DNA from: Leptolinea tardivitalis
GTDB lineage: Bacteria; Chloroflexota; Anaerolineae; Anaerolineales; Anaerolineaceae
Direction of reading: 5' to 3'
Assembly (NCBI RefSeq): GCF_001050275.1
Contig: NZ_BBYA01000010.1
Location: 496,001 to 560,000 of the forward strand
Length of the DNA: 64,000 nucleotides
Positions within the stretch are counted from its first letter, which is position 1. Each line of letters begins with the position of its first letter. Positions 1 to 64,000 of the stretch are shown in pieces. The translations under genes and the position numbers were made by a program. Under the pieces are notes generated by a model that worked only from the letters and a program-made list of their open reading frames with translations, was not told the DNA's origin and ran no database searches.

Positions 1-1
1 T

Positions 2-166
2 GCCATAACTGGCCTGACCACCACATACGGATCTGCCAAACCGGGCGAGTTGCTCACCCTGCTGGATGACAGTGACTGTCTGGAAATTGCTGTTTCACAG
101 GGCAGTGCAGAAAAACGTCTGCAGGCTCGTGTGGGCACAGAATTTGAGTTGGTTTTTCAGGAGTGA
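2..166 (+). CDS. SAM hydroxide adenosyltransferase (DUF62), C-terminal end only
   Basis: The last 54 residues of a gene that begins before the window. The tail contains TYGSAKPGELLTLL followed by CLEIAVSQGSAEKRL and a short beta-rich end. This is the pattern of the C-terminal domain of the DUF62 family, the SAM-dependent chlorinase/fluorinase fold whose common bacterial members hydrolyse S-adenosylmethionine to adenosine and methionine. The catalytic N-terminal domain is not in view, so hydrolase rather than halogenase activity is inferred from family frequency. Its stop codon overlaps the GTG start of the ECF ATPase (GTGA at 163-166), so the two are probably translationally coupled and functionally linked. 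Confidence 0.8.
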   Translation, partial: AITGLTTTYGSAKPGELLTLLDDSDCLEIAVSQGSAEKRLQARVGTEFELVFQE

Positions 167-1779
167 CTGTGGACCGCGAACCGTATATCACTGTAGATAA
201 GCTGACGTTTCAGTATCACAGCCGCACTGAACCGGCTATATCAGATATTTCTTTTAAAGTGTATCCGGGTGAAGTTCTATTAATTGCCGGATCATCGGGA
301 TGCGGAAAAACTACCCTGATGCGCTGCATCAATGGTCTGATTCCACACACATACCGGGGTGACATGAGCGGAGAAATCCGTCTGCTCGATAAACCGGTCT
401 CCGAAATGGCCATGTCTGACCTGTCTCAGACGGTTGGAACACTGTTGCAAGATCCTGAACGGCAAATTGTGGGCAGCTATGTGCGCAATGAAGTCGCCTT
501 CGGTCTCGAGAATCTCGGTTTCAGCCGTGAAGAAATTATCCGCCGTGTGGATGAAACACTGGAATACCTGGGGATTCTACACCTGCGCGATCGTGAAACA
601 TTTTCCATATCTGGCGGTGAAAAACAAAAAGTTGCCCTGGCTGGTGTACTGGTAATGCAGCCCAAAGTGCTGTTATTAGATGAACCCCTGGCCAGCCTTG
701 ACCCGTCGTCTGCGCATGAAGCCTTAAAGCTATTTCGTGATCTGGCTGACAAGGGTATTGCCGTGGTGATCGTGGAGCACCGGGTGGAAGATGTGCTGAG
801 CATAAATCCGGACCGTGTCCTTTACCTGGATGCCGGAAAACAGGAATACTATGGAGATTCATCCGGCCTGATGAAAGTGGTCGATTATCATCGCATCAAG
901 CTGCCCGCCAGGATTATTATGGAGAGGGCAAAAACAGAACAGGTTATTGAATTTAAACCACTGCTGTCGCCGCAGGCTGGTGAGGCTTTGGTGAAATTTG
1001 ATCATGTCTCATTCCGGTATCGTGAAGACCTTCCTGATGTGTTACATGATGTCAGTTTTCAAGTGGGAAAAGGTGATGTGATTGCCATACTGGGCCACAA
1101 CGGTGCCGGAAAAACCACATTGGTTAAACATGCTCTGGGATTATTAAAGCCGACCGATGGACGGGTCTTGCTGGAAGGAAAAGACACCCGCAAAGTGACT
1201 GTTGCCCAGGCAGCCCATACCATCGGATATGTGTTCCAGAGCCCCACGCAAATGCTGTTTGCCCCGTCAGTAAAAGAAGAACTGGCATTCGGTCCAAAAA
1301 ATCTGCGATACACCCCTGATACGATCCAAAAGAATGTGGATTGGGCCATCCATACCGTCCACATGGAAGCCGAATTGGAAACTCCCCCGCTGGCGCTGTC
1401 ATTCGGGCAGCAGAAACGGGTCAGCATCGCTTCCATCCTTTCCATGCGATCGCGAATTTTGATGATGGATGAACCCACAGCCGGGCAAGATTACTGGAAT
1501 TACAACCAGTTTATGGATGCCATCCTGCAAATGCCCGGATTTGATTCAGTCTTGTTCATTACGCATGATGTTGATCTGGCTGTGGTTTACGCCAATCGAA
1601 TTCTGCTTGTATTCGGCGGTCAAATTGTGGCTGATGGTTCCCCGGCGGAGGTATTAAAAGACAAGGAACAGCTGCGCCGATGCCGGGTCTTGCCGACCAC
1701 CTTGTTGCAGGTCAATGAACAATATTACGAGCAAACCGGCCGCTTCCTGCGGGCGGAAGAACTGGCAAAACGAATTTGA
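163..1779 (+). CDS. ECF transporter ATPase, two ATP-binding domains fused
   Basis: 538 residues with two complete ABC ATPase domains in one chain. This is the fused form of EcfA1/EcfA2 that energises uptake of vitamins and similar compounds by energy-coupling-factor importers. Domain 1 (about residues 8-245) has Walker A GSSGCGKTT, signature SGGEKQK and Walker B VLLLDEP. Domain 2 (about 270-510) has Walker A GHNGAGKTT, signature SFGQQKR and Walker B ILMMDEP. The GTG start overlaps the stop of the upstream DUF62 gene. The S and T subunits follow at 1920 and 2535, giving a dedicated, YkoEDC-like single-substrate ECF system. The substrate is not visible from this subunit. Confidence 0.93.
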   Translation: MTVDREPYITVDKLTFQYHSRTEPAISDISFKVYPGEVLLIAGSSGCGKTTLMRCINGLIPHTYRGDMSGEIRLLDKPVSEMAMSDLSQTVGTLLQDPERQIVGSYVRNEVAFGLENLGFSREEIIRRVDETLEYLGILHLRDRETFSISGGEKQKVALAGVLVMQPKVLLLDEPLASLDPSSAHEALKLFRDLADKGIAVVIVEHRVEDVLSINPDRVLYLDAGKQEYYGDSSGLMKVVDYHRIKLPARIIMERAKTEQVIEFKPLLSPQAGEALVKFDHVSFRYREDLPDVLHDVSFQVGKGDVIAILGHNGAGKTTLVKHALGLLKPTDGRVLLEGKDTRKVTVAQAAHTIGYVFQSPTQMLFAPSVKEELAFGPKNLRYTPDTIQKNVDWAIHTVHMEAELETPPLALSFGQQKRVSIASILSMRSRILMMDEPTAGQDYWNYNQFMDAILQMPGFDSVLFITHDVDLAVVYANRILLVFGGQIVADGSPAEVLKDKEQLRRCRVLPTTLLQVNEQYYEQTGRFLRAEELAKRI

Positions 1780-1919
1780 TGATGATCAGGAAATAACTTC
1801 CGAAAACTAAATATTATATTAAAATTATGGTAAGCGAAGTTATTACCAGACTTCAACCCAAGAACATTCAATAATGCCGTAAAGGCAACTGTTCATTCAG
1901 ATTCACATAGGAGGAGATT
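1780..1919 (+). other. 140-base structured spacer before the ECF S-subunit gene
   Basis: No gene is visible here. Two possible RNA hairpins are: TGGTAA (1828-1833) with TTACCA (1843-1848), and GAACA (1862-1866) with TGTTC (1890-1894) enclosing GCC/GGC. A strong ribosome-binding site (AGGAGGAG) lies just before the ATG at 1920. The spacer is long for an operon, so it could be a regulatory leader, but it matches no riboswitch class that I recognise. Confidence 0.3.
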
Positions 1920-2471
1920 ATGAACAAGAAGTCCATCTGGTCATTCGGTACCCGTGAAGTTGTATATTCTGCCATAGGCGCTGCCTTATACGCGGTGCTT
2001 TCATGGGCAACTAACTTTTTACAAATCCCGGCTGCCGGTAATGTGGCTTTTCGTCCGGCAGTTGCCATTCCCATGTTCTTCGGCGTGGTGTTTGGCCCGA
2101 TCGTGGGTTTCATTTCTGGTTTCCTCGGCAATATCATTGGCGACCTGCTTTCCGGTTACGGCTTCTGGCCCTGGTGGGACCTGGCCAACGGTATCATGGG
2201 CTTTGTCGCCGGTCTTGTAGTGTTGGCTGGATTGAAAGGATACAAAGGCTGGAGCAACATCTTCAAAGCTGAAGTTTTCATTGTCATTGGTGTGCTGGTA
2301 GCAGCGGCTGAAGCAGCCGCTTCAGAAATCTGGGTTTCCGGTGTTGACGTGCCCACTACAATTGCTACCAACTTCGTTCCAACCATCATTCCCAACCTGA
2401 TAAATGGACTGATTCTGGTTCCCATCTTAATGGTAGCCTACGACGCCATCGCCTCTCGATCTGGCCGGTAA
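1920..2471 (+). CDS. ECF transporter substrate-specificity (S) component
   Basis: A 183-residue, very hydrophobic protein with five to six membrane segments. It opens with the S-component pattern TREVVYSAIGAALYAVLSW and carries FGVVFGPIVGFISGFLGN in the middle, as in the UPF0397/YkoE-like S subunits. S components bind the transported compound in the membrane and dock on the T subunit. The gene lies between the fused ATPase and the T subunit. Linkage to a SAM hydrolase hints at a methionine-, adenosine- or thiamine-related substrate. This is inference; the sequence does not reveal the ligand. The start is fixed by AGGAGGAG eight bases upstream. Confidence 0.85.
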   Translation: MNKKSIWSFGTREVVYSAIGAALYAVLSWATNFLQIPAAGNVAFRPAVAIPMFFGVVFGPIVGFISGFLGNIIGDLLSGYGFWPWWDLANGIMGFVAGLVVLAGLKGYKGWSNIFKAEVFIVIGVLVAAAEAAASEIWVSGVDVPTTIATNFVPTIIPNLINGLILVPILMVAYDAIASRSGR

Positions 2472-2485
2472 GATAACGATATAAT

Positions 2486-2520
2486 AAGGTTCCCTGTTGA
2501 ATAAAGCAGGGAACCTTTTT
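2486..2520 (+). terminator. Intrinsic terminator between S and T subunit genes
   Basis: A perfect 11-bp inverted repeat, AAGGTTCCCTG (2486-2496) and CAGGGAACCTT (2507-2517), is followed by a T run. It lies inside the ECF operon, 15 bases before the T-subunit start. It probably lowers T-subunit expression relative to the S subunit or acts as an attenuator. Confidence 0.8.
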
Positions 2521-2534
2521 TACGGAAACCTTTT

Positions 2535-3407
2535 ATGCTTGTCACCTGGCAATACCGCATTCGCAATAGTTTGATGGAAACGTTTGATCCACGGGCACGC
2601 TGGATTTTTTCATTGATCTTTCTTGTTTCCATTTCACTTTTCTGGGATGTGCGCTTTTTAGCCGTTTTTTTTATTCTAGCTTTTGCCTGGTATGCCTCTG
2701 CCCGGGTTTCATTCAAAGAGACACGCCGTGCGTGGGTTTTGATCGCATTCATTTTGTTCATGATGATTTTCATCGGCACGATCATCACCGGTGGTGGTGC
2801 TGCCGGCATTTTGCCTGAAAAAACTCATCCGGTGGTCATATGGAATTGGACCGTGCCGTTGACCGGCTGGCCGATTGTTTTTCGTTTAACCTATGAACGT
2901 CTCTGGTTTGCCCTGGCTCAGATGCTCCGGGTGCTGGCCATATCAGCCATCTTTGTGATCATTCCCTATTCCATGGATCCCCGTCTGTACGGTTTTACTT
3001 TTCGAGGTATGGGTTTCCATGACCGGGTTGCCTATTCCATGGATCTGGCTTTCCGTTATGTGCCCACACTGGCACGCGATTTCAGCGTTACGCTGGATGC
3101 CCAGCGCGCACGCGGTTACGAAATTGAGCGCGTAGAGGGCGGTTTAATCGCCCAGATCGGCAAGATCGCACCATTGATTGTTCCGGTTACCATGAATTCG
3201 ATCATCAGCGGGGAAGATGTGACCAATGCCATGGATTTGCGATGCTTTGGCATCAAACCGCGCACCTGGCTTGAAAAGACAGATTTTCACCGCAGGGATG
3301 TGTACCTGATGATTTTTACGGGGGTCATGCTGATTGCATCCATCGTGTTGAGTACGGTCTTCCACTTTGGTGTTTTCTGGATGCCTGCCTGGTTGATTCC
3401 GGCATAA
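2535..3407 (+). CDS. ECF transporter transmembrane (T) component
   Basis: 290 residues with about five membrane segments. The N-terminus LVTWQYRIRNSLMETFDPRA is the usual EcfT opening, which supports the ATG at 2535 although no strong ribosome-binding site precedes it. The cytoplasmic coupling region contains AQRARGYEIER, the conserved A-R-G motif by which EcfT contacts the ATPases. It forms the scaffold linking the ATPase (163-1779) with the S subunit (1920-2471). An intrinsic terminator separates it from the S-subunit gene. It is the last gene of the importer operon. Confidence 0.9.
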   Translation: MLVTWQYRIRNSLMETFDPRARWIFSLIFLVSISLFWDVRFLAVFFILAFAWYASARVSFKETRRAWVLIAFILFMMIFIGTIITGGGAAGILPEKTHPVVIWNWTVPLTGWPIVFRLTYERLWFALAQMLRVLAISAIFVIIPYSMDPRLYGFTFRGMGFHDRVAYSMDLAFRYVPTLARDFSVTLDAQRARGYEIERVEGGLIAQIGKIAPLIVPVTMNSIISGEDVTNAMDLRCFGIKPRTWLEKTDFHRRDVYLMIFTGVMLIASIVLSTVFHFGVFWMPAWLIPA

Positions 3408-3433
3408 TGTACTGAAAATCTATATTCCTGATA

Positions 3434-3452
3434 CCCCCGCACCGGGGGGATT
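3434..3452 (+). terminator. Possible weak terminator after the ECF operon
   Basis: A 6-bp GC stem, CCCCCG (3434-3439) with CGGGGG (3443-3448), is followed by GATTTAAT. The T tract is poor, so this is only a candidate end of the ECF transcript. Confidence 0.3.
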
Positions 3453-3593
3453 TAATGCTGCCTCGTGTTCAATCATCTTTCCATTCAGACCTGGTCTTAC
3501 CGGGCATTTTTTCTTTATTTCTCACAACAGGTAGAGTTAACGAATGCTCGCGATATACTTCTCAACATGGCTGATGATTCAGGCCATGACCTC

Positions 3594-3624
3594 TTGACAT
3601 TGACGTTACGTCATAGTCTATACT
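3594..3624 (+). promoter_or_regulatory. MerR-type promoter with 19-bp spacer and embedded operator
   Basis: The -35 TTGACA (3594-3599) and -10 TATACT (3619-3624) are separated by 19 bp, the over-long spacer typical of MerR-controlled promoters. Within it lies a perfect inverted repeat, TGACGT-T-ACGTCA (3601-3613). Transcription should start about seven bases after the -10, which is at or next to the ATG at 3631, giving a leaderless or nearly leaderless mRNA. This implies autoregulation of the MerR gene. Confidence 0.75.
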
Positions 3625-3630
3625 GTGGGT

Positions 3631-4392
3631 ATGCCTGATAGTATCAAACTAACCGTAAAGCAACTTGCTTCTCTCGCTGGTGTTAGCGTGCGCACGCTGC
3701 ACTATTATGATGAAATCGGGTTGCTCAAACCCGAAGATGTTGCCGCGAATGGATACCGCCAATACGGGGAGGCATCTTTGTTGAGATTGCAGCAAATTCG
3801 ACTGTACCGTGAAATGGACATTCCGCTCAAGGATATCCGTGATCTTGTTGCTCAGTCAGATTTTGATGCGGTGCAAGCCCTGCAGGCTCACCGAACCTCG
3901 CTGCAGGAGAGGATAAAACGGCTGGAACAACTCATAAAGACAATCGATAAAACGATTGAGCACCTGGAAGGAAAACGCAAAATGAAACAATCGGAATATT
4001 TTGAAGGCTGGACGGAAGAAAAGCAGCCGAAATTTGAACAGGAAATCCGTGAAAAATATGGAGAGCATGCCATGGATGGTGTGGTTGAATGGAATAGCTA
4101 TACGAAAGAGAAAAAGGCTGCCATTATGGCTGAAGGTCAGGCAAATATGCTGGCGATGTCCAATCTGATGGATCGCCTTCCGCAAGACGCCGAAGTTCAG
4201 GCGGAAGTTGCCCGCTGGCATCAGCACTTGAAATATTTCTATGATCCAACAATTGAACGCATGCGCGGGCTGGGTCAGATGTATGTGGATGATCCACGAT
4301 TTGGATCCGTTTATGAGAAAGTGAAACCTGGATTGTCCCACTTCATGAAAAAAGCCATAGATGCTTATTGTGACAGACTGGAAGGCAAATAA
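3631..4392 (+). CDS. MerR family regulator with TipAS-like ligand domain
   Basis: 253 residues from the ATG at 3631. An in-frame GTG at 3625 lies between the -10 and the predicted start of transcription and is unlikely. Residues 4-72 form the MerR winged-helix DNA-binding domain (TVKQLASLAGVSVRTLHYYD). A coiled-coil dimerisation helix follows to about 115. The C-terminal half (about 116-250, from MKQSEYFEGW) is a TipAS-type helical domain, which in TipAL and related proteins binds peptide or thiopeptide antibiotics. It probably senses a toxic compound and controls its own promoter. No efflux or resistance gene is adjacent, so other targets must lie elsewhere. Confidence 0.9.
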   Translation: MPDSIKLTVKQLASLAGVSVRTLHYYDEIGLLKPEDVAANGYRQYGEASLLRLQQIRLYREMDIPLKDIRDLVAQSDFDAVQALQAHRTSLQERIKRLEQLIKTIDKTIEHLEGKRKMKQSEYFEGWTEEKQPKFEQEIREKYGEHAMDGVVEWNSYTKEKKAAIMAEGQANMLAMSNLMDRLPQDAEVQAEVARWHQHLKYFYDPTIERMRGLGQMYVDDPRFGSVYEKVKPGLSHFMKKAIDAYCDRLEGK

Positions 4393-4424
4393 AGTCACCT
4401 CAATGTGATGTCTAAATAACCAAA

Positions 4425-4458
4425 AGCAGAGGCCACAAAAATGACCTCTGCTTCTTTT
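4425..4458. terminator. Bidirectional terminator between MerR gene and chemotaxis receptor
   Basis: The stem AGCAGAGG (4425-4432) with CCTCTGCT (4445-4452), further extended by CA/TG, is flanked by TCTTTT on one side and AAAA on the other. It can end transcription of both convergent genes. Confidence 0.75.
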
Positions 4459-4473
4459 CACCTTACTACAAAG

Positions 4474-6993
4474 TTACTCGATTGAAAACTTCGCGGCTAT
4501 AGTCGCAAGATCCTTCGCCATGGCAGAAAGGCCGATCACCGAATTTCGGAATTCCGCCATCTGTGCACTTACTTCTTCGGTTGAAGCAGAGACTTCTTCA
4601 ACGGCAGCGCTGTTTTCCTGGCTGATGCTGGCAATGTTTTCGATGGCATCGTGGGTAGATTCTGTATTTTCCGTCATTGCATCTACTTCTTTTTTATTCA
4701 TTCCCACGATGATCGCCACATGATTGATTGAGCTCACCAGATCGTTTATCGACAAACCAATTTCATTAGCTGCCCTGGCGGCCTGCCCGGCACTATCATT
4801 AACCGACTCTACCATCTTGAGAATGTCTTTCAATGATTCTCCGGATTTTTCCGCCTGAATGACTCCGGAATCTACTTCGCTGGAGCTTTCCTGCATGGCT
4901 GCTATGGCATCTTTTACTGTGGATTGGATGTGCTTAACCAGATCACCGATTTCTCTGGTTGATTGGCTGGATCGTTCCGCCAGTTTGCGCACTTCATCAG
5001 CCACAACGGCAAAACCCTTTCCTGATTCGCCTGCTCTGGCGGCTTCAATAGCGGCATTTAACGCCAGTAGATTGGTTTGTGAAGCGATATCGTCAATGGT
5101 TTCAACAATTTTTCCTATTTCCATTGATCGAATTCCCATCTCATCCACCCGACCGGCAGATAATTTGACTTTCTCCTGAATTAGATGCATGCCGTTCAAC
5201 GTTCCCTGTACATTCTGATAACCGTCAGATGCAGACTTGAAAGCCTGTGATGCCTGATCTTGAACAAAATTCACGTTCTGCGTCACTTCTTGCATGACAG
5301 AAATGATCTCGCTGCTTTTCAAGGAAGCCTGTTCAACGGCCTTTGCCTGGTCAATGGAACCTTTTTCTACCTGCCGCACAGAATTCTCTAATTTTTCCAT
5401 CATCAAGGCAGACTTATTGACGCTCTCTGCCTGTTGAGTACTGCCTTTGGAGATTTCCTGGATTGTGGAAGCAATCTGACTGGTAGCTTCATTAACCTGG
5501 TCAGCTCCTTGAGTCAACTGATTTGAAGCCTCATCCAGTGCAACAGCATTGTGTTGAAGGGAAGAAATGGTGTCTTTCAGGTTGGCTATCATTTTGTTAA
5601 ATGCCAGACCCAGTGAATCATTGTCACCACGCGTGTTCACTTTGACGGATAAATCACCGCTGGCGATATGTCCGGCCGTTTTGGCCATTTCCTGCATATA
5701 TTCAAGGGTGCTCTTGAATGCCCGAATCAGATCGCCAATCTCATCTTTTCGGTTCGACGATATATCCTGTTCAATATCTCCTTTTGCCAGCTTCTTTGAT
5801 ACTTCCGTCAGGGTAATAATTGGCTTTGACAGGCTGGTTGCTAAAGGGTTAACAATAAGAAAGCCGATAATCATGAGAAGCACCCCAAATAGGGCGAACA
5901 TACCGATCATATCTGATTGGTTTTTTTCAAGGCGGTCAAAGAATGTTTGATAATCAGACAGGTATCCATTTACTATGATGACCCAATCCCAGGGGGCATA
6001 GTATGAAACCTGGAGAATCTTTTTACTACCATCGATTTCTGATAGTGTGTTGTAAACCATCGTTTCGCCGGTTTTTAGAGTTACAGCTTTCTCCACCAAT
6101 TCCTGGTAAACAGTGTCGTTTCCGGTGGATGAATCTGATAATAGCGATTTCCCGTCGTTGGCACCATCTTTTGATATGATGTATTTTCCCTTTTGATCCC
6201 CTTTACCACCCACAACACTCACATACCCTGTTTGCCCCACCTTAGTATTTTGAATGGCTTTCCGTAACGAAGCAACACTTTCCTCTTTCACACCGACAAA
6301 AAGGACAGCAATCGTTTTCCCGCTATCATCGACAATAGGATGGTATTTGGTCACATACCAGGCATCCACCACAAAAGCCACGCCGGTGTAATCTTCTCCA
6401 CCCATAACAACGGAATAAACTGTGTTGGGACTGCCATCCGCATTTTTTGCCGGGATATACGTTCCTATGGCTCTGGTTCCATTGACCGTTTTCACATTGG
6501 TGGCCACCCGAAGAAGACCGGCGCCATCAGGCATCGGTTGGAAGAGGGTAGCCCTTGCGCCTGTGAGGGTATACAGTTCATCTACTGCCGGAACAGGAAT
6601 AGCAGCATCGGATGTTTTTCCCAGGGCATTCGCCCCCAGGTTTAAGCCAGGTATTTGCACCCGGATAGATTCTTTAGTCAATTGATTTTGGGCATCCCAA
6701 TCAACCAGAGTGTTTCCCTCTTTCAAGTCTCCTTCATCATTTATCAGTTTTTGCAATACATTCATTCCACTGGCAACCTGCAGCTGAATGGATTCATCCT
6801 GTGACGTAAGCAGATTATTGACATCCAGAGAAATTGTCTGCATCTCGGAGCTGATTAATGAGTTCACCTGCTCAATTGATTTTGATGAAGAAAGTCGGGT
6901 TTGCCAGATCCCAATCACGATCATAACAATTACGGTAATTACGACACTGTCAGTACCCAACAGCAATAGTTTCGCTTTAATCCCCAAGCGCAT
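4474..6993 (-). CDS. Methyl-accepting chemotaxis protein with periplasmic Cache sensor
   Basis: 839 residues from the ATG at 6993, which has GGGGAGGGG at the right distance; the in-frame GTG six bases upstream is less likely. Membrane segment 1 spans about residues 10-32. A large extracytoplasmic Cache3/Cache2-type sensor follows (about 35-360). Membrane segment 2 spans about 365-388, then HAMP (about 390-445) and a long helical signalling domain. The hairpin tip has the universal motif [20 protein letters not shown], which binds CheA and CheW. It senses a small external molecule, probably an organic acid or amino acid as for other Cache receptors. No che genes are nearby; it is a single-gene unit. 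Confidence 0.93.
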
Positions 6994-7023
6994 GAACACC
7001 CCTCCCCAAAATAGAAAGCGAAA

Positions 7024-7045
7024 TTTCTGGCACAGCTGCCAGAAA
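7024..7045. promoter_or_regulatory. Perfect inverted repeat in the chemotaxis receptor leader
   Basis: TTTCTGGCA (7024-7032) and TGCCAGAAA (7037-7045) form a 9-bp perfect repeat with a four-base loop, about 15 bases before the ribosome-binding site of the receptor gene. It lacks a T run and so is not an obvious terminator. It could be an operator or an RNA hairpin that affects translation. Confidence 0.45.
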
Positions 7046-7100
7046 AAGAAAAAGTTCTTGACTGTATTCAGTATATGATCTTGACTGTTTAATTTGGATA

Positions 7101-7126
7101 AATTAATAATGAATTAATTATTAATT
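7101..7126. promoter_or_regulatory. AT-only inverted repeat upstream of the chemotaxis receptor
   Basis: AATTAATAAT (7101-7110) and ATTATTAATT (7117-7126) form a perfect 10-bp inverted repeat with a six-base loop. It lies between the end of the HAD gene and the receptor gene. It could be an operator or a DNA-bending site; no function is shown. Confidence 0.35.
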
Positions 7127-7163
7127 AGGTGTGCGTTATATTATTGATATACATCTGTAATAC

Positions 7164-7859
7164 TCAAAGATCCATGATCCGCCAACCCTTGAGCATGGCA
7201 TATTTCCGCAGGGCAGCATCGGGGGTAACCGCCACAGAATTCTCGACCAATTCCAGCAGCGGGATATCATTAATCGAATCGCTGTATGCCCAACTTCCTT
7301 CCAGAGTAAGGGAATTTTTTTCAAGCCAGTGTAATAAGTTCTGCACTTTTCCTTCCCGATAGGCCGGGATTCCGGTAATTTGTCCGGTCGGAAGATGATT
7401 AATTGTCTCCACCCTGGTACAGATGATATCGTCAACAGGCAACAAGTGAGAGATTGGCTCTACAAGTAGCTGACTGGTGGCACTGATCAGAATAATGATG
7501 TGCCCCCTGGATCGATGCCATTCCAGCCTGTCTAGCATATCTGATCGAAATAATCGACCAATATTCTGGCAAAATTCGTTCTGTAATGTGAGAAATGTTT
7601 GTGCATTGAGGGATTTTATCGGCTGTAGTAAATACTTTTGATACGTGTAAATATCCAAATCGCCATTTTCATACATACAGAAAAAATTCGTCATATCACG
7701 TAAGAAATGTGAGCTGACCAATCCTTTCTCTGCTAAAAATTCTCCCCACAACCATTCTGTATCACCTTCTAAAAGTGTGTAATCTAGATCAAACAGAGAA
7801 ACAGTCATTTGTGCAGGATCCCGTGCAGTCAAGAATGGGTATGTATTGATATTGTCCAT
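7164..7859 (-). CDS. HAD-superfamily phosphatase (HAD-IB, phosphoserine-phosphatase-like)
   Basis: 231 residues from the ATG at 7859; a TTG three bases upstream is in frame and no clear ribosome-binding site helps to decide. All four HAD motifs are visible: nucleophile motif FDLDYTLLEGD, motif II ISATS, the Lys of motif III in YREGK, and motif IV YSDSINDIPLLE. The motif I context (LEGDTEWLWGEFL) is that of the HAD-IB group, which dephosphorylates small phosphomonoesters. It is divergent from the phosphonate importer and shares its control region, so a role in phosphate release or phosphonate metabolism is plausible. The substrate is unknown. Confidence 0.85.
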   Translation of the reverse strand: MDNINTYPFLTARDPAQMTVSLFDLDYTLLEGDTEWLWGEFLAEKGLVSSHFLRDMTNFFCMYENGDLDIYTYQKYLLQPIKSLNAQTFLTLQNEFCQNIGRLFRSDMLDRLEWHRSRGHIIILISATSQLLVEPISHLLPVDDIICTRVETINHLPTGQITGIPAYREGKVQNLLHWLEKNSLTLEGSWAYSDSINDIPLLELVENSVAVTPDAALRKYAMLKGWRIMDL

Positions 7860-7866
7860 CAAAATG

Positions 7867-7907
7867 ATTAAGTCATCAATAACTTCCCGTTAAGACACGG
7901 TTAAGAG
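7867..7907 (-). promoter_or_regulatory. Pho-box-like tandem TTAAC repeats before the HAD gene
   Basis: Read on the minus strand, CTTAACC and CTTAACG are exactly 11 bases apart, and a third copy, CTTAATC, lies 22 bases further, leaving one weak unit (GTTATTG) between. Eleven-base-spaced PyTTAAPyPy repeats are the known binding pattern of PhoB/PhoP/SphR-type phosphate regulators in cyanobacteria and Bacillus. The position at a phosphonate locus fits phosphate control. Confidence 0.5.
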
Positions 7908-7967
7908 ACAAGCCGGTGGGATGTTTCAATTGCTCACACATCCGAAAAAATCCCCCAACAGGCATAT

Positions 7968-7997
7968 TTTAACTTGACGTTAATTCTTGTTAATTAC
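7968..7997 (+). promoter_or_regulatory. Second cluster of TTAA repeats before the phosphonate importer
   Basis: TTTAACTT (7968), GTTAATTC (7979) and GTTAATTA (7989) repeat at 11 and 10 bases, and a further GTTAATC occurs at 8011. The spacing again resembles a Pho box, oriented toward the importer genes. The match is looser than that of the cluster before the HAD gene. Confidence 0.4.
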
Positions 7998-8077
7998 CAG
8001 GAAAAGACCGGTTAATCATCGCACACTATGATTGCATTGATAAACAATTCGTCAAATTAGGAAGGAAGGAAAAATCA

Positions 8078-9319
8078 ATGCAACACAAGGTCTCAATCCC
8101 AATTTTTGCACTGCTGGCATTATCTATGACGCTGGCAGCCTGCGCCCCTGCAGCACCCGTAGAAGCAAAAGCCGGTGCAACTGAACCAGCCAAATCTACC
8201 GCTGTGGAAGCTGCCCCAGCCGCCAAGGCTCCTGCGGCTGCTGAACCAGCCAAAGTTGACTTCAATACTGTTAAATCTGCTGAAGAAGCCGGTGGAATGG
8301 ATTCTCTCATCGCTGCCGCCAAAGCTGAAGGTGAATTAAACGTAATCACTCTGCCCCGCGATTGGTGTAATTACGGCGAGATGATGGATAATTTCTCGAA
8401 AAAATACGGGATCAAGATAAATTCTCTCAATCCAGATGGTGGTTCCGCGGATGAGATTCAAGCAATTAAGGACAACAAAGAAAATAAAGGTCCCCAGGCA
8501 CCGGATGTGCTTGATATTGGCCCGGCTTATGGTCCTACATCAAAAAGCGACAATCTTCTGGCTCCGTATAAAGTAACCACATGGGACACAATCAAAGGTA
8601 CAAACGATCCTGATGGGTATTATTTCGTTGATTACAGCGGCGTTATGGTTTTCGAAATCAATAGCGATGTGGTCAAAGATCTCCCAAAAACATATAAAGA
8701 CTTACTGGATCCAAAATACAAGAGTAAAGTTGCCCTCGCCGGTGATCCTCGTGCGTCCAACCAGGCAGCACAAACGGTTTATGCCGCTGCCCTGGCCAAC
8801 GGTGGATCACTTGATAACATTCAACCCGGTCTTGATTTCTTCAAAGAATTGAATGCCAAAGGTAATCTGCTTCCACTCATCGCCGATTCAGGCCCCATCG
8901 CTAAAGGGGAAACCCCCATTACTTTCCAGTGGAGTTGGAATGCCTATGCCAACAAAGATAATTTCAAGGGTAATCCCAATATAGAGATTGTCTATCCCAC
9001 TGATGTCAACTGGGGTGGATATTACTACCAGGCTATCAGCGCCTATGCGCCGCACCCTGCCGCTGCCCGCCTCTGGGAAGAGTATCTATACTCGGACGAA
9101 GGTCAATTAACCTGGATCAAGGGATACTGCGCTCCATCTCGTCTTGAAGATCTTACCTCTCGTAATGTTGTTTCGGATGATCTCAAAGCCAAACTTCCCG
9201 ATGCCAAATTGCTCTCCACGTCAATCGTTCCCAATGGCGCCCAGTTGACCAGTGCCCGCGCCTTGATTAAAGAACAATGGGACAAAGTCGTCGGTCTCGA
9301 TATTAAATCTGCTAATTAA
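8078..9319 (+). CDS. ABC transporter substrate-binding lipoprotein, probably for 2-aminoethylphosphonate
   Basis: 413 residues. The lipoprotein signal peptide ends in the lipobox LAAC (Cys near residue 22). An Ala/Pro/Lys-rich linker follows (about 23-60) that tethers the domain to the membrane. The rest is a type 1/PotD-like extracellular solute-binding fold (EGELNVITLPRDW onward). Two permeases and an ATPase follow in order, as in iron, polyamine and phosphonate importers. Because phnX and phnW lie immediately downstream, convergent with the importer, 2-aminoethylphosphonate is the likely ligand. This rests on context; the family also binds Fe(III), putrescine and thiamine. The ribosome-binding site is AGGAAGGAAGG. 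Confidence 0.85.
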   Translation: MQHKVSIPIFALLALSMTLAACAPAAPVEAKAGATEPAKSTAVEAAPAAKAPAAAEPAKVDFNTVKSAEEAGGMDSLIAAAKAEGELNVITLPRDWCNYGEMMDNFSKKYGIKINSLNPDGGSADEIQAIKDNKENKGPQAPDVLDIGPAYGPTSKSDNLLAPYKVTTWDTIKGTNDPDGYYFVDYSGVMVFEINSDVVKDLPKTYKDLLDPKYKSKVALAGDPRASNQAAQTVYAAALANGGSLDNIQPGLDFFKELNAKGNLLPLIADSGPIAKGETPITFQWSWNAYANKDNFKGNPNIEIVYPTDVNWGGYYYQAISAYAPHPAAARLWEEYLYSDEGQLTWIKGYCAPSRLEDLTSRNVVSDDLKAKLPDAKLLSTSIVPNGAQLTSARALIKEQWDKVVGLDIKSAN

Positions 9320-9346
9320 GTAACAAAAGCAAACTCTTCTCCATTA

Positions 9347-9376
9347 GCGTGACCCGGTAAGTTTTCCGGGTCACGC
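9347..9376 (+). other. Intercistronic hairpin after the binding-protein gene
   Basis: GCGTGACCCGG (9347-9357) pairs perfectly with CCGGGTCACGC (9366-9376) across an eight-base loop. No T run follows. Such hairpins protect the upstream message from 3' exonucleases and let a binding protein be made in excess over its permeases. Confidence 0.65.
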
Positions 9377-9436
9377 CGCACACCATAAACCCATCACACA
9401 TTTGTTTCAACATTGAATTAAAAGGAGTCCGCCGAA

Positions 9437-10369
9437 GTGGAAATTGCTCGCCGGAAACCGGATCTTACAAACCAGAACAGATGGATGCCAAACAATCGCT
9501 GGCGCAATTGGATTGGAGTCATTCCATTTTTCCTTTTTATTATTGCCTTTGTATTACTGCCTTCAACCAATTTATTTATTGGAGCTTTCCAGGATAGCAA
9601 AGGAAACTTTACCTGGGAGAATATCTCCGTACTGGCTAATCCGTATGTGCTGAAATCATTCAGTATCAGTCTCCAGGTTAGCGTGATAACCTCACTGGCC
9701 GGGGGAATACTTGGCTTCTTCGTTGCGTACGCTATCACTATTGGAAAAGCTCCTCAATGGATGCGCAATATCATAATGACATTTTCCGGTCTGGCGGCAA
9801 ATTTTGGTGGTGTTCCGCTGGCTTTTGCCTTCATTGCCACACTGGGGCATACGGGTTTCATAACAACTTTCTTGAAAACAATTTGTTTTCCTGGAACAGG
9901 AGGGGTTCAAACGTGTCCCTTTGATATTTATGAAACAGGATTCAATCTCTACAGTCTGACAGGATTGACCCTGACGTATATCTATTTTGAATTTCCGCTG
10001 ATGGTTCTTACCATTACACCGGCCCTCGAAGGGTTGAAGCGTGAATGGCGGGAAGCATCAGATAATCTGGGGGGAAGTACCATACATTACTGGGTATTTG
10101 TCGCCCTTCCCATTTTAATGCCGTCTATTCTGGGTGCCATGATTTTACTTTTCGCCAGCGCCTTCGGTGCGTTTGCCACTGCGCAGGCGCTCACTGGAGG
10201 GAGCATCTATCTGGTAACAATATTGATCGGCCAGCAGATCAGGGGTGATGTGCTTAACAACCCCAATGAAGGATATGCCCTGGCTCTGGGTATGGTGATT
10301 GTAATGGCCGTCTGTATCGCCGGGTACTCCATTTTGCAGCGTCGAACAGCGCGATGGTTGAAATCATGA
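9437..10369 (+). CDS. ABC transporter permease, phosphonate/polyamine type (first)
   Basis: 310 residues from a GTG start with AAAGGAG upstream. There are about six membrane segments. The EAA-type coupling loop is seen as EGLKREWREASDNLGGSTIH (about residue 197). The loop contacts the ATPase encoded at 11182. This is a BPD-type inner-membrane subunit, paired with the second permease, whose start overlaps its stop. The pair would form the channel for the substrate delivered by the lipoprotein at 8078. Confidence 0.9.
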   Translation: MEIARRKPDLTNQNRWMPNNRWRNWIGVIPFFLFIIAFVLLPSTNLFIGAFQDSKGNFTWENISVLANPYVLKSFSISLQVSVITSLAGGILGFFVAYAITIGKAPQWMRNIIMTFSGLAANFGGVPLAFAFIATLGHTGFITTFLKTICFPGTGGVQTCPFDIYETGFNLYSLTGLTLTYIYFEFPLMVLTITPALEGLKREWREASDNLGGSTIHYWVFVALPILMPSILGAMILLFASAFGAFATAQALTGGSIYLVTILIGQQIRGDVLNNPNEGYALALGMVIVMAVCIAGYSILQRRTARWLKS

Positions 10370-11160
10370 AAACTACCAAATATAACTTCTGGGGAATTTT
10401 CTGGGCCGTGGTGGGATTGTTGTATTTTTTCATCCCCCTGTATGGAACTCTCGAATTCTCTCTACGTATGATCAAAGGGAGATTAAGTTTTGAAGCATAC
10501 CGGATCATTCTGGAAGATCCAAAATTTCTGGAGAGTTTTCGTTACTCGGCCATTATGGGGTTAATCACAGTTCTGATCAGTGTGATGATTTTCCTTCCCA
10601 CTGTTTACTGGATTCATTTGAGATTGCCCAGTGTGCGACCCATCATTGAAGTGATCACTATTTTGCCGTTCATCATCCCGGTGATTGTGTATGTTTTCGG
10701 CATAATCCGTACATTCAGCAGACCGCCCCTGCAAATGACTCTTCATCCATTCACGACTGATATTCTGATGGTGGCGGGATATGTGGTGCTTTCTATGCCA
10801 TATATGTACCGGGCTCTTGATGTGGGAATGCGCTCAATTGATGTTCGCACTCTCACCGAAGCCGCCCAGAGCCTGGGATCAAATTGGCTTCAAATTTTGC
10901 TGAATGTGATCATTCCCAATTTACGGATTGCCATTTTAAGCGGATCATTGATTTGTTTTGCCACAGTAATTGGAGAACTGATCCTTGGCGATTTTCTCGT
11001 TCGTCCGGCACTGGGTCCTTATATGGTGTTGATAGGCCGCGATCGAGCGTATGAACCAGCGGCGCTGGCCATCCTCAGCTACGGCCTGACATGGTTGTGT
11101 CTTGGGCTTATCCAGGCTGTCAGCCGAGGTGGTACCAGCCAACAGCTTACTGGTCGTTGA
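10366..11160 (+). CDS. ABC transporter permease, phosphonate/polyamine type (second)
   Basis: 264 residues from the ATG at 10366, which overlaps the preceding stop as ATGA; an in-frame ATG 12 bases upstream is less likely. There are about six membrane segments and the coupling loop DVRTLTEAAQSLGSNWLQIL near residue 165. It is the heterodimer partner of the permease at 9437. The overlap indicates translational coupling and equal amounts of the two permeases. Confidence 0.9.
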   Translation: MKTTKYNFWGIFWAVVGLLYFFIPLYGTLEFSLRMIKGRLSFEAYRIILEDPKFLESFRYSAIMGLITVLISVMIFLPTVYWIHLRLPSVRPIIEVITILPFIIPVIVYVFGIIRTFSRPPLQMTLHPFTTDILMVAGYVVLSMPYMYRALDVGMRSIDVRTLTEAAQSLGSNWLQILLNVIIPNLRIAILSGSLICFATVIGELILGDFLVRPALGPYMVLIGRDRAYEPAALAILSYGLTWLCLGLIQAVSRGGTSQQLTGR

Positions 11161-11181
11161 AAAAAAGAAAGCGAGGTGTCT

Positions 11182-12231
11182 ATGAGTTTCATCGAGCTAT
11201 CCCATGTTAACAAACAATTTGCCAGCAATACCGCAGTCAAAGATTTTAATTTAGAGGCCAATCAGGGTGAATTCATATCGTTTCTTGGCCCAAGCGGATG
11301 TGGAAAGACCACCACATTGCGCATGATCGCCGGATTTGAACTACCTACCTCCGGGCAGGTAACCCTGGCCGGTCAGGATATGACCTATACGCCCCCGAAC
11401 CGTCGTAAAGTGGGTATGGTTTTTCAATCCTACGCCCTGTTCCCCAACATGACAGTAGCCGAAAACATTGGATATGGATTGCGGATTGCTGGAAAGCACA
11501 AATCAGAGATCAAAAAACGTGTTGACGAAATGTTAATCCTTATCCATATGGAAGATTTTCAATCACGCTTCCCGGGGCAGCTTTCCGGTGGTCAACAGCA
11601 GCGCGTAGCTCTGGCACGTGCCCTGGCTTTTCAACCGCAAGCTCTGCTCCTCGATGAGCCTCTATCTGCCCTGGATGCAAAAATTCGGGTGGAACTTCGC
11701 CAGGAAATCAAACGTATCCAACAACAACTGGGCATTACCACTATTTATGTTACTCACGATCAGGAAGAAGCCCTGTCATTATCAGACCGGATCGTTGTAA
11801 TGAATCAAGGACACATTGAGCAGGTGGGTACCCCGTATGAGGTATACAAAACTCCCGCAACAGAATTTGTTGCTTCATTTGTGGGCCATTTGAATCTATT
11901 ACCGGTAAAAAGTTTTGATATTTCTCAAAACAAAGCTCAGTTAAATGGTTTTTCCATTATTTATGGCCGAATTGCAGAAAAATTTTCTCCCGATAAACCC
12001 TGTCTGGCGGTGCGTCCGGAAGAAATCAATCCTGGAAAGGTGGAAGGCCAAAATAATCTCCAGGGTGTGGTAGACAGCATCCATTACCTTGGATCAATCG
12101 TACGTATTCGGGTTAATGTTCAGGGAACCGTTTTTATTCTGGATCAGTTCAACGATTACCGTCTGGCTATTCCACGCGTGGGTGACCTGTACGATTTTCA
12201 TTTTCCGGTGGAAGCCTGCTGGTTGATTTGA
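11182..12231 (+). CDS. ABC transporter ATP-binding protein, PotA/FbpC type
   Basis: 349 residues from the ATG at 11182 (GCGAGG upstream); the GTG at 11176 is in frame but too close to that site. The nucleotide-binding domain spans about residues 1-235, with Walker [11 protein letters not shown]-loop [10 protein letters not shown], signature [15 protein letters not shown], Walker [12 protein letters not shown] and the switch His in [13 protein letters not shown]-terminal TOBE/OB-fold domain follows (about 240-349). It powers the importer encoded just upstream. The gene ends at a strong terminator. Confidence 0.92.
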
Positions 12232-12256
12232 TGCCACTTCGTTCAAAATAGCCTTT

Positions 12257-12313
12257 AAAAAAAACTGCACCCCTTTTTGTTGGTAGTGCCCAACTATTGG
12301 GGTGCAGTTTTTT
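12257..12313. terminator. Strong bidirectional terminator between importer and phnX
   Basis: CTGCACCCC (12265-12273) pairs with GGGGTGCAG (12299-12307), flanked by A8 and T6 runs that also pair. An inner GTTGG/CCAAC hairpin sits in the loop. It can terminate both convergent transcripts. Confidence 0.88.
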
Positions 12314-12328
12314 AGAGCCGCATGTTTT

Positions 12329-13165
12329 TCAATCTCGCGGGCTCTCACCCTGTTTTATCCGATAATTGATTTCCTCCAGAATAAGAGGACAATCCGCCAA
12401 TCCATCCACCACATAATGAGCGCCAGCCTTATATAATTCTTTCGCAGCAGATTCCCGCCGTTCTTTAAAAACCTGATCAGGGAGTTCTTTTACTTCTTTT
12501 TCTGTCAATCCCATCAGATTCCCGGTGACGGATAATCCAATCGTCCACATCCCGGCATTAATTCCCTCTTCTATATCAACAACAGTATCGCCGATTTTAA
12601 CGAAGGCTTCCATCGGGTATATCTGTAGTTGTATCGCATTCTGGTAGATCATCCAGGGAAAAGGTCTGCCGGCAGGAACATCTGTTGCTGAAACCCAGGA
12701 ATCGGGGGTGTAACCGTTTTCTCTGGCAATGGGAACCAGCACATCCATCATTTCGCGTGTATAGCCGGTTGTGGATCCAATTTTTAAACCCAAATCACGA
12801 AAAGATGCTACTGCCTGAAGTACACCAGGGATCACACCAGCATATTCTTCCAGACAATGCATCTGCCTGGGAACAAAATCAGCAAACATCTCGTTGATCT
12901 CTGATTCGGTTGGTTTATGGCCATAAACCAATAGCCAGTCTCGAGTGACCTCCGGATTATCCGCAATCGCTTGCAAGTGATCCTTTTTCATTAACCCCAT
13001 AGGCGCCCGTGCCTGCGCGGCTGTAATAGGTACACCCCGGGAAGCAAACAGATCCATGAAAACAGCTGTGGGCGCAAACGAACCATAATCAACGGTGGTT
13101 CCTGCCCAATCAAGAATAACTCCCCTCAATTCCCCTTTATATAAACGATGATTTTGAATTTTCAT
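12329..13165 (-). CDS. phnX: Phosphonoacetaldehyde hydrolase
   Basis: 278 residues, normal for PhnX. It cleaves the carbon-phosphorus bond of phosphonoacetaldehyde to acetaldehyde and phosphate. The HAD nucleophile is seen in ILDWAGTTVDYG (residues about 17-28). The Schiff-base Lys that defines the family is in MGLMKKDH (about residue 60). A later acidic motif, KIGDTVVDIEEG, binds magnesium. It lies 33 bases downstream of phnW, which supplies its substrate, so the two form the complete 2-aminoethylphosphonate degradation pathway beside its importer. It is cytoplasmic. Confidence 0.95.
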   Translation of the reverse strand: MKIQNHRLYKGELRGVILDWAGTTVDYGSFAPTAVFMDLFASRGVPITAAQARAPMGLMKKDHLQAIADNPEVTRDWLLVYGHKPTESEINEMFADFVPRQMHCLEEYAGVIPGVLQAVASFRDLGLKIGSTTGYTREMMDVLVPIARENGYTPDSWVSATDVPAGRPFPWMIYQNAIQLQIYPMEAFVKIGDTVVDIEEGINAGMWTIGLSVTGNLMGLTEKEVKELPDQVFKERRESAAKELYKAGAHYVVDGLADCPLILEEINYRIKQGESPRD

Positions 13166-13198
13166 TGCAACTCCGCTGTCATTGGATATTAAATAGCA

Positions 13199-14323
13199 TC
13201 AATAGGCGTGAACCAGTTCGATATCCATTTCAGCCAGCGTCTCTTTAATTGCTGAAATTAACATAAATACGTCGGATTCATCCAACCGGCCAATATGACC
13301 GATGCGAAAGCAGTCGGCATGGCTCAATTTACCGGGATATATGACACATCCTTTATCACTTAATTTCTGGTAAAACGTAAGAAACGAAAAGTTGCTGTGT
13401 GTGGGATATCGGAATGAGGTGATGATGTACCCGCGGTTATCGGGGTCAAGATACGGTATGAAACCCATCTTTTGCATCTCGCGTAGAGTCATTTCATAGT
13501 TCTTTCGGTATCTTTCACCACGGGCTTCGCAGCCGCCTTCTTCATCCAATTCAACCAAAGCCTGATGAAATGCTCGGATTACCTGTATTGGAGGGGTAAA
13601 TCGAAATTGCCCATTCTTCTCAAGACCTTCCCACTGGGCTAATAAATCTAGGGCCAGTGAACGGGAAGAGCCTTTGGATGAAATCAATACATCTTTTCGC
13701 GCCAGAATAAATGAAAATCCGGGAACTCCTTCAATGCACTTATTTGAAGAAGATACCAGGAAATCAATGCCCCAGGCTTCTACCGGAATGGTATACGCTC
13801 CAAATGAGCTCATAGCATCTACGATATAAATACAATCATGGTTCTTAACCACCGAACCGATTTCTTTAATTGGATTGATAATACCGGTGGTAGTTTCGCA
13901 ATGTACAACAGCTACATGGGTTATTTCTGGATCAGAGTCCAGATTTTCTTTCAAAAATAAAACATCCGGAATCTGATTTTCAGGGCATTGTTGAATCACC
14001 ACATTAATGTGGTGCATTTGTGCGATTTGCACCATGCGCTCTCCATAAGCACCATTTACCAGCACCAGCAACTTGCCATTTGCCGGAATAATGCTGGAGA
14101 GAACAGATTCGACACCAAAAGTGCCACTTCCCTGCATAATGATGCTGGTGTACTTTTCTTCCGAACAGCCGCCCAGCTGAACCAGACGTTTCCGGATTTC
14201 CTTAACCATTTGAATAAATTCAACGTCACGTGATCCCATATCACACAACATGGATTGCTTCACTGTTCGACTGGTGGTTAATGGACCAGGGGTGAATAGT
14301 GCCTTGTCTTTCCAGGTATTCAT
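13199..14323 (-). CDS. phnW: 2-aminoethylphosphonate--pyruvate transaminase
   Basis: 374 residues, a fold-type I PLP aminotransferase of the PhnW/serine-pyruvate family. It moves the amino group of 2-aminoethylphosphonate to pyruvate, giving phosphonoacetaldehyde and alanine. The N-terminal [16 protein letters not shown] and [11 protein letters not shown] motifs are typical. The PLP-binding Lys is in [12 protein letters not shown] (about residue 195), and the Asp that holds the pyridine ring is in [10 protein letters not shown]. It is followed by phnX on the same strand. Together with the importer on the opposite strand this makes a self-contained phosphonate scavenging locus. Confidence 0.95.
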
Positions 14324-14442
14324 AGCATTTTCCCTTATACAAAGTAATAGATGAAAATTTCACACTTCACTAATTTTCTATCTTGTACTTTAAGTTTCGA
14401 ATAAGGGAGCGTTAACAAATTCCATTTAACCTGTTAAAAAAT

Positions 14443-14465
14443 AGAGCGGACTTTTTGTCCGCTCT
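14443..14465 (-). terminator. Intrinsic terminator after the epimerase gene
   Basis: AGAGCGGAC (14443-14451) and GTCCGCTCT (14457-14465) form a 9-bp stem. On the minus strand it is followed by ATTTTTTAAC. It ends the transcript of the epimerase gene at 14488-15525. Confidence 0.85.
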
Positions 14466-14487
14466 GCCAGTAAACTCCCACTTTTTT

Positions 14488-15525
14488 CTAGAAGAAAATC
14501 TTGACTACTTTCAACGCTTTCTGTTTCCAGGGAACACGGTGTGATACGCCGGTAGCTCCGGCAATCTTATCTTTGTTGGCAAGATACCAGCGGTAATTAC
14601 GTACCATGGCTTCCTTATTGGAGAATTTCGGCTGCCAACCGAGTTTTTCCTTAGCTTTATCAATAGACACAAAAGAATCTTTGGAAGCGGTTTCGTAAAC
14701 CCAGGGATACAACGGAGAGAGTTTTAGTTTATCGAGAATGCGTAATACAATGATCACAGGTTCCGCAGGGAAGCAGATGATCTTTTTCCCAAACCCGGCT
14801 TCATCCAATACAGCCTGATAATCTTCGGCCATAGTGGTGTATTTTTCTGCTCCCATATTAAAAGTGTCATTTACCAGATCGACATCTTTGGTCATGCAGA
14901 GGTAAATTCCTTCACAGAGGTCCTCCACATCAAATAACTGGTAACGGTTCTTGCCATTGCCGATATTGGGGAAGTTTTTCCCTTCGCTGGCCCATTCGTA
15001 GAAAATGGCAAATACACCCAATCGTTCCGGCCCGACAAATGATTTCGGGCGGATGATGGATACACACATGCCTTTGGCCCGGGCGTCAAGGCAGGCCTGT
15101 TCTGCTTCAATCTTGGCGTGGCCATAAGGACCCACACCAATTAGTTTATCCGTTTCAAACAGGGGATGATGATCGGGAACACCATAGACAGCCGTGGAAG
15201 AGATATGAATGAATCGCTTGACGCCAGCTGCTGCGGCTTCTTCCAGAAGAATTTTCGTTCCCACCACATCAGTGGTATAGATTTCTTCAGGAGTGTAAAG
15301 CGGCAGTGCAGCAGCCGTATGGATAACCACATCCACACCTTCCATGAGGGATTTCACCGCTGCACGGTCGCGAATATCGCCCTGTAGAAATTTAATTTTA
15401 TCGCGTTCCGGGTAATCAAAATCAACCAGGTCAATGCCTGAAATATCGGTATACCCTTTGGATAGCAGATGGCGAACCATATTAATGGATAGGAATCCGC
15501 TAATCCCTGTTATTAAAATTTTCAT
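14488..15525 (-). CDS. NAD-dependent epimerase/dehydratase (extended SDR)
   Basis: 345 residues from the ATG at 15525, which has GGGGAAGAGG at the right distance; an in-frame TTG further upstream is rejected. The Rossmann nucleotide site is ITGISGFLS at residues 5-13. The catalytic Tyr and Lys are in YGHAK (about residue 143), preceded by HISSTAVYG. The length and the C-terminal KEKLGWQPKF motif are those of sugar-nucleotide epimerases or dehydratases of the GalE/RmlB type. The substrate cannot be told. It is a single-gene unit with its own terminator, not next to other surface-polysaccharide genes. Confidence 0.85.
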   Translation of the reverse strand: MKILITGISGFLSINMVRHLLSKGYTDISGIDLVDFDYPERDKIKFLQGDIRDRAAVKSLMEGVDVVIHTAAALPLYTPEEIYTTDVVGTKILLEEAAAAGVKRFIHISSTAVYGVPDHHPLFETDKLIGVGPYGHAKIEAEQACLDARAKGMCVSIIRPKSFVGPERLGVFAIFYEWASEGKNFPNIGNGKNRYQLFDVEDLCEGIYLCMTKDVDLVNDTFNMGAEKYTTMAEDYQAVLDEAGFGKKIICFPAEPVIIVLRILDKLKLSPLYPWVYETASKDSFVSIDKAKEKLGWQPKFSNKEAMVRNYRWYLANKDKIAGATGVSHRVPWKQKALKVVKIFF

Positions 15526-15604
15526 TGTTCCTCTTCCCCGAAGCAAAAATTTGTTATTTCCATAACTGACAAATTATTATAAATCACTCCAGTGAGAAGA
15601 AATT

Positions 15605-15633
15605 AATGATCGGAGCGTTGAGCCCCGATCATT
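15605..15633 (-). terminator. Likely terminator after gdhA
   Basis: AATGATCGG (15605-15613) and CCGATCATT (15625-15633) form a perfect 9-bp stem. On the minus strand it is followed by AATTTCTTCT, a modest T-rich tract. It lies 32 bases after the gdhA stop. Confidence 0.6.
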
Positions 15634-15664
15634 GACCACCTGAAAACCAGACGCGTATTTTATT

Positions 15665-17020
15665 TTAGACAATTCCGTAAGCCAGCATGGCCTTGGCTAC
15701 CTTTAAGAAACCGGCGATATTGGCACCAACCACATAATTCCCTTTTGCACCGTACGCTTCAGAAGCCTCAAGGCAGGATTGGTGAATATTCTTCATAATG
15801 CCCTGAAGACGCTGGTCTACTTCTTCGCGAGACCAGGTAAGGCGCATAGCATTTTGAGACATCTCGAGGCCGGAAACAGCCACACCACCGGCATTGGCTG
15901 CCTTTCCAGGACCATAGAGCACATTCTTTTCCAGGAAGATATCCACGGCATCGAGTGTAGTCGGCATGTTGGCGCCTTCGGAAACACAGAAACAGCCGTT
16001 TTTAACCATTGCCTCGGCATGGGCAGCTTCAATTTCATTTTCATGGGAAGACGGGAACGCCAAATCCACTTTGAGATTTTGTTCCTTGATCACATCCCAT
16101 GGACTCTTATTGGCAAAAAATGGAACGTTGAATTTCGCGGCATATTCGCTGATCCGTCCGCGCCGATAGTTCTTAAGATCGAGAACGTAGGCCAGCTTTT
16201 CAGCCGTGATTCCAGATTCATCCACTATGGTGCCATTTGAATCAGACAGAGTGATGGGTTTGGCGCCAAGCTGGATGAGCTTTTCGACGGTGTATTGTGC
16301 CACATTACCCGATCCGCTGACGGCGGCTGTTTTGGCGGCAATTTCCTGTTTGCGGGTGCCCAGCATTTCAGAGGCAAAATAGACAGAACCATAGCCGGTG
16401 GCTTCAGGACGGATAAGACTGCCGCCATATTCCAGTCCTTTGCCGGTCAATACGCTGGCATTCTGGTTGACGATTTTCAAGTAATACCCGTAGAGATACC
16501 CGATCTCGCGGGCGCCTACACCGATATCACCGGCCGGAACATCTGTATCAGGACCGATATGGCGGTACAGTTCGCGCATGAAAGCCTGGCAAAACCGCAT
16601 GACCTCGCCATCTGATTTACCTTTGGGATCAAAATCAGAACCGCCTTTAGCACCGCCCATGGGCAGTGTGGTCAGGGAATTTTTGAAGATTTGTTCAAAT
16701 CCGAGGAATTTAATAATGCCAATATTCACAGACGGGTGGAACCGAAGTCCGCCCTTATAAGGTCCGATGGCGTTGTTGAACTGGATGCGGAAACCACGGT
16801 TGACCTGTACCTCACCGCTGTCATCCACCCAGGGTACTTTGAAAAGAATAGCCCGGTCGGGAACGGCAATACGTTCATATATTTTTGCTTTAACAAAGTC
16901 AGGGTGTTTGGATACTGTTGGTTCCAGTGAAGTCAATACTTCTCTGGCCGCCTGTAGAAATTCAACCTGACCGCTGTCTTTTTCCTGAAGTTTGGCAAGA
17001 ACATCCTGAATCACTGACAT
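15665..17020 (-). CDS. gdhA: Glutamate dehydrogenase, hexameric NADP type
   Basis: 451 residues, the usual length for the bacterial small hexameric enzyme that makes glutamate from 2-oxoglutarate and ammonia. The substrate lysines are visible in GPYKGGLRFHP, EQIFKNSL and PMGGAKGG, and the catalytic Asp in VPAGDIGVG. The dinucleotide site is SGSGNVAQYT, with LSDSNG at the end of the second strand; the Ser there fits NADPH rather than NADH. All catalytic residues are present, in contrast with the homologue at 18847-20136. It is the last gene of the nitrogen cluster and is separated by 104 bases from the gene above it, so it may also have its own promoter. Confidence 0.95.
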   Translation of the reverse strand: MSVIQDVLAKLQEKDSGQVEFLQAAREVLTSLEPTVSKHPDFVKAKIYERIAVPDRAILFKVPWVDDSGEVQVNRGFRIQFNNAIGPYKGGLRFHPSVNIGIIKFLGFEQIFKNSLTTLPMGGAKGGSDFDPKGKSDGEVMRFCQAFMRELYRHIGPDTDVPAGDIGVGAREIGYLYGYYLKIVNQNASVLTGKGLEYGGSLIRPEATGYGSVYFASEMLGTRKQEIAAKTAAVSGSGNVAQYTVEKLIQLGAKPITLSDSNGTIVDESGITAEKLAYVLDLKNYRRGRISEYAAKFNVPFFANKSPWDVIKEQNLKVDLAFPSSHENEIEAAHAEAMVKNGCFCVSEGANMPTTLDAVDIFLEKNVLYGPGKAANAGGVAVSGLEMSQNAMRLTWSREEVDQRLQGIMKNIHQSCLEASEAYGAKGNYVVGANIAGFLKVAKAMLAYGIV

Positions 17021-17124
17021 AAGGCTTCTTCATCCTCCCGACTAAATCTGATGACCAGTTTTATCATCAGGAGGATTGGAATTTTATAAAAATTGAGGGG
17101 TAAAAAATCAAAATTTCATAAAAA

Positions 17125-18837
17125 TTACGGACAGCAGATCACACCCCTGCCGCTGCGGCCGTCCACTTTGATTTTAAAGGGTAACGGTGTCTGTATTTGG
17201 CGGACGAATTCCATGTCTCGCACAATTTTTTGTTTTTCCAGCCATTTCCACTTTACACGCCGTGGACAGTTGAATGGCATGGAGAAATATAAGACTCCCA
17301 GATTTATGATGTTATGGAAGTAATGCGAACCCTGGCTGAGTTCAACTTTGACATTTTCCTGCGTAGCTTCCACAATCACCTTTGCGCCGCATACCTGCCC
17401 CCAGGTGACAGGGATTCCTAACCAGGGATCGAATGTTCCCAGGCGGCCAAAAACGATCAAGATATACGGCCGTTCTTCCATCAGAAGATGCCGGTTGATG
17501 ATCTCCAATTCTTCGGCAATCTGACGGGTATATTTCAATTCGAACTTGTCTGGTTTGACGTAAACGACATCAACAATATCATTCACACTTCCATTTCCGA
17601 GCACAAGTTCTGAAGCCGCCAGATTTTTGGAATTTGAAAGATCCCTGTCTGAGACTTGCAGATGGACGGTGGGAATAACCATCGGCCGCACCTGCAGAAG
17701 GGCGAAATGGTGTGGGTTAAACGTCATGGCAAATTCAATTTCGACCGGGGTCCTTAGAGTTTTTTCGCAACAGGCCAGCACAGATTTGATCAGCAAATTG
17801 AGCGGTAAGATATCCAACGCCAGCAGCGGGGCAAACGTCAAGGCACGGGGGCCTTTGAACCCGAGCCCGGCAGAAAAACGTTCAGAAATGGGATCATAGG
17901 TGGAAGCCAGATATTGCAGCACATCATCTTCTTCTGCTGCCTGTAAGTTCAGTCTCTGCATGTACTCCGTCTCTTTGATCGGATCATATTCGGGGAGTTC
18001 ACCCATATTCACCACCCAGAATTCGTTCTGGGTTTCAGAGAATATTTCATCCACCGACTCGAATGGTGGTGGACGTTTGGGATACGCGGGAGAAAATGAC
18101 CAGGTTTTTCCCCCATCCACGATCGTTTTTCCCAGACCAAGCGCCAGATCCACCACGCCATCCTGCGGCCTGGCTGGTTTGATGGGATAGTAATTGAACG
18201 ACCGGGCAACACCCGACAGTTCAGGGTAATAATGGTCGCTATGCCGTTTGCCCACCATATTCTGTAATATGACGGCCATCTTTTCGGTACAGATATCCAG
18301 ACCAGTTGCCCGGCAGTAGTCTTTTGAGATTTTGAAGAACGTGGAAGCCCAAACAAATTTTATGGCCTCCAATAATTTTCGGAAGCGGACATCCGGGTCA
18401 TGCTGGTTGTTGGGAATCATTTTTGTAGCATAAACGCCCGCAAACGGCCGGCGCGCGGCATCTTCAAGAAAACCTGATGAACGCACAGCCAGCGGCGTGG
18501 TCAGGTTCATCACCAGGTTGCGAAGTTCACCCAGTACTTCAAATGGCATATCGGCATTCATGAATGCATACGTTATGCGTTCATCCGGCATGTCACTTCT
18601 GGCAATATCCGCCAGATCATTTCGTTCGATGAAGGCCTCGAAAACACTGGTTCCCACAACAGTAAATGAAGGAATATCTACTGTGATTCCGGGAATTGAA
18701 CCATTTATCTCGGAGAGGGCATTTTGCATCGAGAGGAGTCCCAGCGCTTTGCCGCCAATTTCTGCGCGAGTATCCTCAGAATCATCCAGGATTGAATAAC
18801 CCTGCTTCAATCCAATGAAATGGAACGTGTCAAACAT
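17125..18837 (-). CDS. PEP/pyruvate-binding ATP-grasp protein lacking the phosphohistidine domain
   Basis: 570 residues. The N-terminal 380 or so residues resemble the nucleotide-binding domain of pyruvate phosphate dikinase and PEP synthase: GGKALGLLSMQNAL, the phosphate-binding AVRSSGFLEDAARRPFAGVY, and EFAMTFNPHHFALLQVRPM at its end. The swivelling domain with the catalytic His and the C-terminal PEP/pyruvate barrel are missing; full enzymes have about 800-900 residues. The last 170 residues (FGRLGTFDPWLGIPVTWGQV, then QGSHYFHNI) form a separate conserved region that I cannot name. The gene starts nine bases after the preceding dehydrogenase homologue, so they form one operon. The activity is unknown, perhaps ATP-dependent sensing or phosphotransfer. 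Confidence 0.75.
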   Translation of the reverse strand: MFDTFHFIGLKQGYSILDDSEDTRAEIGGKALGLLSMQNALSEINGSIPGITVDIPSFTVVGTSVFEAFIERNDLADIARSDMPDERITYAFMNADMPFEVLGELRNLVMNLTTPLAVRSSGFLEDAARRPFAGVYATKMIPNNQHDPDVRFRKLLEAIKFVWASTFFKISKDYCRATGLDICTEKMAVILQNMVGKRHSDHYYPELSGVARSFNYYPIKPARPQDGVVDLALGLGKTIVDGGKTWSFSPAYPKRPPPFESVDEIFSETQNEFWVVNMGELPEYDPIKETEYMQRLNLQAAEEDDVLQYLASTYDPISERFSAGLGFKGPRALTFAPLLALDILPLNLLIKSVLACCEKTLRTPVEIEFAMTFNPHHFALLQVRPMVIPTVHLQVSDRDLSNSKNLAASELVLGNGSVNDIVDVVYVKPDKFELKYTRQIAEELEIINRHLLMEERPYILIVFGRLGTFDPWLGIPVTWGQVCGAKVIVEATQENVKVELSQGSHYFHNIINLGVLYFSMPFNCPRRVKWKWLEKQKIVRDMEFVRQIQTPLPFKIKVDGRSGRGVICCP

Positions 18838-18846
18838 GAAGATATA

Positions 18847-20136
18847 TTAAACCCAGCCGCGTTCCTGGCAGGCAAGAGCCACTCGATCAATCGCCGCCAT
18901 ATATGCCGCATCGCGCATGGGAAGGTTATGTTTGCGCGCAAACGTGCTTACATCAAAATAAGCAGATGTTAAATGGGTATCCAATTTACCCAGCACTTCA
19001 TCTTTCGACCAGTAGTAATTCATATTGCTCTGCACCTGCTCAAAATAACTGCAAACCACCCCGCCGGCATTGGCAAGGATATCTGGGATCACATGAATTT
19101 CCCGGTCTTTCAATACAGGATCAACATCCATATCGGTTGGACCATTGGCCGCTTCGGCAAGGATTTTTACCCGCCGGCTGATCTTTTCCACGTTATCCGG
19201 CCTGATCTGGTTTTCCATGGCTGCCGGAACCAGAATGTCAACATCCTGCTCAATCCAGGCGTCACCCGGCAGGCACTCACAGCCCATATTAATGGCTTTT
19301 TCCTTGTTGATCTCGCCGAACGGATCGGTGATCGCTGAAATCTGTTCAAAATCAATGCCGTCTTTTTTCCGGAAAGCATACGATGTGTGGTCGGTGTGGT
19401 TCAGGCAGGCAATACAGGTCACCCGGCCGCCCATTTGCGTATAAAGTTGAACCGCATGCCGCCCAACGGTGCCAAATCCCTGTACGCTGGCTGTGGTTTT
19501 CTTGATATCCAAACCAAGTTCTTTCAAGGCCTCACGGACGGCGATCATTACACCAAAACCTGGGGCTTCTTTGCGCCCCTTTGAGCCTGATAATCCAACC
19601 GGTTTTCCGGTAATGAAACCGGGGCTTTTTACCCCATGAATGGCTTCATACTCATCCAGCATCCACAACATATGCTGCGGACCCGTCATAATGTCAGGGC
19701 CCATCACATCCCATTCGGGGCCGGAAGAATAGGCTGTTTGACGGACAAAGCAGCGGCATAAACGTTCCTGTTCCTTTGGAGTAAGATTATGAGTATCCAC
19801 CGCCACACCGCTGCTGCTTCCTCCCAGCGGCAGACGTGTTACTGCACACTTCCATGTCATCCACATGGAGAGTGCCCGGATAGTATCCAACGTTTCCTGA
19901 GGATGAAAACGAATGCCGCCTTTGGTAGGACCCAGGGCGTCGTTATACTGCACTTTGTAGCCCCGGAAAATCTTCGTTTCACCGCTGTCCAGATAAACCG
20001 GAAGGCTGAACGAATATTCGCGGCGGGGCATACGCAAGAATTCTCGCATGGCCGGATCAAGGTTGATCAGGTCGGCAATGCGGTCAAATTGTTTTTGAGC
20101 CGATTCGAAAATATTGTATGAGGTTTCAATACTCAT
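18847..20136 (-). CDS. Glutamate dehydrogenase homologue without the catalytic lysine
   Basis: 429 residues, full-length Glu/Leu/Phe/Val dehydrogenase fold. Substrate-site residues equivalent to the first two lysines are kept (GPTKGGIRFHP, Lys72; MTWKCAV, Lys96). The third and catalytic Lys, normally in GGGKGG or GGAKGG, is Ser: the sequence is LPLGGSSSGVAVD, Ser108, codon at 19813-19815. The Asp of the usual PAPD/PAGD motif remains as MGPD. The Rossmann motif GFGTVG is intact, but the strand that normally ends in Asp or Ser is replaced by ACLNHTDHTSY. Loss of the Lys should abolish normal deamination, so a regulatory or sensing role, or another reaction, is likely. It is three bases from the response regulator gene and nine from the PEP/pyruvate-binding protein gene. 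Confidence 0.82.
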   Translation of the reverse strand: MSIETSYNIFESAQKQFDRIADLINLDPAMREFLRMPRREYSFSLPVYLDSGETKIFRGYKVQYNDALGPTKGGIRFHPQETLDTIRALSMWMTWKCAVTRLPLGGSSSGVAVDTHNLTPKEQERLCRCFVRQTAYSSGPEWDVMGPDIMTGPQHMLWMLDEYEAIHGVKSPGFITGKPVGLSGSKGRKEAPGFGVMIAVREALKELGLDIKKTTASVQGFGTVGRHAVQLYTQMGGRVTCIACLNHTDHTSYAFRKKDGIDFEQISAITDPFGEINKEKAINMGCECLPGDAWIEQDVDILVPAAMENQIRPDNVEKISRRVKILAEAANGPTDMDVDPVLKDREIHVIPDILANAGGVVCSYFEQVQSNMNYYWSKDEVLGKLDTHLTSAYFDVSTFARKHNLPMRDAAYMAAIDRVALACQERGWV

Positions 20137-20139
20137 GAT

Positions 20140-20964
20140 TCATTCACCCTTTCCGGCGGGGATATCAACCGCCAGCATATAGCCTACTCCCGGCTTGCTG
20201 ATGATCATTTTTGGCCGCTGTGGATCGTTTTCCAATTTTCGCCTCAAGATATGAATATAAGACCGCAAGTAATCAACCTCACTGGCATATTGCCTGCCCC
20301 AAACCGCCGAAAGCAATTGCTCATGCAATAAGACCTGTCCCTGGTTTCTGGCGAGTTCCAGGATCAAATTGAATTCCGTTTCAGACAGGTAAACATCATT
20401 CCCGGCCACCATCACCTGCCGACCCGGAATATTAATTTTCAAATCACCGCAAACGATCTCCGTTTTCTTAGGGATAGCGTCTTTCGGTTGGCAGCGATGT
20501 AAGACAGCCCGCATACGGGCCAGAAGAATTTTCCCATGCACAGGTTTACTGATGTAATCATCGGCTCCAGATTCGAATGCCCGCAGAATATCATCGGGTT
20601 CTGTACTGGCACTGACAAAAATAATGGGAGCGTCGGTAAAATCCCGGATGCGGCGGGCAACTACGCAGCCATCGATTTCTCCCTCAAGGTTCATTTCAAG
20701 GAAGACCAGATCGGGCTGCTCTTTTGCTGTCATTTCGACGGCCAGATCGCTATTGCGCACTGAAAGAATACGCACATCGGCATCAGCCAGGAGATGGCGC
20801 ATTAATGTAATATGTTTCGAATCGCGATCTGCAACAAGCAGCGTATATTTTTTCGGCATGTAACCCATTGCAGAGTAAAGGGAATGGTTTAACAAGTATA
20901 GTAGCTTTTCGATTCTTCGTTGAAGGTTCAGTTTCATCCTACTGGTTCCTTCTTTCCCATTCAC
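20140..20964 (-). CDS. OmpR-type response regulator with Glu at the phosphorylation site
   Basis: 274 residues. An N-terminal extension of about 38 residues precedes a receiver domain (about 39-155) and a winged-helix DNA-binding domain (about 165-268; LSETEFNLILELARN and YLRSYIHILRRKLE). The phosphoacceptor position reads PDLVFLEMNLEGEIDG: the normal Asp is Glu90 (codon 20695-20697). The first residue of the acidic pair is also changed (VADRD instead of V-D/E-D). The conserved Lys is present in ISKPVH. It is probably not phosphorylated in the normal way and may be constitutively active or controlled by a protein partner. No histidine kinase is adjacent. The start is uncertain; ATGs at 20937 and 20859 are also in frame. 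Confidence 0.85.
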   Translation of the reverse strand: MNGKEGTSRMKLNLQRRIEKLLYLLNHSLYSAMGYMPKKYTLLVADRDSKHITLMRHLLADADVRILSVRNSDLAVEMTAKEQPDLVFLEMNLEGEIDGCVVARRIRDFTDAPIIFVSASTEPDDILRAFESGADDYISKPVHGKILLARMRAVLHRCQPKDAIPKKTEIVCGDLKINIPGRQVMVAGNDVYLSETEFNLILELARNQGQVLLHEQLLSAVWGRQYASEVDYLRSYIHILRRKLENDPQRPKMIISKPGVGYMLAVDIPAGKGE

Positions 20965-21093
20965 CCTTGACTCAGATACCCAGGCAACCTCGACCCTCCG
21001 ATGCTGCCCTTATAGGCGCCGGAAACCTGTGCTGCCTTTTTTCTTTCTTACCGGTAAAACCTCAGTATGTACCTCAACAATAATGATGGGAAT

Positions 21094-22587
21094 TTAACCT
21101 TTGAGCTCTGTTTCACCCATCAAGAAACGATCCACTTCCCGTGCGGCTCCACGTCCTTCATGAATTGCCCAGACGACCAGGCTCTGGCCGCGGCGCATGT
21201 CTCCGGCGGCGAAGATCCCGGGAACACTGGTGGTGTATCGGCCGTATTCCGCCTGTACATTTGTACGTGCATCGCGGGCGATGGCCAGTTTTTCAATTAG
21301 TTGATCTTCTGGACCAAGGAAACCCATGGCAATCAGTACAAGCTGCGCGGGAAACACTTTTTCCGTTCCGGGAATTTCACGCGGTTCTTTGCGTCCATTT
21401 GCACCGGTGACCCATTCCACCTGGATCGTGTGAATTTCCTTAACCCTGCCATTATCGTCACCGACTATTCGTTTGGTCTGAACATTGAAAATGCGTGGAT
21501 CTTCTCCAGAGACGGCCATGGACTCTTCCTGCCCGTAATCCACTTTGAGAACACGCGGCCACTCCGGCCACGGGTTGTCTGCCTGACGGACTGGTGAAGG
21601 TTTATCCAAAATTTCAAACTGGGTTACACTGCGGCAGCCATGCCGCAGAGCCGTACCGACACAATCTGTGCCGGTATCTCCTCCTCCAATCACAATCACG
21701 TCTTTTCCGCGGGCTGAAATTACAGTCATTCCGTCATCTTCCAGAGTGCTGCCTAAAAGATTGCGGGTATTGCCGGTCAGGAATTCCATGGCAAAATGGA
21801 CGCCTTTTAACTGTCGGCCTTCCACCGGTAAATCACGCGGTTTGGTCGCCCCGCAGCATAGGACGGCGGCATCAAAATCAATCAACAGTTTTTCGGCAGG
21901 CAGATTTCTGCCAACTTCCGTGCGGGTGACAAACTCAATCCCTTCCGCCGACATCAAATCTACCCGGCGTTTCAGGATGGACTTATCCAATTTCATGTTC
22001 GGGATGCCATACATGAGCAGGCCGCCAACTCGATCGGCGCGTTCAAACACCGTAACAGAATGACCGGCCCGGTTCAGCAAATCAGCACAAGCCAAACCGG
22101 AAGGTCCGGACCCAACAACCGCCACTTTTTGGCCTGTCCGCCGGGCAGGCGGTTCAGGAACCATCCACCCTTCAGCAAACCCTTTTTCAATAATGGCCAG
22201 TTCATTGTTTTTAATGGTTACGGGCGGGTTCGATATCCCCAGCGTGCAGGAACCTTCACATGGAGCCGGACAGACGCGTCCGGTGAATTCAGGGAAATTG
22301 TTGGTTTTATTCAGCCGTTCCAGGGCTTGCTGCCAAAGGCCGTGATAAATCAGGTCGTTCCATTCGGGGATCAAATTGTGGATTGGACAACCTGCCGCAC
22401 TGCCATTGAAAATCCGGCCTGTGTGGCAGAAGGGTGTTCCACAATCCATGCAACGAGATGCCTGTATTTGCAGTTTTTCCTCAGGAAATGGCCGATGAAA
22501 TTCCTTCCAGTGCAGAATTCGCTCTTCCGGTAAAAAATCAGTCGGCAATTCGCGTTGGTATTCCATAAATCCGGTTGGTTTGCCCAT
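21094..22587 (-). CDS. gltD: Glutamate synthase small (beta) subunit
   Basis: 497 residues, typical for GltD. It transfers electrons from NADPH through FAD and iron-sulfur centres to the large subunit for glutamate synthesis from glutamine and 2-oxoglutarate. The N-terminus has the GltD opening [13 protein letters not shown]. Cysteines for the 4Fe-4S centres are in [11 protein letters not shown] and [12 protein letters not shown]. The FAD site is [15 protein letters not shown] and the NADPH site [13 protein letters not shown]. It lies 18 bases downstream of gltB in the same operon. A 129-base spacer separates it from the response regulator gene, so transcription may continue into that block. 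Confidence 0.96.
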
Positions 22588-22605
22588 ATCAAACTCTTTT
22601 CTTCC

Positions 22606-25600
22606 CTAATTCCCGCTCGCACGAACCTGCGCATGGGTATTGAGCTGGAAAGCAGCCATCACAGCTTCTTCTCCGGAAATGCCGGCTGCCTCCACTTCAC
22701 GAATGGCCTCAAGCACGTGTTTATAGTCTTTTGGCAGTACCTTCACAATCCTCTGGCTGACATCATTCCACTTTGCCAGAATTCGATGAGCCAACGGACT
22801 GGAAGTTAGCCGGGCATGGTTTTCAATCAGGGTTCTGACCTCATCCTGTTCCGCCGGGTCTTCAAGGTAACCGAGCTCAACCATCTCTTGATTGCATTTC
22901 TGATCAAAATCAGCATCCCAATCTATTACATAGGCAATGCCGCCAGACATACCAGCGGCGAAATTGCGCCCGGTGCGGCCAAGCACAACCACCCGTCCGC
23001 CCGTCATATATTCGCAGCCGTGGTCACCCACCCCTTCCACAACGGCTGTCATACCGCTGTTGCGCACGGCAAACCGCTCTCCGGCAACTCCGCTCACATA
23101 CGCTTCGCCCGATGTGGCACCATAGAAAGCCACATTGCCAATGATGATATTTTCTTCCGGCGCAAACGGCGAACCGGCAGGCGGGCGCACAATCACCCTT
23201 CCACCGGAAAGTCCTTTGCCGATATAGTCATTGGAATCTCCTTCGAGTACAAGCGTAATCCCTTTCGGGATGAACGCCCCAAAACTTAACCCGGCTGAAC
23301 CATGGAAGGTCATATGAATGGTGTCATCCGGTAAGCCATCTGGACCATACCGGCGGGTTACCTCACTGCCGACCTGTGTTCCCACAACCCGGTTGACATT
23401 GCGGATGGGCATATCTATCGTGACCCGCTCTCCTTTTTCCAGTGCCGGTTGACAAAGATCGAGCAAAACCTTGCGATCCAGGGCTTTTTCCAGATTATGT
23501 TTCTGTTCGATAGTTCCATACCGATCCGTGTCTACAGAAACCTGAGGCATGTGCAGCAGTGGAGAGAGATCAACATATTTGGCTTTCCAGTGATTGATAT
23601 CTTTCCGGGGTTCCAGTTTATCCACCCGTCCAATCATTTCATCTACGGTGCGGAAGCCTAACTGCGCCATGATCTCGCGCATTTCACGGGCAATGAAATA
23701 CATGAAATTAACCACATGCTGTGGATCGCCTTTGAAATTCTTACGGAGTTCAGGGTTCTGAGTAGCGATACCCGTCGGGCAGGTATCCTGCTGACAGACA
23801 CGCATCATCACACAACCAAGAGCCACCAACGGACCGGTGGCGAAACCGAATTCTTCCGCACCCAGCAAAGCTGCCATGACCACATCGCGGCCAGTTTTTA
23901 ACTGTCCATCTGTTTCAAGCACCACCCGGCTGCGTAAATTGTTCATTACCAGAGTCTGGTGGGTTTCCGCCAGCCCCAATTCCCAGGGAAGACCGGTATG
24001 TTTGATGCTGGAGAGCGGCGACGCTCCTGTACCGCCGTCATGCCCGCTGATTAAAATGACATCGGCATGGGCTTTTGCCACTCCAGCGGCAATGGTACCC
24101 ACGCCAACTTCCGAAACCAGCTTGACATTGATGCGCGCCTGAGGGTTTGCGTTTTTCAGATCAGTGATTAATTCAGCAAGGTCTTCGATGGAATAGATAT
24201 CATGATGCGGTGGAGGGGATATCAAACCTACTCCGGGAGTGGAATGACGTACCTTTGCAATCCAGGGATAAACCTTCTTTCCCGGCAGTTGACCGCCTTC
24301 ACCGGGTTTGGCGCCCTGCGCCATTTTAATCTGCAATTCTTTAGCATGGATCAGGTAGTTGCTGGTCACCCCGAACCGGGCAGAAGCCACCTGTTTGATG
24401 GCACTGTTGCGGGAATCTCCCGAGTCGTCCGGTTCATATCTGGACGGGTCTTCTCCGCCCTCACCGGTATTGCTCTTGCCGCCAATGCGGTTCATGGCAA
24501 TGGCCAATGCTTCGTGTGCCTCTTTGCTGATGGAACCGTAAGACATGGCTCCGGTCTTAAAACGGTGGACGATCGATTCAATAGGCTCGACCTCATCCAG
24601 CGGTATGGGCTGATCCGCAAATTTAAATTTCAGCAGGTCTCGCAATGTGGCCAAACCATCAGCCTGGTTATTGATCAATTCGGCATATGCCTTATAAGCG
24701 GCATAATCATTATTGCGGACCGCCTGCTGGAGTTTGTAGATTGTCTCTGGATTGAACAGGTGATGCTCTCCATCTGCCCGCCACTGGTAATTTCCTCCAG
24801 AATCCAGAGTGCGCCCGTTTACCGCCCGATCGGGGAAGGCATGGGCATGCCGCATGGCCACTTCGCGCGAAACCACGTCAATACCGATACCGCCAATCCG
24901 TGATGGTGTGGATGTGAAGTATCGGTCAACAAATTCCCTGCTCAGACCGATGGCTTCGAAGATCTGTGATCCAAAATAGGAGGCAATAGTCGAAATCCCC
25001 ATCTTGGAGATTACCTTGACAACACCTTTAACGATGGCTTTGGTGTAATTGTGGGCTGCCGTGTGGTAATCGATTCCGCTCAGCAATCCCTGACTGATCA
25101 TATCTTCAATACTGGCATACGCCAGATAGGGATTAATGGCCAGTGTTCCATAGCCGATCAGCATGGCAAAATGATGTACTTCCCGCGGTTCGGCCGATTC
25201 AACCACCAGACCGATCTGTGTGCGGGTGCCCCGGCGCAGAAGGTGGTGATGAAGCCCGGAAACAGCCAGCAAGGCCGGAATGGGGGCATGGCTTTCATCG
25301 ATCCCCCGGTCAGAGAGAATGACGATATTAGCTTCGTCATTGGCGATTATCTCATCCACCCGTTTATACAGGTCATCCAATGCCTTTTCAAGACCCCGTC
25401 CATCTTCCTCCGGATTGAACAGGATAGGCAAAGTGACGGTTCGGAAATACAACCGGTTGAGTTGGCGGATCTTTTCCAATTCCTCATTATCAATGATGGG
25501 AGATTTCAGCTTGATCATGCGGCAGTTTTCAGGCCGCGGTTCCAACAGGTTTTGTTCCGAACCCAGCATCACTTCCGTGGAAGTGACGATTTCCTCGCGG

Positions 25601-27255
25601 ATGGCATCAATGGGAGGGTTGGTCACCTGGGCAAATAGTTGTTTGAAATAGTTGTAAAGTAACTGCGGTTTATCCGAAAGGACCGCCAGCGGAGTATCGT
25701 TTCCCATGGAACCAATCGGTTCCATAGCGTTGCGGGCCATGGGCGCCAGAATGGTGCGTAAGTCTTCAAAGGTATATCCAAAGGCATGTTGATACTGGCG
25801 GACTTTTCGCTGGCGTTCCTTTTCCTGCTGTTCCAATCCGATGCCGCTTAGGGGCGGCATCTGTGGATCAGGTAGATCTTCCAGATCCACCATGTATTTA
25901 TTCAACCACTTGCGGTACGGCCGAATGGTGGCCACTTCATGTTTGATCTCTTCATCACTGACAATGCGGCCGTCTTCTGTATCAATCCAGAGCATACGCC
26001 CCGGCTCTAATCGGCCTTTTTTGATGATGGATTCAGGGGGCAGGTCCAGCACACCCACCTCGGATGCCAGAATGACCAGATCGTTGTTGGTGACATAATA
26101 CCGGGAAGGTCGCAATCCGTTGCGGTCCAGGGTGGCTCCGATGCCGTTACCATCGGTGAATACCATAGAAGCCGGGCCGTCCCACGGTTCCATCATGGAG
26201 CTGTGGTATTCATAAAATGCTTTTTTTTCTTCACTCATGGTCTCATGGCGTGACCAGGGTTCGGGGATCATCATCATGATGGCATGCGGCAGTGAACGGC
26301 CGGTGAGTACCAGCAATTCAAGAACATTGTCAAAGATGGCCGAGTCTGACCCATCGGCATTGATAACAGGCAGAATTTTGGGCATGTCGCTGCCAAACAA
26401 GGGGCTCTGAAAATGGCTTTGTTCGGCATCTACACTGTTCATGTTCGCACGCAGGGTGTTGATCTCTCCATTGTGTGCCAGATAGCGGCAAGGGTGAGCG
26501 CGATCCCACGAAGGGAAGGTGTTGGTGCTAAAACGGGAATGCACCATAGCCAGGGCGGTTTCCATAAGCGGATCGGAGAGTTCAGGGTAAAAATGGCGCA
26601 CCTGGGTAGAGGTCAACATGCCTTTATACACCAGAGTCTTGTACGAAAGGCTGCATATGTAGAATTGCTGGTGGCCGGGCATGTCTCCATAGCGGAGAAT
26701 CTGTTCTGCACGTTTGCGAATGACATACAACTTGCGTTCAAAAGACATGCGGTCTTTAAGGTATGGACTGCGTTCGATAAAAACCTGCCTTACCACCGGC
26801 TGGGCAGCCCGAGCCGTAGCACCCAGCAGACTGCCATCTGTTGGAACCGTCCGCCAACCCAACACCTGCTGACCCTCTTCTAAAACAATTTCTTCAAAAC
26901 GCCTTTCCATGGCGTCGCGCTGGGCGTCATCCACAGGCATGAAAAGCATCCCAACACCATAATACCGGGGACCGGGAAGGTTAAACCCGGCGTATCTACA
27001 CTCTCGTTGCAGGAACCTGTGCGGAGTTTGAATCAACACACCGGCTCCATCGCCGGTATTCGATTCTGAACCACTGGCACCACGGTGATACAGATTATCC
27101 AGAATTGTTAAAGCATAAGAAATGATCTCATGAGAGGGAATCCCCTTGATGTTGACCACGAAACCTGTGCCGCAAGAATCGTGTTCAAATGATGGATCGT
27201 ACAGGCCTTGTCTGGGGGGAAGCCCGATTTGGGGTTGTTGGGTGGGTTCGATCAT
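22606..27255 (-). CDS. gltB: Glutamate synthase large (alpha) subunit
   Basis: 1549 residues, the usual size of GltB. The glutaminase domain is at the N-terminus. Its nucleophile Cys follows a short propeptide ([10 protein letters not shown]; Cys near residue 28), which is normally removed by processing. The FMN-binding synthase domain spans about 850-1230 and includes [13 protein letters not shown] and [20 protein letters not shown]. The 3Fe-4S cysteines are in [15 protein letters not shown]. The C-terminal beta-helix has the usual G-x-x-G repeats (for example [13 protein letters not shown]). With GltD it forms the main high-affinity ammonia assimilation route. It is the first gene of the cluster, preceded by 790 bases of non-coding DNA. 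Confidence 0.97.
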
Positions 27256-28046
27256 GGTTCACATCCTGGTGATACAGTTGTACCAAAGACAGCCTCCAGG
27301 CTGTCAGACGAAAAGAGGAAAGAAAACTGCCCGCCAGTGGACAGTCAGATGAACTATGGCTCGGTTTGGGGAACGTCAGTTGGAAGACGAGAGGAACCGC
27401 AGCCCTTGAAAAAGTAACCCGGCACGGCCGGCGAACCCACCGCCACGAAAAACAACAGGAAGGTTGCGAATTTTCAGAAAGGAACTTGCGGCATCAGGAA
27501 GCATAAGGACGAAACATTTACGACCAATTGGGTAAATAAAACCCTTGCTGGTTGAAAAACCAGTGGTCGCATTATATCCAGACTGTCCGTTTTCCATAGT
27601 ACCCAAATGGGTAATATTTATTGGTGTTTCCACAGAGGAAACTGGTTCATGTATAAAACTGATGATCTGGTAAAAGACCTCCATGCCAGATTCAACTGAT
27701 GAACAGAATACGCCGGAAGCAGGTACAGCAAATTCAATTGGTCTATAATGCATAGCAACCAATCCTGGAGTTGTTTCTATTTTTTATGAATGCAGGGGGA
27801 TAGAGAGTACCCGTCACACAAATAGACAATTTGAATTTCGGGTATGTATTTAGGCATTATTGTACGAAATTCATTATTCAATTACAAGAGGGAGTTTTTA
27901 TCAATCAGATTCATTGAAACCAAGATGAACTTGAGGGGTTAAAAATATTAATAAAAGAGAAAATCTGACAATCCCTGTATAATGGAGTATCCCGCGTATT
28001 ATTTAATAAAATAGATACACCATTCCAGTTTCCAACGGAGACGATC
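27256..28046. other. Non-coding region between gltB and the lipid kinase gene
   Basis: 791 bases that must hold promoters for two divergent genes. I see no convincing gene; a 128-codon frame on the minus strand at 27376-27762 has no recognisable domain. Notable items are: an inverted repeat TACCCA-AA-TGGGTA (27600-27613); the related CCAATTGG (27524-27531) and CAATTGG (27735-27741); a possible -10 TATAAT on the minus strand (27571-27576); and a hairpin CTGGTT/AACCAG (27548-27563). A plus-strand TATAAT at 27978-27983 could serve the lipid kinase gene. No -35 box is convincing. The long gltB leader (over 300 bases if the -10 is right) could hold regulatory RNA. Confidence 0.4.
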
Positions 28047-28973
28047 TTGAAATATTATCTGATAGTCAATCCCATTTCCGGGCGTGGACATGGTGAACGG
28101 TCAATTCCTGAAATTGAAGCTCAATTTAAAGCAGCCAACCTGGACTATGAGATTCGACGGACAGAATACTCAGGTCATGCTATGGAACTGGCTCGTCAGG
28201 CCAATGGTTTTGATGTGATCATTGCTGCCGGGGGCGATGGTACGGTAAACGAAGTCTTGAATGGCATACTGGAAGCGGACCATCAAAACGGTTCCCAGCC
28301 CGCCATGGCGGTCATCCCTGTTGGACGGGGGAATGACTTTGCCTACAGCATGGGCATACCGGCAAGCATTCCCGAAGCGTGCCAGTGCATCACAGCCAAT
28401 CACCGCCGCAAAGTGGATACCGGACGGGTGTACGGTGAGAACTTTCCAAACGGCCGATATTTCGGCAACGGGGTGGGCGTGGGGTTTGATGCCGTTGTCG
28501 GTTTTGAATCGCTCAAGATGAAATTGCTGACCGGTTTTGCCTCTTATATCGTGGCTGCCTTAAAAACCACATTGCTGTATTTCGATGCACCGAAACTTCG
28601 ACTGGTGACTCCGGAAGGTGAACATAACGGCCGCTATCTGATGGTCTCTATCATGAATGGCATCCGCATGGGCGGTGGCTTTTATATGGCGCCGGAGGGT
28701 AACCCAACCGACAACCACTTTGACCTCTGTGTGGTCAATCAGGTAAAGAGGCGTGAATTGCTTCCTCTGGTTAACAAATTTACAAAAGGTTCCCAGAAGG
28801 GCGATCCGGCTGTTACTTTTCTGCATACCCATCAACTTGAAATACATGCGGTGGATGGTACCATTCCGGCGCATGCAGACGGCGAAACGGTTTGTGAAAA
28901 AGGGTCCTCCATCCGCATTGAACTTATCCCCCAGAAGTTGGAAATGGTCTACCAGCCGGGATTGAGAAACTGA
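28047..28973 (+). CDS. Diacylglycerol kinase family lipid kinase (YegS/DgkB type)
   Basis: 308 residues from a TTG start with ACGGAG upstream. The N-terminal catalytic domain shows the family pattern NPISGRG (residue about 8) and AAGGDGTVNEVLNG, the Gly-rich ATP-binding loop. Then come PVGRGNDFAYSMGI and a C-terminal beta-sandwich (AHADGE near the end). Members phosphorylate diacylglycerol or related lipids at the membrane. The next gene, an acyltransferase, begins two bases after the stop. The pair suggests phosphatidic acid production or recycling. Confidence 0.92.
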   Translation: MKYYLIVNPISGRGHGERSIPEIEAQFKAANLDYEIRRTEYSGHAMELARQANGFDVIIAAGGDGTVNEVLNGILEADHQNGSQPAMAVIPVGRGNDFAYSMGIPASIPEACQCITANHRRKVDTGRVYGENFPNGRYFGNGVGVGFDAVVGFESLKMKLLTGFASYIVAALKTTLLYFDAPKLRLVTPEGEHNGRYLMVSIMNGIRMGGGFYMAPEGNPTDNHFDLCVVNQVKRRELLPLVNKFTKGSQKGDPAVTFLHTHQLEIHAVDGTIPAHADGETVCEKGSSIRIELIPQKLEMVYQPGLRN

Positions 28974-28974
28974 A

Positions 28975-29661
28975 ATGACCGTAGCCGGGATAGTGAATTT
29001 CACGATTCGCGGGATTACCCGCACCATCTGCCAGGTGGATGACATGGAATTGTCGCGGATTCCATCCCACGGGCCGTTGATCCTGGTAGGCAACCACGTA
29101 AACTTTCTTGACGCTCCCATTCTGCTTTCCCATTTGCAGCCGCGGCAGGTGGTGGCACTGGTCAAATATGAGACCTGGAACAACCCGGCGCTGGGACTGC
29201 TGTTCAGCACCTGGAAATCCATACCCATCCGCCGGGGGGAAGCTGATATGAATGCCTTCCGAGAGGCGCTGCGTGTTCTAAAAGAAGGCAAGATGCTGGC
29301 TATTGCACCGGAAGGAACCCGCAGCGGCACCGGCATTTTACAGCAAGGGCAGCCGGGAATGGTGCCGCTGGCCATCAAATCAGGTGCTCCCATATTGCCG
29401 GTGGCATATTTTGGCGCCGAAGGTTTTTGGAAGAATATCCGCGGGTTGAACCGCACGCCGTTTACGATCCGTGTGGGACGGCCGTTCCGCCTGAAATATG
29501 ACGGGGTACTGCCCACCCGCGACGAACGCAGCAAAATGACCGCGGAGATCATGTACCAGATTGCCGCATTATTACCGCCAGCCTATCGGGGATACTACGC
29601 CAATCTGGAAAACGCCACGCAGGATTATCTGGAATTCCTGGAAGGCAGTCTGACGTTGTAA
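28975..29661 (+). CDS. plsC: 1-acylglycerol-3-phosphate acyltransferase
   Basis: 228 residues. The acyltransferase motif NHVNFLDAP matches NHx4D, the catalytic His-Asp pair, at about residue 39. The glycerol-phosphate-binding motif is EGTRSGTGIL, and a third motif reads PILPVAYFG. It adds the second acyl chain to make phosphatidic acid at the cytoplasmic membrane face. It lies two bases downstream of the lipid kinase gene, and both act on the same lipid pool. The convergent nrdG ends only 26 bases away, and I see no clear terminator between them. Confidence 0.93.
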   Translation: MTVAGIVNFTIRGITRTICQVDDMELSRIPSHGPLILVGNHVNFLDAPILLSHLQPRQVVALVKYETWNNPALGLLFSTWKSIPIRRGEADMNAFREALRVLKEGKMLAIAPEGTRSGTGILQQGQPGMVPLAIKSGAPILPVAYFGAEGFWKNIRGLNRTPFTIRVGRPFRLKYDGVLPTRDERSKMTAEIMYQIAALLPPAYRGYYANLENATQDYLEFLEGSLTL

Positions 29662-29687
29662 GAAAAAAACGTCGCTCAGATCTGATC

Positions 29688-30194
29688 TTAACCTGCCGGT
29701 GCAGACCATTCCACCACACGTGCCTGTTCCAGGCTGTCTTTAACCCGAATAAACCGTTGATTGGCTGAGCCGCGGAAAAACAGGCCCGGCTGGCGTTCCT
29801 CCTGCCGGAAGGGGCCATCCACCAGAACATCACACTGGCGGAGTAAATTCATGCGCAAGGGGTCGTTTTCTTTCAACAGAAAATCCCATAAAAAACCGGT
29901 GTATGCCCACACTGATTTTTGCCGGGCATGAAATTCTGCCGCTATGACCGCCGCTGCATCAGGCTGCAGGAATGGTTCGCCGCCGCTCAAGGTCACACCG
30001 GTGATCAACGGGGAATCATGCATGAGCCTAAAGACGTCGTCCAGTTCATATGCCACCCCGCCTTCACGATCCCAGGTTTCGGGGTTATGACAGCCCGGGC
30101 AATGATGCTCACAGCCCTGAAAAAAGACGGTGATGCGCATGCCCGGTCCGTCGGTGACACTTTCACGGGTAATACCAGCCAGCCTGACGTTCAT
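29688..30194 (-). CDS. nrdG: Anaerobic ribonucleotide reductase activating protein
   Basis: 168 residues, radical-SAM enzyme. The iron-sulfur cysteines are in the CxxxCxxC motif CEHHCPGC (about residue 28), followed by HNPETWD, typical of NrdG. The SAM-binding motif is TLSGGEPFLQP. It uses SAM and an electron to create the glycyl radical on NrdD. It lies 12 bases after nrdD in the same operon. The C-terminus is slightly longer than the E. coli protein but otherwise normal. Confidence 0.95.
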   Translation of the reverse strand: MNVRLAGITRESVTDGPGMRITVFFQGCEHHCPGCHNPETWDREGGVAYELDDVFRLMHDSPLITGVTLSGGEPFLQPDAAAVIAAEFHARQKSVWAYTGFLWDFLLKENDPLRMNLLRQCDVLVDGPFRQEERQPGLFFRGSANQRFIRVKDSLEQARVVEWSAPAG

Positions 30195-30206
30195 TGAGTC
30201 AATCGG

Positions 30207-32294
30207 TTAATGCAAGTGGGCATGCCGGTCATGCAATTCAGACTGTTTGGCGGCATTAAACCGGTCGACTGTTGAAAGATAACCGGTAATGCGGCGAATG
30301 CGGCGGATATCCTGTGAACCACAGGTGGGGCATTCCTCATCAATCAGACCTCTGTATCCACAGATACGACACTCATCAATGGGGAAGTTGATTCCACCAT
30401 AGCCTACACCCAGTTGTCCCATGGTGCGAATTACAGTTTCAAAGGCAGCCAGATTGTTGACCGGAGGTGCATCCAATTCTACATAACTGATGTGACCGGC
30501 GTTGGTCATTTCATGGTACGGGGCTTCTATGGACATCTTTTCATACGCCGTCACATCGCTGCTCACCGGCACATGGAAGCTGTTGGTATAGTAATCTTTA
30601 TCAGTAACTCCGGGGATAATTCCATAGACTTTTTTATCAATGCCCAGGAAGCGTCCGGACAGACCTTCTGCCGGGGTAGCCAGGAGGGTGAAATTCAGGT
30701 CATACTGATCAGCAAAGAAATCGGTCATACGGCGCATAAAACGGACGATCTCGAGCCCCAACTGCCGGGAAGCCTGTGATTGAGCCTGATTGGCGCCGGT
30801 CAAGACAGTAAGGGTTTCCGCCAGGCCAATGAACCCGATAGAAAGGGTGCCATGACGGATAGCCCGGGCGATTTCATCGTATGGCTGCAATTGATCCGAT
30901 TCAACATACAATGCCTGCCCCATCAGGAAGGGCATATCTTTTACTTTAAGGTGTGCCTGAATCTGGTAACGATGCATTAATTGACGGGCAACCAGGGTGA
31001 GGGTTTCTTCCAGTAGACGGTAGAACTGGTTGACATCACCATTGGATTTCAAGGCGATGCGCGGCAGATTGATGGACGTGAATGACAGATTGCCCCGACC
31101 ATCACTGACGGCATTACCGTGCCGGTCAGCAATCACACGGGTGCGGCAGCCCATATACGCCACCTCGCCGTTAAATGGTTTATTGTGCGGCGCATCCATG
31201 AAGGAGAAGGTCGGGTTCATCCGTGTGGCGGCTGTCTGAATAGCCAGTTGGAACAGATCATAATTTGGATCACCGGGGTTAAGGTTGACGCCTGATTTCA
31301 CCCGGAAGATGATATTGGGAAAAATGGGTGTTTCACCCCGGCCCAATCCTCTGGCATATGCCTGAAGGAGACTACGGGTCACCAGCCGGCCGGCTTCCGA
31401 GGTGTCACACCCCAGGTTGATCGAGCTGAAAGGCACCTGTGCCCCGGCCCGGCTGTGCATAGAATTCAGGTTATAGACCAGTCCTTCCATTGCCTGATAG
31501 ACCTCATTTTCGTCGGCGCCATCGACAAAGTCTGCCATATCACGGTCAAAGAAGGCAAACGATTGACCACCGTGCATGTCATTTTGTGAACTTTGCAGAA
31601 TAATGGCCGCCAGAGCCGCCGCCGATGAGGGCCGTTTGGGTGGACGGATATAACCATGCCCGGTATCAAACCCGGTATGCAGCAGCCGTCCGAGCGGGAT
31701 TTGAACACAGGTCAGCGTTTTGGCATAAAAGTCAAGGTCATGAATGTGGATATCGCCATTAATATGCGCCTGGGCGATATCTTCGGGGATGAGCCGAGAC
31801 AGGTAGTACTGTCGGCTGGCGGCCGAAGCGATTTGCAACATCTTGGCAGAGGGAGAATTGCCCACATTGGCATTCTCACGGTTGGTTTCCACCAGTGTCT
31901 CTGCCACGGCGTCCATCAGTTCTGATTTCCCCTCACGGATACGGGTGCGGCGGTCGCGGTAGAGGATGTATGCCTTGGCTGTTTTGGCATGTCCATTTTC
32001 GATCAGTATCTTTTCAACAGCATCCTGCACTTCTTCCACAGCCGGCAATACAATTTTCTTCTCATCGCGCAGGTAGACCACCACCAGGTTAGCGAGGCGG
32101 CGGGCTGTATCCATATCATGCCCGCCTACGGCTTCGGCCGCTTTGTAAATAGCCATCACGATCTTTTCAAGGTCAAAATCATCTACCCGTCCATCCCGTT
32201 TCTGGATGGACTTGAAATAATGAGCGTTTACTGGTTTTATCGTCTCTGGATGTGTTTCATCCACAAGAATCGAACGTGACATATCTGAGTTCAT
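30207..32294 (-). CDS. nrdD: Anaerobic (class III) ribonucleoside-triphosphate reductase
   Basis: 695 residues. The N-terminal ATP-cone (about 25-120; KRDGRVDDFDLEKI) senses the dATP/ATP balance. The catalytic barrel includes SSQNDMHGGQSFAFFD. A zinc site near the C-terminus has four cysteines (CRICGYRG and CPTCGSQD). The glycyl radical Gly is in RRITGYLSTVDRFN, very near the end. The enzyme makes deoxynucleotides only without oxygen, a strong hint of an anaerobic host. It is activated by NrdG, encoded just downstream. No NrdR box is evident in the 92 bases separating it from metE. Confidence 0.96.
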   Translation of the reverse strand: MNSDMSRSILVDETHPETIKPVNAHYFKSIQKRDGRVDDFDLEKIVMAIYKAAEAVGGHDMDTARRLANLVVVYLRDEKKIVLPAVEEVQDAVEKILIENGHAKTAKAYILYRDRRTRIREGKSELMDAVAETLVETNRENANVGNSPSAKMLQIASAASRQYYLSRLIPEDIAQAHINGDIHIHDLDFYAKTLTCVQIPLGRLLHTGFDTGHGYIRPPKRPSSAAALAAIILQSSQNDMHGGQSFAFFDRDMADFVDGADENEVYQAMEGLVYNLNSMHSRAGAQVPFSSINLGCDTSEAGRLVTRSLLQAYARGLGRGETPIFPNIIFRVKSGVNLNPGDPNYDLFQLAIQTAATRMNPTFSFMDAPHNKPFNGEVAYMGCRTRVIADRHGNAVSDGRGNLSFTSINLPRIALKSNGDVNQFYRLLEETLTLVARQLMHRYQIQAHLKVKDMPFLMGQALYVESDQLQPYDEIARAIRHGTLSIGFIGLAETLTVLTGANQAQSQASRQLGLEIVRFMRRMTDFFADQYDLNFTLLATPAEGLSGRFLGIDKKVYGIIPGVTDKDYYTNSFHVPVSSDVTAYEKMSIEAPYHEMTNAGHISYVELDAPPVNNLAAFETVIRTMGQLGVGYGGINFPIDECRICGYRGLIDEECPTCGSQDIRRIRRITGYLSTVDRFNAAKQSELHDRHAHLH

Positions 32295-32386
32295 ATTTTT
32301 CCCTCTTTTCCTTTAATGTCTTCCCAATAGTACGCAATCTTCATTATTTCTCCGAGTGATTTTCGTTCCAAAATTGGATGCTTTTT

Positions 32387-34678
32387 TTATTGAAATAACT
32401 TTTTCCTGGTTTGTGTTGTCGCTTCAATCATGTTCTTTAATGCCGGAATTACCTCATCCCAATTCCGGGTTTTCAATCCACAATCCGGATTGATCCATAA
32501 TTTCTCCGCTGGAAGAACCTTAAGAGCCTTTGTAATCAAGTTTATATATTCCTCTACGGTTGGAATACGAGGTGAGTGAATATCATAGATACCCGGACCG
32601 ATTTCATTCGGGTATGAAAAATCACTAAAATGTTTTAGCAATTCCATTCCAGATCGCGAAGCTTCGATAGAAATTACATCCGCATCCATCTGGACAATTG
32701 CCTTCATAATGTCGGCAAATTCGCCGTAACACATATGGGTATGGATTTGTGTTCGATCGTCTGCTCCCCCACATGCCAATCGAAAACAATTGACAGCCCA
32801 TTGAAGATACTGGTTTTGGGCAGATTTATGTAATGGTAAACCTTCTCGCAAAGCAGGTTCATCGATTTGAATGATCTTGATTCCGGCTGATTCAAGATCA
32901 TTAACCTCATCACGCAGACAAAGTGCAATTTGTGTACCAGTGACATCTAGAGGTTGATCATTCCGGACAAATGACCAGAATAATATAGTAATTGGTCCGG
33001 TCAACATCCCTTTGACTGGTTTTTTTGTTAATGATTGTGCGAAGGTAGTCCACTCAACGGTCATGGGTTTTGGCCGGGAAACATCTCCATAAATAATTGG
33101 CGGTCTGACACATCGGGATCCATAACTCTGAACCCATCCATTTTCAGTGAACGCGAATCCATTCAATTTTTCGGCAAAAAATTCAACCATATCAGTACGT
33201 TCAAATTCACCATGCACCAGAACGTCCAAATTCAATTCTTCCTGAATTTGGATTGCATTTGAAATCTCACGTTTGACAAATTCTTTGTATTGATTCTCAA
33301 GAATCATTCCTGAATTGAATGCAGCTCGTTGTTTTCGAACCTCGATTGTTTGAGGAAATGATCCGATCGTTGTAGTCGGAAGAACGGGCAGAGGCACTAC
33401 CTGCGATTGTTTTTTTCGCCGCAGGCAATAATCGCTCTGTCTGTTGTAATCAGAAGATTGGATGCTCTTTACCCTTTTCTGGACATTCTGATCAACGATT
33501 GCCTTTGATGTTCTTCGATCTTCACAGGCTTTCGTATTGTTTGCAAAATATTCCTGTACCTGGTCAATTTTCCCGTTGACTGCCATGTTGATGGCTGTGA
33601 GTTCATCAAGTTTTTGAATGGCAAACGATAACCATGTTTTTAGTTCAGGATTCAGGTTTTCTTCCTGAGTCAGGTCATATGGGCAAAAAAGAAGTGAACA
33701 ATTTGTTGAAATTTGGAGCTTTGTTGTATCCCATCGGGCAGCGGCTTTTTGTGCTATTTGAAGAACCGAATTTAAATCTGCTTTCCAGACATTTCGTCCA
33801 TCTATCAACCCTAATGAAAGAACTTTATCAGGTGCAGTTGCAGATAGTACTCTCTCAAGCTGTTCTGGTGATTTAACCAGATCAATGTGCAATCCTGCCA
33901 CAGGTAATTTGACCGCCATATCAAGCACGTCGGTCAATCCGTCAAAATATGTTGTCAACATAATTTTGATTTGATAATTTTTAAAGTATTGATAGGCTGT
34001 CTGGTATGCTCCCTGGACGTCAGAATCAATGTCCGTAACCAGACATGGCTCATCCATTTGAACCCATTCTGCTCCTGCGGAAATCAACTTTTCCAAGATT
34101 TCAGCATAAACTGGAAGAAGGTTTGTTAATAAGGAAATCGTTTTCGTTGCAGGCGCTGAAGATTTACTAAGAAGTAAATATGATACAGGCCCTAATAAGA
34201 CCGGGCGCGTAATTAACCCTGCTTCTCTGGCCTCAATAAACTCATCAACAGGTTTGGTTGACCGAAGGGTGAAATGCTGATCGGAACTTAATTCAGGAAC
34301 AATATAGTGGTAATTTGTATCAAACCATTTCGTCATTTCCATGGCAGGGATTTGCTCAGTACCCTTCTGGTAACCGCGAGCCATAGCAAAATACAAATCG
34401 AGATCATTGAGATGAGATCTCAAGATTTCAAATCTTTCGGGAATTGCTCCCACCATACAGGTCATATCCAAAACCTGATCATAAAAAGAAAAATCGTTGG
34501 ATGGAATGACCTCAATCCCTCTCTCTTTTTGCATCCGCCAATGTTCGCCCCGCAATTGCACCCCTGTAGCGATTAGCTCTTGTTGAGAAATCTTACCCTT
34601 CCAATATTTCTCAAGGGCAAATTTCAATTCACGATGCGCCCCAATTCGGGGGAAACCCGGTAAAGCTGTGACAGACAT
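32387..34678 (-). CDS. metE: Cobalamin-independent methionine synthase
   Basis: 763 residues from the ATG at 34678, preceded by AAAAGGAG. A longer reading frame running into the riboswitch terminator is rejected. MetE transfers the methyl group of 5-methyltetrahydropteroyl-triglutamate to homocysteine without B12. The N-terminal half starts TALPGFPRIGAHRELKFALE, the folate-side motif. The C-terminal half holds the zinc ligands: HTHMCYGEF (His and Cys) and the final WINPDCGLKTR (Cys). PTTTIGSFPQT opens the second barrel. Expression is controlled by the cobalamin riboswitch at 34691-34901, which is logical because B12 makes MetE dispensable. Confidence 0.96.
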   Translation of the reverse strand: MSVTALPGFPRIGAHRELKFALEKYWKGKISQQELIATGVQLRGEHWRMQKERGIEVIPSNDFSFYDQVLDMTCMVGAIPERFEILRSHLNDLDLYFAMARGYQKGTEQIPAMEMTKWFDTNYHYIVPELSSDQHFTLRSTKPVDEFIEAREAGLITRPVLLGPVSYLLLSKSSAPATKTISLLTNLLPVYAEILEKLISAGAEWVQMDEPCLVTDIDSDVQGAYQTAYQYFKNYQIKIMLTTYFDGLTDVLDMAVKLPVAGLHIDLVKSPEQLERVLSATAPDKVLSLGLIDGRNVWKADLNSVLQIAQKAAARWDTTKLQISTNCSLLFCPYDLTQEENLNPELKTWLSFAIQKLDELTAINMAVNGKIDQVQEYFANNTKACEDRRTSKAIVDQNVQKRVKSIQSSDYNRQSDYCLRRKKQSQVVPLPVLPTTTIGSFPQTIEVRKQRAAFNSGMILENQYKEFVKREISNAIQIQEELNLDVLVHGEFERTDMVEFFAEKLNGFAFTENGWVQSYGSRCVRPPIIYGDVSRPKPMTVEWTTFAQSLTKKPVKGMLTGPITILFWSFVRNDQPLDVTGTQIALCLRDEVNDLESAGIKIIQIDEPALREGLPLHKSAQNQYLQWAVNCFRLACGGADDRTQIHTHMCYGEFADIMKAIVQMDADVISIEASRSGMELLKHFSDFSYPNEIGPGIYDIHSPRIPTVEEYINLITKALKVLPAEKLWINPDCGLKTRNWDEVIPALKNMIEATTQTRKKLFQ

Positions 34679-34690
34679 ATCAAATCTCCT

Positions 34691-34740
34691 TTTCGTAAAA
34701 AATAAGCTCACCCTTGAAACAGGATGAGCTACTTACGAAA
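34691..34740 (-). terminator. Riboswitch terminator that also masks the metE ribosome-binding site
   Basis: The inner stem TAAGCTCA/TGAGCTA (34703-34731) is followed on the minus strand by a T run. The outer pairing TTTCGTAA (34691-34698) with TTACGAAA (34733-34740) joins the two flanks and overlaps the AAAAGG of the ribosome-binding site. It could act both on transcription and on translation. Confidence 0.75.
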
Positions 34741-34901
34741 AAGAGATGTACCACTCGTAGGTTGCTCAACCCTTTGACGCGAAGGGTGTGATAACTTGTG
34801 GACAGGCATTCGGACTTTCACCGTTGCGCGACAGTGCCAGAATTGCACTGGACTTTCCCTGCTATTTCAACCGCCTACGACAGGCTGGTTCCACAAGGCT
34901 T
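34691..34901 (-). ncRNA. Cobalamin riboswitch controlling metE
   Basis: On the minus strand the core reads GGGAAAGTCCAGTGCAATTC, then GCGCAACGGTGAAAGTCCGA and ATGCCTG, matching the B12-box consensus (Gly-rich core, C-GCAACxGTGA, AGTCCGAATGCCTG). The closing stem P1 is CTTGTGGA (34795-34802) with TCCACAAG (34890-34897). The expression platform is a terminator (34697-34740) whose outer stem also covers the metE ribosome-binding site. A -10 TATAAT on the minus strand (34908-34913) predicts a start a few bases before P1. B12 binding should repress metE. Confidence 0.92.
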
Positions 34902-34913
34902 TAGAACATTATA

Positions 34914-35241
34914 ATCATCTGCAACAAATTGAACTTGATCCTAAGTTTAAATTATCTGAAATGTTAAGATTTCTAATCTACCACTCTAATCTTTCTCATT
35001 TCAAGAGAAGTTCAGACAGAACGTAACACTTTTTTTAATTTGTTTCGTCTAAAGAATGTGCCTTGCTTCATTTCTACCATGATCAGGGCTATTTTGTGCC
35101 GAGATAATCGAGGCTTCAAATAACAAAAGCCGGAAGACACCAGGTGGAGAACTGGTTCAATTACTTGCCAAAATCACTGCCAACTGCTTCTTCCCTTTAC
35201 AAGATTCTTTTAGAAATGTTTTGATCTTTGCGAGATTTAGA
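34914..35241. other. AT-rich intergenic region between histidine kinase and metE leader
   Basis: About 330 bases with no gene visible. At one end a 9-bp AT-rich hairpin (TTTTGATCT 35219-35227 with AGATCAAAA 35239-35247) spans the stop of the histidine kinase gene and may end its transcript. The other end is the promoter side of the metE riboswitch. Nothing else stands out. Confidence 0.4.
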
Positions 35242-36654
35242 TCAAAATCGCATCTTGATGATCGTTCCCTTATCCACTTCAGATTCTGCCCAAACCTTGC
35301 CTCCCTGGCTTTCCACCAGTGCCTTGACAATAGCCAGCCCCAGGCCGGATTTTCCTTCATCCGTGTCGTTGTGGCGGGATTTATCTGCCCGGTGGAAACG
35401 ATCAAAAATCAAAGGCAATTCCTCCGGGACAATACCGCTGCCATTGTCGGCGACACTTAATTCAACCTGCCCATTTACCTTTGTTCCTCTCAGGGTAATC
35501 CGGCCGCCTTCCGGTGTATACCGGAGGGCATTGCTGATAAGGTTATCAAATACCTGCAACATGCGGGCTTCATCCACATGAATTTCGGGCAAGTCAGCCC
35601 CGGCTTCCACGCCAATAGTAACAGATTGCCGGGCGGCATGATGCTGGAACAGGGCGGATGCCTGATCCAGTAAAGTTTTTGGATTGAGATTCTGTGGGTG
35701 AAGAGTAAGCTCACCGGCATCGGCCTGAGAGAGCATTCGCAAGTCGCCTACCAGATTTTGCAGCCGTTCAATTTCTTTGTAGATCAGGGCAAAGCGTTCC
35801 GGGGTGGGCTGCAATACCCCTTCTTGCATTGACTCAATGTACCCGGCAATTACGGTCAACGGTGTTCGCAAGTCATGGGCTATATCGGCCGTCATCTGTT
35901 TTCGTGAGGCATTAACCCGCGATACTTCACGGCTCATTTCATTGAATGCTTCCGCCAGTTGCCCGATCTCATCATGCGATGTAACTTTGACTTCCTGTTC
36001 TAAATGACCTTCTGCAATGCTCTGGGCTGCCCGGGTCAGGTCCCGCAATGGCAGGGTGAGTGTGCGAGCCAGTATGATACCGATGATCACCGCCACCAGC
36101 AATCCGGTGACAATGGCTATAAGAAGCGCCTGATTAGTGCGCTCCAGAAAGAGAGATTCCTCCGGACTGTACCGGGAAATACGTTTGGCCGTCAGGATGG
36201 TGCCGACAACAGCGCCATTGGCTTTAATAACGTCATTATTCGAATACAATTCTGACGGCAATTGAGCCCCCACTGGAAAATCCTGATCCACAGAGACAAT
36301 CACAACCCCGTTCGGATCGGCCAGGCCGAATAAATTCCTGTGAAAACGCTCTTCATACGGTTTACCAGGTTCCGGACCCGGCACCTTGGTGGGTTCAGAA
36401 GGATTGGGTGTAGGGATGGTCTGCCTCTGCATGTCTTCCCAAACTTTATCCACACCGTCCCATGAACCATGTTCGATGTAGTAATTACTGAGGGATTGCA
36501 CCATGTTGCTGCGCTGCTGATCAATGATGAATTGAGCCAGACTGTTGTTGGTTGTCACCCGCACAAAAATGGCTGCCATGGCAGTAGCCGAAAAAGCCAC
36601 CACGATAAAAGCCAGTGTCAACTTCCAATAAAGAGATTTACTTGTTACGTTCAT
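35242..36654 (-). CDS. Sensor histidine kinase, BaeS/PhoR-like
   Basis: 470 residues. Membrane segment 1 spans about 10-32. The periplasmic sensor region (about 33-175) carries a Pro-rich stretch (TIPTPNPSEPTKVPGPEPGK). Membrane segment 2 spans about 178-198, then HAMP (about 199-252). The phosphorylated His is in DIAHDLRTPLTVIAGY. The ATP-binding domain has an N box (NLISNALRYTPEGG), G1 (VADNGSGIV), F box (IFDRFHRADKSR) and G2 (GLGLAIV). It phosphorylates the response regulator encoded upstream, with an ATGA overlap between the two genes. The signal is unknown. The operon diverges from two small membrane-protein genes that may be its targets. Confidence 0.94.
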   Translation of the reverse strand: MNVTSKSLYWKLTLAFIVVAFSATAMAAIFVRVTTNNSLAQFIIDQQRSNMVQSLSNYYIEHGSWDGVDKVWEDMQRQTIPTPNPSEPTKVPGPEPGKPYEERFHRNLFGLADPNGVVIVSVDQDFPVGAQLPSELYSNNDVIKANGAVVGTILTAKRISRYSPEESLFLERTNQALLIAIVTGLLVAVIIGIILARTLTLPLRDLTRAAQSIAEGHLEQEVKVTSHDEIGQLAEAFNEMSREVSRVNASRKQMTADIAHDLRTPLTVIAGYIESMQEGVLQPTPERFALIYKEIERLQNLVGDLRMLSQADAGELTLHPQNLNPKTLLDQASALFQHHAARQSVTIGVEAGADLPEIHVDEARMLQVFDNLISNALRYTPEGGRITLRGTKVNGQVELSVADNGSGIVPEELPLIFDRFHRADKSRHNDTDEGKSGLGLAIVKALVESQGGKVWAESEVDKGTIIKMRF

Positions 36655-37337
36655 TCGGCTTTCATAAAGCGATACCCCACCCCAAAAACGGTATCAATAT
36701 ATAAAGGTTTGGCTGGATCCGGTTCAATTTTGGTACGCAGATTCCGGATGTGAACATTCAATGTGCTGTCCAGTCCTGTAAATCCGCTGTCGGCCAGCTG
36801 ATCGATCAACTCGGAACGCGAAAATACCCGCCCGGGAGACCGCATCAGCATGCGCAAAAGGTCAAACTCAATCGGGGTCAAAGAAACAGGGGTATTTTTC
36901 ATGGTAATGGTATGCGTTCGCTCATCCAGAACGAGATCACCTTCACGGTAGAGGGCAAATTTCTCTGAGGCTTCATCTTTGCGTCTTAACACAGCATGGA
37001 TGCGTGCCACCAGCTCACGCATACGAAATGGTTTGATGACATAGTCATCTGCACCCAGCTCCAGACCAACCACCGCATCCGTTTCTTCTTCACGAGCAGT
37101 GATGATGATGACCGGAGTCTGGCGCTCTTGCCGGTACTGGCGCAAGAAGTCATAGCCATCCATGCGCGGCATCATAATATCCAGCAAAATTAAATCCGGC
37201 TCTTCATGGCGAGCTGTGTAAATAGCATTTTGTCCATCTGTCGCGGTGATTACTTTAAATCCCTGCTCTGATAGATAATCCTGCAACAATTGACGAACGC
37301 TGGCCTGATCATCCACTACCAGAATTTTATTCGACAT
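36651..37337 (-). CDS. OmpR-family response regulator
   Basis: 228 residues. The receiver domain has the acidic pair in VVDDQ, the phosphorylated Asp in LILLDIMMPRMDG and the conserved Lys in VIKPF. The C-terminal winged helix (about 130-226) includes TPIEFDLLRMLMRSPG and DSTLNVHIRNLRTKIE. All phosphorylation residues are present, unlike in the regulator at 20140. It forms a two-component system with the kinase gene, which overlaps its stop by four bases. A likely target is the divergent operon at 37579. Confidence 0.95.
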   Translation of the reverse strand: MSNKILVVDDQASVRQLLQDYLSEQGFKVITATDGQNAIYTARHEEPDLILLDIMMPRMDGYDFLRQYRQERQTPVIIITAREEETDAVVGLELGADDYVIKPFRMRELVARIHAVLRRKDEASEKFALYREGDLVLDERTHTITMKNTPVSLTPIEFDLLRMLMRSPGRVFSRSELIDQLADSGFTGLDSTLNVHIRNLRTKIEPDPAKPLYIDTVFGVGYRFMKAE

Positions 37338-37485
37338 ACTCTTACTCCAAAACAGATACCTGAACCCATTCTATATCCGGTGATTAGATTATCACGCATT
37401 TGTATAGATTTTATTCAGATCGTTCAACAAATTTCTTTACATTTTTCCGAAAACCTTTTCCCTCTCATTATGAAACCTGAATAAA

Positions 37486-37505
37486 TAGTAAACAAATACT
37501 TACTA
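37486..37505. promoter_or_regulatory. Inverted repeat in the divergent control region
   Basis: TAGTAA (37486-37491) and TTACTA (37500-37505) form an inverted repeat with an eight-base spacer, between the response regulator gene and the DUF4405 gene. It could be the binding site of the adjacent regulator. OmpR-type proteins more often use direct repeats, so this is only a suggestion. Confidence 0.3.
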
Positions 37506-37578
37506 ATATAGACCTGTAACCTCCGAAAATTTAAACGCGGGAGTTCTAATCAAGTTCAGGTTTAGAGGAGATGGATTG

Positions 37579-38088
37579 ATGAAAAGAAAAAACTTGCTGG
37601 TAGATACCGCCATTCTGATTGGTTTCTTACTATCTACCGCACCTCATTTTACCGGCAACACCATTCACGAATGGCTGGGTACCGCACTGGCGGTAACATT
37701 GATTGTTCATATCTTAATGCACTGGGAATGGATCATTTCTGTTGGAGCAAATTATTTCAAGAAATTATGGCAAGTGTCGCGTCTTCAATTCATTGTGGAT
37801 GTCGGTGTTTTTACCGCCTTCCTGATATTGATTACCAGCGGACTGATGATGTCTAAAATCGTAATGAGCACGCTGGGCATACCATTAACACCCTCTCATG
37901 CCTGGAAACCAATCCATTCCATAACTTCGAATGCTGCTGTGATTTTGACCGGGATCCACTTCGCCCTGAATTGGAGCCTCGTCGTCCGAATGATCAAGAC
38001 GTATGTTATCAAACCGGTATTGTCTATTTTTCAAAAGAACTCTGCCCGGTCAATCTCCGTTGCAGATCATCCAGGAATGAATGATTGA
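37579..38088 (+). CDS. DUF4405-like four-helix membrane protein
   Basis: 169 residues from the ATG at 37579 with GAGGAG upstream; a TTG three bases earlier is in frame. There are four membrane helices. Conserved histidines lie within or near them (IHEWLGTALAVTLIVHILMH, HAWKPIHSITS, GIHFALNW). This His arrangement resembles small heme-b-binding membrane proteins of the DUF4405/cytochrome b561-like group. Heme binding is inferred. It is followed after 15 bases by a second small membrane-protein gene and diverges from the two-component system, which may regulate it. Confidence 0.7.
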   Translation: MKRKNLLVDTAILIGFLLSTAPHFTGNTIHEWLGTALAVTLIVHILMHWEWIISVGANYFKKLWQVSRLQFIVDVGVFTAFLILITSGLMMSKIVMSTLGIPLTPSHAWKPIHSITSNAAVILTGIHFALNWSLVVRMIKTYVIKPVLSIFQKNSARSISVADHPGMND

Positions 38089-38103
38089 GAGGAAGACAGA
38101 AAA

Positions 38104-38469
38104 ATGAAAAAAGTAATCGTAAGAATTCTGATACTCACAGCCATCATCGGGTTACTGGCGGCCGCATTAATCGCCATAGTAAACACTTCCGCAGGATATT
38201 CCCTGATATCATCAGATGACAGATCCGAAGGGATTGCACCAAACCCATCATTCTCTACCAGCCCATCAACAACACAGCCGGGAACGAATCTACCACCTGA
38301 AGGATTTCGAGAACACGATCAGCAAAATCCAGGGGTAATTGGCTCGATTGAGGTTCTCAAGAATATGGGAATAATTGCTGCCATCACTTTTGTCATTGTG
38401 CTCTTCCGTGCAGGTTTCAAAAAGTTGCGTCAAGTTTTATCAAAGAAACAGCCTGTCTCTGTCAGATAA
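38104..38469 (+). CDS. Small membrane protein of unknown function
   Basis: 121 residues. A membrane helix lies at about 5-27, followed by an extracytoplasmic Ser/Thr/Pro-rich loop (about 30-75) and a second helix at about 85-103 with a basic cytoplasmic tail (GFKKLRQVLSKK). I do not recognise a family. Its start follows the DUF4405 gene by 15 bases, and a terminator follows its stop. The two form a two-gene operon and may act together in the membrane, for example in electron transfer or envelope sensing. Confidence 0.65.
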   Translation: MKKVIVRILILTAIIGLLAAALIAIVNTSAGYSLISSDDRSEGIAPNPSFSTSPSTTQPGTNLPPEGFREHDQQNPGVIGSIEVLKNMGIIAAITFVIVLFRAGFKKLRQVLSKKQPVSVR

Positions 38470-38470
38470 A

Positions 38471-38513
38471 AAAACCGCCGGTGGATGAAACTATCCAAAC
38501 CGGTGGTGTTTTT
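38471..38513. terminator. Bidirectional terminator between convergent operons
   Basis: ACCGCCGGTGGAT pairs with ATCCAAACCGGTGGT with small mismatches, and is flanked by A7 on one side and T7 on the other. It ends both the small membrane-protein operon and the decarboxylase operon. Confidence 0.8.
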
Positions 38514-38825
38514 TTAGTGTGATGCCTTTACTTCGTAGTGCTGCGCCCGATCGTCAAACCGTTTCAAAACCGCCCGGGCTTTAGGTGGGACCACAGAGAC
38601 TTCATAATCTTCGCCGGCAAATACCCGTACCGCATCCAGGTGATCAAACCACATGATCGTGATAAACTCCACGTCTTCCCCAACATTCCGACGTAAGAGT
38701 TGAATTCCCTGATAACCGGTGATTTGACGTTCACCAATTCCAACAAAGATCTCTTCTCTCAGTAGTTTTTCATAAATATCTGCGTTTTCCTGTGTAGTAT
38801 AACCATGCCAAATTCTAGCGATCAT
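38514..38825 (-). CDS. Antibiotic biosynthesis monooxygenase (ABM) domain protein
   Basis: 103 residues, a single ferredoxin-like ABM domain. The conserved opening ARIWHGYTTQENADIYEKLL and the IMWFDHLDAVRVFAGEDY segment fit the group. Members are small dimers with roles from heme degradation to quinol oxidation, and most have no known reaction. It is the last gene of the decarboxylase operon, eight bases after the TPR protein gene. The operon link may be incidental. It is cytoplasmic. Confidence 0.75.
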   Translation of the reverse strand: MIARIWHGYTTQENADIYEKLLREEIFVGIGERQITGYQGIQLLRRNVGEDVEFITIMWFDHLDAVRVFAGEDYEVSVVPPKARAVLKRFDDRAQHYEVKASH

Positions 38826-38833
38826 TATTGTTC

Positions 38834-39784
38834 CTATTTATTGATAGCTGTCTCGATTTTGAATTGAAAGTCCAGTAATTCTTGATTACCGGGATTGATG
38901 GCTAATGCACTGGTTACGATCTGCAAAGCCTCGTCATATTGCTGCCGGTAATAAAACACCTTGATTAATATCAACCAGTATTCAATATTCTGCGGATATT
39001 GTTTGACGGCTTCCCACGCTTGAGTCTCTGTATCTGCATATTTCTGTTGATTGAACAGGCATTTCAGATAACCTACATGATACGCTGTCTGTTCTGGGTC
39101 TTTGGCATACCGTTGGAACAGGATTTCCTCTCCATCAGACCATTTTTTTGTCACATCAAATTGTTCAAGGAGAAGATCCACCCAGGTGACCTGGGCATTG
39201 GGGTCCTTGACCGTCATGGCTGTCAGACGGTTAATTGCTTGTTGGGCATGCTGAATTTTCAGCTCATGGCGTTTTTTCTTTTCATCAGGTGGTTCATTTT
39301 GTAAGAAGAGATCATATCGTTTGATAAAGCTGGATTGTTCCAACTCCTTCAAGTTCTTTTCCGCCTCCCATCGGCTCAACCTTGTCAGGTAATCTACCTG
39401 ATCGAAACAATCTTGCATACGTAATTCGAGATAGAGTTGAACCGGTTCACTGGTTATCCAATTGTTCCAGGTGACCAGGTCTTGAGAATTAAGGTATCCA
39501 TCTGGTGGAAAACTTTTTAAGTTGAAATCGGTAATTTCAGGATATCCAAACTCATCCACGACTACAATGGAAATATATTTTTTAAAATCTTCCAGCGATT
39601 CTGGAAGCGGCACCTGTTTCATAGGACGGCTGTTTTCCACTTCACCCGGTAAGGTGGAATAATCCTGTAAATCTCGGGAAGAATCAATCCAAAAACAGCC
39701 AGGGGCGGGCAGAGAATTGATGAAGTTGATCTGCCGCATCTGCGGGATGAGTTCAATACTTTTTCCTGATGGTAAAACGGGCAT
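38834..39784 (-). CDS. TPR-containing protein of unknown function
   Basis: 316 residues, no signal peptide. The N-terminal half is not recognised. Residues about 130-180 are rich in Lys and Glu and likely helical. The C-terminal third carries two to three degenerate tetratricopeptide repeats (for example KYADTETQAWEAVKQYPQN and QQYDEALQIVTSALAINPGN). TPR domains bind partner proteins. The gene lies 15 bases after the decarboxylase beta-subunit gene, so it may assist assembly or regulation of the pump; this is inferred only from position. Confidence 0.6.
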   Translation of the reverse strand: MPVLPSGKSIELIPQMRQINFINSLPAPGCFWIDSSRDLQDYSTLPGEVENSRPMKQVPLPESLEDFKKYISIVVVDEFGYPEITDFNLKSFPPDGYLNSQDLVTWNNWITSEPVQLYLELRMQDCFDQVDYLTRLSRWEAEKNLKELEQSSFIKRYDLFLQNEPPDEKKKRHELKIQHAQQAINRLTAMTVKDPNAQVTWVDLLLEQFDVTKKWSDGEEILFQRYAKDPEQTAYHVGYLKCLFNQQKYADTETQAWEAVKQYPQNIEYWLILIKVFYYRQQYDEALQIVTSALAINPGNQELLDFQFKIETAINK

Positions 39785-39799
39785 ACAGATCCCCTTACA

Positions 39800-40918
39800 C
39801 TAATGAAACGCCATTACCAGAGCCAACAGCAATCCCCCTGCAATAACACTGCCAAGTTGACCGGCTGTATTGGAACCCATTGCATGCATCAAGATGAAGT
39901 TTTCAAAATCTTCTTCCTGTGCCATTTTGGCAGATAAACGGGCAGCCATGGGGAATGCACTGATTCCGCAAGCGCCAATTAACGGATTGATTGTATATCC
40001 GCTGATCCAGCACATCAGCTTTCCAAACAACAAACCAGCCACTGTGTCAATTACAAAGGCCAGCAGACCCAGAATCAGAACAAAACCGGTTTGAACATTC
40101 AGAAAGCTGGAAGCCGTCATGGTTGAACCGATCGTCAGACCAAGGAACAGAGTGGCGATGTTGATGATCTCATTTTGGGCTGCCTTGCTGAGCCGGTCAA
40201 CCACACCGCTCTCGCGAAGCAGGTTGCCTAACATCAGAGTGGCAATCAAAGGTGCGGCATCCGGAGCCAACAGGCTGACAATTACCGTTACCACAATCGG
40301 GAAAATGACCCGGACACGTTGTGAAACAGGCCGGGGAGCATATTCCATGCGTACAAGCCGTTCACGGCGTGTGGTCATCAGCTTCATGATAGGCGGTTGA
40401 ATGATGGGAATGAGGCTCATATACGAATAGGCCGCCACGGCAATGGGAGCCAGCAATTCCGGTGCCAATTTGGTTGCCACAAATATGGCTGTGGGGCCAT
40501 CAATGGCCCCAATTACACCTATGGACGCTGCCTGATTTAATGGAAACTTCAAAAGAATGGCCAGAAGAAGAGTGGCGTAAATACCAAATTGACCGGCAGC
40601 CCCGAGCAAAACCATTTTCGGCTGTGCCAGCAAAGGACTGAAATCGATCATCGCACCTACACCGATAAAAATTAACAACGGAAAAAGTTCTGTTTTGATT
40701 CCGGCATCATATAGAATTTTGAACATGCCGTTCTCGTTTGACATACCCAGGTTGGCCAGAATGCAGCCAAAACCAATCGGCAGTAAGAGAACTGGTTCAT
40801 ATTCCTTTTTTACAGCCAGATAGATCAATATGGCACCGGCCGTAATCATCACAGCATTGCCAATGGTAAATGAGCCAAAACCGCGGGAAATTTCAGCAAA
40901 AAGTCCGCTTAAGTCCAT
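39800..40918 (-). CDS. mmdB: Sodium-pumping decarboxylase, beta subunit
   Basis: 372 residues with about nine to eleven membrane segments. This is the family of OadB, MmdB and GcdB, which catalyses decarboxylation of carboxybiotin and couples it to sodium export. The conserved segment GAIDGPTAIFVATKLAPELL includes the key Asp, and the C-terminal part has NPLIGACGISAFPMAARLS and HAMGSNTAGQLGSVIAGG. It works with the biotin protein, the small membrane subunit and the carboxyltransferase encoded upstream. The choice of methylmalonyl-CoA over oxaloacetate or glutaconyl-CoA is inferred from the alpha subunit. Confidence 0.93.
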   Translation of the reverse strand: MDLSGLFAEISRGFGSFTIGNAVMITAGAILIYLAVKKEYEPVLLLPIGFGCILANLGMSNENGMFKILYDAGIKTELFPLLIFIGVGAMIDFSPLLAQPKMVLLGAAGQFGIYATLLLAILLKFPLNQAASIGVIGAIDGPTAIFVATKLAPELLAPIAVAAYSYMSLIPIIQPPIMKLMTTRRERLVRMEYAPRPVSQRVRVIFPIVVTVIVSLLAPDAAPLIATLMLGNLLRESGVVDRLSKAAQNEIINIATLFLGLTIGSTMTASSFLNVQTGFVLILGLLAFVIDTVAGLLFGKLMCWISGYTINPLIGACGISAFPMAARLSAKMAQEEDFENFILMHAMGSNTAGQLGSVIAGGLLLALVMAFH

Positions 40919-40927
40919 ATGACCCCG

Positions 40928-41362
40928 TCAATCAGTGAATTCCATCAGAATCTGATTGTGGCGTACCTGATCTCCAGTACTGACCAGAATATGGCCAATC
41001 ACGCCGCTGCGTCCGGCCCGGATGGAGTTCTTCATCTTCATGGCTTCCAGCACACACAACTCATCACCCCGGTTGACGGACTGCCCGGCAGCTACTTTAA
41101 TCTCAATGATCACACCGGGAATAGGCGCGGCAACGCCGCGGGAAGAAGCCGGTGGCATACCCAAAGGTATTTCTGACGGACGATTGTCCGATTGACGTAA
41201 GGATGACTGATCGGCTGGTTTTTCGGGCAAGGCAACCGGCGTTTCTTCTTCAGGCCAGACCTCGATTTTCTCGCCATTCACCATTGCCACAACCGGACGT
41301 GCCTCCAGATTGTCCAATTCAACCGAGTACGTTTGTTCACCAATCTTGATGGAATAGCGCAT
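40928..41362 (-). CDS. mmdC: Biotin carrier subunit of the sodium-pumping decarboxylase
   Basis: 144 residues. The C-terminal biotinyl domain (about 75-144) has the biotinylation motif EAMKMKN, with Lys at about residue 109. A flexible Pro/Ser-rich linker precedes it, following an N-terminal beta-rich region (MRYSIKIGEQTYSVEL). The carrier moves CO2 on biotin from the alpha subunit to the beta subunit. The gene is nine bases from mmdB and three from the small membrane subunit gene. Confidence 0.93.
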   Translation of the reverse strand: MRYSIKIGEQTYSVELDNLEARPVVAMVNGEKIEVWPEEETPVALPEKPADQSSLRQSDNRPSEIPLGMPPASSRGVAAPIPGVIIEIKVAAGQSVNRGDELCVLEAMKMKNSIRAGRSGVIGHILVSTGDQVRHNQILMEFTD

Positions 41363-41365
41363 ACG

Positions 41366-41731
41366 TCAGTCCCTCCGCAAGGAGCGGTGTGAAATTATCC
41401 GCGATTTATCCTGCAATACCTGTGCCCGTTGCACAGACTGCCAGGAATTGCCCGGTTGAATCACCGGCCGGGTATTTGTCTTCTTGCGTAAATCACGTTG
41501 TGCCAATGCCACGGCCAGAGCTGCCGCAGCCGCTTTGCGGTGATTATCTAATGCAGAATGGTCTGTTTCTTCAGAAGATTCAACGACCGATGTTGTTTCT
41601 TCTTTTGGCTGGAATCGGGCATCCAGACGGACCATCCCGGCCATCAAACCCCAGAGAAGAACGATGGCCGCAAAAACCAGTCCCATTCCAATAGCCGTAA
41701 TAATTAATCCGGGAATGATATCGTTAGCCAT
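41366..41731 (-). CDS. mmdD: Small membrane subunit (OadG/MmdD type) of the decarboxylase
   Basis: 121 residues from the ATG at 41731, preceded by GGAAGGA; a longer frame into the alpha subunit gene is rejected. A single N-terminal membrane helix (about 7-30, IITAIGMGLVFAAIVLLWGL) has the OadG-family look. A charged, Ala-rich cytoplasmic tail follows (HRKAAAAALAVALAQRD). The subunit anchors the carboxyltransferase to the membrane part. Ten bases separate it from the alpha subunit gene. Confidence 0.88.
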   Translation of the reverse strand: MANDIIPGLIITAIGMGLVFAAIVLLWGLMAGMVRLDARFQPKEETTSVVESSEETDHSALDNHRKAAAAALAVALAQRDLRKKTNTRPVIQPGNSWQSVQRAQVLQDKSRIISHRSLRRD

Positions 41732-41741
41732 GGTCGTCCTT

Positions 41742-43292
41742 CTATACCGGTATATTGCCGTGACGCCGGATCGGGTGACTGACAGCTTTCGTTTGCAGAG
41801 CCTGTAATGCGGCAATTACTTTCTGCCGGGTTTCCTGAGGTTCAATCACCTCATCTATTGTGCCGAGAGAAGCCGCGGTGTAGGGATTCAGATATGTCTC
41901 GCGGTATTCCTGTGTCAGACGTTTACGTTCAGCGGTCGGATCATCCGCCGCTTCCACCTGTTTGCGGTAAAGGATATTGACAGCACCTTCAGGACCCATG
42001 ACGGCAATTTCAGCACTCGGCCAGGCATAGGTGATATCCGTACCCAGATATTTGCTGGACATGACTACATAGGCACCGCCATAAGCCTTGCGGGTGATAA
42101 TGCTCACCTTCGGGACAGTTGCCTCAGAATAGGCATACAGTACTTTTGCCCCATGCCGGATAATCCCACGATGTTCCTGATCGAGCCCCGGCAGGAAACC
42201 AGGGGAATCGACCAGTGTCACCAATGGGATATTGAAACAATCGCACCAACGGATGAAGCGGCACATTTTATCCGCCGCATCGATATCCACAACTCCCGCC
42301 ATGACAGACGGCTCCTGGGCAATGATTCCGACCACCTGACCGCCCATACGGGCCAGGCCGACAATTACATTGCGGGCAAATCCAGTTTGCATTTCCAGGA
42401 ATGATCCTTCGTCCACAATCTGTTCAATCGCCGAGCGCATCACATAGGGCTCTGAAGCATCCATTGGTACAAGCAAGTTCAGTGCCGGACATAACCGCAA
42501 GGGATCGTCCGATTTACCAACCGGTGGATTTTCCAAATGATTTGAGGGAAGGTACCCGAGTACGCGGCGGCACAGGTCCAGGGCAGACCGTTCATCCGGG
42601 GTTGTCAGGTGAGCCAGACCGCTGATATTCAAATGCGTATCCGCACCACCCAGCACTTCTGAATCCACAATTTCGCCAGTGACTGACTTGATGACATCAG
42701 GTCCGGTGAGGAACATGAAAGATTGTTTTTCTACCATAATGATCAGGTCTGTCAGAGCAGGCGAATAGGCTGCCCCTCCGGCACATGGACCCATGATCAG
42801 ACTGATCTGCGGGATGATCCCGGAATACAGGGCATTTCGTCGGAAGATTTCGGCGTAACCAGCCAGACTGCGCACTCCCTCTTGAATACGTGCACCACCA
42901 GAATCGATCAAGCCGATGATCGGTGCACCACTCTGGGCAGCCAGATCCATCACCCGGCATATTTTATGACTTTGCATTTCACCCAGCGCTCCGCCTTGAA
43001 TGGTGAAATCCTGGGCGTATACATACACAGGGCGGCCATCCACCCGGCCGTAGCCGGTCACCACGCCGTCTCCCAGGAAAACCTCTGGGGATTCTGTGCC
43101 ACCATCCGGTCGTGCCGTGATAAAAGGTTCCAATTCAGAAAAAGTTCCGGCATCGAGAAGCAAATCCAGACGTTCTCGTGCCGTCATCTTGCCTCTGGCA
43201 TGTTGACGGGAAATCCTATCCGCTCCGCCTGCCTGTAATGCTTTCTTGCGCCATTCTCTGAGACGAGTAATGCGGGGATCTTCTTCTGTCAT
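41742..43292 (-). CDS. mmdA: Acyl-CoA carboxyltransferase alpha subunit, probably methylmalonyl-CoA decarboxylase
   Basis: 516 residues, the length and sequence type of the propionyl-CoA carboxylase beta/MmdA family. The N-terminal acyl-CoA half has GARIQEGVRSLAGYAEIFRR and an oxyanion region, GPCAGGAAYSPALTD. The carboxybiotin half has VDSPGFLPGLDQEHRGIIRH and ITRKAYGGAYVVMSSK. The operon contains no biotin carboxylase but includes the sodium-pump beta subunit, so decarboxylation rather than carboxylation is likely. It converts methylmalonyl-CoA to propionyl-CoA and exports sodium. It is the first gene of the operon, with AGAGGA before the ATG. Confidence 0.92.
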   Translation of the reverse strand: MTEEDPRITRLREWRKKALQAGGADRISRQHARGKMTARERLDLLLDAGTFSELEPFITARPDGGTESPEVFLGDGVVTGYGRVDGRPVYVYAQDFTIQGGALGEMQSHKICRVMDLAAQSGAPIIGLIDSGGARIQEGVRSLAGYAEIFRRNALYSGIIPQISLIMGPCAGGAAYSPALTDLIIMVEKQSFMFLTGPDVIKSVTGEIVDSEVLGGADTHLNISGLAHLTTPDERSALDLCRRVLGYLPSNHLENPPVGKSDDPLRLCPALNLLVPMDASEPYVMRSAIEQIVDEGSFLEMQTGFARNVIVGLARMGGQVVGIIAQEPSVMAGVVDIDAADKMCRFIRWCDCFNIPLVTLVDSPGFLPGLDQEHRGIIRHGAKVLYAYSEATVPKVSIITRKAYGGAYVVMSSKYLGTDITYAWPSAEIAVMGPEGAVNILYRKQVEAADDPTAERKRLTQEYRETYLNPYTAASLGTIDEVIEPQETRQKVIAALQALQTKAVSHPIRRHGNIPV

Positions 43293-43416
43293 ATTTTCCT
43301 CTTAGTAGAGTTGCTCCTTTTATTCTACTGTTTTTCGGGACATGCGTTTCATAAAGAGAGCAACTTTCGTGCTAACATCTGAACCAATTTCCATGCATAT
43401 TCAAACAGATTAAATA

Positions 43417-43464
43417 GCAGCACCAGGCTCCCGGAATTGTGCCTTCCGTGAAGCCTGGTGCTGC
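43417..43464 (-). terminator. Long hairpin after the cellobiose phosphorylase gene
   Basis: GCAGCACCAGGCT (43417-43429) and AGCCTGGTGCTGC (43452-43464) form a 13-bp perfect stem with a 22-base loop. On the minus strand it is followed by TATTTAATC, a weak T tract. It is the probable end of the carbohydrate locus transcript. Confidence 0.65.
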
Positions 43465-43483
43465 CAACGATCATCACATCCAA

Positions 43484-45937
43484 TTATTTCGGACTACCAA
43501 CTTTTACTTCAACTTTTACACAGGCCGTTCCCGGTGGAGGCAGGGGGATGACAGGTGTTTCGATCTTCCTGCCTTCCACAAAGGTTTCTACGGCATTGCC
43601 CGGCCCAACTCTCTGAATATGGATGTCATATTTCACATCGCGGAACAGGCGTGAGGCAGTAACCTCTTTCCAAGATTCGGGGAATACCGGTTGAACAGAC
43701 AGACCCGTGAAGGTCGGACGGATACCCAGAATATATTGGGTGATGGCCACAAAGTTCCAGGCTGCCGTTCCGGTCAGCCAGGAATTCTTAGCCTCTCCCT
43801 TTGTCGGAGCTTCTTTTCCGGCTATCGTCTGGGCATACACATACGGTTCCGTACGATGCACTTCGCTGATGGCTTCTCGAACGGATGGGCAGATACGTTT
43901 GTAATAATCGAAAGCTTTGTCACCGTGCCCGAGTTTTGTCTCTGAAATCATAATCCAGGGATTGGTGTGACAGAATACGCTGCCATTTTCTTTATAGCCG
44001 GGCGGGTAAGAGGAGATTTCACCCAGATGCAGGTAATACTGCGTATACCCGGGATTATTGACCACTATTCCGTGTTCGGTAGCCAGTCGTTTTTCGACAG
44101 ATTGCAGGGCTTTTTCCGCTTTGCCATCTTTCAGGCCAATACCCGCCATTACACACATACCCTGCGGTTCAATGAAAATCTGACCTTCCTTGCAGGTAGC
44201 AGAACCTACGGGATTACCGTAGTCATCATAGGCTCGACGGAACCATTCACCATCCCAGCCGTGGCTGGTCACGATGGGTTCCATGTCGGCAGCTACCTTA
44301 TTATAGAAATCAACGTCTTTTTTGTTGCCCAGATAGTCGGCCAATTCAGCCATTTCATGGGCAGCCAGAACCAACATACCGCCGATAAAAACGGATTCAG
44401 CCACCTTACCGTCTTTTCCTGTGGTTGTCTGGAAAGATTCTCCCGGTTCTGAGGAGAAGCAATTCAGGTTGAGGCAATCATTCCAGTCCGCCCGACCGAT
44501 CAACGGCAAACCATGCGGCCCGGTACGTTCCAGGATGTATTGAATGGCGCGCTGCAAGTGTTCGTAAAGTGGTTGCTCACTGCCGGGTTTGCTGTCATAA
44601 GAAACCAGTTCGTCCAGAACGCCGCGGTCTCCGGTCTCTTTGATATAGGCACATACAGACAATATCAGCCACAATGGATCATCATTGAAGTTGCTGCCAA
44701 CGGCGTCATTGCCGCGTTTGGTCAACGGCTGATACTGGTGATAGGCACCTCCAGTTTCCAATTGGGTTGCGGCAATGTCCAGCAGACGCTGGCGGGCGCG
44801 TTCGGGAACCATGTGGACAAATCCAAACAGATCCTGGGTCGAATCACGGAAACCCATTCCGCGGCCAATTCCGGTTTCAAATCCGCTGGCTGACCGAGAC
44901 ATGTTGAATGTAACCATGCACTGGTAGGCGTTCCAGATGTTGATCATGCGGTTGGCATGTTCATCTGGAGTGGTCACCTGGAAGCGGGAGAACAGGGCAT
45001 CCCAGTAATGATGCAGATTTTCCAACGCGGATTGAACTTCACCAGCCTGGGTAAATTGTTTGATCAGCGGTAATGCCCGGCTCTTGTTAATGACTTGTTT
45101 TGCCTGGTCTTCAAATTTCTCTTCATTCGGGTTTTCCATATAGCCGAGCAGGAAGATCACCTCACGCTCTTCGCCGGGGGCCAGAATGAGTTCGCTCTGA
45201 ATGACACCCACCGGTGCCCATCCGTGAGCAATACTGTTGGAACAGGCTCCTTTGGCCACAGCCTGAGGGGAATCCCAGCCATTGAAAACACCCAGGAAGT
45301 TTTCACGCTGAGTGTCAAAGGCTTTCATGGGTGCCGATGAGGTGAAATAGGCAAAATGGTTGCGGCGCTCGCGGTATTCTGTTTTGTGATAAATCACATT
45401 ATCGAGGACTTCGACTTCGCCTACATTATAATTTCGCTGGAAGTTGGTGGCATCGTCATTGGCATCCCACAGGCAGAATTCCACTGAAGCAAATGACATC
45501 AGGTTGGCTGGAGTATCACGCAGGTTTTTTACCCGCAGACGCCAGATTTCAAGGTTCTGCCCCATCGGAACAAAGTAAAGCACTTCGGCAGAGATTCCAA
45601 CAAAGGTGGAAGCAATGGTGGTTGTTCCAATGCCGTGCCGACAGGTGAAAGTATCAAGCTGTCTGCGAACCGGCATCCAGGTGGGAGACCAATAGGTTCC
45701 GGTGGCTTTATCACGTAAATAAATATACCGGCCGCCAATATCCATGGGCGCATTGTTATAACGATAGCGGATGAGGCGTCTCAAACGGGCATCTTTATAA
45801 AAAGAATAGCCGCCGGCGGTATGAGATATCAAACCAAAATATTCTTCGCAGCCCAGATAGTTAAACCACGGCAAGGGAGTATCTGGACGAGTGATGACAT
45901 ATTCACGGGTTTTGTCATCAAAATATCCGTAACGCAT
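43484..45937 (-). CDS. Cellobiose phosphorylase (GH94)
   Basis: 817 residues, typical for cellobiose phosphorylase, which splits cellobiose with phosphate into glucose 1-phosphate and glucose. The N-terminus (MRYGYFDDKTREYVITRPDT) and the GGYSFYKDARLRRLIRYRYN segment follow the clostridial enzymes closely. The catalytic acid Asp is in GRADWNDCLNLN (about residue 485). No signal peptide is present, so it acts in the cytoplasm on imported sugar. It is the last gene of the transporter locus; an intervening 260 bases may contain its own promoter. Specificity for cellobiose rather than a related disaccharide is inferred. Confidence 0.92.
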   Translation of the reverse strand: MRYGYFDDKTREYVITRPDTPLPWFNYLGCEEYFGLISHTAGGYSFYKDARLRRLIRYRYNNAPMDIGGRYIYLRDKATGTYWSPTWMPVRRQLDTFTCRHGIGTTTIASTFVGISAEVLYFVPMGQNLEIWRLRVKNLRDTPANLMSFASVEFCLWDANDDATNFQRNYNVGEVEVLDNVIYHKTEYRERRNHFAYFTSSAPMKAFDTQRENFLGVFNGWDSPQAVAKGACSNSIAHGWAPVGVIQSELILAPGEEREVIFLLGYMENPNEEKFEDQAKQVINKSRALPLIKQFTQAGEVQSALENLHHYWDALFSRFQVTTPDEHANRMINIWNAYQCMVTFNMSRSASGFETGIGRGMGFRDSTQDLFGFVHMVPERARQRLLDIAATQLETGGAYHQYQPLTKRGNDAVGSNFNDDPLWLILSVCAYIKETGDRGVLDELVSYDSKPGSEQPLYEHLQRAIQYILERTGPHGLPLIGRADWNDCLNLNCFSSEPGESFQTTTGKDGKVAESVFIGGMLVLAAHEMAELADYLGNKKDVDFYNKVAADMEPIVTSHGWDGEWFRRAYDDYGNPVGSATCKEGQIFIEPQGMCVMAGIGLKDGKAEKALQSVEKRLATEHGIVVNNPGYTQYYLHLGEISSYPPGYKENGSVFCHTNPWIMISETKLGHGDKAFDYYKRICPSVREAISEVHRTEPYVYAQTIAGKEAPTKGEAKNSWLTGTAAWNFVAITQYILGIRPTFTGLSVQPVFPESWKEVTASRLFRDVKYDIHIQRVGPGNAVETFVEGRKIETPVIPLPPPGTACVKVEVKVGSPK

Positions 45938-46150
45938 GAAGTCCTCCTCGGATTTCTACAGGTGAAGTGTAATTGAGTCAACTTCTACTCACAGTATCGG
46001 GATTAACCGATCTGTTGAACCATAAACCGGCCTGTGTTCCGGCAGCATAGATATCACAACGATCACTTTTATACCAACGCAATTTTTACTCTATGGGATA
46101 TTCAGCCCTTTCAAATTCAGAGTTTTTCTAAAATGATGGAATAAGTGCAG

Positions 46151-46185
46151 AGCTCTGGAGCCTGTTTCAGTCAGACTCCAGAGTT
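46151..46185. other. Hairpin between the transporter ATPase gene and GH94 gene
   Basis: CTCTGGAG (46153-46160) pairs with CTCCAGAG (46176-46183). No T run follows it on the minus strand. It may protect the 3' end of the transporter message. The remaining bases of the 263-base gap (45938-46200) show no gene and no operator like those at the LacI gene. Confidence 0.45.
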
Positions 46186-46200
46186 CAAAAAAAGATGGCG

Positions 46201-47148
46201 CTATCCCTTACAACAAACGCACGCCACCGAATGATTCGGTTCCACTTCAACCAGCGCCGGTGATTGATGGGCGCATTCATCCAGCTTGTACTCTGAATGA
46301 CAGCGTTCATAGAAAACACATCCATTGGCGGTCATCGGTTTCTTTTCGGTCAATTCAACTTCCACATCCTGCCATTTCTTATCGAGCCTTGGAACGCAGC
46401 TCATCAGCATACGGGTGTAAGGATGCACCGGGTTGTCAAAGATTTTCTTGGTCTCACCGATCTCGACGACGCTCCCCTTATACAGGATAACAGCCCTTTC
46501 ACTGATGTAATACCCCAGCGAGAGGTCATGGGTGATAAAGAGAACAGACAATCCTTTGGAGCGTAAATCAGACAGTAGATTCAACACATCAATGCGGGTA
46601 GATGCATCCAGCATACTGATGATTTCATCTGCCACCAGGAACTTGGTATCCAGAAGAAGGGCACGGGCAATGAGGAAACGCTGGAGCTGTCCGCCGCTGA
46701 GCTGGTGGGGGAATTTATTCAGCACATGTGCCGGATTCATACCCACCGATTTCAAGGCAGTATCCACCCTGCCTTTCCATTCCGATGCCGGAATATGCGG
46801 GAAGAACTCTTCATGCAAAACGGAGAAAATTCGATCCGCTTTGAAGATGGGGTTATAGGTGCTGAACGGATCCTGGAAGACACCCTGAACATGGCGGTAG
46901 TATTCTTTCAATTCACTGTCTTTCAACAGTGACACATCTTTATCATTGAAATAGATTTTTCCGGAAGTGGTGGAGATCAACCGCAGGATCATCTTTCCAA
47001 TAGTGCTTTTTCCGCTGCCGCTTTCTCCAATCAAGGAGACAATTTCGCCATCATGGATATCAAAGCTGACATTTTTGACTGCTTTTAAATCTTTGCCGCC
47101 GAACGTTCCCGTTTTGTAGGTTTTGGTGATATCTTCGATTTTAAGCAT
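46201..47148 (-). CDS. Oligopeptide/oligosaccharide ABC importer ATPase (DppF/OppF type)
   Basis: 315 residues from the ATG at 47148, overlapping the end of the partner ATPase gene by eight bases; the longer in-frame start is rejected. Walker A is GESGSGKST, signature LSGGQLQRFLIAR, Walker B FLVADEIISMLD and switch His FITHDLS. The C-terminal extension has cysteines (CVFYERC and VACVC) that bind an iron-sulfur cluster in this family. It pairs with the ATPase at 47141-48103 and powers the two permeases. Family 5 importers often carry oligosaccharides in thermophiles and Chloroflexota, which fits the adjacent phosphorylase genes. Confidence 0.92.
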   Translation of the reverse strand: MLKIEDITKTYKTGTFGGKDLKAVKNVSFDIHDGEIVSLIGESGSGKSTIGKMILRLISTTSGKIYFNDKDVSLLKDSELKEYYRHVQGVFQDPFSTYNPIFKADRIFSVLHEEFFPHIPASEWKGRVDTALKSVGMNPAHVLNKFPHQLSGGQLQRFLIARALLLDTKFLVADEIISMLDASTRIDVLNLLSDLRSKGLSVLFITHDLSLGYYISERAVILYKGSVVEIGETKKIFDNPVHPYTRMLMSCVPRLDKKWQDVEVELTEKKPMTANGCVFYERCHSEYKLDECAHQSPALVEVEPNHSVACVCCKG

Positions 47149-48103
47149 GAGCTTTTCCCTCCTTCCAGCAGGCAAGGAAGTGACCTTTCTCAATTTCGAC
47201 AAACGGCGGAACCTCAGCGCATTTGGCAAATGCCACCGGGCAGCGGTCGCGGAACCGGCATCCTGTGGGAGGGTTCAGGAGCAAAGGAGGATTCCCTGGA
47301 ATGCCCGCCAATCGGTTCTCACTGATCCTTACTCCCACTGTAGGAAGAGAAGAAATGAGCAATTTTGTATATGGATGCCGCGGCGCCTTAATGATAGTTT
47401 CTGTCGAAGCCTTTTCAGCCAGTTGACCGGCATACATGACCATGATGGTATTGGCGGTTTGATACAGGATGGAAATATCATGGGTGATGAGCATGATACT
47501 TTTAACGATCTTTTTATCGCGGAAACCAACCAGCATTTCAGCCACAGCCTTCTGGCTCGAAACATCCAACGCCGAGGTGACTTCATCCGCCAGTAAAAGA
47601 GAAGGATCGAGCAGCGTCGAAATCACCATGACCATGCGTTGTTTCATACCGCCGGAAAGTTCGAACGGATACATGTTCAGAACGTCCGGAGAAAGCTTAA
47701 CCAATTCAAGGCGGTTTTTAACTTCGGGGAGGATTTCTTTATAGTTCTCACCGCGGGATTTTAATAAATCTTCCACCATGCGGCCAATCTTCTTGGTGGG
47801 ATTCATGGCATTCATGGCATATTGTGGAATGACGGAAATCTTTTTGTAGCGGAAGGGATTCATCTTCTGGGTATCATGAATGGGAAGCTCTTCCCCATCC
47901 AGGAAGACACGTCCACGGATGTATTTCATGGGAGCATGGAGGTAAATCAGACTGTTGCTGAGGGTGGATTTCCCGCAGCCAGATTCACCGGCCACACCCA
48001 TGATTTCACCGTCTGCCAGAGAAAAGCTGGCGTCTTCTAACGCACGTACATTTCCGGCGATTGTTTGATAATAAATCGTGAGATTTTCTATTTTCAGGCT
48101 CAT
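47141..48103 (-). CDS. Oligopeptide/oligosaccharide ABC importer ATPase (DppD/OppD type)
   Basis: 320 residues. Walker A is GESGCGKST, signature LSGGMKQRMVMV, Walker B LLLADEVTSALD and switch His LITHDIS. The C-terminal motif NPPTGCRFRDRCPVA, then CAEVPP, and a later Cys give the iron-sulfur extension typical of DppD. It starts two bases after the permease gene above it. The DppD and DppF proteins form the asymmetric ATPase dimer of this importer. Confidence 0.93.
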   Translation of the reverse strand: MSLKIENLTIYYQTIAGNVRALEDASFSLADGEIMGVAGESGCGKSTLSNSLIYLHAPMKYIRGRVFLDGEELPIHDTQKMNPFRYKKISVIPQYAMNAMNPTKKIGRMVEDLLKSRGENYKEILPEVKNRLELVKLSPDVLNMYPFELSGGMKQRMVMVISTLLDPSLLLADEVTSALDVSSQKAVAEMLVGFRDKKIVKSIMLITHDISILYQTANTIMVMYAGQLAEKASTETIIKAPRHPYTKLLISSLPTVGVRISENRLAGIPGNPPLLLNPPTGCRFRDRCPVAFAKCAEVPPFVEIEKGHFLACWKEGKAHA

Positions 48104-48105
48104 GA

Positions 48106-48954
48106 TTACATCTCCCGAAGTTTGGGGTTGAACACTTCATCGAGCCCTACGTTCATCACATACAGACTCCCAACAATACACGTGATGGCAATACCTGGTG
48201 GAATGAACCACCACCAGACACCAAGCATCAGAGCGCTCCACTGAACTGCCAGGTTCATCATGGTACCCATGGAAACGCCTTCCGTCGGGCCAAGCCCGAG
48301 GAAGTCCAGTGTGGCAGCATTTAAGATGGAATTACCGAACATCAGGATGAAGGTCATGAACAGGTAGGATGCCATGTTGGGGGCAATCTCTGTGAAGATG
48401 ATCTTCATCGAGCTCATACCGCTCATTTTTGCCAGCCCGACAAAGTCGCGCGTCCGCAAGGAAAACGTTTGTGAACGGATGGCGCGCGCCGCCCACGGCC
48501 AGGAGGTCAGGCCGATGAACACTGCTTCAATCAGTACACCGCGCACGGGAATGTACGCCACCAGAACGAGGAGCAAGGCCAGTACGGGAATGGTCAGCAC
48601 AACATTTGTCAAGATGTTAAGGACTTCATCCACGGCACCGCCGCGATAACCGGCTACAAATCCGATCAACATTCCGAGCAATGTGCCAATAACGCCGCCC
48701 ACGATCCCTACGAGGAAGGTGGGAGCCAGACCATAGACAAACTGGGTAAATACATCTTCACCAAAGGTTGTGGTTCCGAACCAGAATTCCTTCGATGGGG
48801 GAGCAGAAGACGGACCTACAAAATCCGCCGGTTTGTATGGGGTAAGATGCGGGCCGATGATCATTAGCAGCAAGAAGAATAAAAGGACGGCCATGCCGAT
48901 GCGCAGTTTTGTATTGCGTAAGGCAAAATAGAGAAGCTCGTTTTTCTTTTTCAT
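48106..48954 (-). CDS. Oligopeptide/oligosaccharide ABC importer permease (DppC/OppC type)
   Basis: 282 residues with six membrane segments. The DppC-type start is seen in a cytoplasmic N-terminus followed by KLRIGMAVLLFFLLLMIIGP and a periplasmic loop (FGTTTFGEDVFTQF). The coupling loop is VGLAKMSGMSSMKIIFTEIA. Its start overlaps the stop of the first permease gene as ATGA. The two permeases form the transport channel. Confidence 0.93.
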   Translation of the reverse strand: MKKKNELLYFALRNTKLRIGMAVLLFFLLLMIIGPHLTPYKPADFVGPSSAPPSKEFWFGTTTFGEDVFTQFVYGLAPTFLVGIVGGVIGTLLGMLIGFVAGYRGGAVDEVLNILTNVVLTIPVLALLLVLVAYIPVRGVLIEAVFIGLTSWPWAARAIRSQTFSLRTRDFVGLAKMSGMSSMKIIFTEIAPNMASYLFMTFILMFGNSILNAATLDFLGLGPTEGVSMGTMMNLAVQWSALMLGVWWWFIPPGIAITCIVGSLYVMNVGLDEVFNPKLREM

Positions 48955-49943
48955 TCCGCTCCTCCAGTCATGCCGGCGCGGGTGCGCGGATCAATCAGGA
49001 TATAGGCAATATCTACTACAAAGTTGGCTATCAATACACCGATGACCACAAAGAGGAAGCATCCCTGAAGAAGGAAATAATCCTGGTTATGAATAGCCTG
49101 AAGGATCAGGTATCCAATACCGGGATAAGCAAATACAACCTCGGTTGCCAGAGCGCCGGTGACAATCACCCCAATCTGCAAAGCCACACCGGTTACCTGC
49201 GGCAGAATGGCATTGTTGTAGGCATAATTGCGAATCAGCTTTCGGGGGGCGCCCAGCGCTTCAAGGAAATGAGAGTAATCTGCCTCGAGTTCATAAATAA
49301 TCAGGTTGCGCATGCCGATCGCCCAGCCGCCAAATTGAACGATAAATAATGAAAGGAATGGCAGAACCCAGTGATTGAAAAGACTCCAATAGAAATCCCA
49401 CGTGTAACTGGGTTGCATGGAAAAATCGTATCCGCCGCCAAGCGGGAATATGCGAATGACAATACAAAAAACCCAGGCCAAAAGAATACCAAGCCACATG
49501 TACGGTACTGCTGTAAGAATGTACCCGATGGGTAACAGAGTGTTATCCAGGTTTTTATTCCGGGCCGCCAGAGCTCCGAATTTATTGCCCGCAAACCAGC
49601 TCAATAAAATTGAGGGCAACAGTAATGCAACATCATACGGAAGAGCGTCTTTGATGACTTGAATCACAGGTGTGGGGAAAAGGAAGATACTGGTACCCAG
49701 ATCCCCGTGGAAAATGGCAATCCAAAAGTTCAGGTATTGCTTCCAGATGGGCTGATCCAACCCGAAAGCATCCATATAATATGAATACATCTGCGTTACG
49801 GCTGATCCACGCAGGCCGGCCCGTGAGATCATAATATCCACCGGGTTGCCTGGCATAAAACGCGGAATCATCCAGTTGATCGTCACCGCTATAAAAAAGG
49901 TGAGCGCATAGATCAGCAGTTTTCTTCCAAAATAGCGCTTCAC
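48951..49943 (-). CDS. Oligopeptide/oligosaccharide ABC importer permease (DppB/OppB type)
   Basis: 330 residues from the GTG at 49943 (GAGGAGG upstream); a longer frame reaching 49994 would begin inside the terminator and is rejected. There are six membrane segments. DppB hallmarks are the N-terminal IPRFMPGNPVD motif and the coupling loop HFLEALGAPRKLIRNYAYNN. Expression probably depends on reading through the terminator at 49974-50020, which should keep it below that of the binding protein. Confidence 0.92.
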   Translation of the reverse strand: MKRYFGRKLLIYALTFFIAVTINWMIPRFMPGNPVDIMISRAGLRGSAVTQMYSYYMDAFGLDQPIWKQYLNFWIAIFHGDLGTSIFLFPTPVIQVIKDALPYDVALLLPSILLSWFAGNKFGALAARNKNLDNTLLPIGYILTAVPYMWLGILLAWVFCIVIRIFPLGGGYDFSMQPSYTWDFYWSLFNHWVLPFLSLFIVQFGGWAIGMRNLIIYELEADYSHFLEALGAPRKLIRNYAYNNAILPQVTGVALQIGVIVTGALATEVVFAYPGIGYLILQAIHNQDYFLLQGCFLFVVIGVLIANFVVDIAYILIDPRTRAGMTGGAE

Positions 49944-49973
49944 GGAACCTCCTCTTATCTCCTGAAACCGTAT

Positions 49974-50020
49974 AAAAAACCACCCCTCCTTCACCCTGAA
50001 ACACCGATGAAGGAGGGGTG
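49974..50020 (-). terminator. Intra-operon terminator after the binding-protein gene
   Basis: CACCCCTCCTTCA (49981-49993) pairs with TGAAGGAGGGGTG (50008-50020). On the minus strand GGTTTTTTATA follows. It lies between the binding-protein and permease genes and should make the binding protein more abundant than the membrane parts. Confidence 0.85.
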
Positions 50021-50033
50021 TAAAAGCTAGAGA

Positions 50034-51764
50034 TTACTTCTTTGCAGCGGGTTCGAGATTGAGGAGCATCTGGATACCAGACATGTTCACATAACCGCGC
50101 CACATGGCGGGCAGAGCATGATTCTCGCCGTCAGCGGAAGGCCAGTTGGTCCAAACAGACTCATTGTACTGAGCCCACAAACCGTTGTACCACAACGGGA
50201 TGGTCGGCATTTCGGTCATGGTGATCTTCTGCAGTTTGGTGGTGATTTCTTTGATGGCAGCATCGTCACCAAGTTTGACTTTGTCAAGCTGATCTACCAG
50301 GGCGAAAGCTTCTTTGTTGTCGTAGCGGCCGTAGTTGCCGTACTGGGCAGTGGCGATTTTGTCCAGAGGATTCTGGAAGATCCAACTGTAGTATGACCAG
50401 ACGGTGGAGCTCATCTGGGCTTCGTTCTGCAGGGTCAGATCAAAGGTGCCCTTCAACTGGGCATCGCGCCAGGGGCCGTAATCCGGGTAATCGGGTTCGA
50501 TGTTCAGTCCAATGGCTTTGGCATCGCGGGAGATGATCTGAATGGCAGCCATCCAGTCAGTCCAGCCGGAGGGGCAGGTGACTTTCAGAGCAATCTTGGA
50601 ACCATCGGGGGCTTCCAGGAATTTATCGCCATCAACATCTTTGTAACCGGCATCGGCCAGGATCTTCTTGGCTTTTTCGGGATCATAAGACCAACCGAGT
50701 TCTTTCACCTGGTCCTTGTCAATGTATTTATCCCAGATGGGGAGCAGACCGGTGGGATCGGCGGCTTTAACAATACCGGTGTAATCTTTTTCAACGATGT
50801 CGTTGATGTTGATCATCCAGGCCAGGGCGGTGCGGAATTTAACATCGTCCATGGGTTTCTTCTGTTCGTTGATCAACAGTGAGGCAACATTGGCAGAGAG
50901 CATGTACGGTGCTTCTTTGTAGTAGGTTTTAATACCGTAACCACCGTTCACGAGAGAAGCCACACCGGGCAGGAAGTTGTTGCTGAGGTCTAGACCACCC
51001 TGAAGCATTTTACCTAAAGCAACGTTGTTGCTGCCATTGACGATATCCACAATGTATTTCGGGGCGGGCAGTTTGCCAAAGACATCTTTACCCCACCAGG
51101 CATCATTGCGAACCCAGACCATGCGGTCCTGATCAGCAGCCTGGAATTTGTAGGGGCCGGTACCAACGGGATTCTTGTTGGCGCCACCGGTGATATCTTC
51201 CAACTTCATCTTGCTCCAGATGGCTTTGTTGAGGATGGGGGCAAAGTAGAAGTAGAAACCAATTTCCTGGTAGGCAGGATTTTCCTTGAATTTGAAGACA
51301 ACCGTGTTGGCATCTTTGATTTCGATGTTATCAAGGAATTTCCACAAAGCGGAGTAACCGAGGCCGGCTTTGGTATCGCCATTGGGGTTGGCAATGTCGA
51401 AGGTGAATTTAACATCATCAGCGGTCAGAGGCTGTCCATTGGTCCATTTGACGCCCTGGCGGATTTTCACTTCGTAGGTGGTCGCATCAGTCCAGTTGGC
51501 TGATTCAGCAAGGTAGGGAGTGAATTTATCAGCCAGAGGATCATAGATGAACAGGGTTTCATAAACCAAACCGATTGTACCGGTAGCATATCCGCCACCA
51601 TTCAACGGGTTCCAGCTGGAGGGAGCGCCCCATTGAGTACCGCTTGTGTACAGGGTCTCATTGCGAGGATATTCAACCGCGGCGGGAGCAGCCGGGAGGA
51701 AAGCGGTCAAAACCATGGAAAGCGCTACAACGATGAAAATCAAAGTCTTCGGTAGTTTCTGCAT
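50034..51764 (-). CDS. Family 5 extracellular solute-binding protein for oligosaccharides
   Basis: 576 residues from the ATG at 51764 (AGGAGA upstream); an upstream in-frame ATG lacks such a site. An N-terminal signal peptide (about 1-28; LIFIVVALSMVLTAFLPAAP) lacks a lipobox Cys. The mature protein has the DppA/OppA fold: YEVKIRQGVKWTNGQPLTA and DVKFTFDIAN are the family signature. Homologues bind peptides, nickel or beta-linked gluco- and manno-oligosaccharides. The last is inferred here from the GH94, GH130 and LacI genes around it. Confidence 0.88.
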   Translation of the reverse strand: MQKLPKTLIFIVVALSMVLTAFLPAAPAAVEYPRNETLYTSGTQWGAPSSWNPLNGGGYATGTIGLVYETLFIYDPLADKFTPYLAESANWTDATTYEVKIRQGVKWTNGQPLTADDVKFTFDIANPNGDTKAGLGYSALWKFLDNIEIKDANTVVFKFKENPAYQEIGFYFYFAPILNKAIWSKMKLEDITGGANKNPVGTGPYKFQAADQDRMVWVRNDAWWGKDVFGKLPAPKYIVDIVNGSNNVALGKMLQGGLDLSNNFLPGVASLVNGGYGIKTYYKEAPYMLSANVASLLINEQKKPMDDVKFRTALAWMININDIVEKDYTGIVKAADPTGLLPIWDKYIDKDQVKELGWSYDPEKAKKILADAGYKDVDGDKFLEAPDGSKIALKVTCPSGWTDWMAAIQIISRDAKAIGLNIEPDYPDYGPWRDAQLKGTFDLTLQNEAQMSSTVWSYYSWIFQNPLDKIATAQYGNYGRYDNKEAFALVDQLDKVKLGDDAAIKEITTKLQKITMTEMPTIPLWYNGLWAQYNESVWTNWPSADGENHALPAMWRGYVNMSGIQMLLNLEPAAKK

Positions 51765-51858
51765 CACATCTTCTCCTATAGTCAAATAAATCATCTATAG
51801 TATGATTATTTTGGAGACCCGACCTCAGGATTCGGCCTGGTCAGGTTTCCGCCGACGG

Positions 51859-51897
51859 GGCGCTGATTCTTTTCCAGAGGAATTCAGCGCCTTTTTT
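51859..51897 (+). terminator. Plus-strand intrinsic terminator between two minus-strand genes
   Basis: GGCGCTGA (51859-51866) pairs with TCAGCGCC (51884-51891), directly followed by TTTTTT (51892-51897). The T run is on the plus strand, yet both flanking genes are on the minus strand. On the minus strand the hairpin is followed by CCGTCGG, so it is no terminator there. It implies plus-strand transcription across the start of the binding-protein gene, perhaps an antisense RNA. Confidence 0.65.
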
Positions 51898-51999
51898 CTA
51901 CACAACATGTATCCCTCTTCCTTATCCTTTTCTCTTACCATTGCCCGAACTAAATGTCTACGGGACTAAAATAACCACCTCCTTTTAGACCAGATTATT

Positions 52000-52974
52000 T
52001 TATAGTTCTGAGTTTTTCTTAAGAAAATCTAGAACCTCGTCAACTTTACAAAAAGCCAGGGCTGTTACCGTATCGGCTCCACCGTAGTAAATGGCAATTT
52101 TGCCGGTGCTTTCCTGGTAAAGCGACGCGCAGGGGAAAGCCACATTGGGAACATCACCCACGCATTCATAGATCGTCTGCGGTGAAAGCAGATAGGGGGC
52201 GCTGCGATAAATGACTTTCCAGGGTTGGTCAAGATCAAGCAAAGCAGCCCCAAAGCTGTACACAAAGCCGTTGCAAGATGTGATGACACCATGATAGAAG
52301 AGCAGCCAGCCTTCTTTTGTTTCAATGGGTGTCGGACCAGCGCCAATTTTGGTGCTCTGCCAGCCGTCTTTCGTCCCCATGACAAAACGGTGTTCCCCCC
52401 AGTGGATCATATCGGGGCTCTGGCTCAGGTAAATATTGCCAAAGGGTGTATGACCGTTATCGCTGGGGCGGCTGAACATGACATATTTGCCATTGATCCG
52501 GCGGGGGAATAACACCCCATTTCGGTTGTATGGCAGCAGGGCATTTTCAAGAAAATAGAATTTTTCAAAATCGTAGGTATAACCCAGTCCAATGGTAGGG
52601 CCGTAGAATCCGTTGCACCAGCTCACATAGTAGCGGTCTTCAATCCAGGTTACCCGGGGATCATAACGGTATTCGAATTTTGCCAGTTCAGGATCAGTAT
52701 GAATCCATTCGATGGGATCGTTTTTAAGGGTGAAATGAAGACCGTCTTTGCTGGAACCGCTGTGCAGGTTCATTTCGCGTTTTTTATTGTCTACGCGGAA
52801 GACACCCCGGAATTCTCCATTAAACGGAACAACGGCACTGTTGAAAATGCTATTGGACGAAGGGATCAGATCACGGGGAATGATCGGGTTCTGACTGTAA
52901 CGCCAGACAACATCTGAACAGCCGGCGGGACGGTCTTCCCAGGGAAGGAAATGTAAGGTTGGATCAATTGCCAT
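52000..52974 (-). CDS. GH130 family mannoside phosphorylase
   Basis: 324 residues, a five-bladed beta-propeller of the GH130 type. The catalytic Asp region is [20 protein letters not shown] (Asp about residue 105). Other family features are PIIPRDL near the N-terminus, [19 protein letters not shown], and the phosphate-site region [19 protein letters not shown]. Members split beta-mannosides, such as mannosyl-glucose, mannobiose or mannosyl-N-acetylglucosamine, with phosphate to mannose 1-phosphate. No signal peptide is present. It lies between the LacI and binding-protein genes on the same strand. Exact linkage specificity cannot be read from sequence. Confidence 0.9.
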
Positions 52975-53055
52975 TTAATGCCTGTCTCCAAATAAAGAAA
53001 AATGCGGATATCTCTGGTAATTCAAACAATCTCTTGAAGATCACTTTGAAAATCA

Positions 53056-54081
53056 TCATTCTGAATTTTTGAGGAGATCTTCACCACAGGAAGATCGGAT
53101 GATCAATTCTGTGGGTAAAACAAGACTTCGTTGTGCTGTGGCCGGATGTTCTATCAAATCAATAAGCATATTGACCACTCCAGCACCTATCAGATCAATT
53201 GGCTGCCGAATAGTCGTCAACGGAGGGGTGGAACGGGCAGCCAGGGTAATGTCATCAAAACCAACAATCGCTACATCTTCGGGTACAGAAAAACCGGCAT
53301 CGTGGAGGGCTCGAATGGCCGCCACCGCCATGACATCACTGTTGGCGAAAACAGCATCTGGTTTGTATTCGATCAACTTCTGCATGGCCGCATAGCCGCT
53401 TTCATCCGAGAAATCGCTGGTTACAACCAGGGAGGGATCATAGGGCAGGCCGAGTTCAGCCAGGGCAGCTTTATAACCACGCAGGCGGTCAACACCCACA
53501 ATCACATCGCTGGGACCTGCGATGGTTGCAATGCGGCGGCGTCCCATTTTATACAGGTACTCAATAGCCATGCGGGCCCCATTGTAGTTATCCACATCTA
53601 CATAACAGGTAGTCTCATCATTGGGATTTCGGCCAACGGCCACAAAGGGGAGTTTGCTTTCCGCCAGCGATTGAATGATCGAATCATTCAGTGACATGGA
53701 CGCAACAATCACCCCATCAATCAGGCCGTTGAATAAAATCTGATGGATCATGCGGCGTTCAAATTCTGGAGTCGCCAGCCAGAGCATGATGGAATAGTCA
53801 CGCTGGCTGCAGGCAGAAGAGATACTCTGGATCAATTGTGGATAAAACGGGTCTGTAAACAGGGAGACAACTCCCAGGGGGATGATCAAGCCGAGAATGT
53901 GAGTCTGCCCGGAGGCCAGACCGCGGGCCGCGAGATTGGGCTGGAAATTCAGCTCCGTAATCACCTTCTTTACCCGCTGCCGGGTGGAAACACTCACGTT
54001 GACATCACCGTTGATCACACGGGAAACCGTGGAACGGGAGCAACCGGCTATTCTGGCAATGTCTTCTAGGGTGAGTGTCAT
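53056..54081 (-). CDS. LacI family repressor of the oligosaccharide locus
   Basis: 341 residues from the ATG at 54081; a longer frame would run over the operator and is rejected. The helix-turn-helix is LEDIARIAGCSRSTVSRVIN, followed by the hinge helix (NLAARGLASGQTHILGLIIP). The periplasmic-binding-protein-like ligand domain occupies residues 60-335, with FANSDVMAVAAIRALHDAGF and VGFDDITLAARSTPPLTTI. Two near-palindromic sites, TGGGAGCGCTCTCA, lie upstream of the gene. They resemble the TGGGAGCGCTCCCA site of Thermobifida CelR, so a cello- or manno-oligosaccharide is the probable inducer. It controls at least itself and probably the genes downstream. Confidence 0.93.
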   Translation of the reverse strand: MTLTLEDIARIAGCSRSTVSRVINGDVNVSVSTRQRVKKVITELNFQPNLAARGLASGQTHILGLIIPLGVVSLFTDPFYPQLIQSISSACSQRDYSIMLWLATPEFERRMIHQILFNGLIDGVIVASMSLNDSIIQSLAESKLPFVAVGRNPNDETTCYVDVDNYNGARMAIEYLYKMGRRRIATIAGPSDVIVGVDRLRGYKAALAELGLPYDPSLVVTSDFSDESGYAAMQKLIEYKPDAVFANSDVMAVAAIRALHDAGFSVPEDVAIVGFDDITLAARSTPPLTTIRQPIDLIGAGVVNMLIDLIEHPATAQRSLVLPTELIIRSSCGEDLLKNSE

Positions 54082-54095
54082 GGTTTTTTGGGGGT

Positions 54096-54109
54096 TGGGA
54101 GCGCTCTCA
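54096..54109. promoter_or_regulatory. CelR-like operator, proximal
   Basis: TGGGAGCGCTCTCA, core GAGCGCTC, 14 bases before the LacI start codon. It lies just downstream of a possible minus-strand promoter (-35 TTTACC at 54145-54150 and -10 TAAAAT at 54123-54128, 16-bp spacer), so repressor binding would block early transcription. Confidence 0.8.
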
Positions 54110-54178
54110 TAAAGTGGGCAAAATTTTACCCTTGCGGGTAAAGTGGTAAACCTTATGAGATTCAGCAATGCATCCAAT

Positions 54179-54192
54179 TGGGAGCGCTCTCA
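54179..54192. promoter_or_regulatory. CelR-like operator, distal
   Basis: A second exact copy of TGGGAGCGCTCTCA, 83 bases from the first. It covers the predicted transcription start of the upstream minus-strand promoter at 54198-54225. Two copies allow repression by looping or at two promoters. Confidence 0.82.
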
Positions 54193-54197
54193 TACTT

Positions 54198-54225
54198 AGT
54201 ATAGTTTTTTTAAAACCAGAGTCAA
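54198..54225 (-). promoter_or_regulatory. Promoter of the LacI gene
   Basis: On the minus strand, -35 TTGACT (54220-54225) and -10 TATACT (54198-54203) with a 16-bp spacer rich in A/T. The predicted start falls in the distal operator, a classic repressible arrangement. Confidence 0.7.
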
Positions 54226-54407
54226 GTACTTTATGACGTATGTCACCTCTATTTCATGACAGCTTACATTCTTTCTTACATTACTGCAGCAGTTCCTGTT
54301 AACATTTTGATGCACCCGGATAACACAATCTTTACACAGCCTTATTAAGCAGTAAACATTCGCGATGTACCCTCTAATGGAAGATTTTTATCCAAAGGTG
54401 AAATCAA

Positions 54408-55208
54408 ATGGGACTCGCTGACCTTCACATTCACAGCATTCATAGTTACGACGGTACATCAACCATACCGGCCATTTTGAAACATGTTTCTGATAACACC
54501 GATCTCGACATGATTGCCATCACCGACCATGACAGTATGGAAGGCGTAAAGCAGGCGGAAGAACTGGCTCCACTTTATGGTTTGAATGTTATCCCGGGGT
54601 GCGAAGTCACCTCTGCGCAGGGGCATGTACTGGCATTGTTCATTAAAAATCGCATTCCAACCGGGCTTTCATTGATTGATACGCTTCTTCTCATCGGTGA
54701 ACAGGGGGGATTGGCTGTTGCCGCCCATCCGGAAGCCCGTGGAACCAGCAGTCTAACATATAAGGATATTCAAGAAGCCTGTAATCATCCCTTTGCCAGC
54801 CAGATTCTGGTAGGGGTTGAAGCATTCAATGGCGGACTGGTATATACCCGCAGCAATATTCCAGCCGCGGTTGAATCAAACAATCTCCCGCTTGCCTGTC
54901 TGGGCAACAGCGATGCCCATATCCTTTCAATGATCGGTCAGGGAGCCACATATTACCCTGGCGGTTCTGTGATGGATTTGCGTCTGGCGTTAAAGCAACG
55001 GCAAACGCGAGTGGTGATGAATAAAAACCTGGGAGGAATGCAGGTACTGACGTCTTATATACCCCGATACCTCCTGAGAATGCTGGGATGGGCTGTTTGG
55101 AATGAGAATCCAGCCAAACCGCTAAAATATGCGAGGATAAATACTCTGTCACCGCGTCCCAACAATCACGTTGGAAGACTCCTGCATCAAATGATTTTTG
55201 AATACTGA
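54408..55208 (+). CDS. PHP-domain phosphoesterase
   Basis: 266 residues. The metal-binding PHP motifs are in order: LADLHIHSIHSYD (HxH), ITDHDSMEG, AAHPEA and LGNSDAH. Single-domain PHP proteins of this type hydrolyse small phosphoesters such as nucleoside 3',5'-bisphosphates (RNase AM/YciV group) or act on RNA 5' ends. The neighbouring RNase D and MBL ribonuclease genes make an RNA-related role attractive, but a terminator separates them. The start has AAGGTGA upstream. Confidence 0.85.
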   Translation: MGLADLHIHSIHSYDGTSTIPAILKHVSDNTDLDMIAITDHDSMEGVKQAEELAPLYGLNVIPGCEVTSAQGHVLALFIKNRIPTGLSLIDTLLLIGEQGGLAVAAHPEARGTSSLTYKDIQEACNHPFASQILVGVEAFNGGLVYTRSNIPAAVESNNLPLACLGNSDAHILSMIGQGATYYPGGSVMDLRLALKQRQTRVVMNKNLGGMQVLTSYIPRYLLRMLGWAVWNENPAKPLKYARINTLSPRPNNHVGRLLHQMIFEY

Positions 55209-55240
55209 TACCTACCACCTTCTTCTTATTTCCTCGCTTT

Positions 55241-55276
55241 CCTTCTCCCTGATCGCAGTCAGGGAGAAGGCGTTTT
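55241..55276 (+). terminator. Intrinsic terminator after the PHP gene
   Basis: CCTTCTCCCTGA (55241-55252) and TCAGGGAGAAGG (55259-55270) form a perfect 12-bp stem followed by CGTTTT. It insulates the RNase D operon. Confidence 0.85.
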
Positions 55277-55289
55277 AACTGATTGAGGC

Positions 55290-55302
55290 TATAATCATCG
55301 GC
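55290..55302 (+). promoter_or_regulatory. -10 element of rnd, implying a leaderless mRNA
   Basis: TATAAT at 55290-55295 ends seven bases before the ATG at 55303. No ribosome-binding site precedes that ATG. Transcription would begin at or next to the start codon. No good -35 box is seen, so confidence is limited. Confidence 0.5.
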
Positions 55303-56445
55303 ATGTTAACCAATGATTTACCAGATCCAATATATGTGGATACAGCAGAAAAGCTGAGTTTTCTGGCCGCCAGATTGAGCGGTGTACCTGTTTTTGCTGT
55401 TGATACCGAATCCAACAGCCTGTTTGCTTATCGCGAGCAGGTATGCCTTATTCAAATTTCGACCCTCGAAGAAGATTACATCATTGATCCACTCGTTCTA
55501 CATGACATGTCTCCTCTGGGTCCATTGTTTGCCAGTGAAAAAATTGAAAAGGTTTTCCATGCCGGTGAGTATGATTTGATCTGTCTTAAACGGGATTATG
55601 GATTTGAATTCCACAACCTTTTCGACACAATGATTGCCGGACGCATTCTGGGTCGAGAGGTAATTGGACTTTCTGCCATGTTGGAGTTGGAATTTGGAAT
55701 TACGCTGGATAAAAAATGGCAGCGAGCCAACTGGGGCATCCGCCCCATCCCGCCAGCCCAATTGGCATATGCCCGAATGGATTCGCATTTCTTGATCCCT
55801 CTCCGGAACCGTTTAAGACAGGAATTGGAGGATGCTGACCGTCTTGAACTGGCGGATGAAGATTTTCACCGCCTGGAACGTACCCCCATCCCACAGATAA
55901 ACACAGAAAAAGAGAACTGCTGGAAACTGGCAAACCGGAAGGATATGAGCAACAAACAGGTATCTGTGCTGTACCGGTTATGCGATTACCGTGAAGAACA
56001 GGCCCGGCGTGCCAATCTACCCCCTTTCAAGATCATGTCTAACGACACACTTGTGGCTGTTGCCCAGGTTTGCCCTTCAAAAATGGAAGAACTGACCGAC
56101 ATCAAGGGACTTTCACCGCGGTTGATCGACCGGTATGGAAAAGGCTTATTAGAAAGCGTATCCCATGGTCTGCACAGCGACCCGCCCCGGAGGCCGTCTA
56201 ACGGCCGGAAGGATGACGAGTTGATCCAGCGTCTCGATTCATTAAAAAGCTGGCGAAAAAAGACGGCGGCAGACCTGCATGTAGAATCAGATGTGGTGCT
56301 GCCGCGAGAAATCGTGGAACAGATCGCCGGTGTTAATCCCCGAACATACAGTGAACTGGCTGCCCTGATGGCCAATTTTCCGTGGCGGCTGCAACGCTAT
56401 GGAAAAGACATCTTAGAAACATTGAAGCCCAAGGAGCTCGAATGA
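55303..56445 (+). CDS. rnd: Ribonuclease D
   Basis: 380 residues, the usual RNase D length. The DEDDy 3'-5' exonuclease domain (about 10-185) shows VDTESNSLF (Asp and Glu), HAGEYDLICLKRDYG (Asp) and YARMDSHFL (Tyr and Asp). HRDC domains follow (about 215-290 and 305-375), of which the first includes EEQARRANLPPFKIMSNDTL. RNase D trims the 3' ends of tRNA precursors and other stable RNAs. The gene overlaps an MBL ribonuclease gene by four bases, and tRNA-Ser lies 30 bases further, forming a small RNA-processing neighbourhood. Confidence 0.94.
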   Translation: MLTNDLPDPIYVDTAEKLSFLAARLSGVPVFAVDTESNSLFAYREQVCLIQISTLEEDYIIDPLVLHDMSPLGPLFASEKIEKVFHAGEYDLICLKRDYGFEFHNLFDTMIAGRILGREVIGLSAMLELEFGITLDKKWQRANWGIRPIPPAQLAYARMDSHFLIPLRNRLRQELEDADRLELADEDFHRLERTPIPQINTEKENCWKLANRKDMSNKQVSVLYRLCDYREEQARRANLPPFKIMSNDTLVAVAQVCPSKMEELTDIKGLSPRLIDRYGKGLLESVSHGLHSDPPRRPSNGRKDDELIQRLDSLKSWRKKTAADLHVESDVVLPREIVEQIAGVNPRTYSELAALMANFPWRLQRYGKDILETLKPKELE

Positions 56446-57839
56446 GAATCCACTTTTTTGGTGCAGCTCAAACCGTAACCGGTTCAAAATATCTGATTGA
56501 GGTAAATGGCAGGCATTTATTACTGGAATGCGGTTTCTTCCAGGGGAAACGTGGAGAAACCTATGAAAAGAATCTCAAGTTTCCTTTCAATCCCACCACA
56601 GTGGATGCGGTGATCCTCTCCCATGCCCATATTGATCACAGCGGTAACCTTCCTAACCTGATCAAGAAAGGCTATGAAGGAAAAATCTATGCCACTCCGG
56701 CCACTGGCCTGCTGGCGGATATCATGCTGCAGGATTCAGGGCACATTCAGGAAGCTGACGCCGAATATGTGAATACCAAACGGGCGCGTAAAGGTGAACC
56801 GCCCATCGAACCCATTTACACACAGGAAGAAGCTAAACACGTTGCCAGCCATTTTGAGGTGAAAGAATACAATCAATCCTTTTCTCCCATTGATGGTGTA
56901 ACCGCCCATCTGGTGGATGCCGGTCACATTCTTGGCTCAGCGGCTGTGGTTCTGGATGTTCAAGAAAACGGGAAAAAATACCGCTTCTGGTTCTCAGGCG
57001 ATATCGGCCGTGATAATCTGCCCCTTCTTAACGATCCGGTTATGCCAGACAATCCGGATTACCTGATGATGGAATGCACATACGGCGATAAACCCCATTC
57101 TGACCCGGAAGAAGCCTACCGTGAATTTCGCGATGTTGTGGCTCGAACCATCAAACGCGGCGGGAAAGTAATTATTCCGGCTTTTGCTGTTGGCCGCACC
57201 CAGGAAATTGTTTACAGCCTTAACCGCATGTTCAGTGACGGCGAGTTAAAGCCCGTACCGGTGTTTGTTGACAGCCCGCTGGCTGTGAATGCCTCCAAGA
57301 TATTCCGTGAACATACAGAATACTTTGACGATGAAACCCAGAAGTTCATCCATCAGGGCAACCACCCGGCGCTGGATTTTCCAATGCTGACTTATATCCA
57401 GTCGGTGGATGAATCCAAGAAACTGAATGAACGCCGCGACCCGATGATCATTATCAGTGCATCTGGCATGGCAGAAAATGGCCGCATTCTGCATCATCTG
57501 GCCAATAATATCGAAGACGCCAAAAACACCGTGACGATTGTCGGCTGGCAGGCACCCTACACCCTGGGAAGGCGTCTGGCTGACCGTGAACGTGAGGTGA
57601 AGATTTTCGGGGAAGAGTATCAACGCCGGGCAGAAATAGCCACCATTGGCGGCCTGTCTGCCCATGCCGGCCAGGATATGCTGGTGCGGTATGCCCGGGC
57701 TGCCGGATCAAATGTCAAAAAGATTATTCTGGTGCACGGCGAGCAGGATGCTGAAAGTGCACTGGTGCAGAAATTTACAGAAAATAATTTTGCCCCGGTG
57801 GAATACCCGATGGAAGGTTCATTCATTGATTTGCCGTAG
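56442..57839 (+). CDS. MBL-fold beta-CASP ribonuclease
   Basis: 465 residues from the ATG at 56442, overlapping the rnd stop as ATGA; the longer frame is rejected. The metallo-beta-lactamase signature is LSHAHIDHSGNLP, with further ligands in DAGHILGSAAVV and SGDIGRDNLPL. The beta-CASP region includes IPAFAVGRTQEIVYSLNRM, SASGMAENGRILHHL and the final HGE. This is the CPSF73/YsH1-like group of RNA endo/exonucleases, which processes RNA with two zinc ions. No KH domain is present. It is probably co-translated with RNase D. Confidence 0.92.
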   Translation: MRIHFFGAAQTVTGSKYLIEVNGRHLLLECGFFQGKRGETYEKNLKFPFNPTTVDAVILSHAHIDHSGNLPNLIKKGYEGKIYATPATGLLADIMLQDSGHIQEADAEYVNTKRARKGEPPIEPIYTQEEAKHVASHFEVKEYNQSFSPIDGVTAHLVDAGHILGSAAVVLDVQENGKKYRFWFSGDIGRDNLPLLNDPVMPDNPDYLMMECTYGDKPHSDPEEAYREFRDVVARTIKRGGKVIIPAFAVGRTQEIVYSLNRMFSDGELKPVPVFVDSPLAVNASKIFREHTEYFDDETQKFIHQGNHPALDFPMLTYIQSVDESKKLNERRDPMIIISASGMAENGRILHHLANNIEDAKNTVTIVGWQAPYTLGRRLADREREVKIFGEEYQRRAEIATIGGLSAHAGQDMLVRYARAAGSNVKKIILVHGEQDAESALVQKFTENNFAPVEYPMEGSFIDLP

Positions 57840-57868
57840 TTTTTTCCTGCTATAATTGGCATTCTTGC

Positions 57869-57956
57869 GGAGAGGTGCCGGAGTGGCCGATCGGGGCGGT
57901 CTCGAAAACCGTTGTGGCCCTTGTGGTCACCGTGGGTTCGAATCCCACCCTCTCCG
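57869..57956 (+). tRNA. tRNA-Ser(CGA)
   Basis: Acceptor stem GGAGAGG (57869-57875) pairs with CCTCTCC (57949-57955), with discriminator G at 57956. The anticodon loop CTCGAAA gives anticodon CGA, reading UCG. A long variable arm follows (TGTGGCCCTTGTGGTCACC), as required for serine tRNAs. The T arm is GTGGG-TTCGAAT-CCCAC. CCA is not encoded (CCT follows). A -10 TATAAT lies at 57851-57856; the -35 is weak. Tandem copies of its 3' end follow directly. Confidence 0.95.
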
Positions 57957-58208
57957 CCTTTTGTTTAATACTCTTTTCTGGTTTGAATCCCACTCTTTCA
58001 GAGCGCGGGCAGCCCTCTCCGCCTTTTGTTTAATACTCTTTTTGGGTTCGAATCCCACTCTTTCAGAGCGCGGGCAGCCCTCTTCGCCTTTTGTTAAATA
58101 CTCTTTTCGGGTTCGAATCCCACTCTTTCAGAGCGCGGGCAGCCCTCTCCGCCTTTTGTTAAATACTCTTTTCGGGTTTGAATCCCACTCTTTCAGAGCG
58201 CGGGCAGA
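57949..58208 (+). repeat. Four 65-bp tandem repeats derived from the tRNA-Ser 3' end
   Basis: Units at 57949-58013, 58014-58078, 58079-58143 and 58144-58208 repeat with an exact 65-base period and differ at only a few bases. Each begins with the acceptor 3' strand of the tRNA (CCTCTCCG), continues with CCTTTTGTT and a T-rich tract, then repeats the T-loop sequence GGTTCGAATCCCAC, and ends with a 20-base segment (TCTTTCAGAGCGCGGGCAGC) that is absent from the tRNA itself. The first unit begins within the mature tRNA. The period is not a multiple of three, so this is not coding. It recalls the rtT repeats behind E. coli tyrT. Confidence 0.93.
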
Positions 58209-58233
58209 CTTCATCCTCTGATTAAATAACAAA

Positions 58234-58265
58234 CCCCAGGGGTTTTAAAAACTCCTGGGATTTTT
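58234..58265 (+). terminator. Terminator after the tRNA-Ser repeat array
   Basis: CCCAGG-G-GTTTT pairs with AAAAC-T-CCTGGG (58234-58259) and TTTTT follows. It ends the tRNA transcript, placing the repeats within it. The minus-strand side is also T-rich, so it may also serve the convergent DUF2807 operon. Confidence 0.75.
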
Positions 58266-58303
58266 ATATTAATGACTACTGGAATGTACCCTGGCTGAAG
58301 TAA

Positions 58304-59026
58304 TTATTTCGAAATGATCTTTCCTGAACCAGAAATGGACTGAGTGATGTGTGGATTGCCGGTATACGTCAGGTTGCCGCTGCCGGATATATTTAGATCC
58401 AAATTATCGGTGGCATTGACACTCGTTTTTCCTGATCCGCTGATATTGATGGAAGCCGACTTACTGGTCAATCCACTCAGATCACAATCTCCAGAGCCAC
58501 TCACATCGAGGCTTTCTGTTTCAACGTTTCCTTTGAGTGCAACAACGCCCGATCCAGACAAATCGATATTTAATGTATTTGCAGTCAGGTTCTCAAAATC
58601 CATGCGACCTGAGCCGCTGATGTTGGCGTCTAGCGTATCCGTTTTGATTTCCTTTGATGAAATGGATCCCGATCCTGAAAGGTCTAAGCTTTTCAATTCT
58701 TTGAGAGTCACTTCAAAACGCATCGGTTTCCTGGGATTGAGGAACGCCAGTTTTCTGGGATCCGCATAGATATGAAGCGTATTGCCGCGTACTTCCGTGA
58801 TGATATAGGGAACCAGGTTATCTTCCGCTTCTATTTTCAATGATTCTTCGTTTCCCTGGGTGATAATCAAATCGCCCGGAACGGAAAAAGCCATTGAATT
58901 AAAGTGGCTGACATCTCGATTTTCTGTAATTATATTTCCAGAACCCCTGACGATCGTTGTCCCGCAGGCGGAAAGACCGAATGCCATCAAAATAAGACAA
59001 AATACCGAAATCAATTTTTTATTCAC
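58304..59026 (-). CDS. DUF2807 lipoprotein (putative auto-transporter-adhesin head domain)
   Basis: 240 residues. A lipoprotein signal peptide ends at LSACG (Cys about 21). The rest is a beta-helix with regularly spaced GSG turns (for example LDLSGSGSISS, NISGSGRMDF, IDLSGSGVVAL), typical of DUF2807. Such proteins sit on the cell surface or in the envelope. It is the third gene of a PadR/HAAS-sensor/DUF2807 operon, a combination known from envelope-stress modules with DUF1700 and DUF4097 relatives. The exact function is unknown. Confidence 0.88.
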   Translation of the reverse strand: MNKKLISVFCLILMAFGLSACGTTIVRGSGNIITENRDVSHFNSMAFSVPGDLIITQGNEESLKIEAEDNLVPYIITEVRGNTLHIYADPRKLAFLNPRKPMRFEVTLKELKSLDLSGSGSISSKEIKTDTLDANISGSGRMDFENLTANTLNIDLSGSGVVALKGNVETESLDVSGSGDCDLSGLTSKSASINISGSGKTSVNATDNLDLNISGSGNLTYTGNPHITQSISGSGKIISK

Positions 59027-59055
59027 AAACTATCTCCTGCTTAAGTAAAATTTCT

Positions 59056-59949
59056 TTATTCAATAACCAACATGGTTTTGGCCAATCCCCCGTGCCAACG
59101 GCCAATTATTCTGGCCAGATTCAACGTTCCAATCGCTATCAGAATTCCAATAAGGCTGGAAACCAGTCCCAATACAGGATCGACATAGTACTGTGAATAC
59201 CCAATGGTCATGATTGGAAAGGGAATAAAAAGTTGAGCCAGCGGAGCTGCAATTAACCCCAGAGAGAGGGCAATCAAGATAATAAACAGACTGAAATAAA
59301 TCAACCCCAGCGGAAGCATCAGGATCATATAGAGGATTGTCAACCAGGTGTGCCGGCTTGAAACCAGCATTTTAAAACGTGCCCACCAGCCAAGATTGGC
59401 ATCAACAAAAACTGGCCGGCGCGGCATTCGCACACCCAGAAGCGCTTCCACAATCCGACCTTCCACCAGACCGATGCCCTGTATGGAGAGTAAAAACAGA
59501 CCAATAAATGGCAGACTGATGATCAATACCAGCAATCCGGCAGAAAGAGACAGGCCGGTCATAGCCCAGGTGAAATACAGGATACCGGTAATCAACGAAA
59601 CCAGCATGTACACCAGTGAGCTCCAGGCTGATGGGTCGGCAAATACGCCGAAAAACCGATTGAAGAATGAATTCTTCCCTGATGAAGACACCTTCGGTAC
59701 ATACGCAGGATGCACACGCGCTTCGATTTTTCGGTAATCTGCCGCAAATTCCTCTGGCGATCCGAATTCTTCAATGATACCGGCCAGAGCATCAGTTTCA
59801 TTACTTCCGCCTCCACTCTGCCGGATTGTTTCAAGGCTGTTACGCAGATATTCTTCGGCATCTGACAGCGCATCCTGCACAGTGGCAGAATCACAGCCTT
59901 CCAGATTTTTCTTTAATTGATAGAGATATTCATCCACACTTGTTATCAT
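59056..59949 (-). CDS. HAAS-domain membrane protein with sensor-type transmembrane region
   Basis: 297 residues. The N-terminal 75 residues form a helical HAAS/DUF1700-like cytoplasmic domain (VDEYLYQLKKNLEGC, then EEFGSPEEFAADYRKIEARV), which usually works with PadR regulators. The remainder has about six membrane helices in two halves, similar to the sensor domain found in Chloroflexota and actinobacterial kinases. It lies 12 bases after padR. It probably holds or releases the PadR regulator according to the envelope state; this is inferred from related modules. Confidence 0.8.
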   Translation of the reverse strand: MITSVDEYLYQLKKNLEGCDSATVQDALSDAEEYLRNSLETIRQSGGGSNETDALAGIIEEFGSPEEFAADYRKIEARVHPAYVPKVSSSGKNSFFNRFFGVFADPSAWSSLVYMLVSLITGILYFTWAMTGLSLSAGLLVLIISLPFIGLFLLSIQGIGLVEGRIVEALLGVRMPRRPVFVDANLGWWARFKMLVSSRHTWLTILYMILMLPLGLIYFSLFIILIALSLGLIAAPLAQLFIPFPIMTIGYSQYYVDPVLGLVSSLIGILIAIGTLNLARIIGRWHGGLAKTMLVIE

Positions 59950-59961
59950 TCCAATACCCTT

Positions 59962-60348
59962 CTACTTCCTGGAGTCTCCAGGAGAAACGTCCCTGTTTTC
60001 CTGCAATATATTCTCAACATATATACGGGTTTTTCCCCATATTTGTCTCCACCGGTTCAATGCCTCCCGTCCCATATCTGTGATCTGGTAATAGCGTCTT
60101 GGCGGCCCGGAGACAGATGGCTCAACCAGGCTTGAAAGCAATCCGCTGCTTTCAAGCGATCTCAATGCCGGATACAAGACACCCTGTTTGACCGTTGTAT
60201 CGCTTTGTTCGTCACCCAGAACTTTGGCAATCTGATACCCATACATTGGTTCTTGCGTTTTGTCCAATACGGCAAGCAGAATCAACGAGGTAATGCCGGC
60301 GTGCAATTCTTTTTGGAACTTTTTATCCAATGAATCCAATTCTGACAA
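59962..60348 (-). CDS. PadR family transcriptional regulator
   Basis: 128 residues from a TTG start with AAAGGA upstream. The winged-helix PadR domain is clear: ITSLILLAVLDKTQEPMYGY, then QGVLYPALRSLESSGLL and PPRRYYQITDMGREAL. It most likely represses its own operon. A perfect inverted repeat spans the promoter -35 region at 60447-60476. It is the first gene of a three-gene operon with the HAAS protein and DUF2807 genes. Confidence 0.93.
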   Translation of the reverse strand: MSELDSLDKKFQKELHAGITSLILLAVLDKTQEPMYGYQIAKVLGDEQSDTTVKQGVLYPALRSLESSGLLSSLVEPSVSGPPRRYYQITDMGREALNRWRQIWGKTRIYVENILQENRDVSPGDSRK

Positions 60349-60436
60349 TTTCTTTTCCTTTCATAAAATCAAGTTACAGCAGAAAATCTCCAGTATTTGA
60401 AAACCGTACTATTGATTACTTGGTAGTAGTAACTTG

Positions 60437-60476
60437 ATAATAGCATCTATTTCATACTATGTCAAGGATGAAATAG
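60437..60476 (-). promoter_or_regulatory. padR operon promoter with overlapping inverted repeat
   Basis: On the minus strand, -35 TTGACA (60460-60465) and -10 TATTAT (60437-60442) with a 17-bp spacer, a near-consensus promoter. A perfect 9-bp inverted repeat, CTATTTCAT (60447-60455) and ATGAAATAG (60468-60476), brackets the -35. It is a good candidate PadR operator. The rest of the 336-base gap up to 60684 holds only the hairpin at 60608-60660. Confidence 0.78.
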
Positions 60477-60607
60477 TTTCAGAACCAGATTTTGCTATCG
60501 GGAATCCAATTCCTTTTCACCTGTGAAGCGTTTGTATTTCAAAACAAAATCCCCCTGCCTGACAGGTTAATCAACATTTTTCTGAACAGATTCAAATATT
60601 AAGAAGA

Positions 60608-60660
60608 AATTCTTCCATGGAAAACCAGAGGTGAATAGACTCACCTCTCATGGAAGAATT
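60608..60660 (-). terminator. Long two-part hairpin after the SWIM gene
   Basis: AATTCTTCCATG (60608-60619) pairs with CATGGAAGAATT (60649-60660), and inside it AGAGGTGA (60627-60634) pairs with TCACCTCT (60641-60648). A seven-base bulge (GAAAACC) separates the two stems on one side. On the minus strand it is followed by TCTTCTTAAT. It is the likely end of the SWIM gene transcript; the extended structure is unusual. Confidence 0.6.
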
Positions 60661-60684
60661 AATAATTCGGTTTATTAGAAGAAT

Positions 60685-60927
60685 TTATACTTTTTCGGTA
60701 ACCGGAAGCATGCCTTCGAGGACCATTTCAATGGCCATCGTGTGGCTGCAGCGGCCGCGAGAGTGGAAGAAATCACAATCGCATGTCCAGGTACCGTGAT
60801 CATACATCACGGTATGCGGATTGTTTTCACCTTCAAGTGTAACAGTAAGAGCATCAAAATGTATGCGAGTTCGTTCCTGCGCATATCGTTTGGCTTTTTC
60901 AATTTTTCCGATCATTCCATAGTCCAT
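60685..60927 (-). CDS. Small SWIM-type zinc-finger protein
   Basis: 80 residues. The sequence TWTCDCDFFHSRGRCSHTMA contains CxC...CxH, the SWIM zinc-finger pattern. SWIM domains bind DNA or proteins in recombination and other complexes. Here it is nearly the whole protein, so it may be an adaptor. It is a single-gene unit with a strong promoter at 61048-61076 and an intrinsic terminator in its own leader at 60960-60987, suggesting attenuation. AAAGGA precedes the ATG. Confidence 0.82.
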   Translation of the reverse strand: MDYGMIGKIEKAKRYAQERTRIHFDALTVTLEGENNPHTVMYDHGTWTCDCDFFHSRGRCSHTMAIEMVLEGMLPVTEKV

Positions 60928-60954
60928 GGGGCAAATCCTTTCGACAAACAGGAT

Positions 60955-60987
60955 AAGAAAAAGGCACGCGAAATCAGGCGTGCCTTT
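60955..60987 (-). terminator. Terminator inside the leader of the SWIM gene
   Basis: AAAGGCACGC pairs with GCGTGCCTTT (60960-60969 and 60978-60987). On the minus strand TTTTTC follows. It lies between the promoter at 61048-61076 and the ATG at 60927, so RNA polymerase must pass it to express the gene. Confidence 0.82.
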
Positions 60988-61047
60988 GGTTCACTACATC
61001 GGGATGAAAAAAACTTCTCGCATAATGATATGAATTTTCCTATTTGT

Positions 61048-61076
61048 AGTATAGGCAATCGGATTTGTAGAGTCAA
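61048..61076 (-). promoter_or_regulatory. Promoter of the SWIM gene or a small RNA
   Basis: On the minus strand, -35 TTGACT (61071-61076) and -10 TATACT (61048-61053) with a 17-bp spacer. The start would be near 61041, about 85 bases before the leader terminator. It diverges from the btuF promoter only 40 bases away. Confidence 0.75.
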
Positions 61077-61116
61077 TGAAGAATTTCTTAATATTTCTGG
61101 ATAATGTTCTGGATGA

Positions 61117-61145
61117 TTGACTATTCAATCAAGTCACACTAGAAT
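61117..61145 (+). promoter_or_regulatory. Promoter of the btuFCD operon
   Basis: -35 TTGACT (61117-61122) and -10 TAGAAT (61140-61145), spacer 17 bp. The predicted start, near 61152, falls just before the riboswitch P1 stem. Confidence 0.75.
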
Positions 61146-61154
61146 CGGTGTGTA

Positions 61155-61375
61155 CTTCATGGAAGCCTGACCCCCGGATGGGCAGGCTGAAAAAGCGAAA
61201 CCGGTGACGCTTACGAGCCAGTCCGGTGCTGTTGCGCAACTGTAGGTCAGTGATTCTGACAAGCCAGGTCGCCGTCCATGAATTGTTCACCGCAACCTCG
61301 CAGATAGGATACGTGAACTGGCTGACAAGCCCGTTTGATTTCTCTAACCTGCCATTGCGGCAGGTCTTTTTTTAT
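61155..61375 (+). ncRNA. Cobalamin riboswitch controlling btuFCD
   Basis: Core features are AAGCGAAACCGGTGACGCTT, CCAGTCCGGTGCTGTTGCGC, AACTGTAGGTCAGTGATTCT and GACAAGCCAGGTCGCC, which correspond to the conserved blocks of B12 riboswitches. P1 is TTCATGGA (61156-61163) with TCCATGAA (61275-61282). The expression platform ends in a terminator, ACCTGCC (61347-61353) with GGCAGGT (61359-61365), followed by CTTTTTTTATTTTT. B12 should cause premature termination and reduce uptake. Confidence 0.92.
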
Positions 61376-61379
61376 TTTT
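61347..61379 (+). terminator. Riboswitch terminator before btuF
   Basis: A 7-bp GC-rich stem with a five-base loop (ATTGC) and a long T run. It ends 14 bases before the btuF ATG. It is the off-state structure of the cobalamin riboswitch. Confidence 0.88.
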
Positions 61380-61393
61380 ACGGAGCGAACAAA

Positions 61394-62374
61394 ATGAAAT
61401 TTTTCCACCGGCGATTATTCACCCTCTTCTTACTAGCCACCAGTCTGTTATCTGCCTGCTCGCCTGCGGTTACCACCCCTCCTGCAGCACCTGCACAACC
61501 GACCCTGACCCCAGCACCAACCATCTTGCCAACAGCCAGTTCCATTTCCATGAAAGACGGACTGGGTCGTACAGTGACACTGCCACACACCCCGAACCGC
61601 ATTATTTCCCTGGCACCCTCAAATACTGAGATTTTGTTTGCCATTGGAGCTGGAAGTTTGATCGTAGGACGAGACAGTTACAGCGATTACCCAGAGGAAG
61701 CCAAGACTATTCAGGATATCGGCGGTCCCTCCTTTGGCAGCAGCATGGAGATGATCACCAAATTGCAACCCGACCTGATCCTGGCTGCAGAGATTAATTC
61801 AGCCGAACAGGTGGCAGAATTTGAAAAACTCGGTTTTACCATTTTTTACTTGACCAATCCTAAAGAGATTACCGACCTGTATACCAACCTGGAAACCGTT
61901 GGCCAATTGACGGGTCATGAAAAGGAAGCCGCCGTTTTGGTGGAATCCTTGAAAAACCGGGTGACGGCCGTTGATAATAAAATAGCCAAAGCGGCATCCA
62001 AACCGAAAGTGTTTTATGAAGTGGACGGAACCGATCCCGCCAAACCCTGGACGACCGGTCCGGGTTCATTTATGGATAAGATGATCATCCGTGCGGGCGG
62101 CCAGAACGCCGGCGCTGGTCTACCGATTCAATGGGCACAGATCAGCCAGGAAGAATTGATTGTTCAGGATCCTGATCTGATTCTTCTGGGAGATGCCAAA
62201 TATGGAACGTCTGCTGAAATGGTGAAGAAACGTGCCGGATGGGAAGCCATTAAAGCTGTCAAGAACGATAATATTATTTCTTTTAACGACGACCTGGCCA
62301 GCCGGCCTGGTCCACGCCTGGTGGATGGGTTGGAAGCATTGGCTCAAGCCATTCATCCCGAGCTTTTTAAATAG
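61394..62374 (+). CDS. btuF: Cobalamin-binding lipoprotein of the B12 importer
   Basis: 326 residues from the ATG at 61394, with ACGGAGCG upstream; a longer frame through the riboswitch is rejected. A lipoprotein signal peptide ends at LLSACS (Cys about 23), followed by a Pro/Thr-rich linker. The fold is that of BtuF/FhuD-type class III binding proteins: RTVTLPHTPNRIISLAPSNT, EILFAIGAGSLIVGRD, and LQPDLILAAE. Cobalamin rather than a siderophore or heme is the likely ligand because a B12 riboswitch precedes the gene. BtuC follows after a single base. Confidence 0.9.
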   Translation: MKFFHRRLFTLFLLATSLLSACSPAVTTPPAAPAQPTLTPAPTILPTASSISMKDGLGRTVTLPHTPNRIISLAPSNTEILFAIGAGSLIVGRDSYSDYPEEAKTIQDIGGPSFGSSMEMITKLQPDLILAAEINSAEQVAEFEKLGFTIFYLTNPKEITDLYTNLETVGQLTGHEKEAAVLVESLKNRVTAVDNKIAKAASKPKVFYEVDGTDPAKPWTTGPGSFMDKMIIRAGGQNAGAGLPIQWAQISQEELIVQDPDLILLGDAKYGTSAEMVKKRAGWEAIKAVKNDNIISFNDDLASRPGPRLVDGLEALAQAIHPELFK

Positions 62375-62375
62375 A

Positions 62376-63398
62376 ATGCGCAAAACTTCGCCTTTCCTGA
62401 TCGCCAGTCTTGTTTTAGCCGTTTGCCTGATGCTTTCAGCCGTGATAGGTAGTGTTTCCATTGACCTGACATCCTTTTTCACGATCATCGGTTCGGTATT
62501 GAGCGGTCAGACAGTACCCCTGACATTACAGCCGCTGGTGACCATTCTCTTTTCCCTGCGGTTTCCAAGAACCGTTCTTATCGCCTTAACAGGTGCTGCC
62601 CTAGCCGGAAGCGGGGCTGCCTATCAGGGACTCTTCCGTAATCCACTGGCAGACCCGTACCTGATTGGCGTCGCATCCGGTGCCGGTCTGGGAGCTGTGA
62701 TGGCCATGACCATTTCATGGCCGCAACAAATTAGCAGCATGTTGTTCATTCCTCTGGCGTCTTTCGCCGGAGCATTGATCACTGTATGGACGGCGTACTT
62801 TCTGGCTAAATCAGGCAACAGTCTGCCGTCCACCAATCTGATCCTGGCGGGTGTGGCCGTCAGCAGTTTTGCCACCGCCCTTACGTCATATCTAATGCTG
62901 TATTCCAACCGTGAACTCCACCGGGCACTGGCCTGGCTGATGGGCGGCGCCTCTATGAGCGGCTGGGACCCGGTGACAGCCATGCTGCCGTATACCGTGA
63001 TCGGGTTGGGTATTTTATTAACCTGTGGATACGCCCTGAATGTGCTGCAGTTTGGAGAAGAGCAGGCCCAACAGCTGGGGATGGATGTCAAACGCATCCG
63101 TCTGCTGGTGATTTTTGCCGCCACACTTACAGCAGCAGCAGCCGTTTCGTTCAGCGGTATCATCGGATTTGTCGGACTGATCGTACCGCATCTCATCCGT
63201 ATGCTGTGGGGATCCGATTATAGAAAACTCATTCCACTTTCCATCCTGGGGGGCGCCGCATTTCTACTCGCAGCAGATATCATTGCCCGGCGGATAGCCG
63301 CCCCGCAGGAAGTTCCGGTGGGAATCATCACCGCCCTTACCGGAGCTCCCTTCTTTTTATTCGTTTTGCGCCGATCCCGGCGCCAGAATGTGTGGTAA
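62376..63398 (+). CDS. btuC: B12 ABC importer permease
   Basis: 340 residues from the ATG at 62376, one base after the btuF stop. The FecCD/BtuC family fold has about ten membrane helices. Motifs are RFPRTVLIALTGAALAGSGA, YQGLFRNPLADPYLIGVASG and VGLIVPHLIRMLWGSDYRKL, the last being the cytoplasmic loop that contacts BtuD. It forms the translocation channel for the ligand brought by BtuF. Confidence 0.92.
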   Translation: MRKTSPFLIASLVLAVCLMLSAVIGSVSIDLTSFFTIIGSVLSGQTVPLTLQPLVTILFSLRFPRTVLIALTGAALAGSGAAYQGLFRNPLADPYLIGVASGAGLGAVMAMTISWPQQISSMLFIPLASFAGALITVWTAYFLAKSGNSLPSTNLILAGVAVSSFATALTSYLMLYSNRELHRALAWLMGGASMSGWDPVTAMLPYTVIGLGILLTCGYALNVLQFGEEQAQQLGMDVKRIRLLVIFAATLTAAAAVSFSGIIGFVGLIVPHLIRMLWGSDYRKLIPLSILGGAAFLLAADIIARRIAAPQEVPVGIITALTGAPFFLFVLRRSRRQNVW

Positions 63399-63400
63399 TT

Positions 63401-64000
63401 ATGCTGACCATGGAAGATGTATCCATCCGCCTGGGGGGCAAATCAATCATAAAACAGGTCAACCTGTCTGTTCCCGAAGAATCAATACTGGGGGTTATCG
63501 GTCCAAATGGCGCCGGTAAAACCACCCTGTTGCGGGCGATCAGCGGAACGATACCACTATCAGATGGGAAGATCACATTTCGTGGAAAAGATCTGTCTAA
63601 ATTATCGATATTGGAACGGGCCAGGCAAATCGCTGTAGTTCAACAGGCCCGTCGGTTGCCGGGAGCTTATACCTGCAAAGAAACTGTATTGATGGGTCGC
63701 ACTCCCCATTTGAACTGGTTGGGACATTTTGAAGAACGTGACCGTCGCCTGGCTGTTGAAGCCATGCGGCGCACCGGCACACTGGATATGGCGGACCGTT
63801 TGATCGGCGAGCTATCAGGCGGCGAACAACAGCGGGTCTTGCTGGCGCGCGCCCTTGCTCAAACCGCTCCAATATTACTGCTGGACGAACCAACCACCCA
63901 TCTTGACCTGCAATACCAGTTAAACCTGCTTAATCTGATCCGTGACCTTGTCAACCACGGCGGTTTGGCCAATTCTGACGCTCATTTGACCGTGATCCTT
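63401..64000 (+). CDS. btuD: B12 ABC importer ATPase, 3' end outside the window
   Basis: At least 200 residues, open at the right edge. It starts two bases after btuC. Walker A is GPNGAGKTT (about residue 37), Q-loop VVQQARRLPG, signature LSGGEQQRVLLARAL and Walker B LLLDEPTTHLDL. The order and spacing are those of FecE/BtuD-type ATPases. It completes the BtuFCD importer. The missing part should hold the switch His and the C-terminus; the window ends just after HLTVIL. Confidence 0.92.
   Translation, partial: MLTMEDVSIRLGGKSIIKQVNLSVPEESILGVIGPNGAGKTTLLRAISGTIPLSDGKITFRGKDLSKLSILERARQIAVVQQARRLPGAYTCKETVLMGRTPHLNWLGHFEERDRRLAVEAMRRTGTLDMADRLIGELSGGEQQRVLLARALAQTAPILLLDEPTTHLDLQYQLNLLNLIRDLVNHGGLANSDAHLTVIL

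Follow-up and report, generated by a model that had tools for sequence, protein, structure and literature searches.

A glutamate dehydrogenase homologue without its catalytic lysine, a short PPDK-type protein and a pseudo-receiver regulator beside gdhA in Leptolinea tardivitalis: a derived form of a widespread cassette

The stretch of DNA analysed here, hereafter the window, comprises 64,000 nt of Leptolinea tardivitalis contig NZ_BBYA01000010.1 (positions 496,001 to 560,000), with all of the features considered lying on its minus strand. Furthest upstream are two genes, recognized from their ORFs and translations, that we take to be gltB (22606–27255) and gltD (21094–22587), for the large and small subunits of glutamate synthase; these are found in the same order in relatives L182 and L183, and no conserved footprint was seen in the interval between gltD and the next gene. 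This gene (20140–20964, start codon uncertain) specifies an OmpR/PhoB-type response regulator, with Pfam matches to Response_reg and Trans_reg_C, i.e. a receiver and a winged-helix output. It is separated by 3 bases from the gene for an archaeal-type glutamate dehydrogenase (GDH) homologue (18847–20136), which is in turn 9 bases from that for a PPDK-type protein, termed herein PPDK-short (17125–18837). Beyond these are the two halves of a candidate operator, the distal being TTTTTATGAAATTTTGAT (17107–17124) and the proximal TTTTTATAAAATTCCAAT (17075–17092), followed by a normal NADP-type gdhA (15665–17020), which scores above the cut-off of the NCBIfam model for NADP-specific GDH and is the probable target of the module. 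This arrangement agrees with the preliminary description, both in the coordinates, strand and spacing of the three central genes and in their placement between gltBD and a normal gdhA.

Both Pfam domains of the GDH homologue (ELFV_dehydrog_N and ELFV_dehydrog) score far above the cut-off, and its best PDB matches are GDHs. As had been claimed, it has lost the catalytic Lys, which we take to be Lys125 in Clostridium symbiosum numbering, with GGSSSG (Ser108) replacing GGxKGG; Lys72, Lys96, Asp148 and Ser363 are all retained. The catalytic Lys is present in the two other GDHs of the genome (L002 and L003, the latter being the linked gdhA), and is absent from all 18 cassette GDHs of the family Anaerolineaceae (Ser in 11, Ala in five and Met in two); its restoration at random amongst relatives, which the preliminary description named as evidence against its reading, is thus seen in none of these 18. 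Within the Ala subgroup Lys96 is also replaced, by Glu, which argues against intact substrate binding in that subgroup, and Glu, Arg or Asn occupies this position in some relatives. Comparison of the window's copy with its nearest relative gives a dN of 0.087 and a pS of 0.74 (synonymous change being near-saturated), and this copy is under purifying selection. Due to this selection, and to the lack of the Lys in every cassette genome of the family examined, the GDH homologue is most likely a non-catalytic regulatory protein, which may retain binding of glutamate/2-oxoglutarate and NAD(P).

The loss of the phosphorylated Asp from the regulator is equally apparent, with Glu standing in its place within the receiver motif LVFLEMNL. 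Such a Glu is found in 11 of the 12 regulators adjoining a Ser or Ala GDH, the exception (L185) keeping Asp. A proposed co-occurrence of altered states therefore holds for Glu and Ser/Ala; it does not extend to a truncated PPDK, as PPDK-short is of normal length. None of the 11 Glu regulators has an adjacent kinase, as assessed using one kinase as probe, and Asp regulators, six in all, have one in each of the five assessable cases. The only match to this probe in the window is weak and lies 14 kb from the regulator (35245–36693), and a kinase encoded elsewhere may exist. Additionally, two of the Glu regulators carry Ala or Cys in place of the switch Thr/Ser. Placed on the tree, the GDH Lys was already lost in the common ancestor of the Chloroflexota branch, and the change from Asp to Glu came later, having either occurred on at least two occasions or undergone reversal; that Glu and Ser arose together is thereby ruled out. 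According to excerpts of PMC12632262, Glu at this position can be a partial phosphomimetic in many regulators, and for some pseudo-receivers this notion has been shown to be wrong.

For the third protein, the earlier picture needs revision. PPDK_N covers residues 26–386 and is the sole Pfam match in the window's PPDK-short at E ≤ 10, and K30, R119, E366, E368, Q382, R384, H505 and H508 are invariant across 53 aligned members (the window and 52 of 80 loci), with those in PPDK_N presumably having catalytic roles. The protein ends at residue 570 and is without the C-terminal barrel, which we take to be the PEP/pyruvate-binding part of PPDK; the former 'PEP/pyruvate-binding' label is hence wrong, since the domain concerned is the absent one. 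Nor is this a truncated PPDK, a possibility that is ruled out: PPDK-short is an old family with a normal length of about 550–660 aa, 77 of 81 open frames (the window and 80 loci) being 551–661 aa, and the other four comprising three cut short at contig ends and one 1684 aa fusion (L095). It had also been stated that the phosphohistidine domain was lost, whilst the C-terminal domain appears, by predicted fold only, to resemble that carrier. Folded alone, the C-terminal 176 residues yield a predicted structure with a pLDDT of 93, for which the top VIA-align rows are swivelling phosphohistidine domains at moderate Z scores of <8 (RPH: Z 7.5, 110 residues aligned, 3.0 Å; PPDK phosphoryl carrier: Z 7.2, 116 aligned, 4.0 Å). 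Foldseek alone returns no match to this model at E ≤ 0.001, hhalign of the domain is not significant, with no sequence match to PEP-utilisers, and Pfam PF00391 matches none of 53 PPDK-short relatives. The invariant His505 is predicted to sit at the start of a helix, as does the active His of swivelling phosphohistidine domains. These features are suggestive, and only suggestive, of a divergent phosphohistidine swivel domain.

With regard to conservation within the family, a further 16 genomes have the GDH homologue with PPDK-short after it, indicating a pairing that is more than chance, and in a 17th (G448) the two are found on separate small contigs. The regulator precedes the pair in 11 of the 16. 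A search for the full three-gene order, as suggested in the preliminary description, accordingly bears out the pair as a constant core and rules out the regulator as an invariable component, there being none beside the core in L184, L194–L196 and L198, where the dead GDH and PPDK-short must therefore act without it. A close gdhA is found in 15 of 18 cassette genomes, as opposed to 1 of 129 others, and, of the 16 genomes in the family that carry a close gdhA, 15 also contain the cassette. Three genomes (G510, G513 and G520) keep the core and regulator, with gdhA not found. Loci bearing two names were counted once in the family and regulator counts (L085 = L182, L158 = L183, L086 = L186, L097 = L192, L089 = L197 and L090 = L035).

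The occurrence of the candidate operator parallels that of the regulator. Where a close gdhA is present, the pair of 18 bp sites, a direct repeat 32 bp apart, lies upstream of it in 10 of the 11 genomes that have the regulator and in none of the five that do not; this last result, together with the pair's absence from all seven distant gdhA genes, disfavours a generic gdhA promoter element. The matrix scan used 13 of 16 loci (gdhA is lacking downstream in L187, L190 and L193). The matrix was trained on four of the 13, and without these four the pair is found in six of seven regulator-positive genomes. A matrix-free search for any repeat spaced by 30–36 bp is significant in four of nine regulator-positive loci, these being the training four. 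Across 24 cassette loci scanned at a score of ≥12, strong pairs lie solely upstream of gdhA, save for single off-target pairs in L188 (16.3) and L195 (15.7), with none in the regulator-bearing L187, L190, L191 and L193. The single-site pattern is weak proof alone, as 7 of 100 shuffles of the window gave as many matches; there is no third exact match in the genome, where, at ≤1 mismatch, the reversed control pattern also gives three. The earlier proposal that the regulator acts on DNA thus gains, on sequence grounds, a plausible candidate target just upstream of gdhA, and this, the real GDH gene, is probably under its control.

Beyond the family, a pattern-limited scan, from which 80 of 87 loci were retained, places the cassette in at least 12 phyla, where it combines GDH and PPDK-short with a long PPDK carrying a nucleotidyltransferase domain and, frequently, a metallophosphoesterase. 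In 69 cases the locus also holds a GDH, and in two more a fragment of one; outside the window's branch, 72 of 76 loci have the long PPDK after PPDK-short, and a 73rd has a fragment of it. The fetched loci were selected mostly for a GDH and PPDK already seen close together, and do not constitute a frequency sample. The nucleotidyltransferase motif of the long PPDK is intact. The catalytic Lys is kept in 59 of 70 cassette GDHs (the window included), with its loss mapping to a single clade of Chloroflexota (SH-aLRT 91) and, on branches apart from this, to one Zixibacteria and one Acidobacteria locus. The correlation between Lys loss and gdhA linkage is based on approximately three events, and was assessed for 41 of the 70 GDHs, from loci flanked by 5 kb or more on each side or having a linked gdhA; L136, with 4.5 kb on one side, enters only through this linkage, whilst 29 were left out for short flanks, amongst them the Lys-less L088. 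The block is a derived Anaerolineaceae form of this widespread GDH/PPDK-type phosphotransferase cassette, for which no description was found by title or abstract start in open-access papers. The 'three independent losses in one operon' first described become two true losses, at different times, alongside a PPDK-short that is no truncation.

We consider it slightly more probable than its negation that the block is a non-catalytic GDH/phosphotransferase module serving GdhA, together with a kinase-independent regulator of gdhA, with ligands and phosphate acceptor being putative, as is the metabolite-sensing role first suggested. PPDK-short would move phosphate from ATP to His505 on the divergent swivel domain and, because it has no acceptor domain, would hand this to a partner in trans, with the GDH protein(s), as its usual neighbours, the first candidate acceptor. 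The cassette, which is observed to co-occur with gdhA, may act on GdhA or on its supply. The regulator would bind the spaced repeat upstream of gdhA, now without phosphorylation, either because Glu fixes an active-like state or because contact with the pair formed by the dead GDH and PPDK-short might gate it, by analogy with the gating of GltC by RocG. More tentatively, the parent cassette could represent an undescribed cross-phylum covalent-control system for GDH, corresponding to the control of glutamine synthetase by GlnD/GlnE, that was converted in the window's branch to a pseudoenzyme-based controller of GdhA and its gene.

Alternatively, the dead GDH might be the regulatory subunit of a Thermus-type heterohexamer, co-assembled with an unlinked, Lys-bearing archaeal-type paralogue (C3 in the genome of the window) and conferring a response to allosteric ligands, with PPDK-short and the regulator as side players. 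Of the 18 cassette genomes, 16 have such a paralogue (50–53 % identity), bearing Lys in every case, and the two genomes without it are 85 and 68 % complete; moreover, this explanation still holds for genomes in which either the regulator or gdhA is absent, and the inactive GdhA of Thermus thermophilus is, in the excerpts of PMC9570180, a documented regulatory subunit. However, of 37 genomes sampled from the order, 36 have a GDH of this type, and the majority of these are without the cassette, rendering co-presence uninformative, and the gdhA co-occurrence and constant PPDK-short neighbour are left unexplained, making this unlikely. Somewhat more doubtful is that the regulator alone controls gdhA, being permanently on, whilst the dead GDH together with PPDK-short constitutes an enzyme in its own right for a new reaction (e.g. 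phosphorylating a substrate bound in the GDH fold), sharing the operon for common expression only. The regulator does come and go independently of the core, G447 has a kinase, regulator, operator and gdhA with neither PPDK-short nor an archaeal-type GDH, and HpeHI shows that enzymes of the PPDK type can have foreign acceptors and split subunits (PMC12167813, in excerpt); yet in other phyla PPDK-short is paired with a Lys-bearing GDH, pointing to GDH as partner rather than new substrate, and in the Ala branch the second substrate Lys is also gone. That these are relaxed or decaying genes en route to loss is very improbable, for whilst catalytic residues are lost in two adjacent proteins, and neighbouring genes for the kinase, long PPDK and phosphoesterase are not seen in the window's branch, the matched GDH homologue and PPDK-short are free of internal stops in all 18 cassette genomes, gene order is kept and the window's GDH homologue is under selection, so that decay is, as originally argued, hard to invoke.

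GDH is a branch point enzyme of carbon and nitrogen metabolism, and, to our knowledge, the control of its activity beyond allostery is not clear in many bacteria. If dedicated phosphotransferases that use ATP do partner GDH in many phyla, then a general layer of nitrogen control is still to be described. The window's branch represents a compact natural experiment, in which catalysis is lost and the protein kept, the neighbouring sensor kinase is gone and the receiver is without its Asp, and which offers one exact candidate DNA target for testing.

Amongst known systems, the trigger-enzyme control of Bacillus subtilis RocG/GudB and GltC is one in which a GDH acts on the transcription factor of glutamate genes; RocG is active and GltC of the LysR type, whereas here the GDH is dead, the regulator is an OmpR-type pseudo-receiver and contact between the two is hypothetical. 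In the T. thermophilus GdhA/GdhB heterohexamer with its inactive APRT homologue (PMC9570180, in excerpt), a working GDH is likewise regulated by a GDH homologue and by a homologue of a second enzyme, both of them inactive. Unlike that complex, the close Lys-bearing paralogue is unlinked here and the linked working enzyme is of the NADP gdhA type, whilst the partner, an ATP-grasp protein of the PPDK type, has its catalytic residues intact and is accompanied by a DNA-binding regulator. PPDK-short shares with PEP synthase/PPDK, rifampin phosphotransferase and the split kinase HpeHI an ATP-grasp domain of the PPDK_N family and, by fold match only, a carrier-like second domain, and split forms exist amongst these enzymes (PMC4844700 and PMC12167813, both in excerpt); it differs in having no acceptor domain and in recurring beside GDH. 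Lastly, the regulator resembles the Glu pseudo-receivers covered in the excerpts of PMC12632262 in its Glu at the D position and in the lack of a cognate kinase nearby, but is distinct from those known in that kinase-linked Asp relatives and a shared candidate operator place the loss on the tree.

On the minus strand of the window, in order of transcription, lie gltB and gltD (presumed gene names), a response regulator (20140–20964), a glutamate dehydrogenase (GDH) homologue (18847–20136), a PPDK-like protein (PPDK-short; 17125–18837) and a normal gdhA (15665–17020). The three middle genes are separated by gaps of 3 and 9 bases, in agreement with the preliminary description, and the folds of the regulator, the GDH homologue, the PPDK-like protein and gdhA were confirmed with Pfam and NCBIfam. 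Elsewhere in the window, positions 9437–14323 hold transport genes, followed by what we take from the translations to be phnX and phnW (2-aminoethylphosphonate use).

The GDH homologue carries Ser108 in place of the catalytic Lys, bearing out the loss previously claimed, and keeps the four other substrate residues examined (we assume C. symbiosum numbering for these residues). Both further GDHs of this genome, the adjoining gdhA and an archaeal-type paralogue (52 % identity, on a different contig from the block), have the Lys. Comparison with the nearest relative of the homologue gives a dN of 0.087 and a pS of 0.74 over 429 codons, with synonymous change so near saturation that no exact dN/dS ratio can be stated; corresponding dN values are 0.059 for gdhA, 0.185 for PPDK-short and 0.242 for the regulator. 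Constraint on the GDH homologue is thus nearly as strong as on the working gdhA, although the homologue itself is very probably a dead enzyme. PPDK-short occurs in 18 of the 147 genomes of the family (Anaerolineaceae), and in each of the 18 the GDH lacks the Lys, which is replaced by Ser in 11, by Ala in 5 and by Met in 2; all five Ala-type proteins also show Glu instead of Lys96. For one of these genomes, G448, the two genes reside on different small contigs, where adjacency is not visible.

A scan of named bacterial genomes, from which 80 of 87 loci were kept, places these genes within a cassette present in at least 12 phyla, as judged by record titles. An archaeal-type GDH was found in 69 of the 80 loci, along with two fragments (L138 and L142); in L101 and L163 it is encoded on the opposite strand, and in L099 a distance of 3.3 kb separates it from the cassette. 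Seven of the nine loci without GDH have less than 1.2 kb of upstream sequence, and in L132 and L145 it was not found despite enough upstream sequence. Outside the window's branch of Chloroflexota, a longer protein (long PPDK) is found downstream of PPDK-short in 72 of 76 loci, one of them as a fusion; the remaining four comprise a fragment in L134 and three contigs ending within 47 bases. The long PPDK shares the His motif of PPDK-short and, in the two members analysed with Pfam, combines PPDK_N with a nucleotidyltransferase domain at the C-terminus; one of the two begins with a weak GAF match (E 0.067). The nucleotidyltransferase motif (GS...SDID) matches the pattern used in 51 of 55 full-length long PPDKs and the His is kept in all 55, and this protein is possibly a covalent modifier of GDH. 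Long PPDKs of approximately 1065 aa adjoin GDH in L035 (4552–7746) and in most of L087–L164.

A calcineurin-like phosphoesterase (Pfam, two members; for example L099, 12830–13735) is located no more than 1.5 kb downstream of the long PPDK in 40 of the 49 copies that have enough sequence there; 32 of these satisfy the automated rule and 8 more have open frames overlapping by 2–69 bases. It occupies the opposite strand in 37 of the 40, mostly convergent with the long PPDK gene; none was seen in the regions retrieved for the window's branch, but L198 has one. Single frames joining or spanning PPDK-short and the long PPDK occur in L095 (4059–9110, 1684 aa) and L154 (7640–12853, 1738 aa), hinting that the two proteins may cooperate. 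That the cassette is real we consider close to certain.

PPDK-short had been described as truncated, which is refuted by a frame of 551–661 aa in 77 of 81 copies, including that of the window; the exceptions are the 1684-aa fusion of L095 and three fragmentary copies at the edges of contigs. Among 396 sampled genomes of the class, its closest relative (55 %) is a 602-aa frame from one other family, and 19 further relatives (37–40 %) have longer frames of 777–1069 aa. Across 53 aligned proteins (the window and 52 loci), K30, R119, E366, E368, Q382 and R384 of the ATP-grasp part, presumably its catalytic positions, are invariant, as are H505, F507, H508 and N509 of the C-terminal part. The predicted fold of the whole protein (pLDDT 87) aligns with rifampin phosphotransferase over 286 residues (Z 27.5, 2.8 Å) and with PEP synthase over 361 (Z 26.6, 4.0 Å, with model residues 3–570 on chain residues 8–466). 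When modelled by itself, the C-terminal domain (pLDDT 93) has as its best structural matches phosphohistidine carrier domains and their kin (RPH, PPDK carrier, pyruvate kinase and enzyme I), with moderate scores below Z 8 (RPH 7.5, PPDK carrier 7.2). Neither Foldseek alone nor hhalign returned a significant match for this domain, and PF00391 matches none of the 53 members. It is probably a divergent carrier domain, and on balance we favour PPDK-short being an ATP:His phosphotransferase. The PEP/pyruvate barrel is certainly absent, and therefore the earlier label 'PEP/pyruvate-binding' does not fit this protein.

With regard to the loss of Lys, the cassette GDH retains this residue in 59 of 70 copies, counting the window. 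A tree of 74 GDHs unites the nine Lys-less Chloroflexota copies in one clade (SH-aLRT 91) and places those of Zixibacteria (L136, Met) and Acidobacteria (L141, Ala) elsewhere on long branches, indicating approximately three losses. In the 41 cassette loci where the available sequence was long enough, a gdhA was found no further than 5 kb away in all 10 without the Lys and in 2 of the 31 with it (Fisher 5.9e-8). These counts represent only approximately three losses, and a test of independent pairs cannot reach significance. Within the 147 family genomes, a close gdhA (at least 74 % identity) is present in 15 of the 18 with the cassette, compared with 1 of 129 others (Fisher 1.1e-16, uncorrected for relatedness); seven of these 129 possess a distant gdhA (56–59 %). 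In G423 and G448 gdhA and the cassette are on separate contigs, and thus the co-occurrence is more than linkage. Counting against the association, gdhA was not found in three genomes containing the GDH homologue and PPDK-short (G510, G513 and G520). Separately, PPDK-type proteins of approximately 1000 aa adjoin an NADP-type gdhA in L036–L039, four of five widely fetched Anaerolineae loci (not L040), that of L036 comprising receiver-like, DUF5752 and PPDK_N parts; similar neighbours exist in three loci of other phyla (L130, L136 and L154). In these loci, another type of GDH is thus paired with a PPDK-type protein of its own.

The window regulator has Glu at the phosphorylated-Asp position, consistent with the loss reported initially. 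Eleven regulators are of this type (window, L182, L183 and L186–L193), and six have Asp (L185, L087, L090, L094, G447 and G448). A histidine kinase directly adjoins five of the six Asp regulators, the contig of L185 ending too early to judge; the same probe detected no adjacent kinase in the 11 Glu loci, the sole match in the window being weak and 14 kb distant. In a tree built from concatenated GDH and PPDK-short sequences, the Lys loss is basal and the Asp to Glu change falls within the window's branch, where it occurred either repeatedly or with a reversal in L185. No regulator is present near the cassette in L184, L194–L196 and L198, and the best regulator matches anywhere in the five corresponding genomes (G400, G526, G530, G529 and G423) are only generic (no more than 151 bits, versus 212–227 for orthologues in the same search). 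At the regulator's usual place in L184 (3755–6232; genome G400), directly upstream of the dead GDH, are three genes that we take to resemble 2-oxoacid:ferredoxin oxidoreductase. In L072 (G294) and L081 (G129), kinase–regulator pairs likewise adjoin Lys-bearing GDHs, together with a PPDK-type frame of 766 aa in the first and 623 aa in the second; G129 has three GDH genes within approximately 7 kb.

In three close genomes, two conserved 18-bp sites with a spacing of 32 bp form a pair in the gap between PPDK-short and gdhA (17075–17092 and 17107–17124 in the window). Using a matrix-free approach, a repeat with 30–36-bp spacing clearly exceeded shuffles in four of nine regulator-positive loci (window, L182, L183 and L189) and none of four regulator-negative loci. 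A matrix built from those four, and scored as pairs, recovered the pair in four of five held-out regulator-positive loci (L185, 36.8; L192, 26.5; L186, 16.8; L188, 15.0), with L191 failing at 2.4, and in none of the four regulator-negative loci (−6.8 to 2.1). Of the added genomes, G447 (14.2) and G448 (19.1) have the pair and G423 has none. In total it accompanies 10 of 11 regulators (6 of 7 without training loci) and is found in 0 of 5 cases without one (Fisher 0.0014, including training loci and reflecting approximately three independent regulator losses). No pair precedes seven distant gdhA genes, or exceeds the threshold in L094, which has an Asp regulator; the sole above-threshold pairs of L087 (18.8) and L090 (12.4) are weaker, and also sit just upstream of gdhA. 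Genome-wide, the exact pattern matches only the two window sites, plus one more with one mismatch. As a reversed control pattern likewise has three genome matches, counting single sites proves nothing, and the argument depends on spacing, position and conservation. In G447 (L257, 6985–13282) the arrangement is simple: a kinase, an Asp regulator, the candidate operator and gdhA are followed by a PPDK-type frame of 857 aa, within a genome having neither PPDK-short nor archaeal-type GDH. We judge an operator upstream of gdhA to be likely.

The ancestral state would most likely have been an Asp-phosphorylated two-component system controlling gdhA via this repeat, with the neighbouring kinase lost, and Glu acquired in the regulator, on the window's branch. 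Glu can serve as a partial phosphomimetic, though not in all pseudo-receivers (PMC12632262). The constant core is the dead GDH and PPDK-short; as this pair persists where the regulator has gone and is found together with gdhA, its probable target is GdhA or GdhA supply. This core probably uses ATP and, we infer, glutamate/2-oxoglutarate; action of PPDK-short on a GDH protein is proposed tentatively. Listings of open-access papers yielded no description of the combination of dead GDH, PPDK-short and Glu regulator, nor, above all, of the parent cassette. GDH subunits that are pseudoenzymes and pseudo-receivers with Glu are both already known kinds. For the core, one precedent is RocG of Bacillus, which acts on GltC. 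Another is found in Thermus, with its inactive regulatory GdhA and inactive APRT homologue (PMC9570180).
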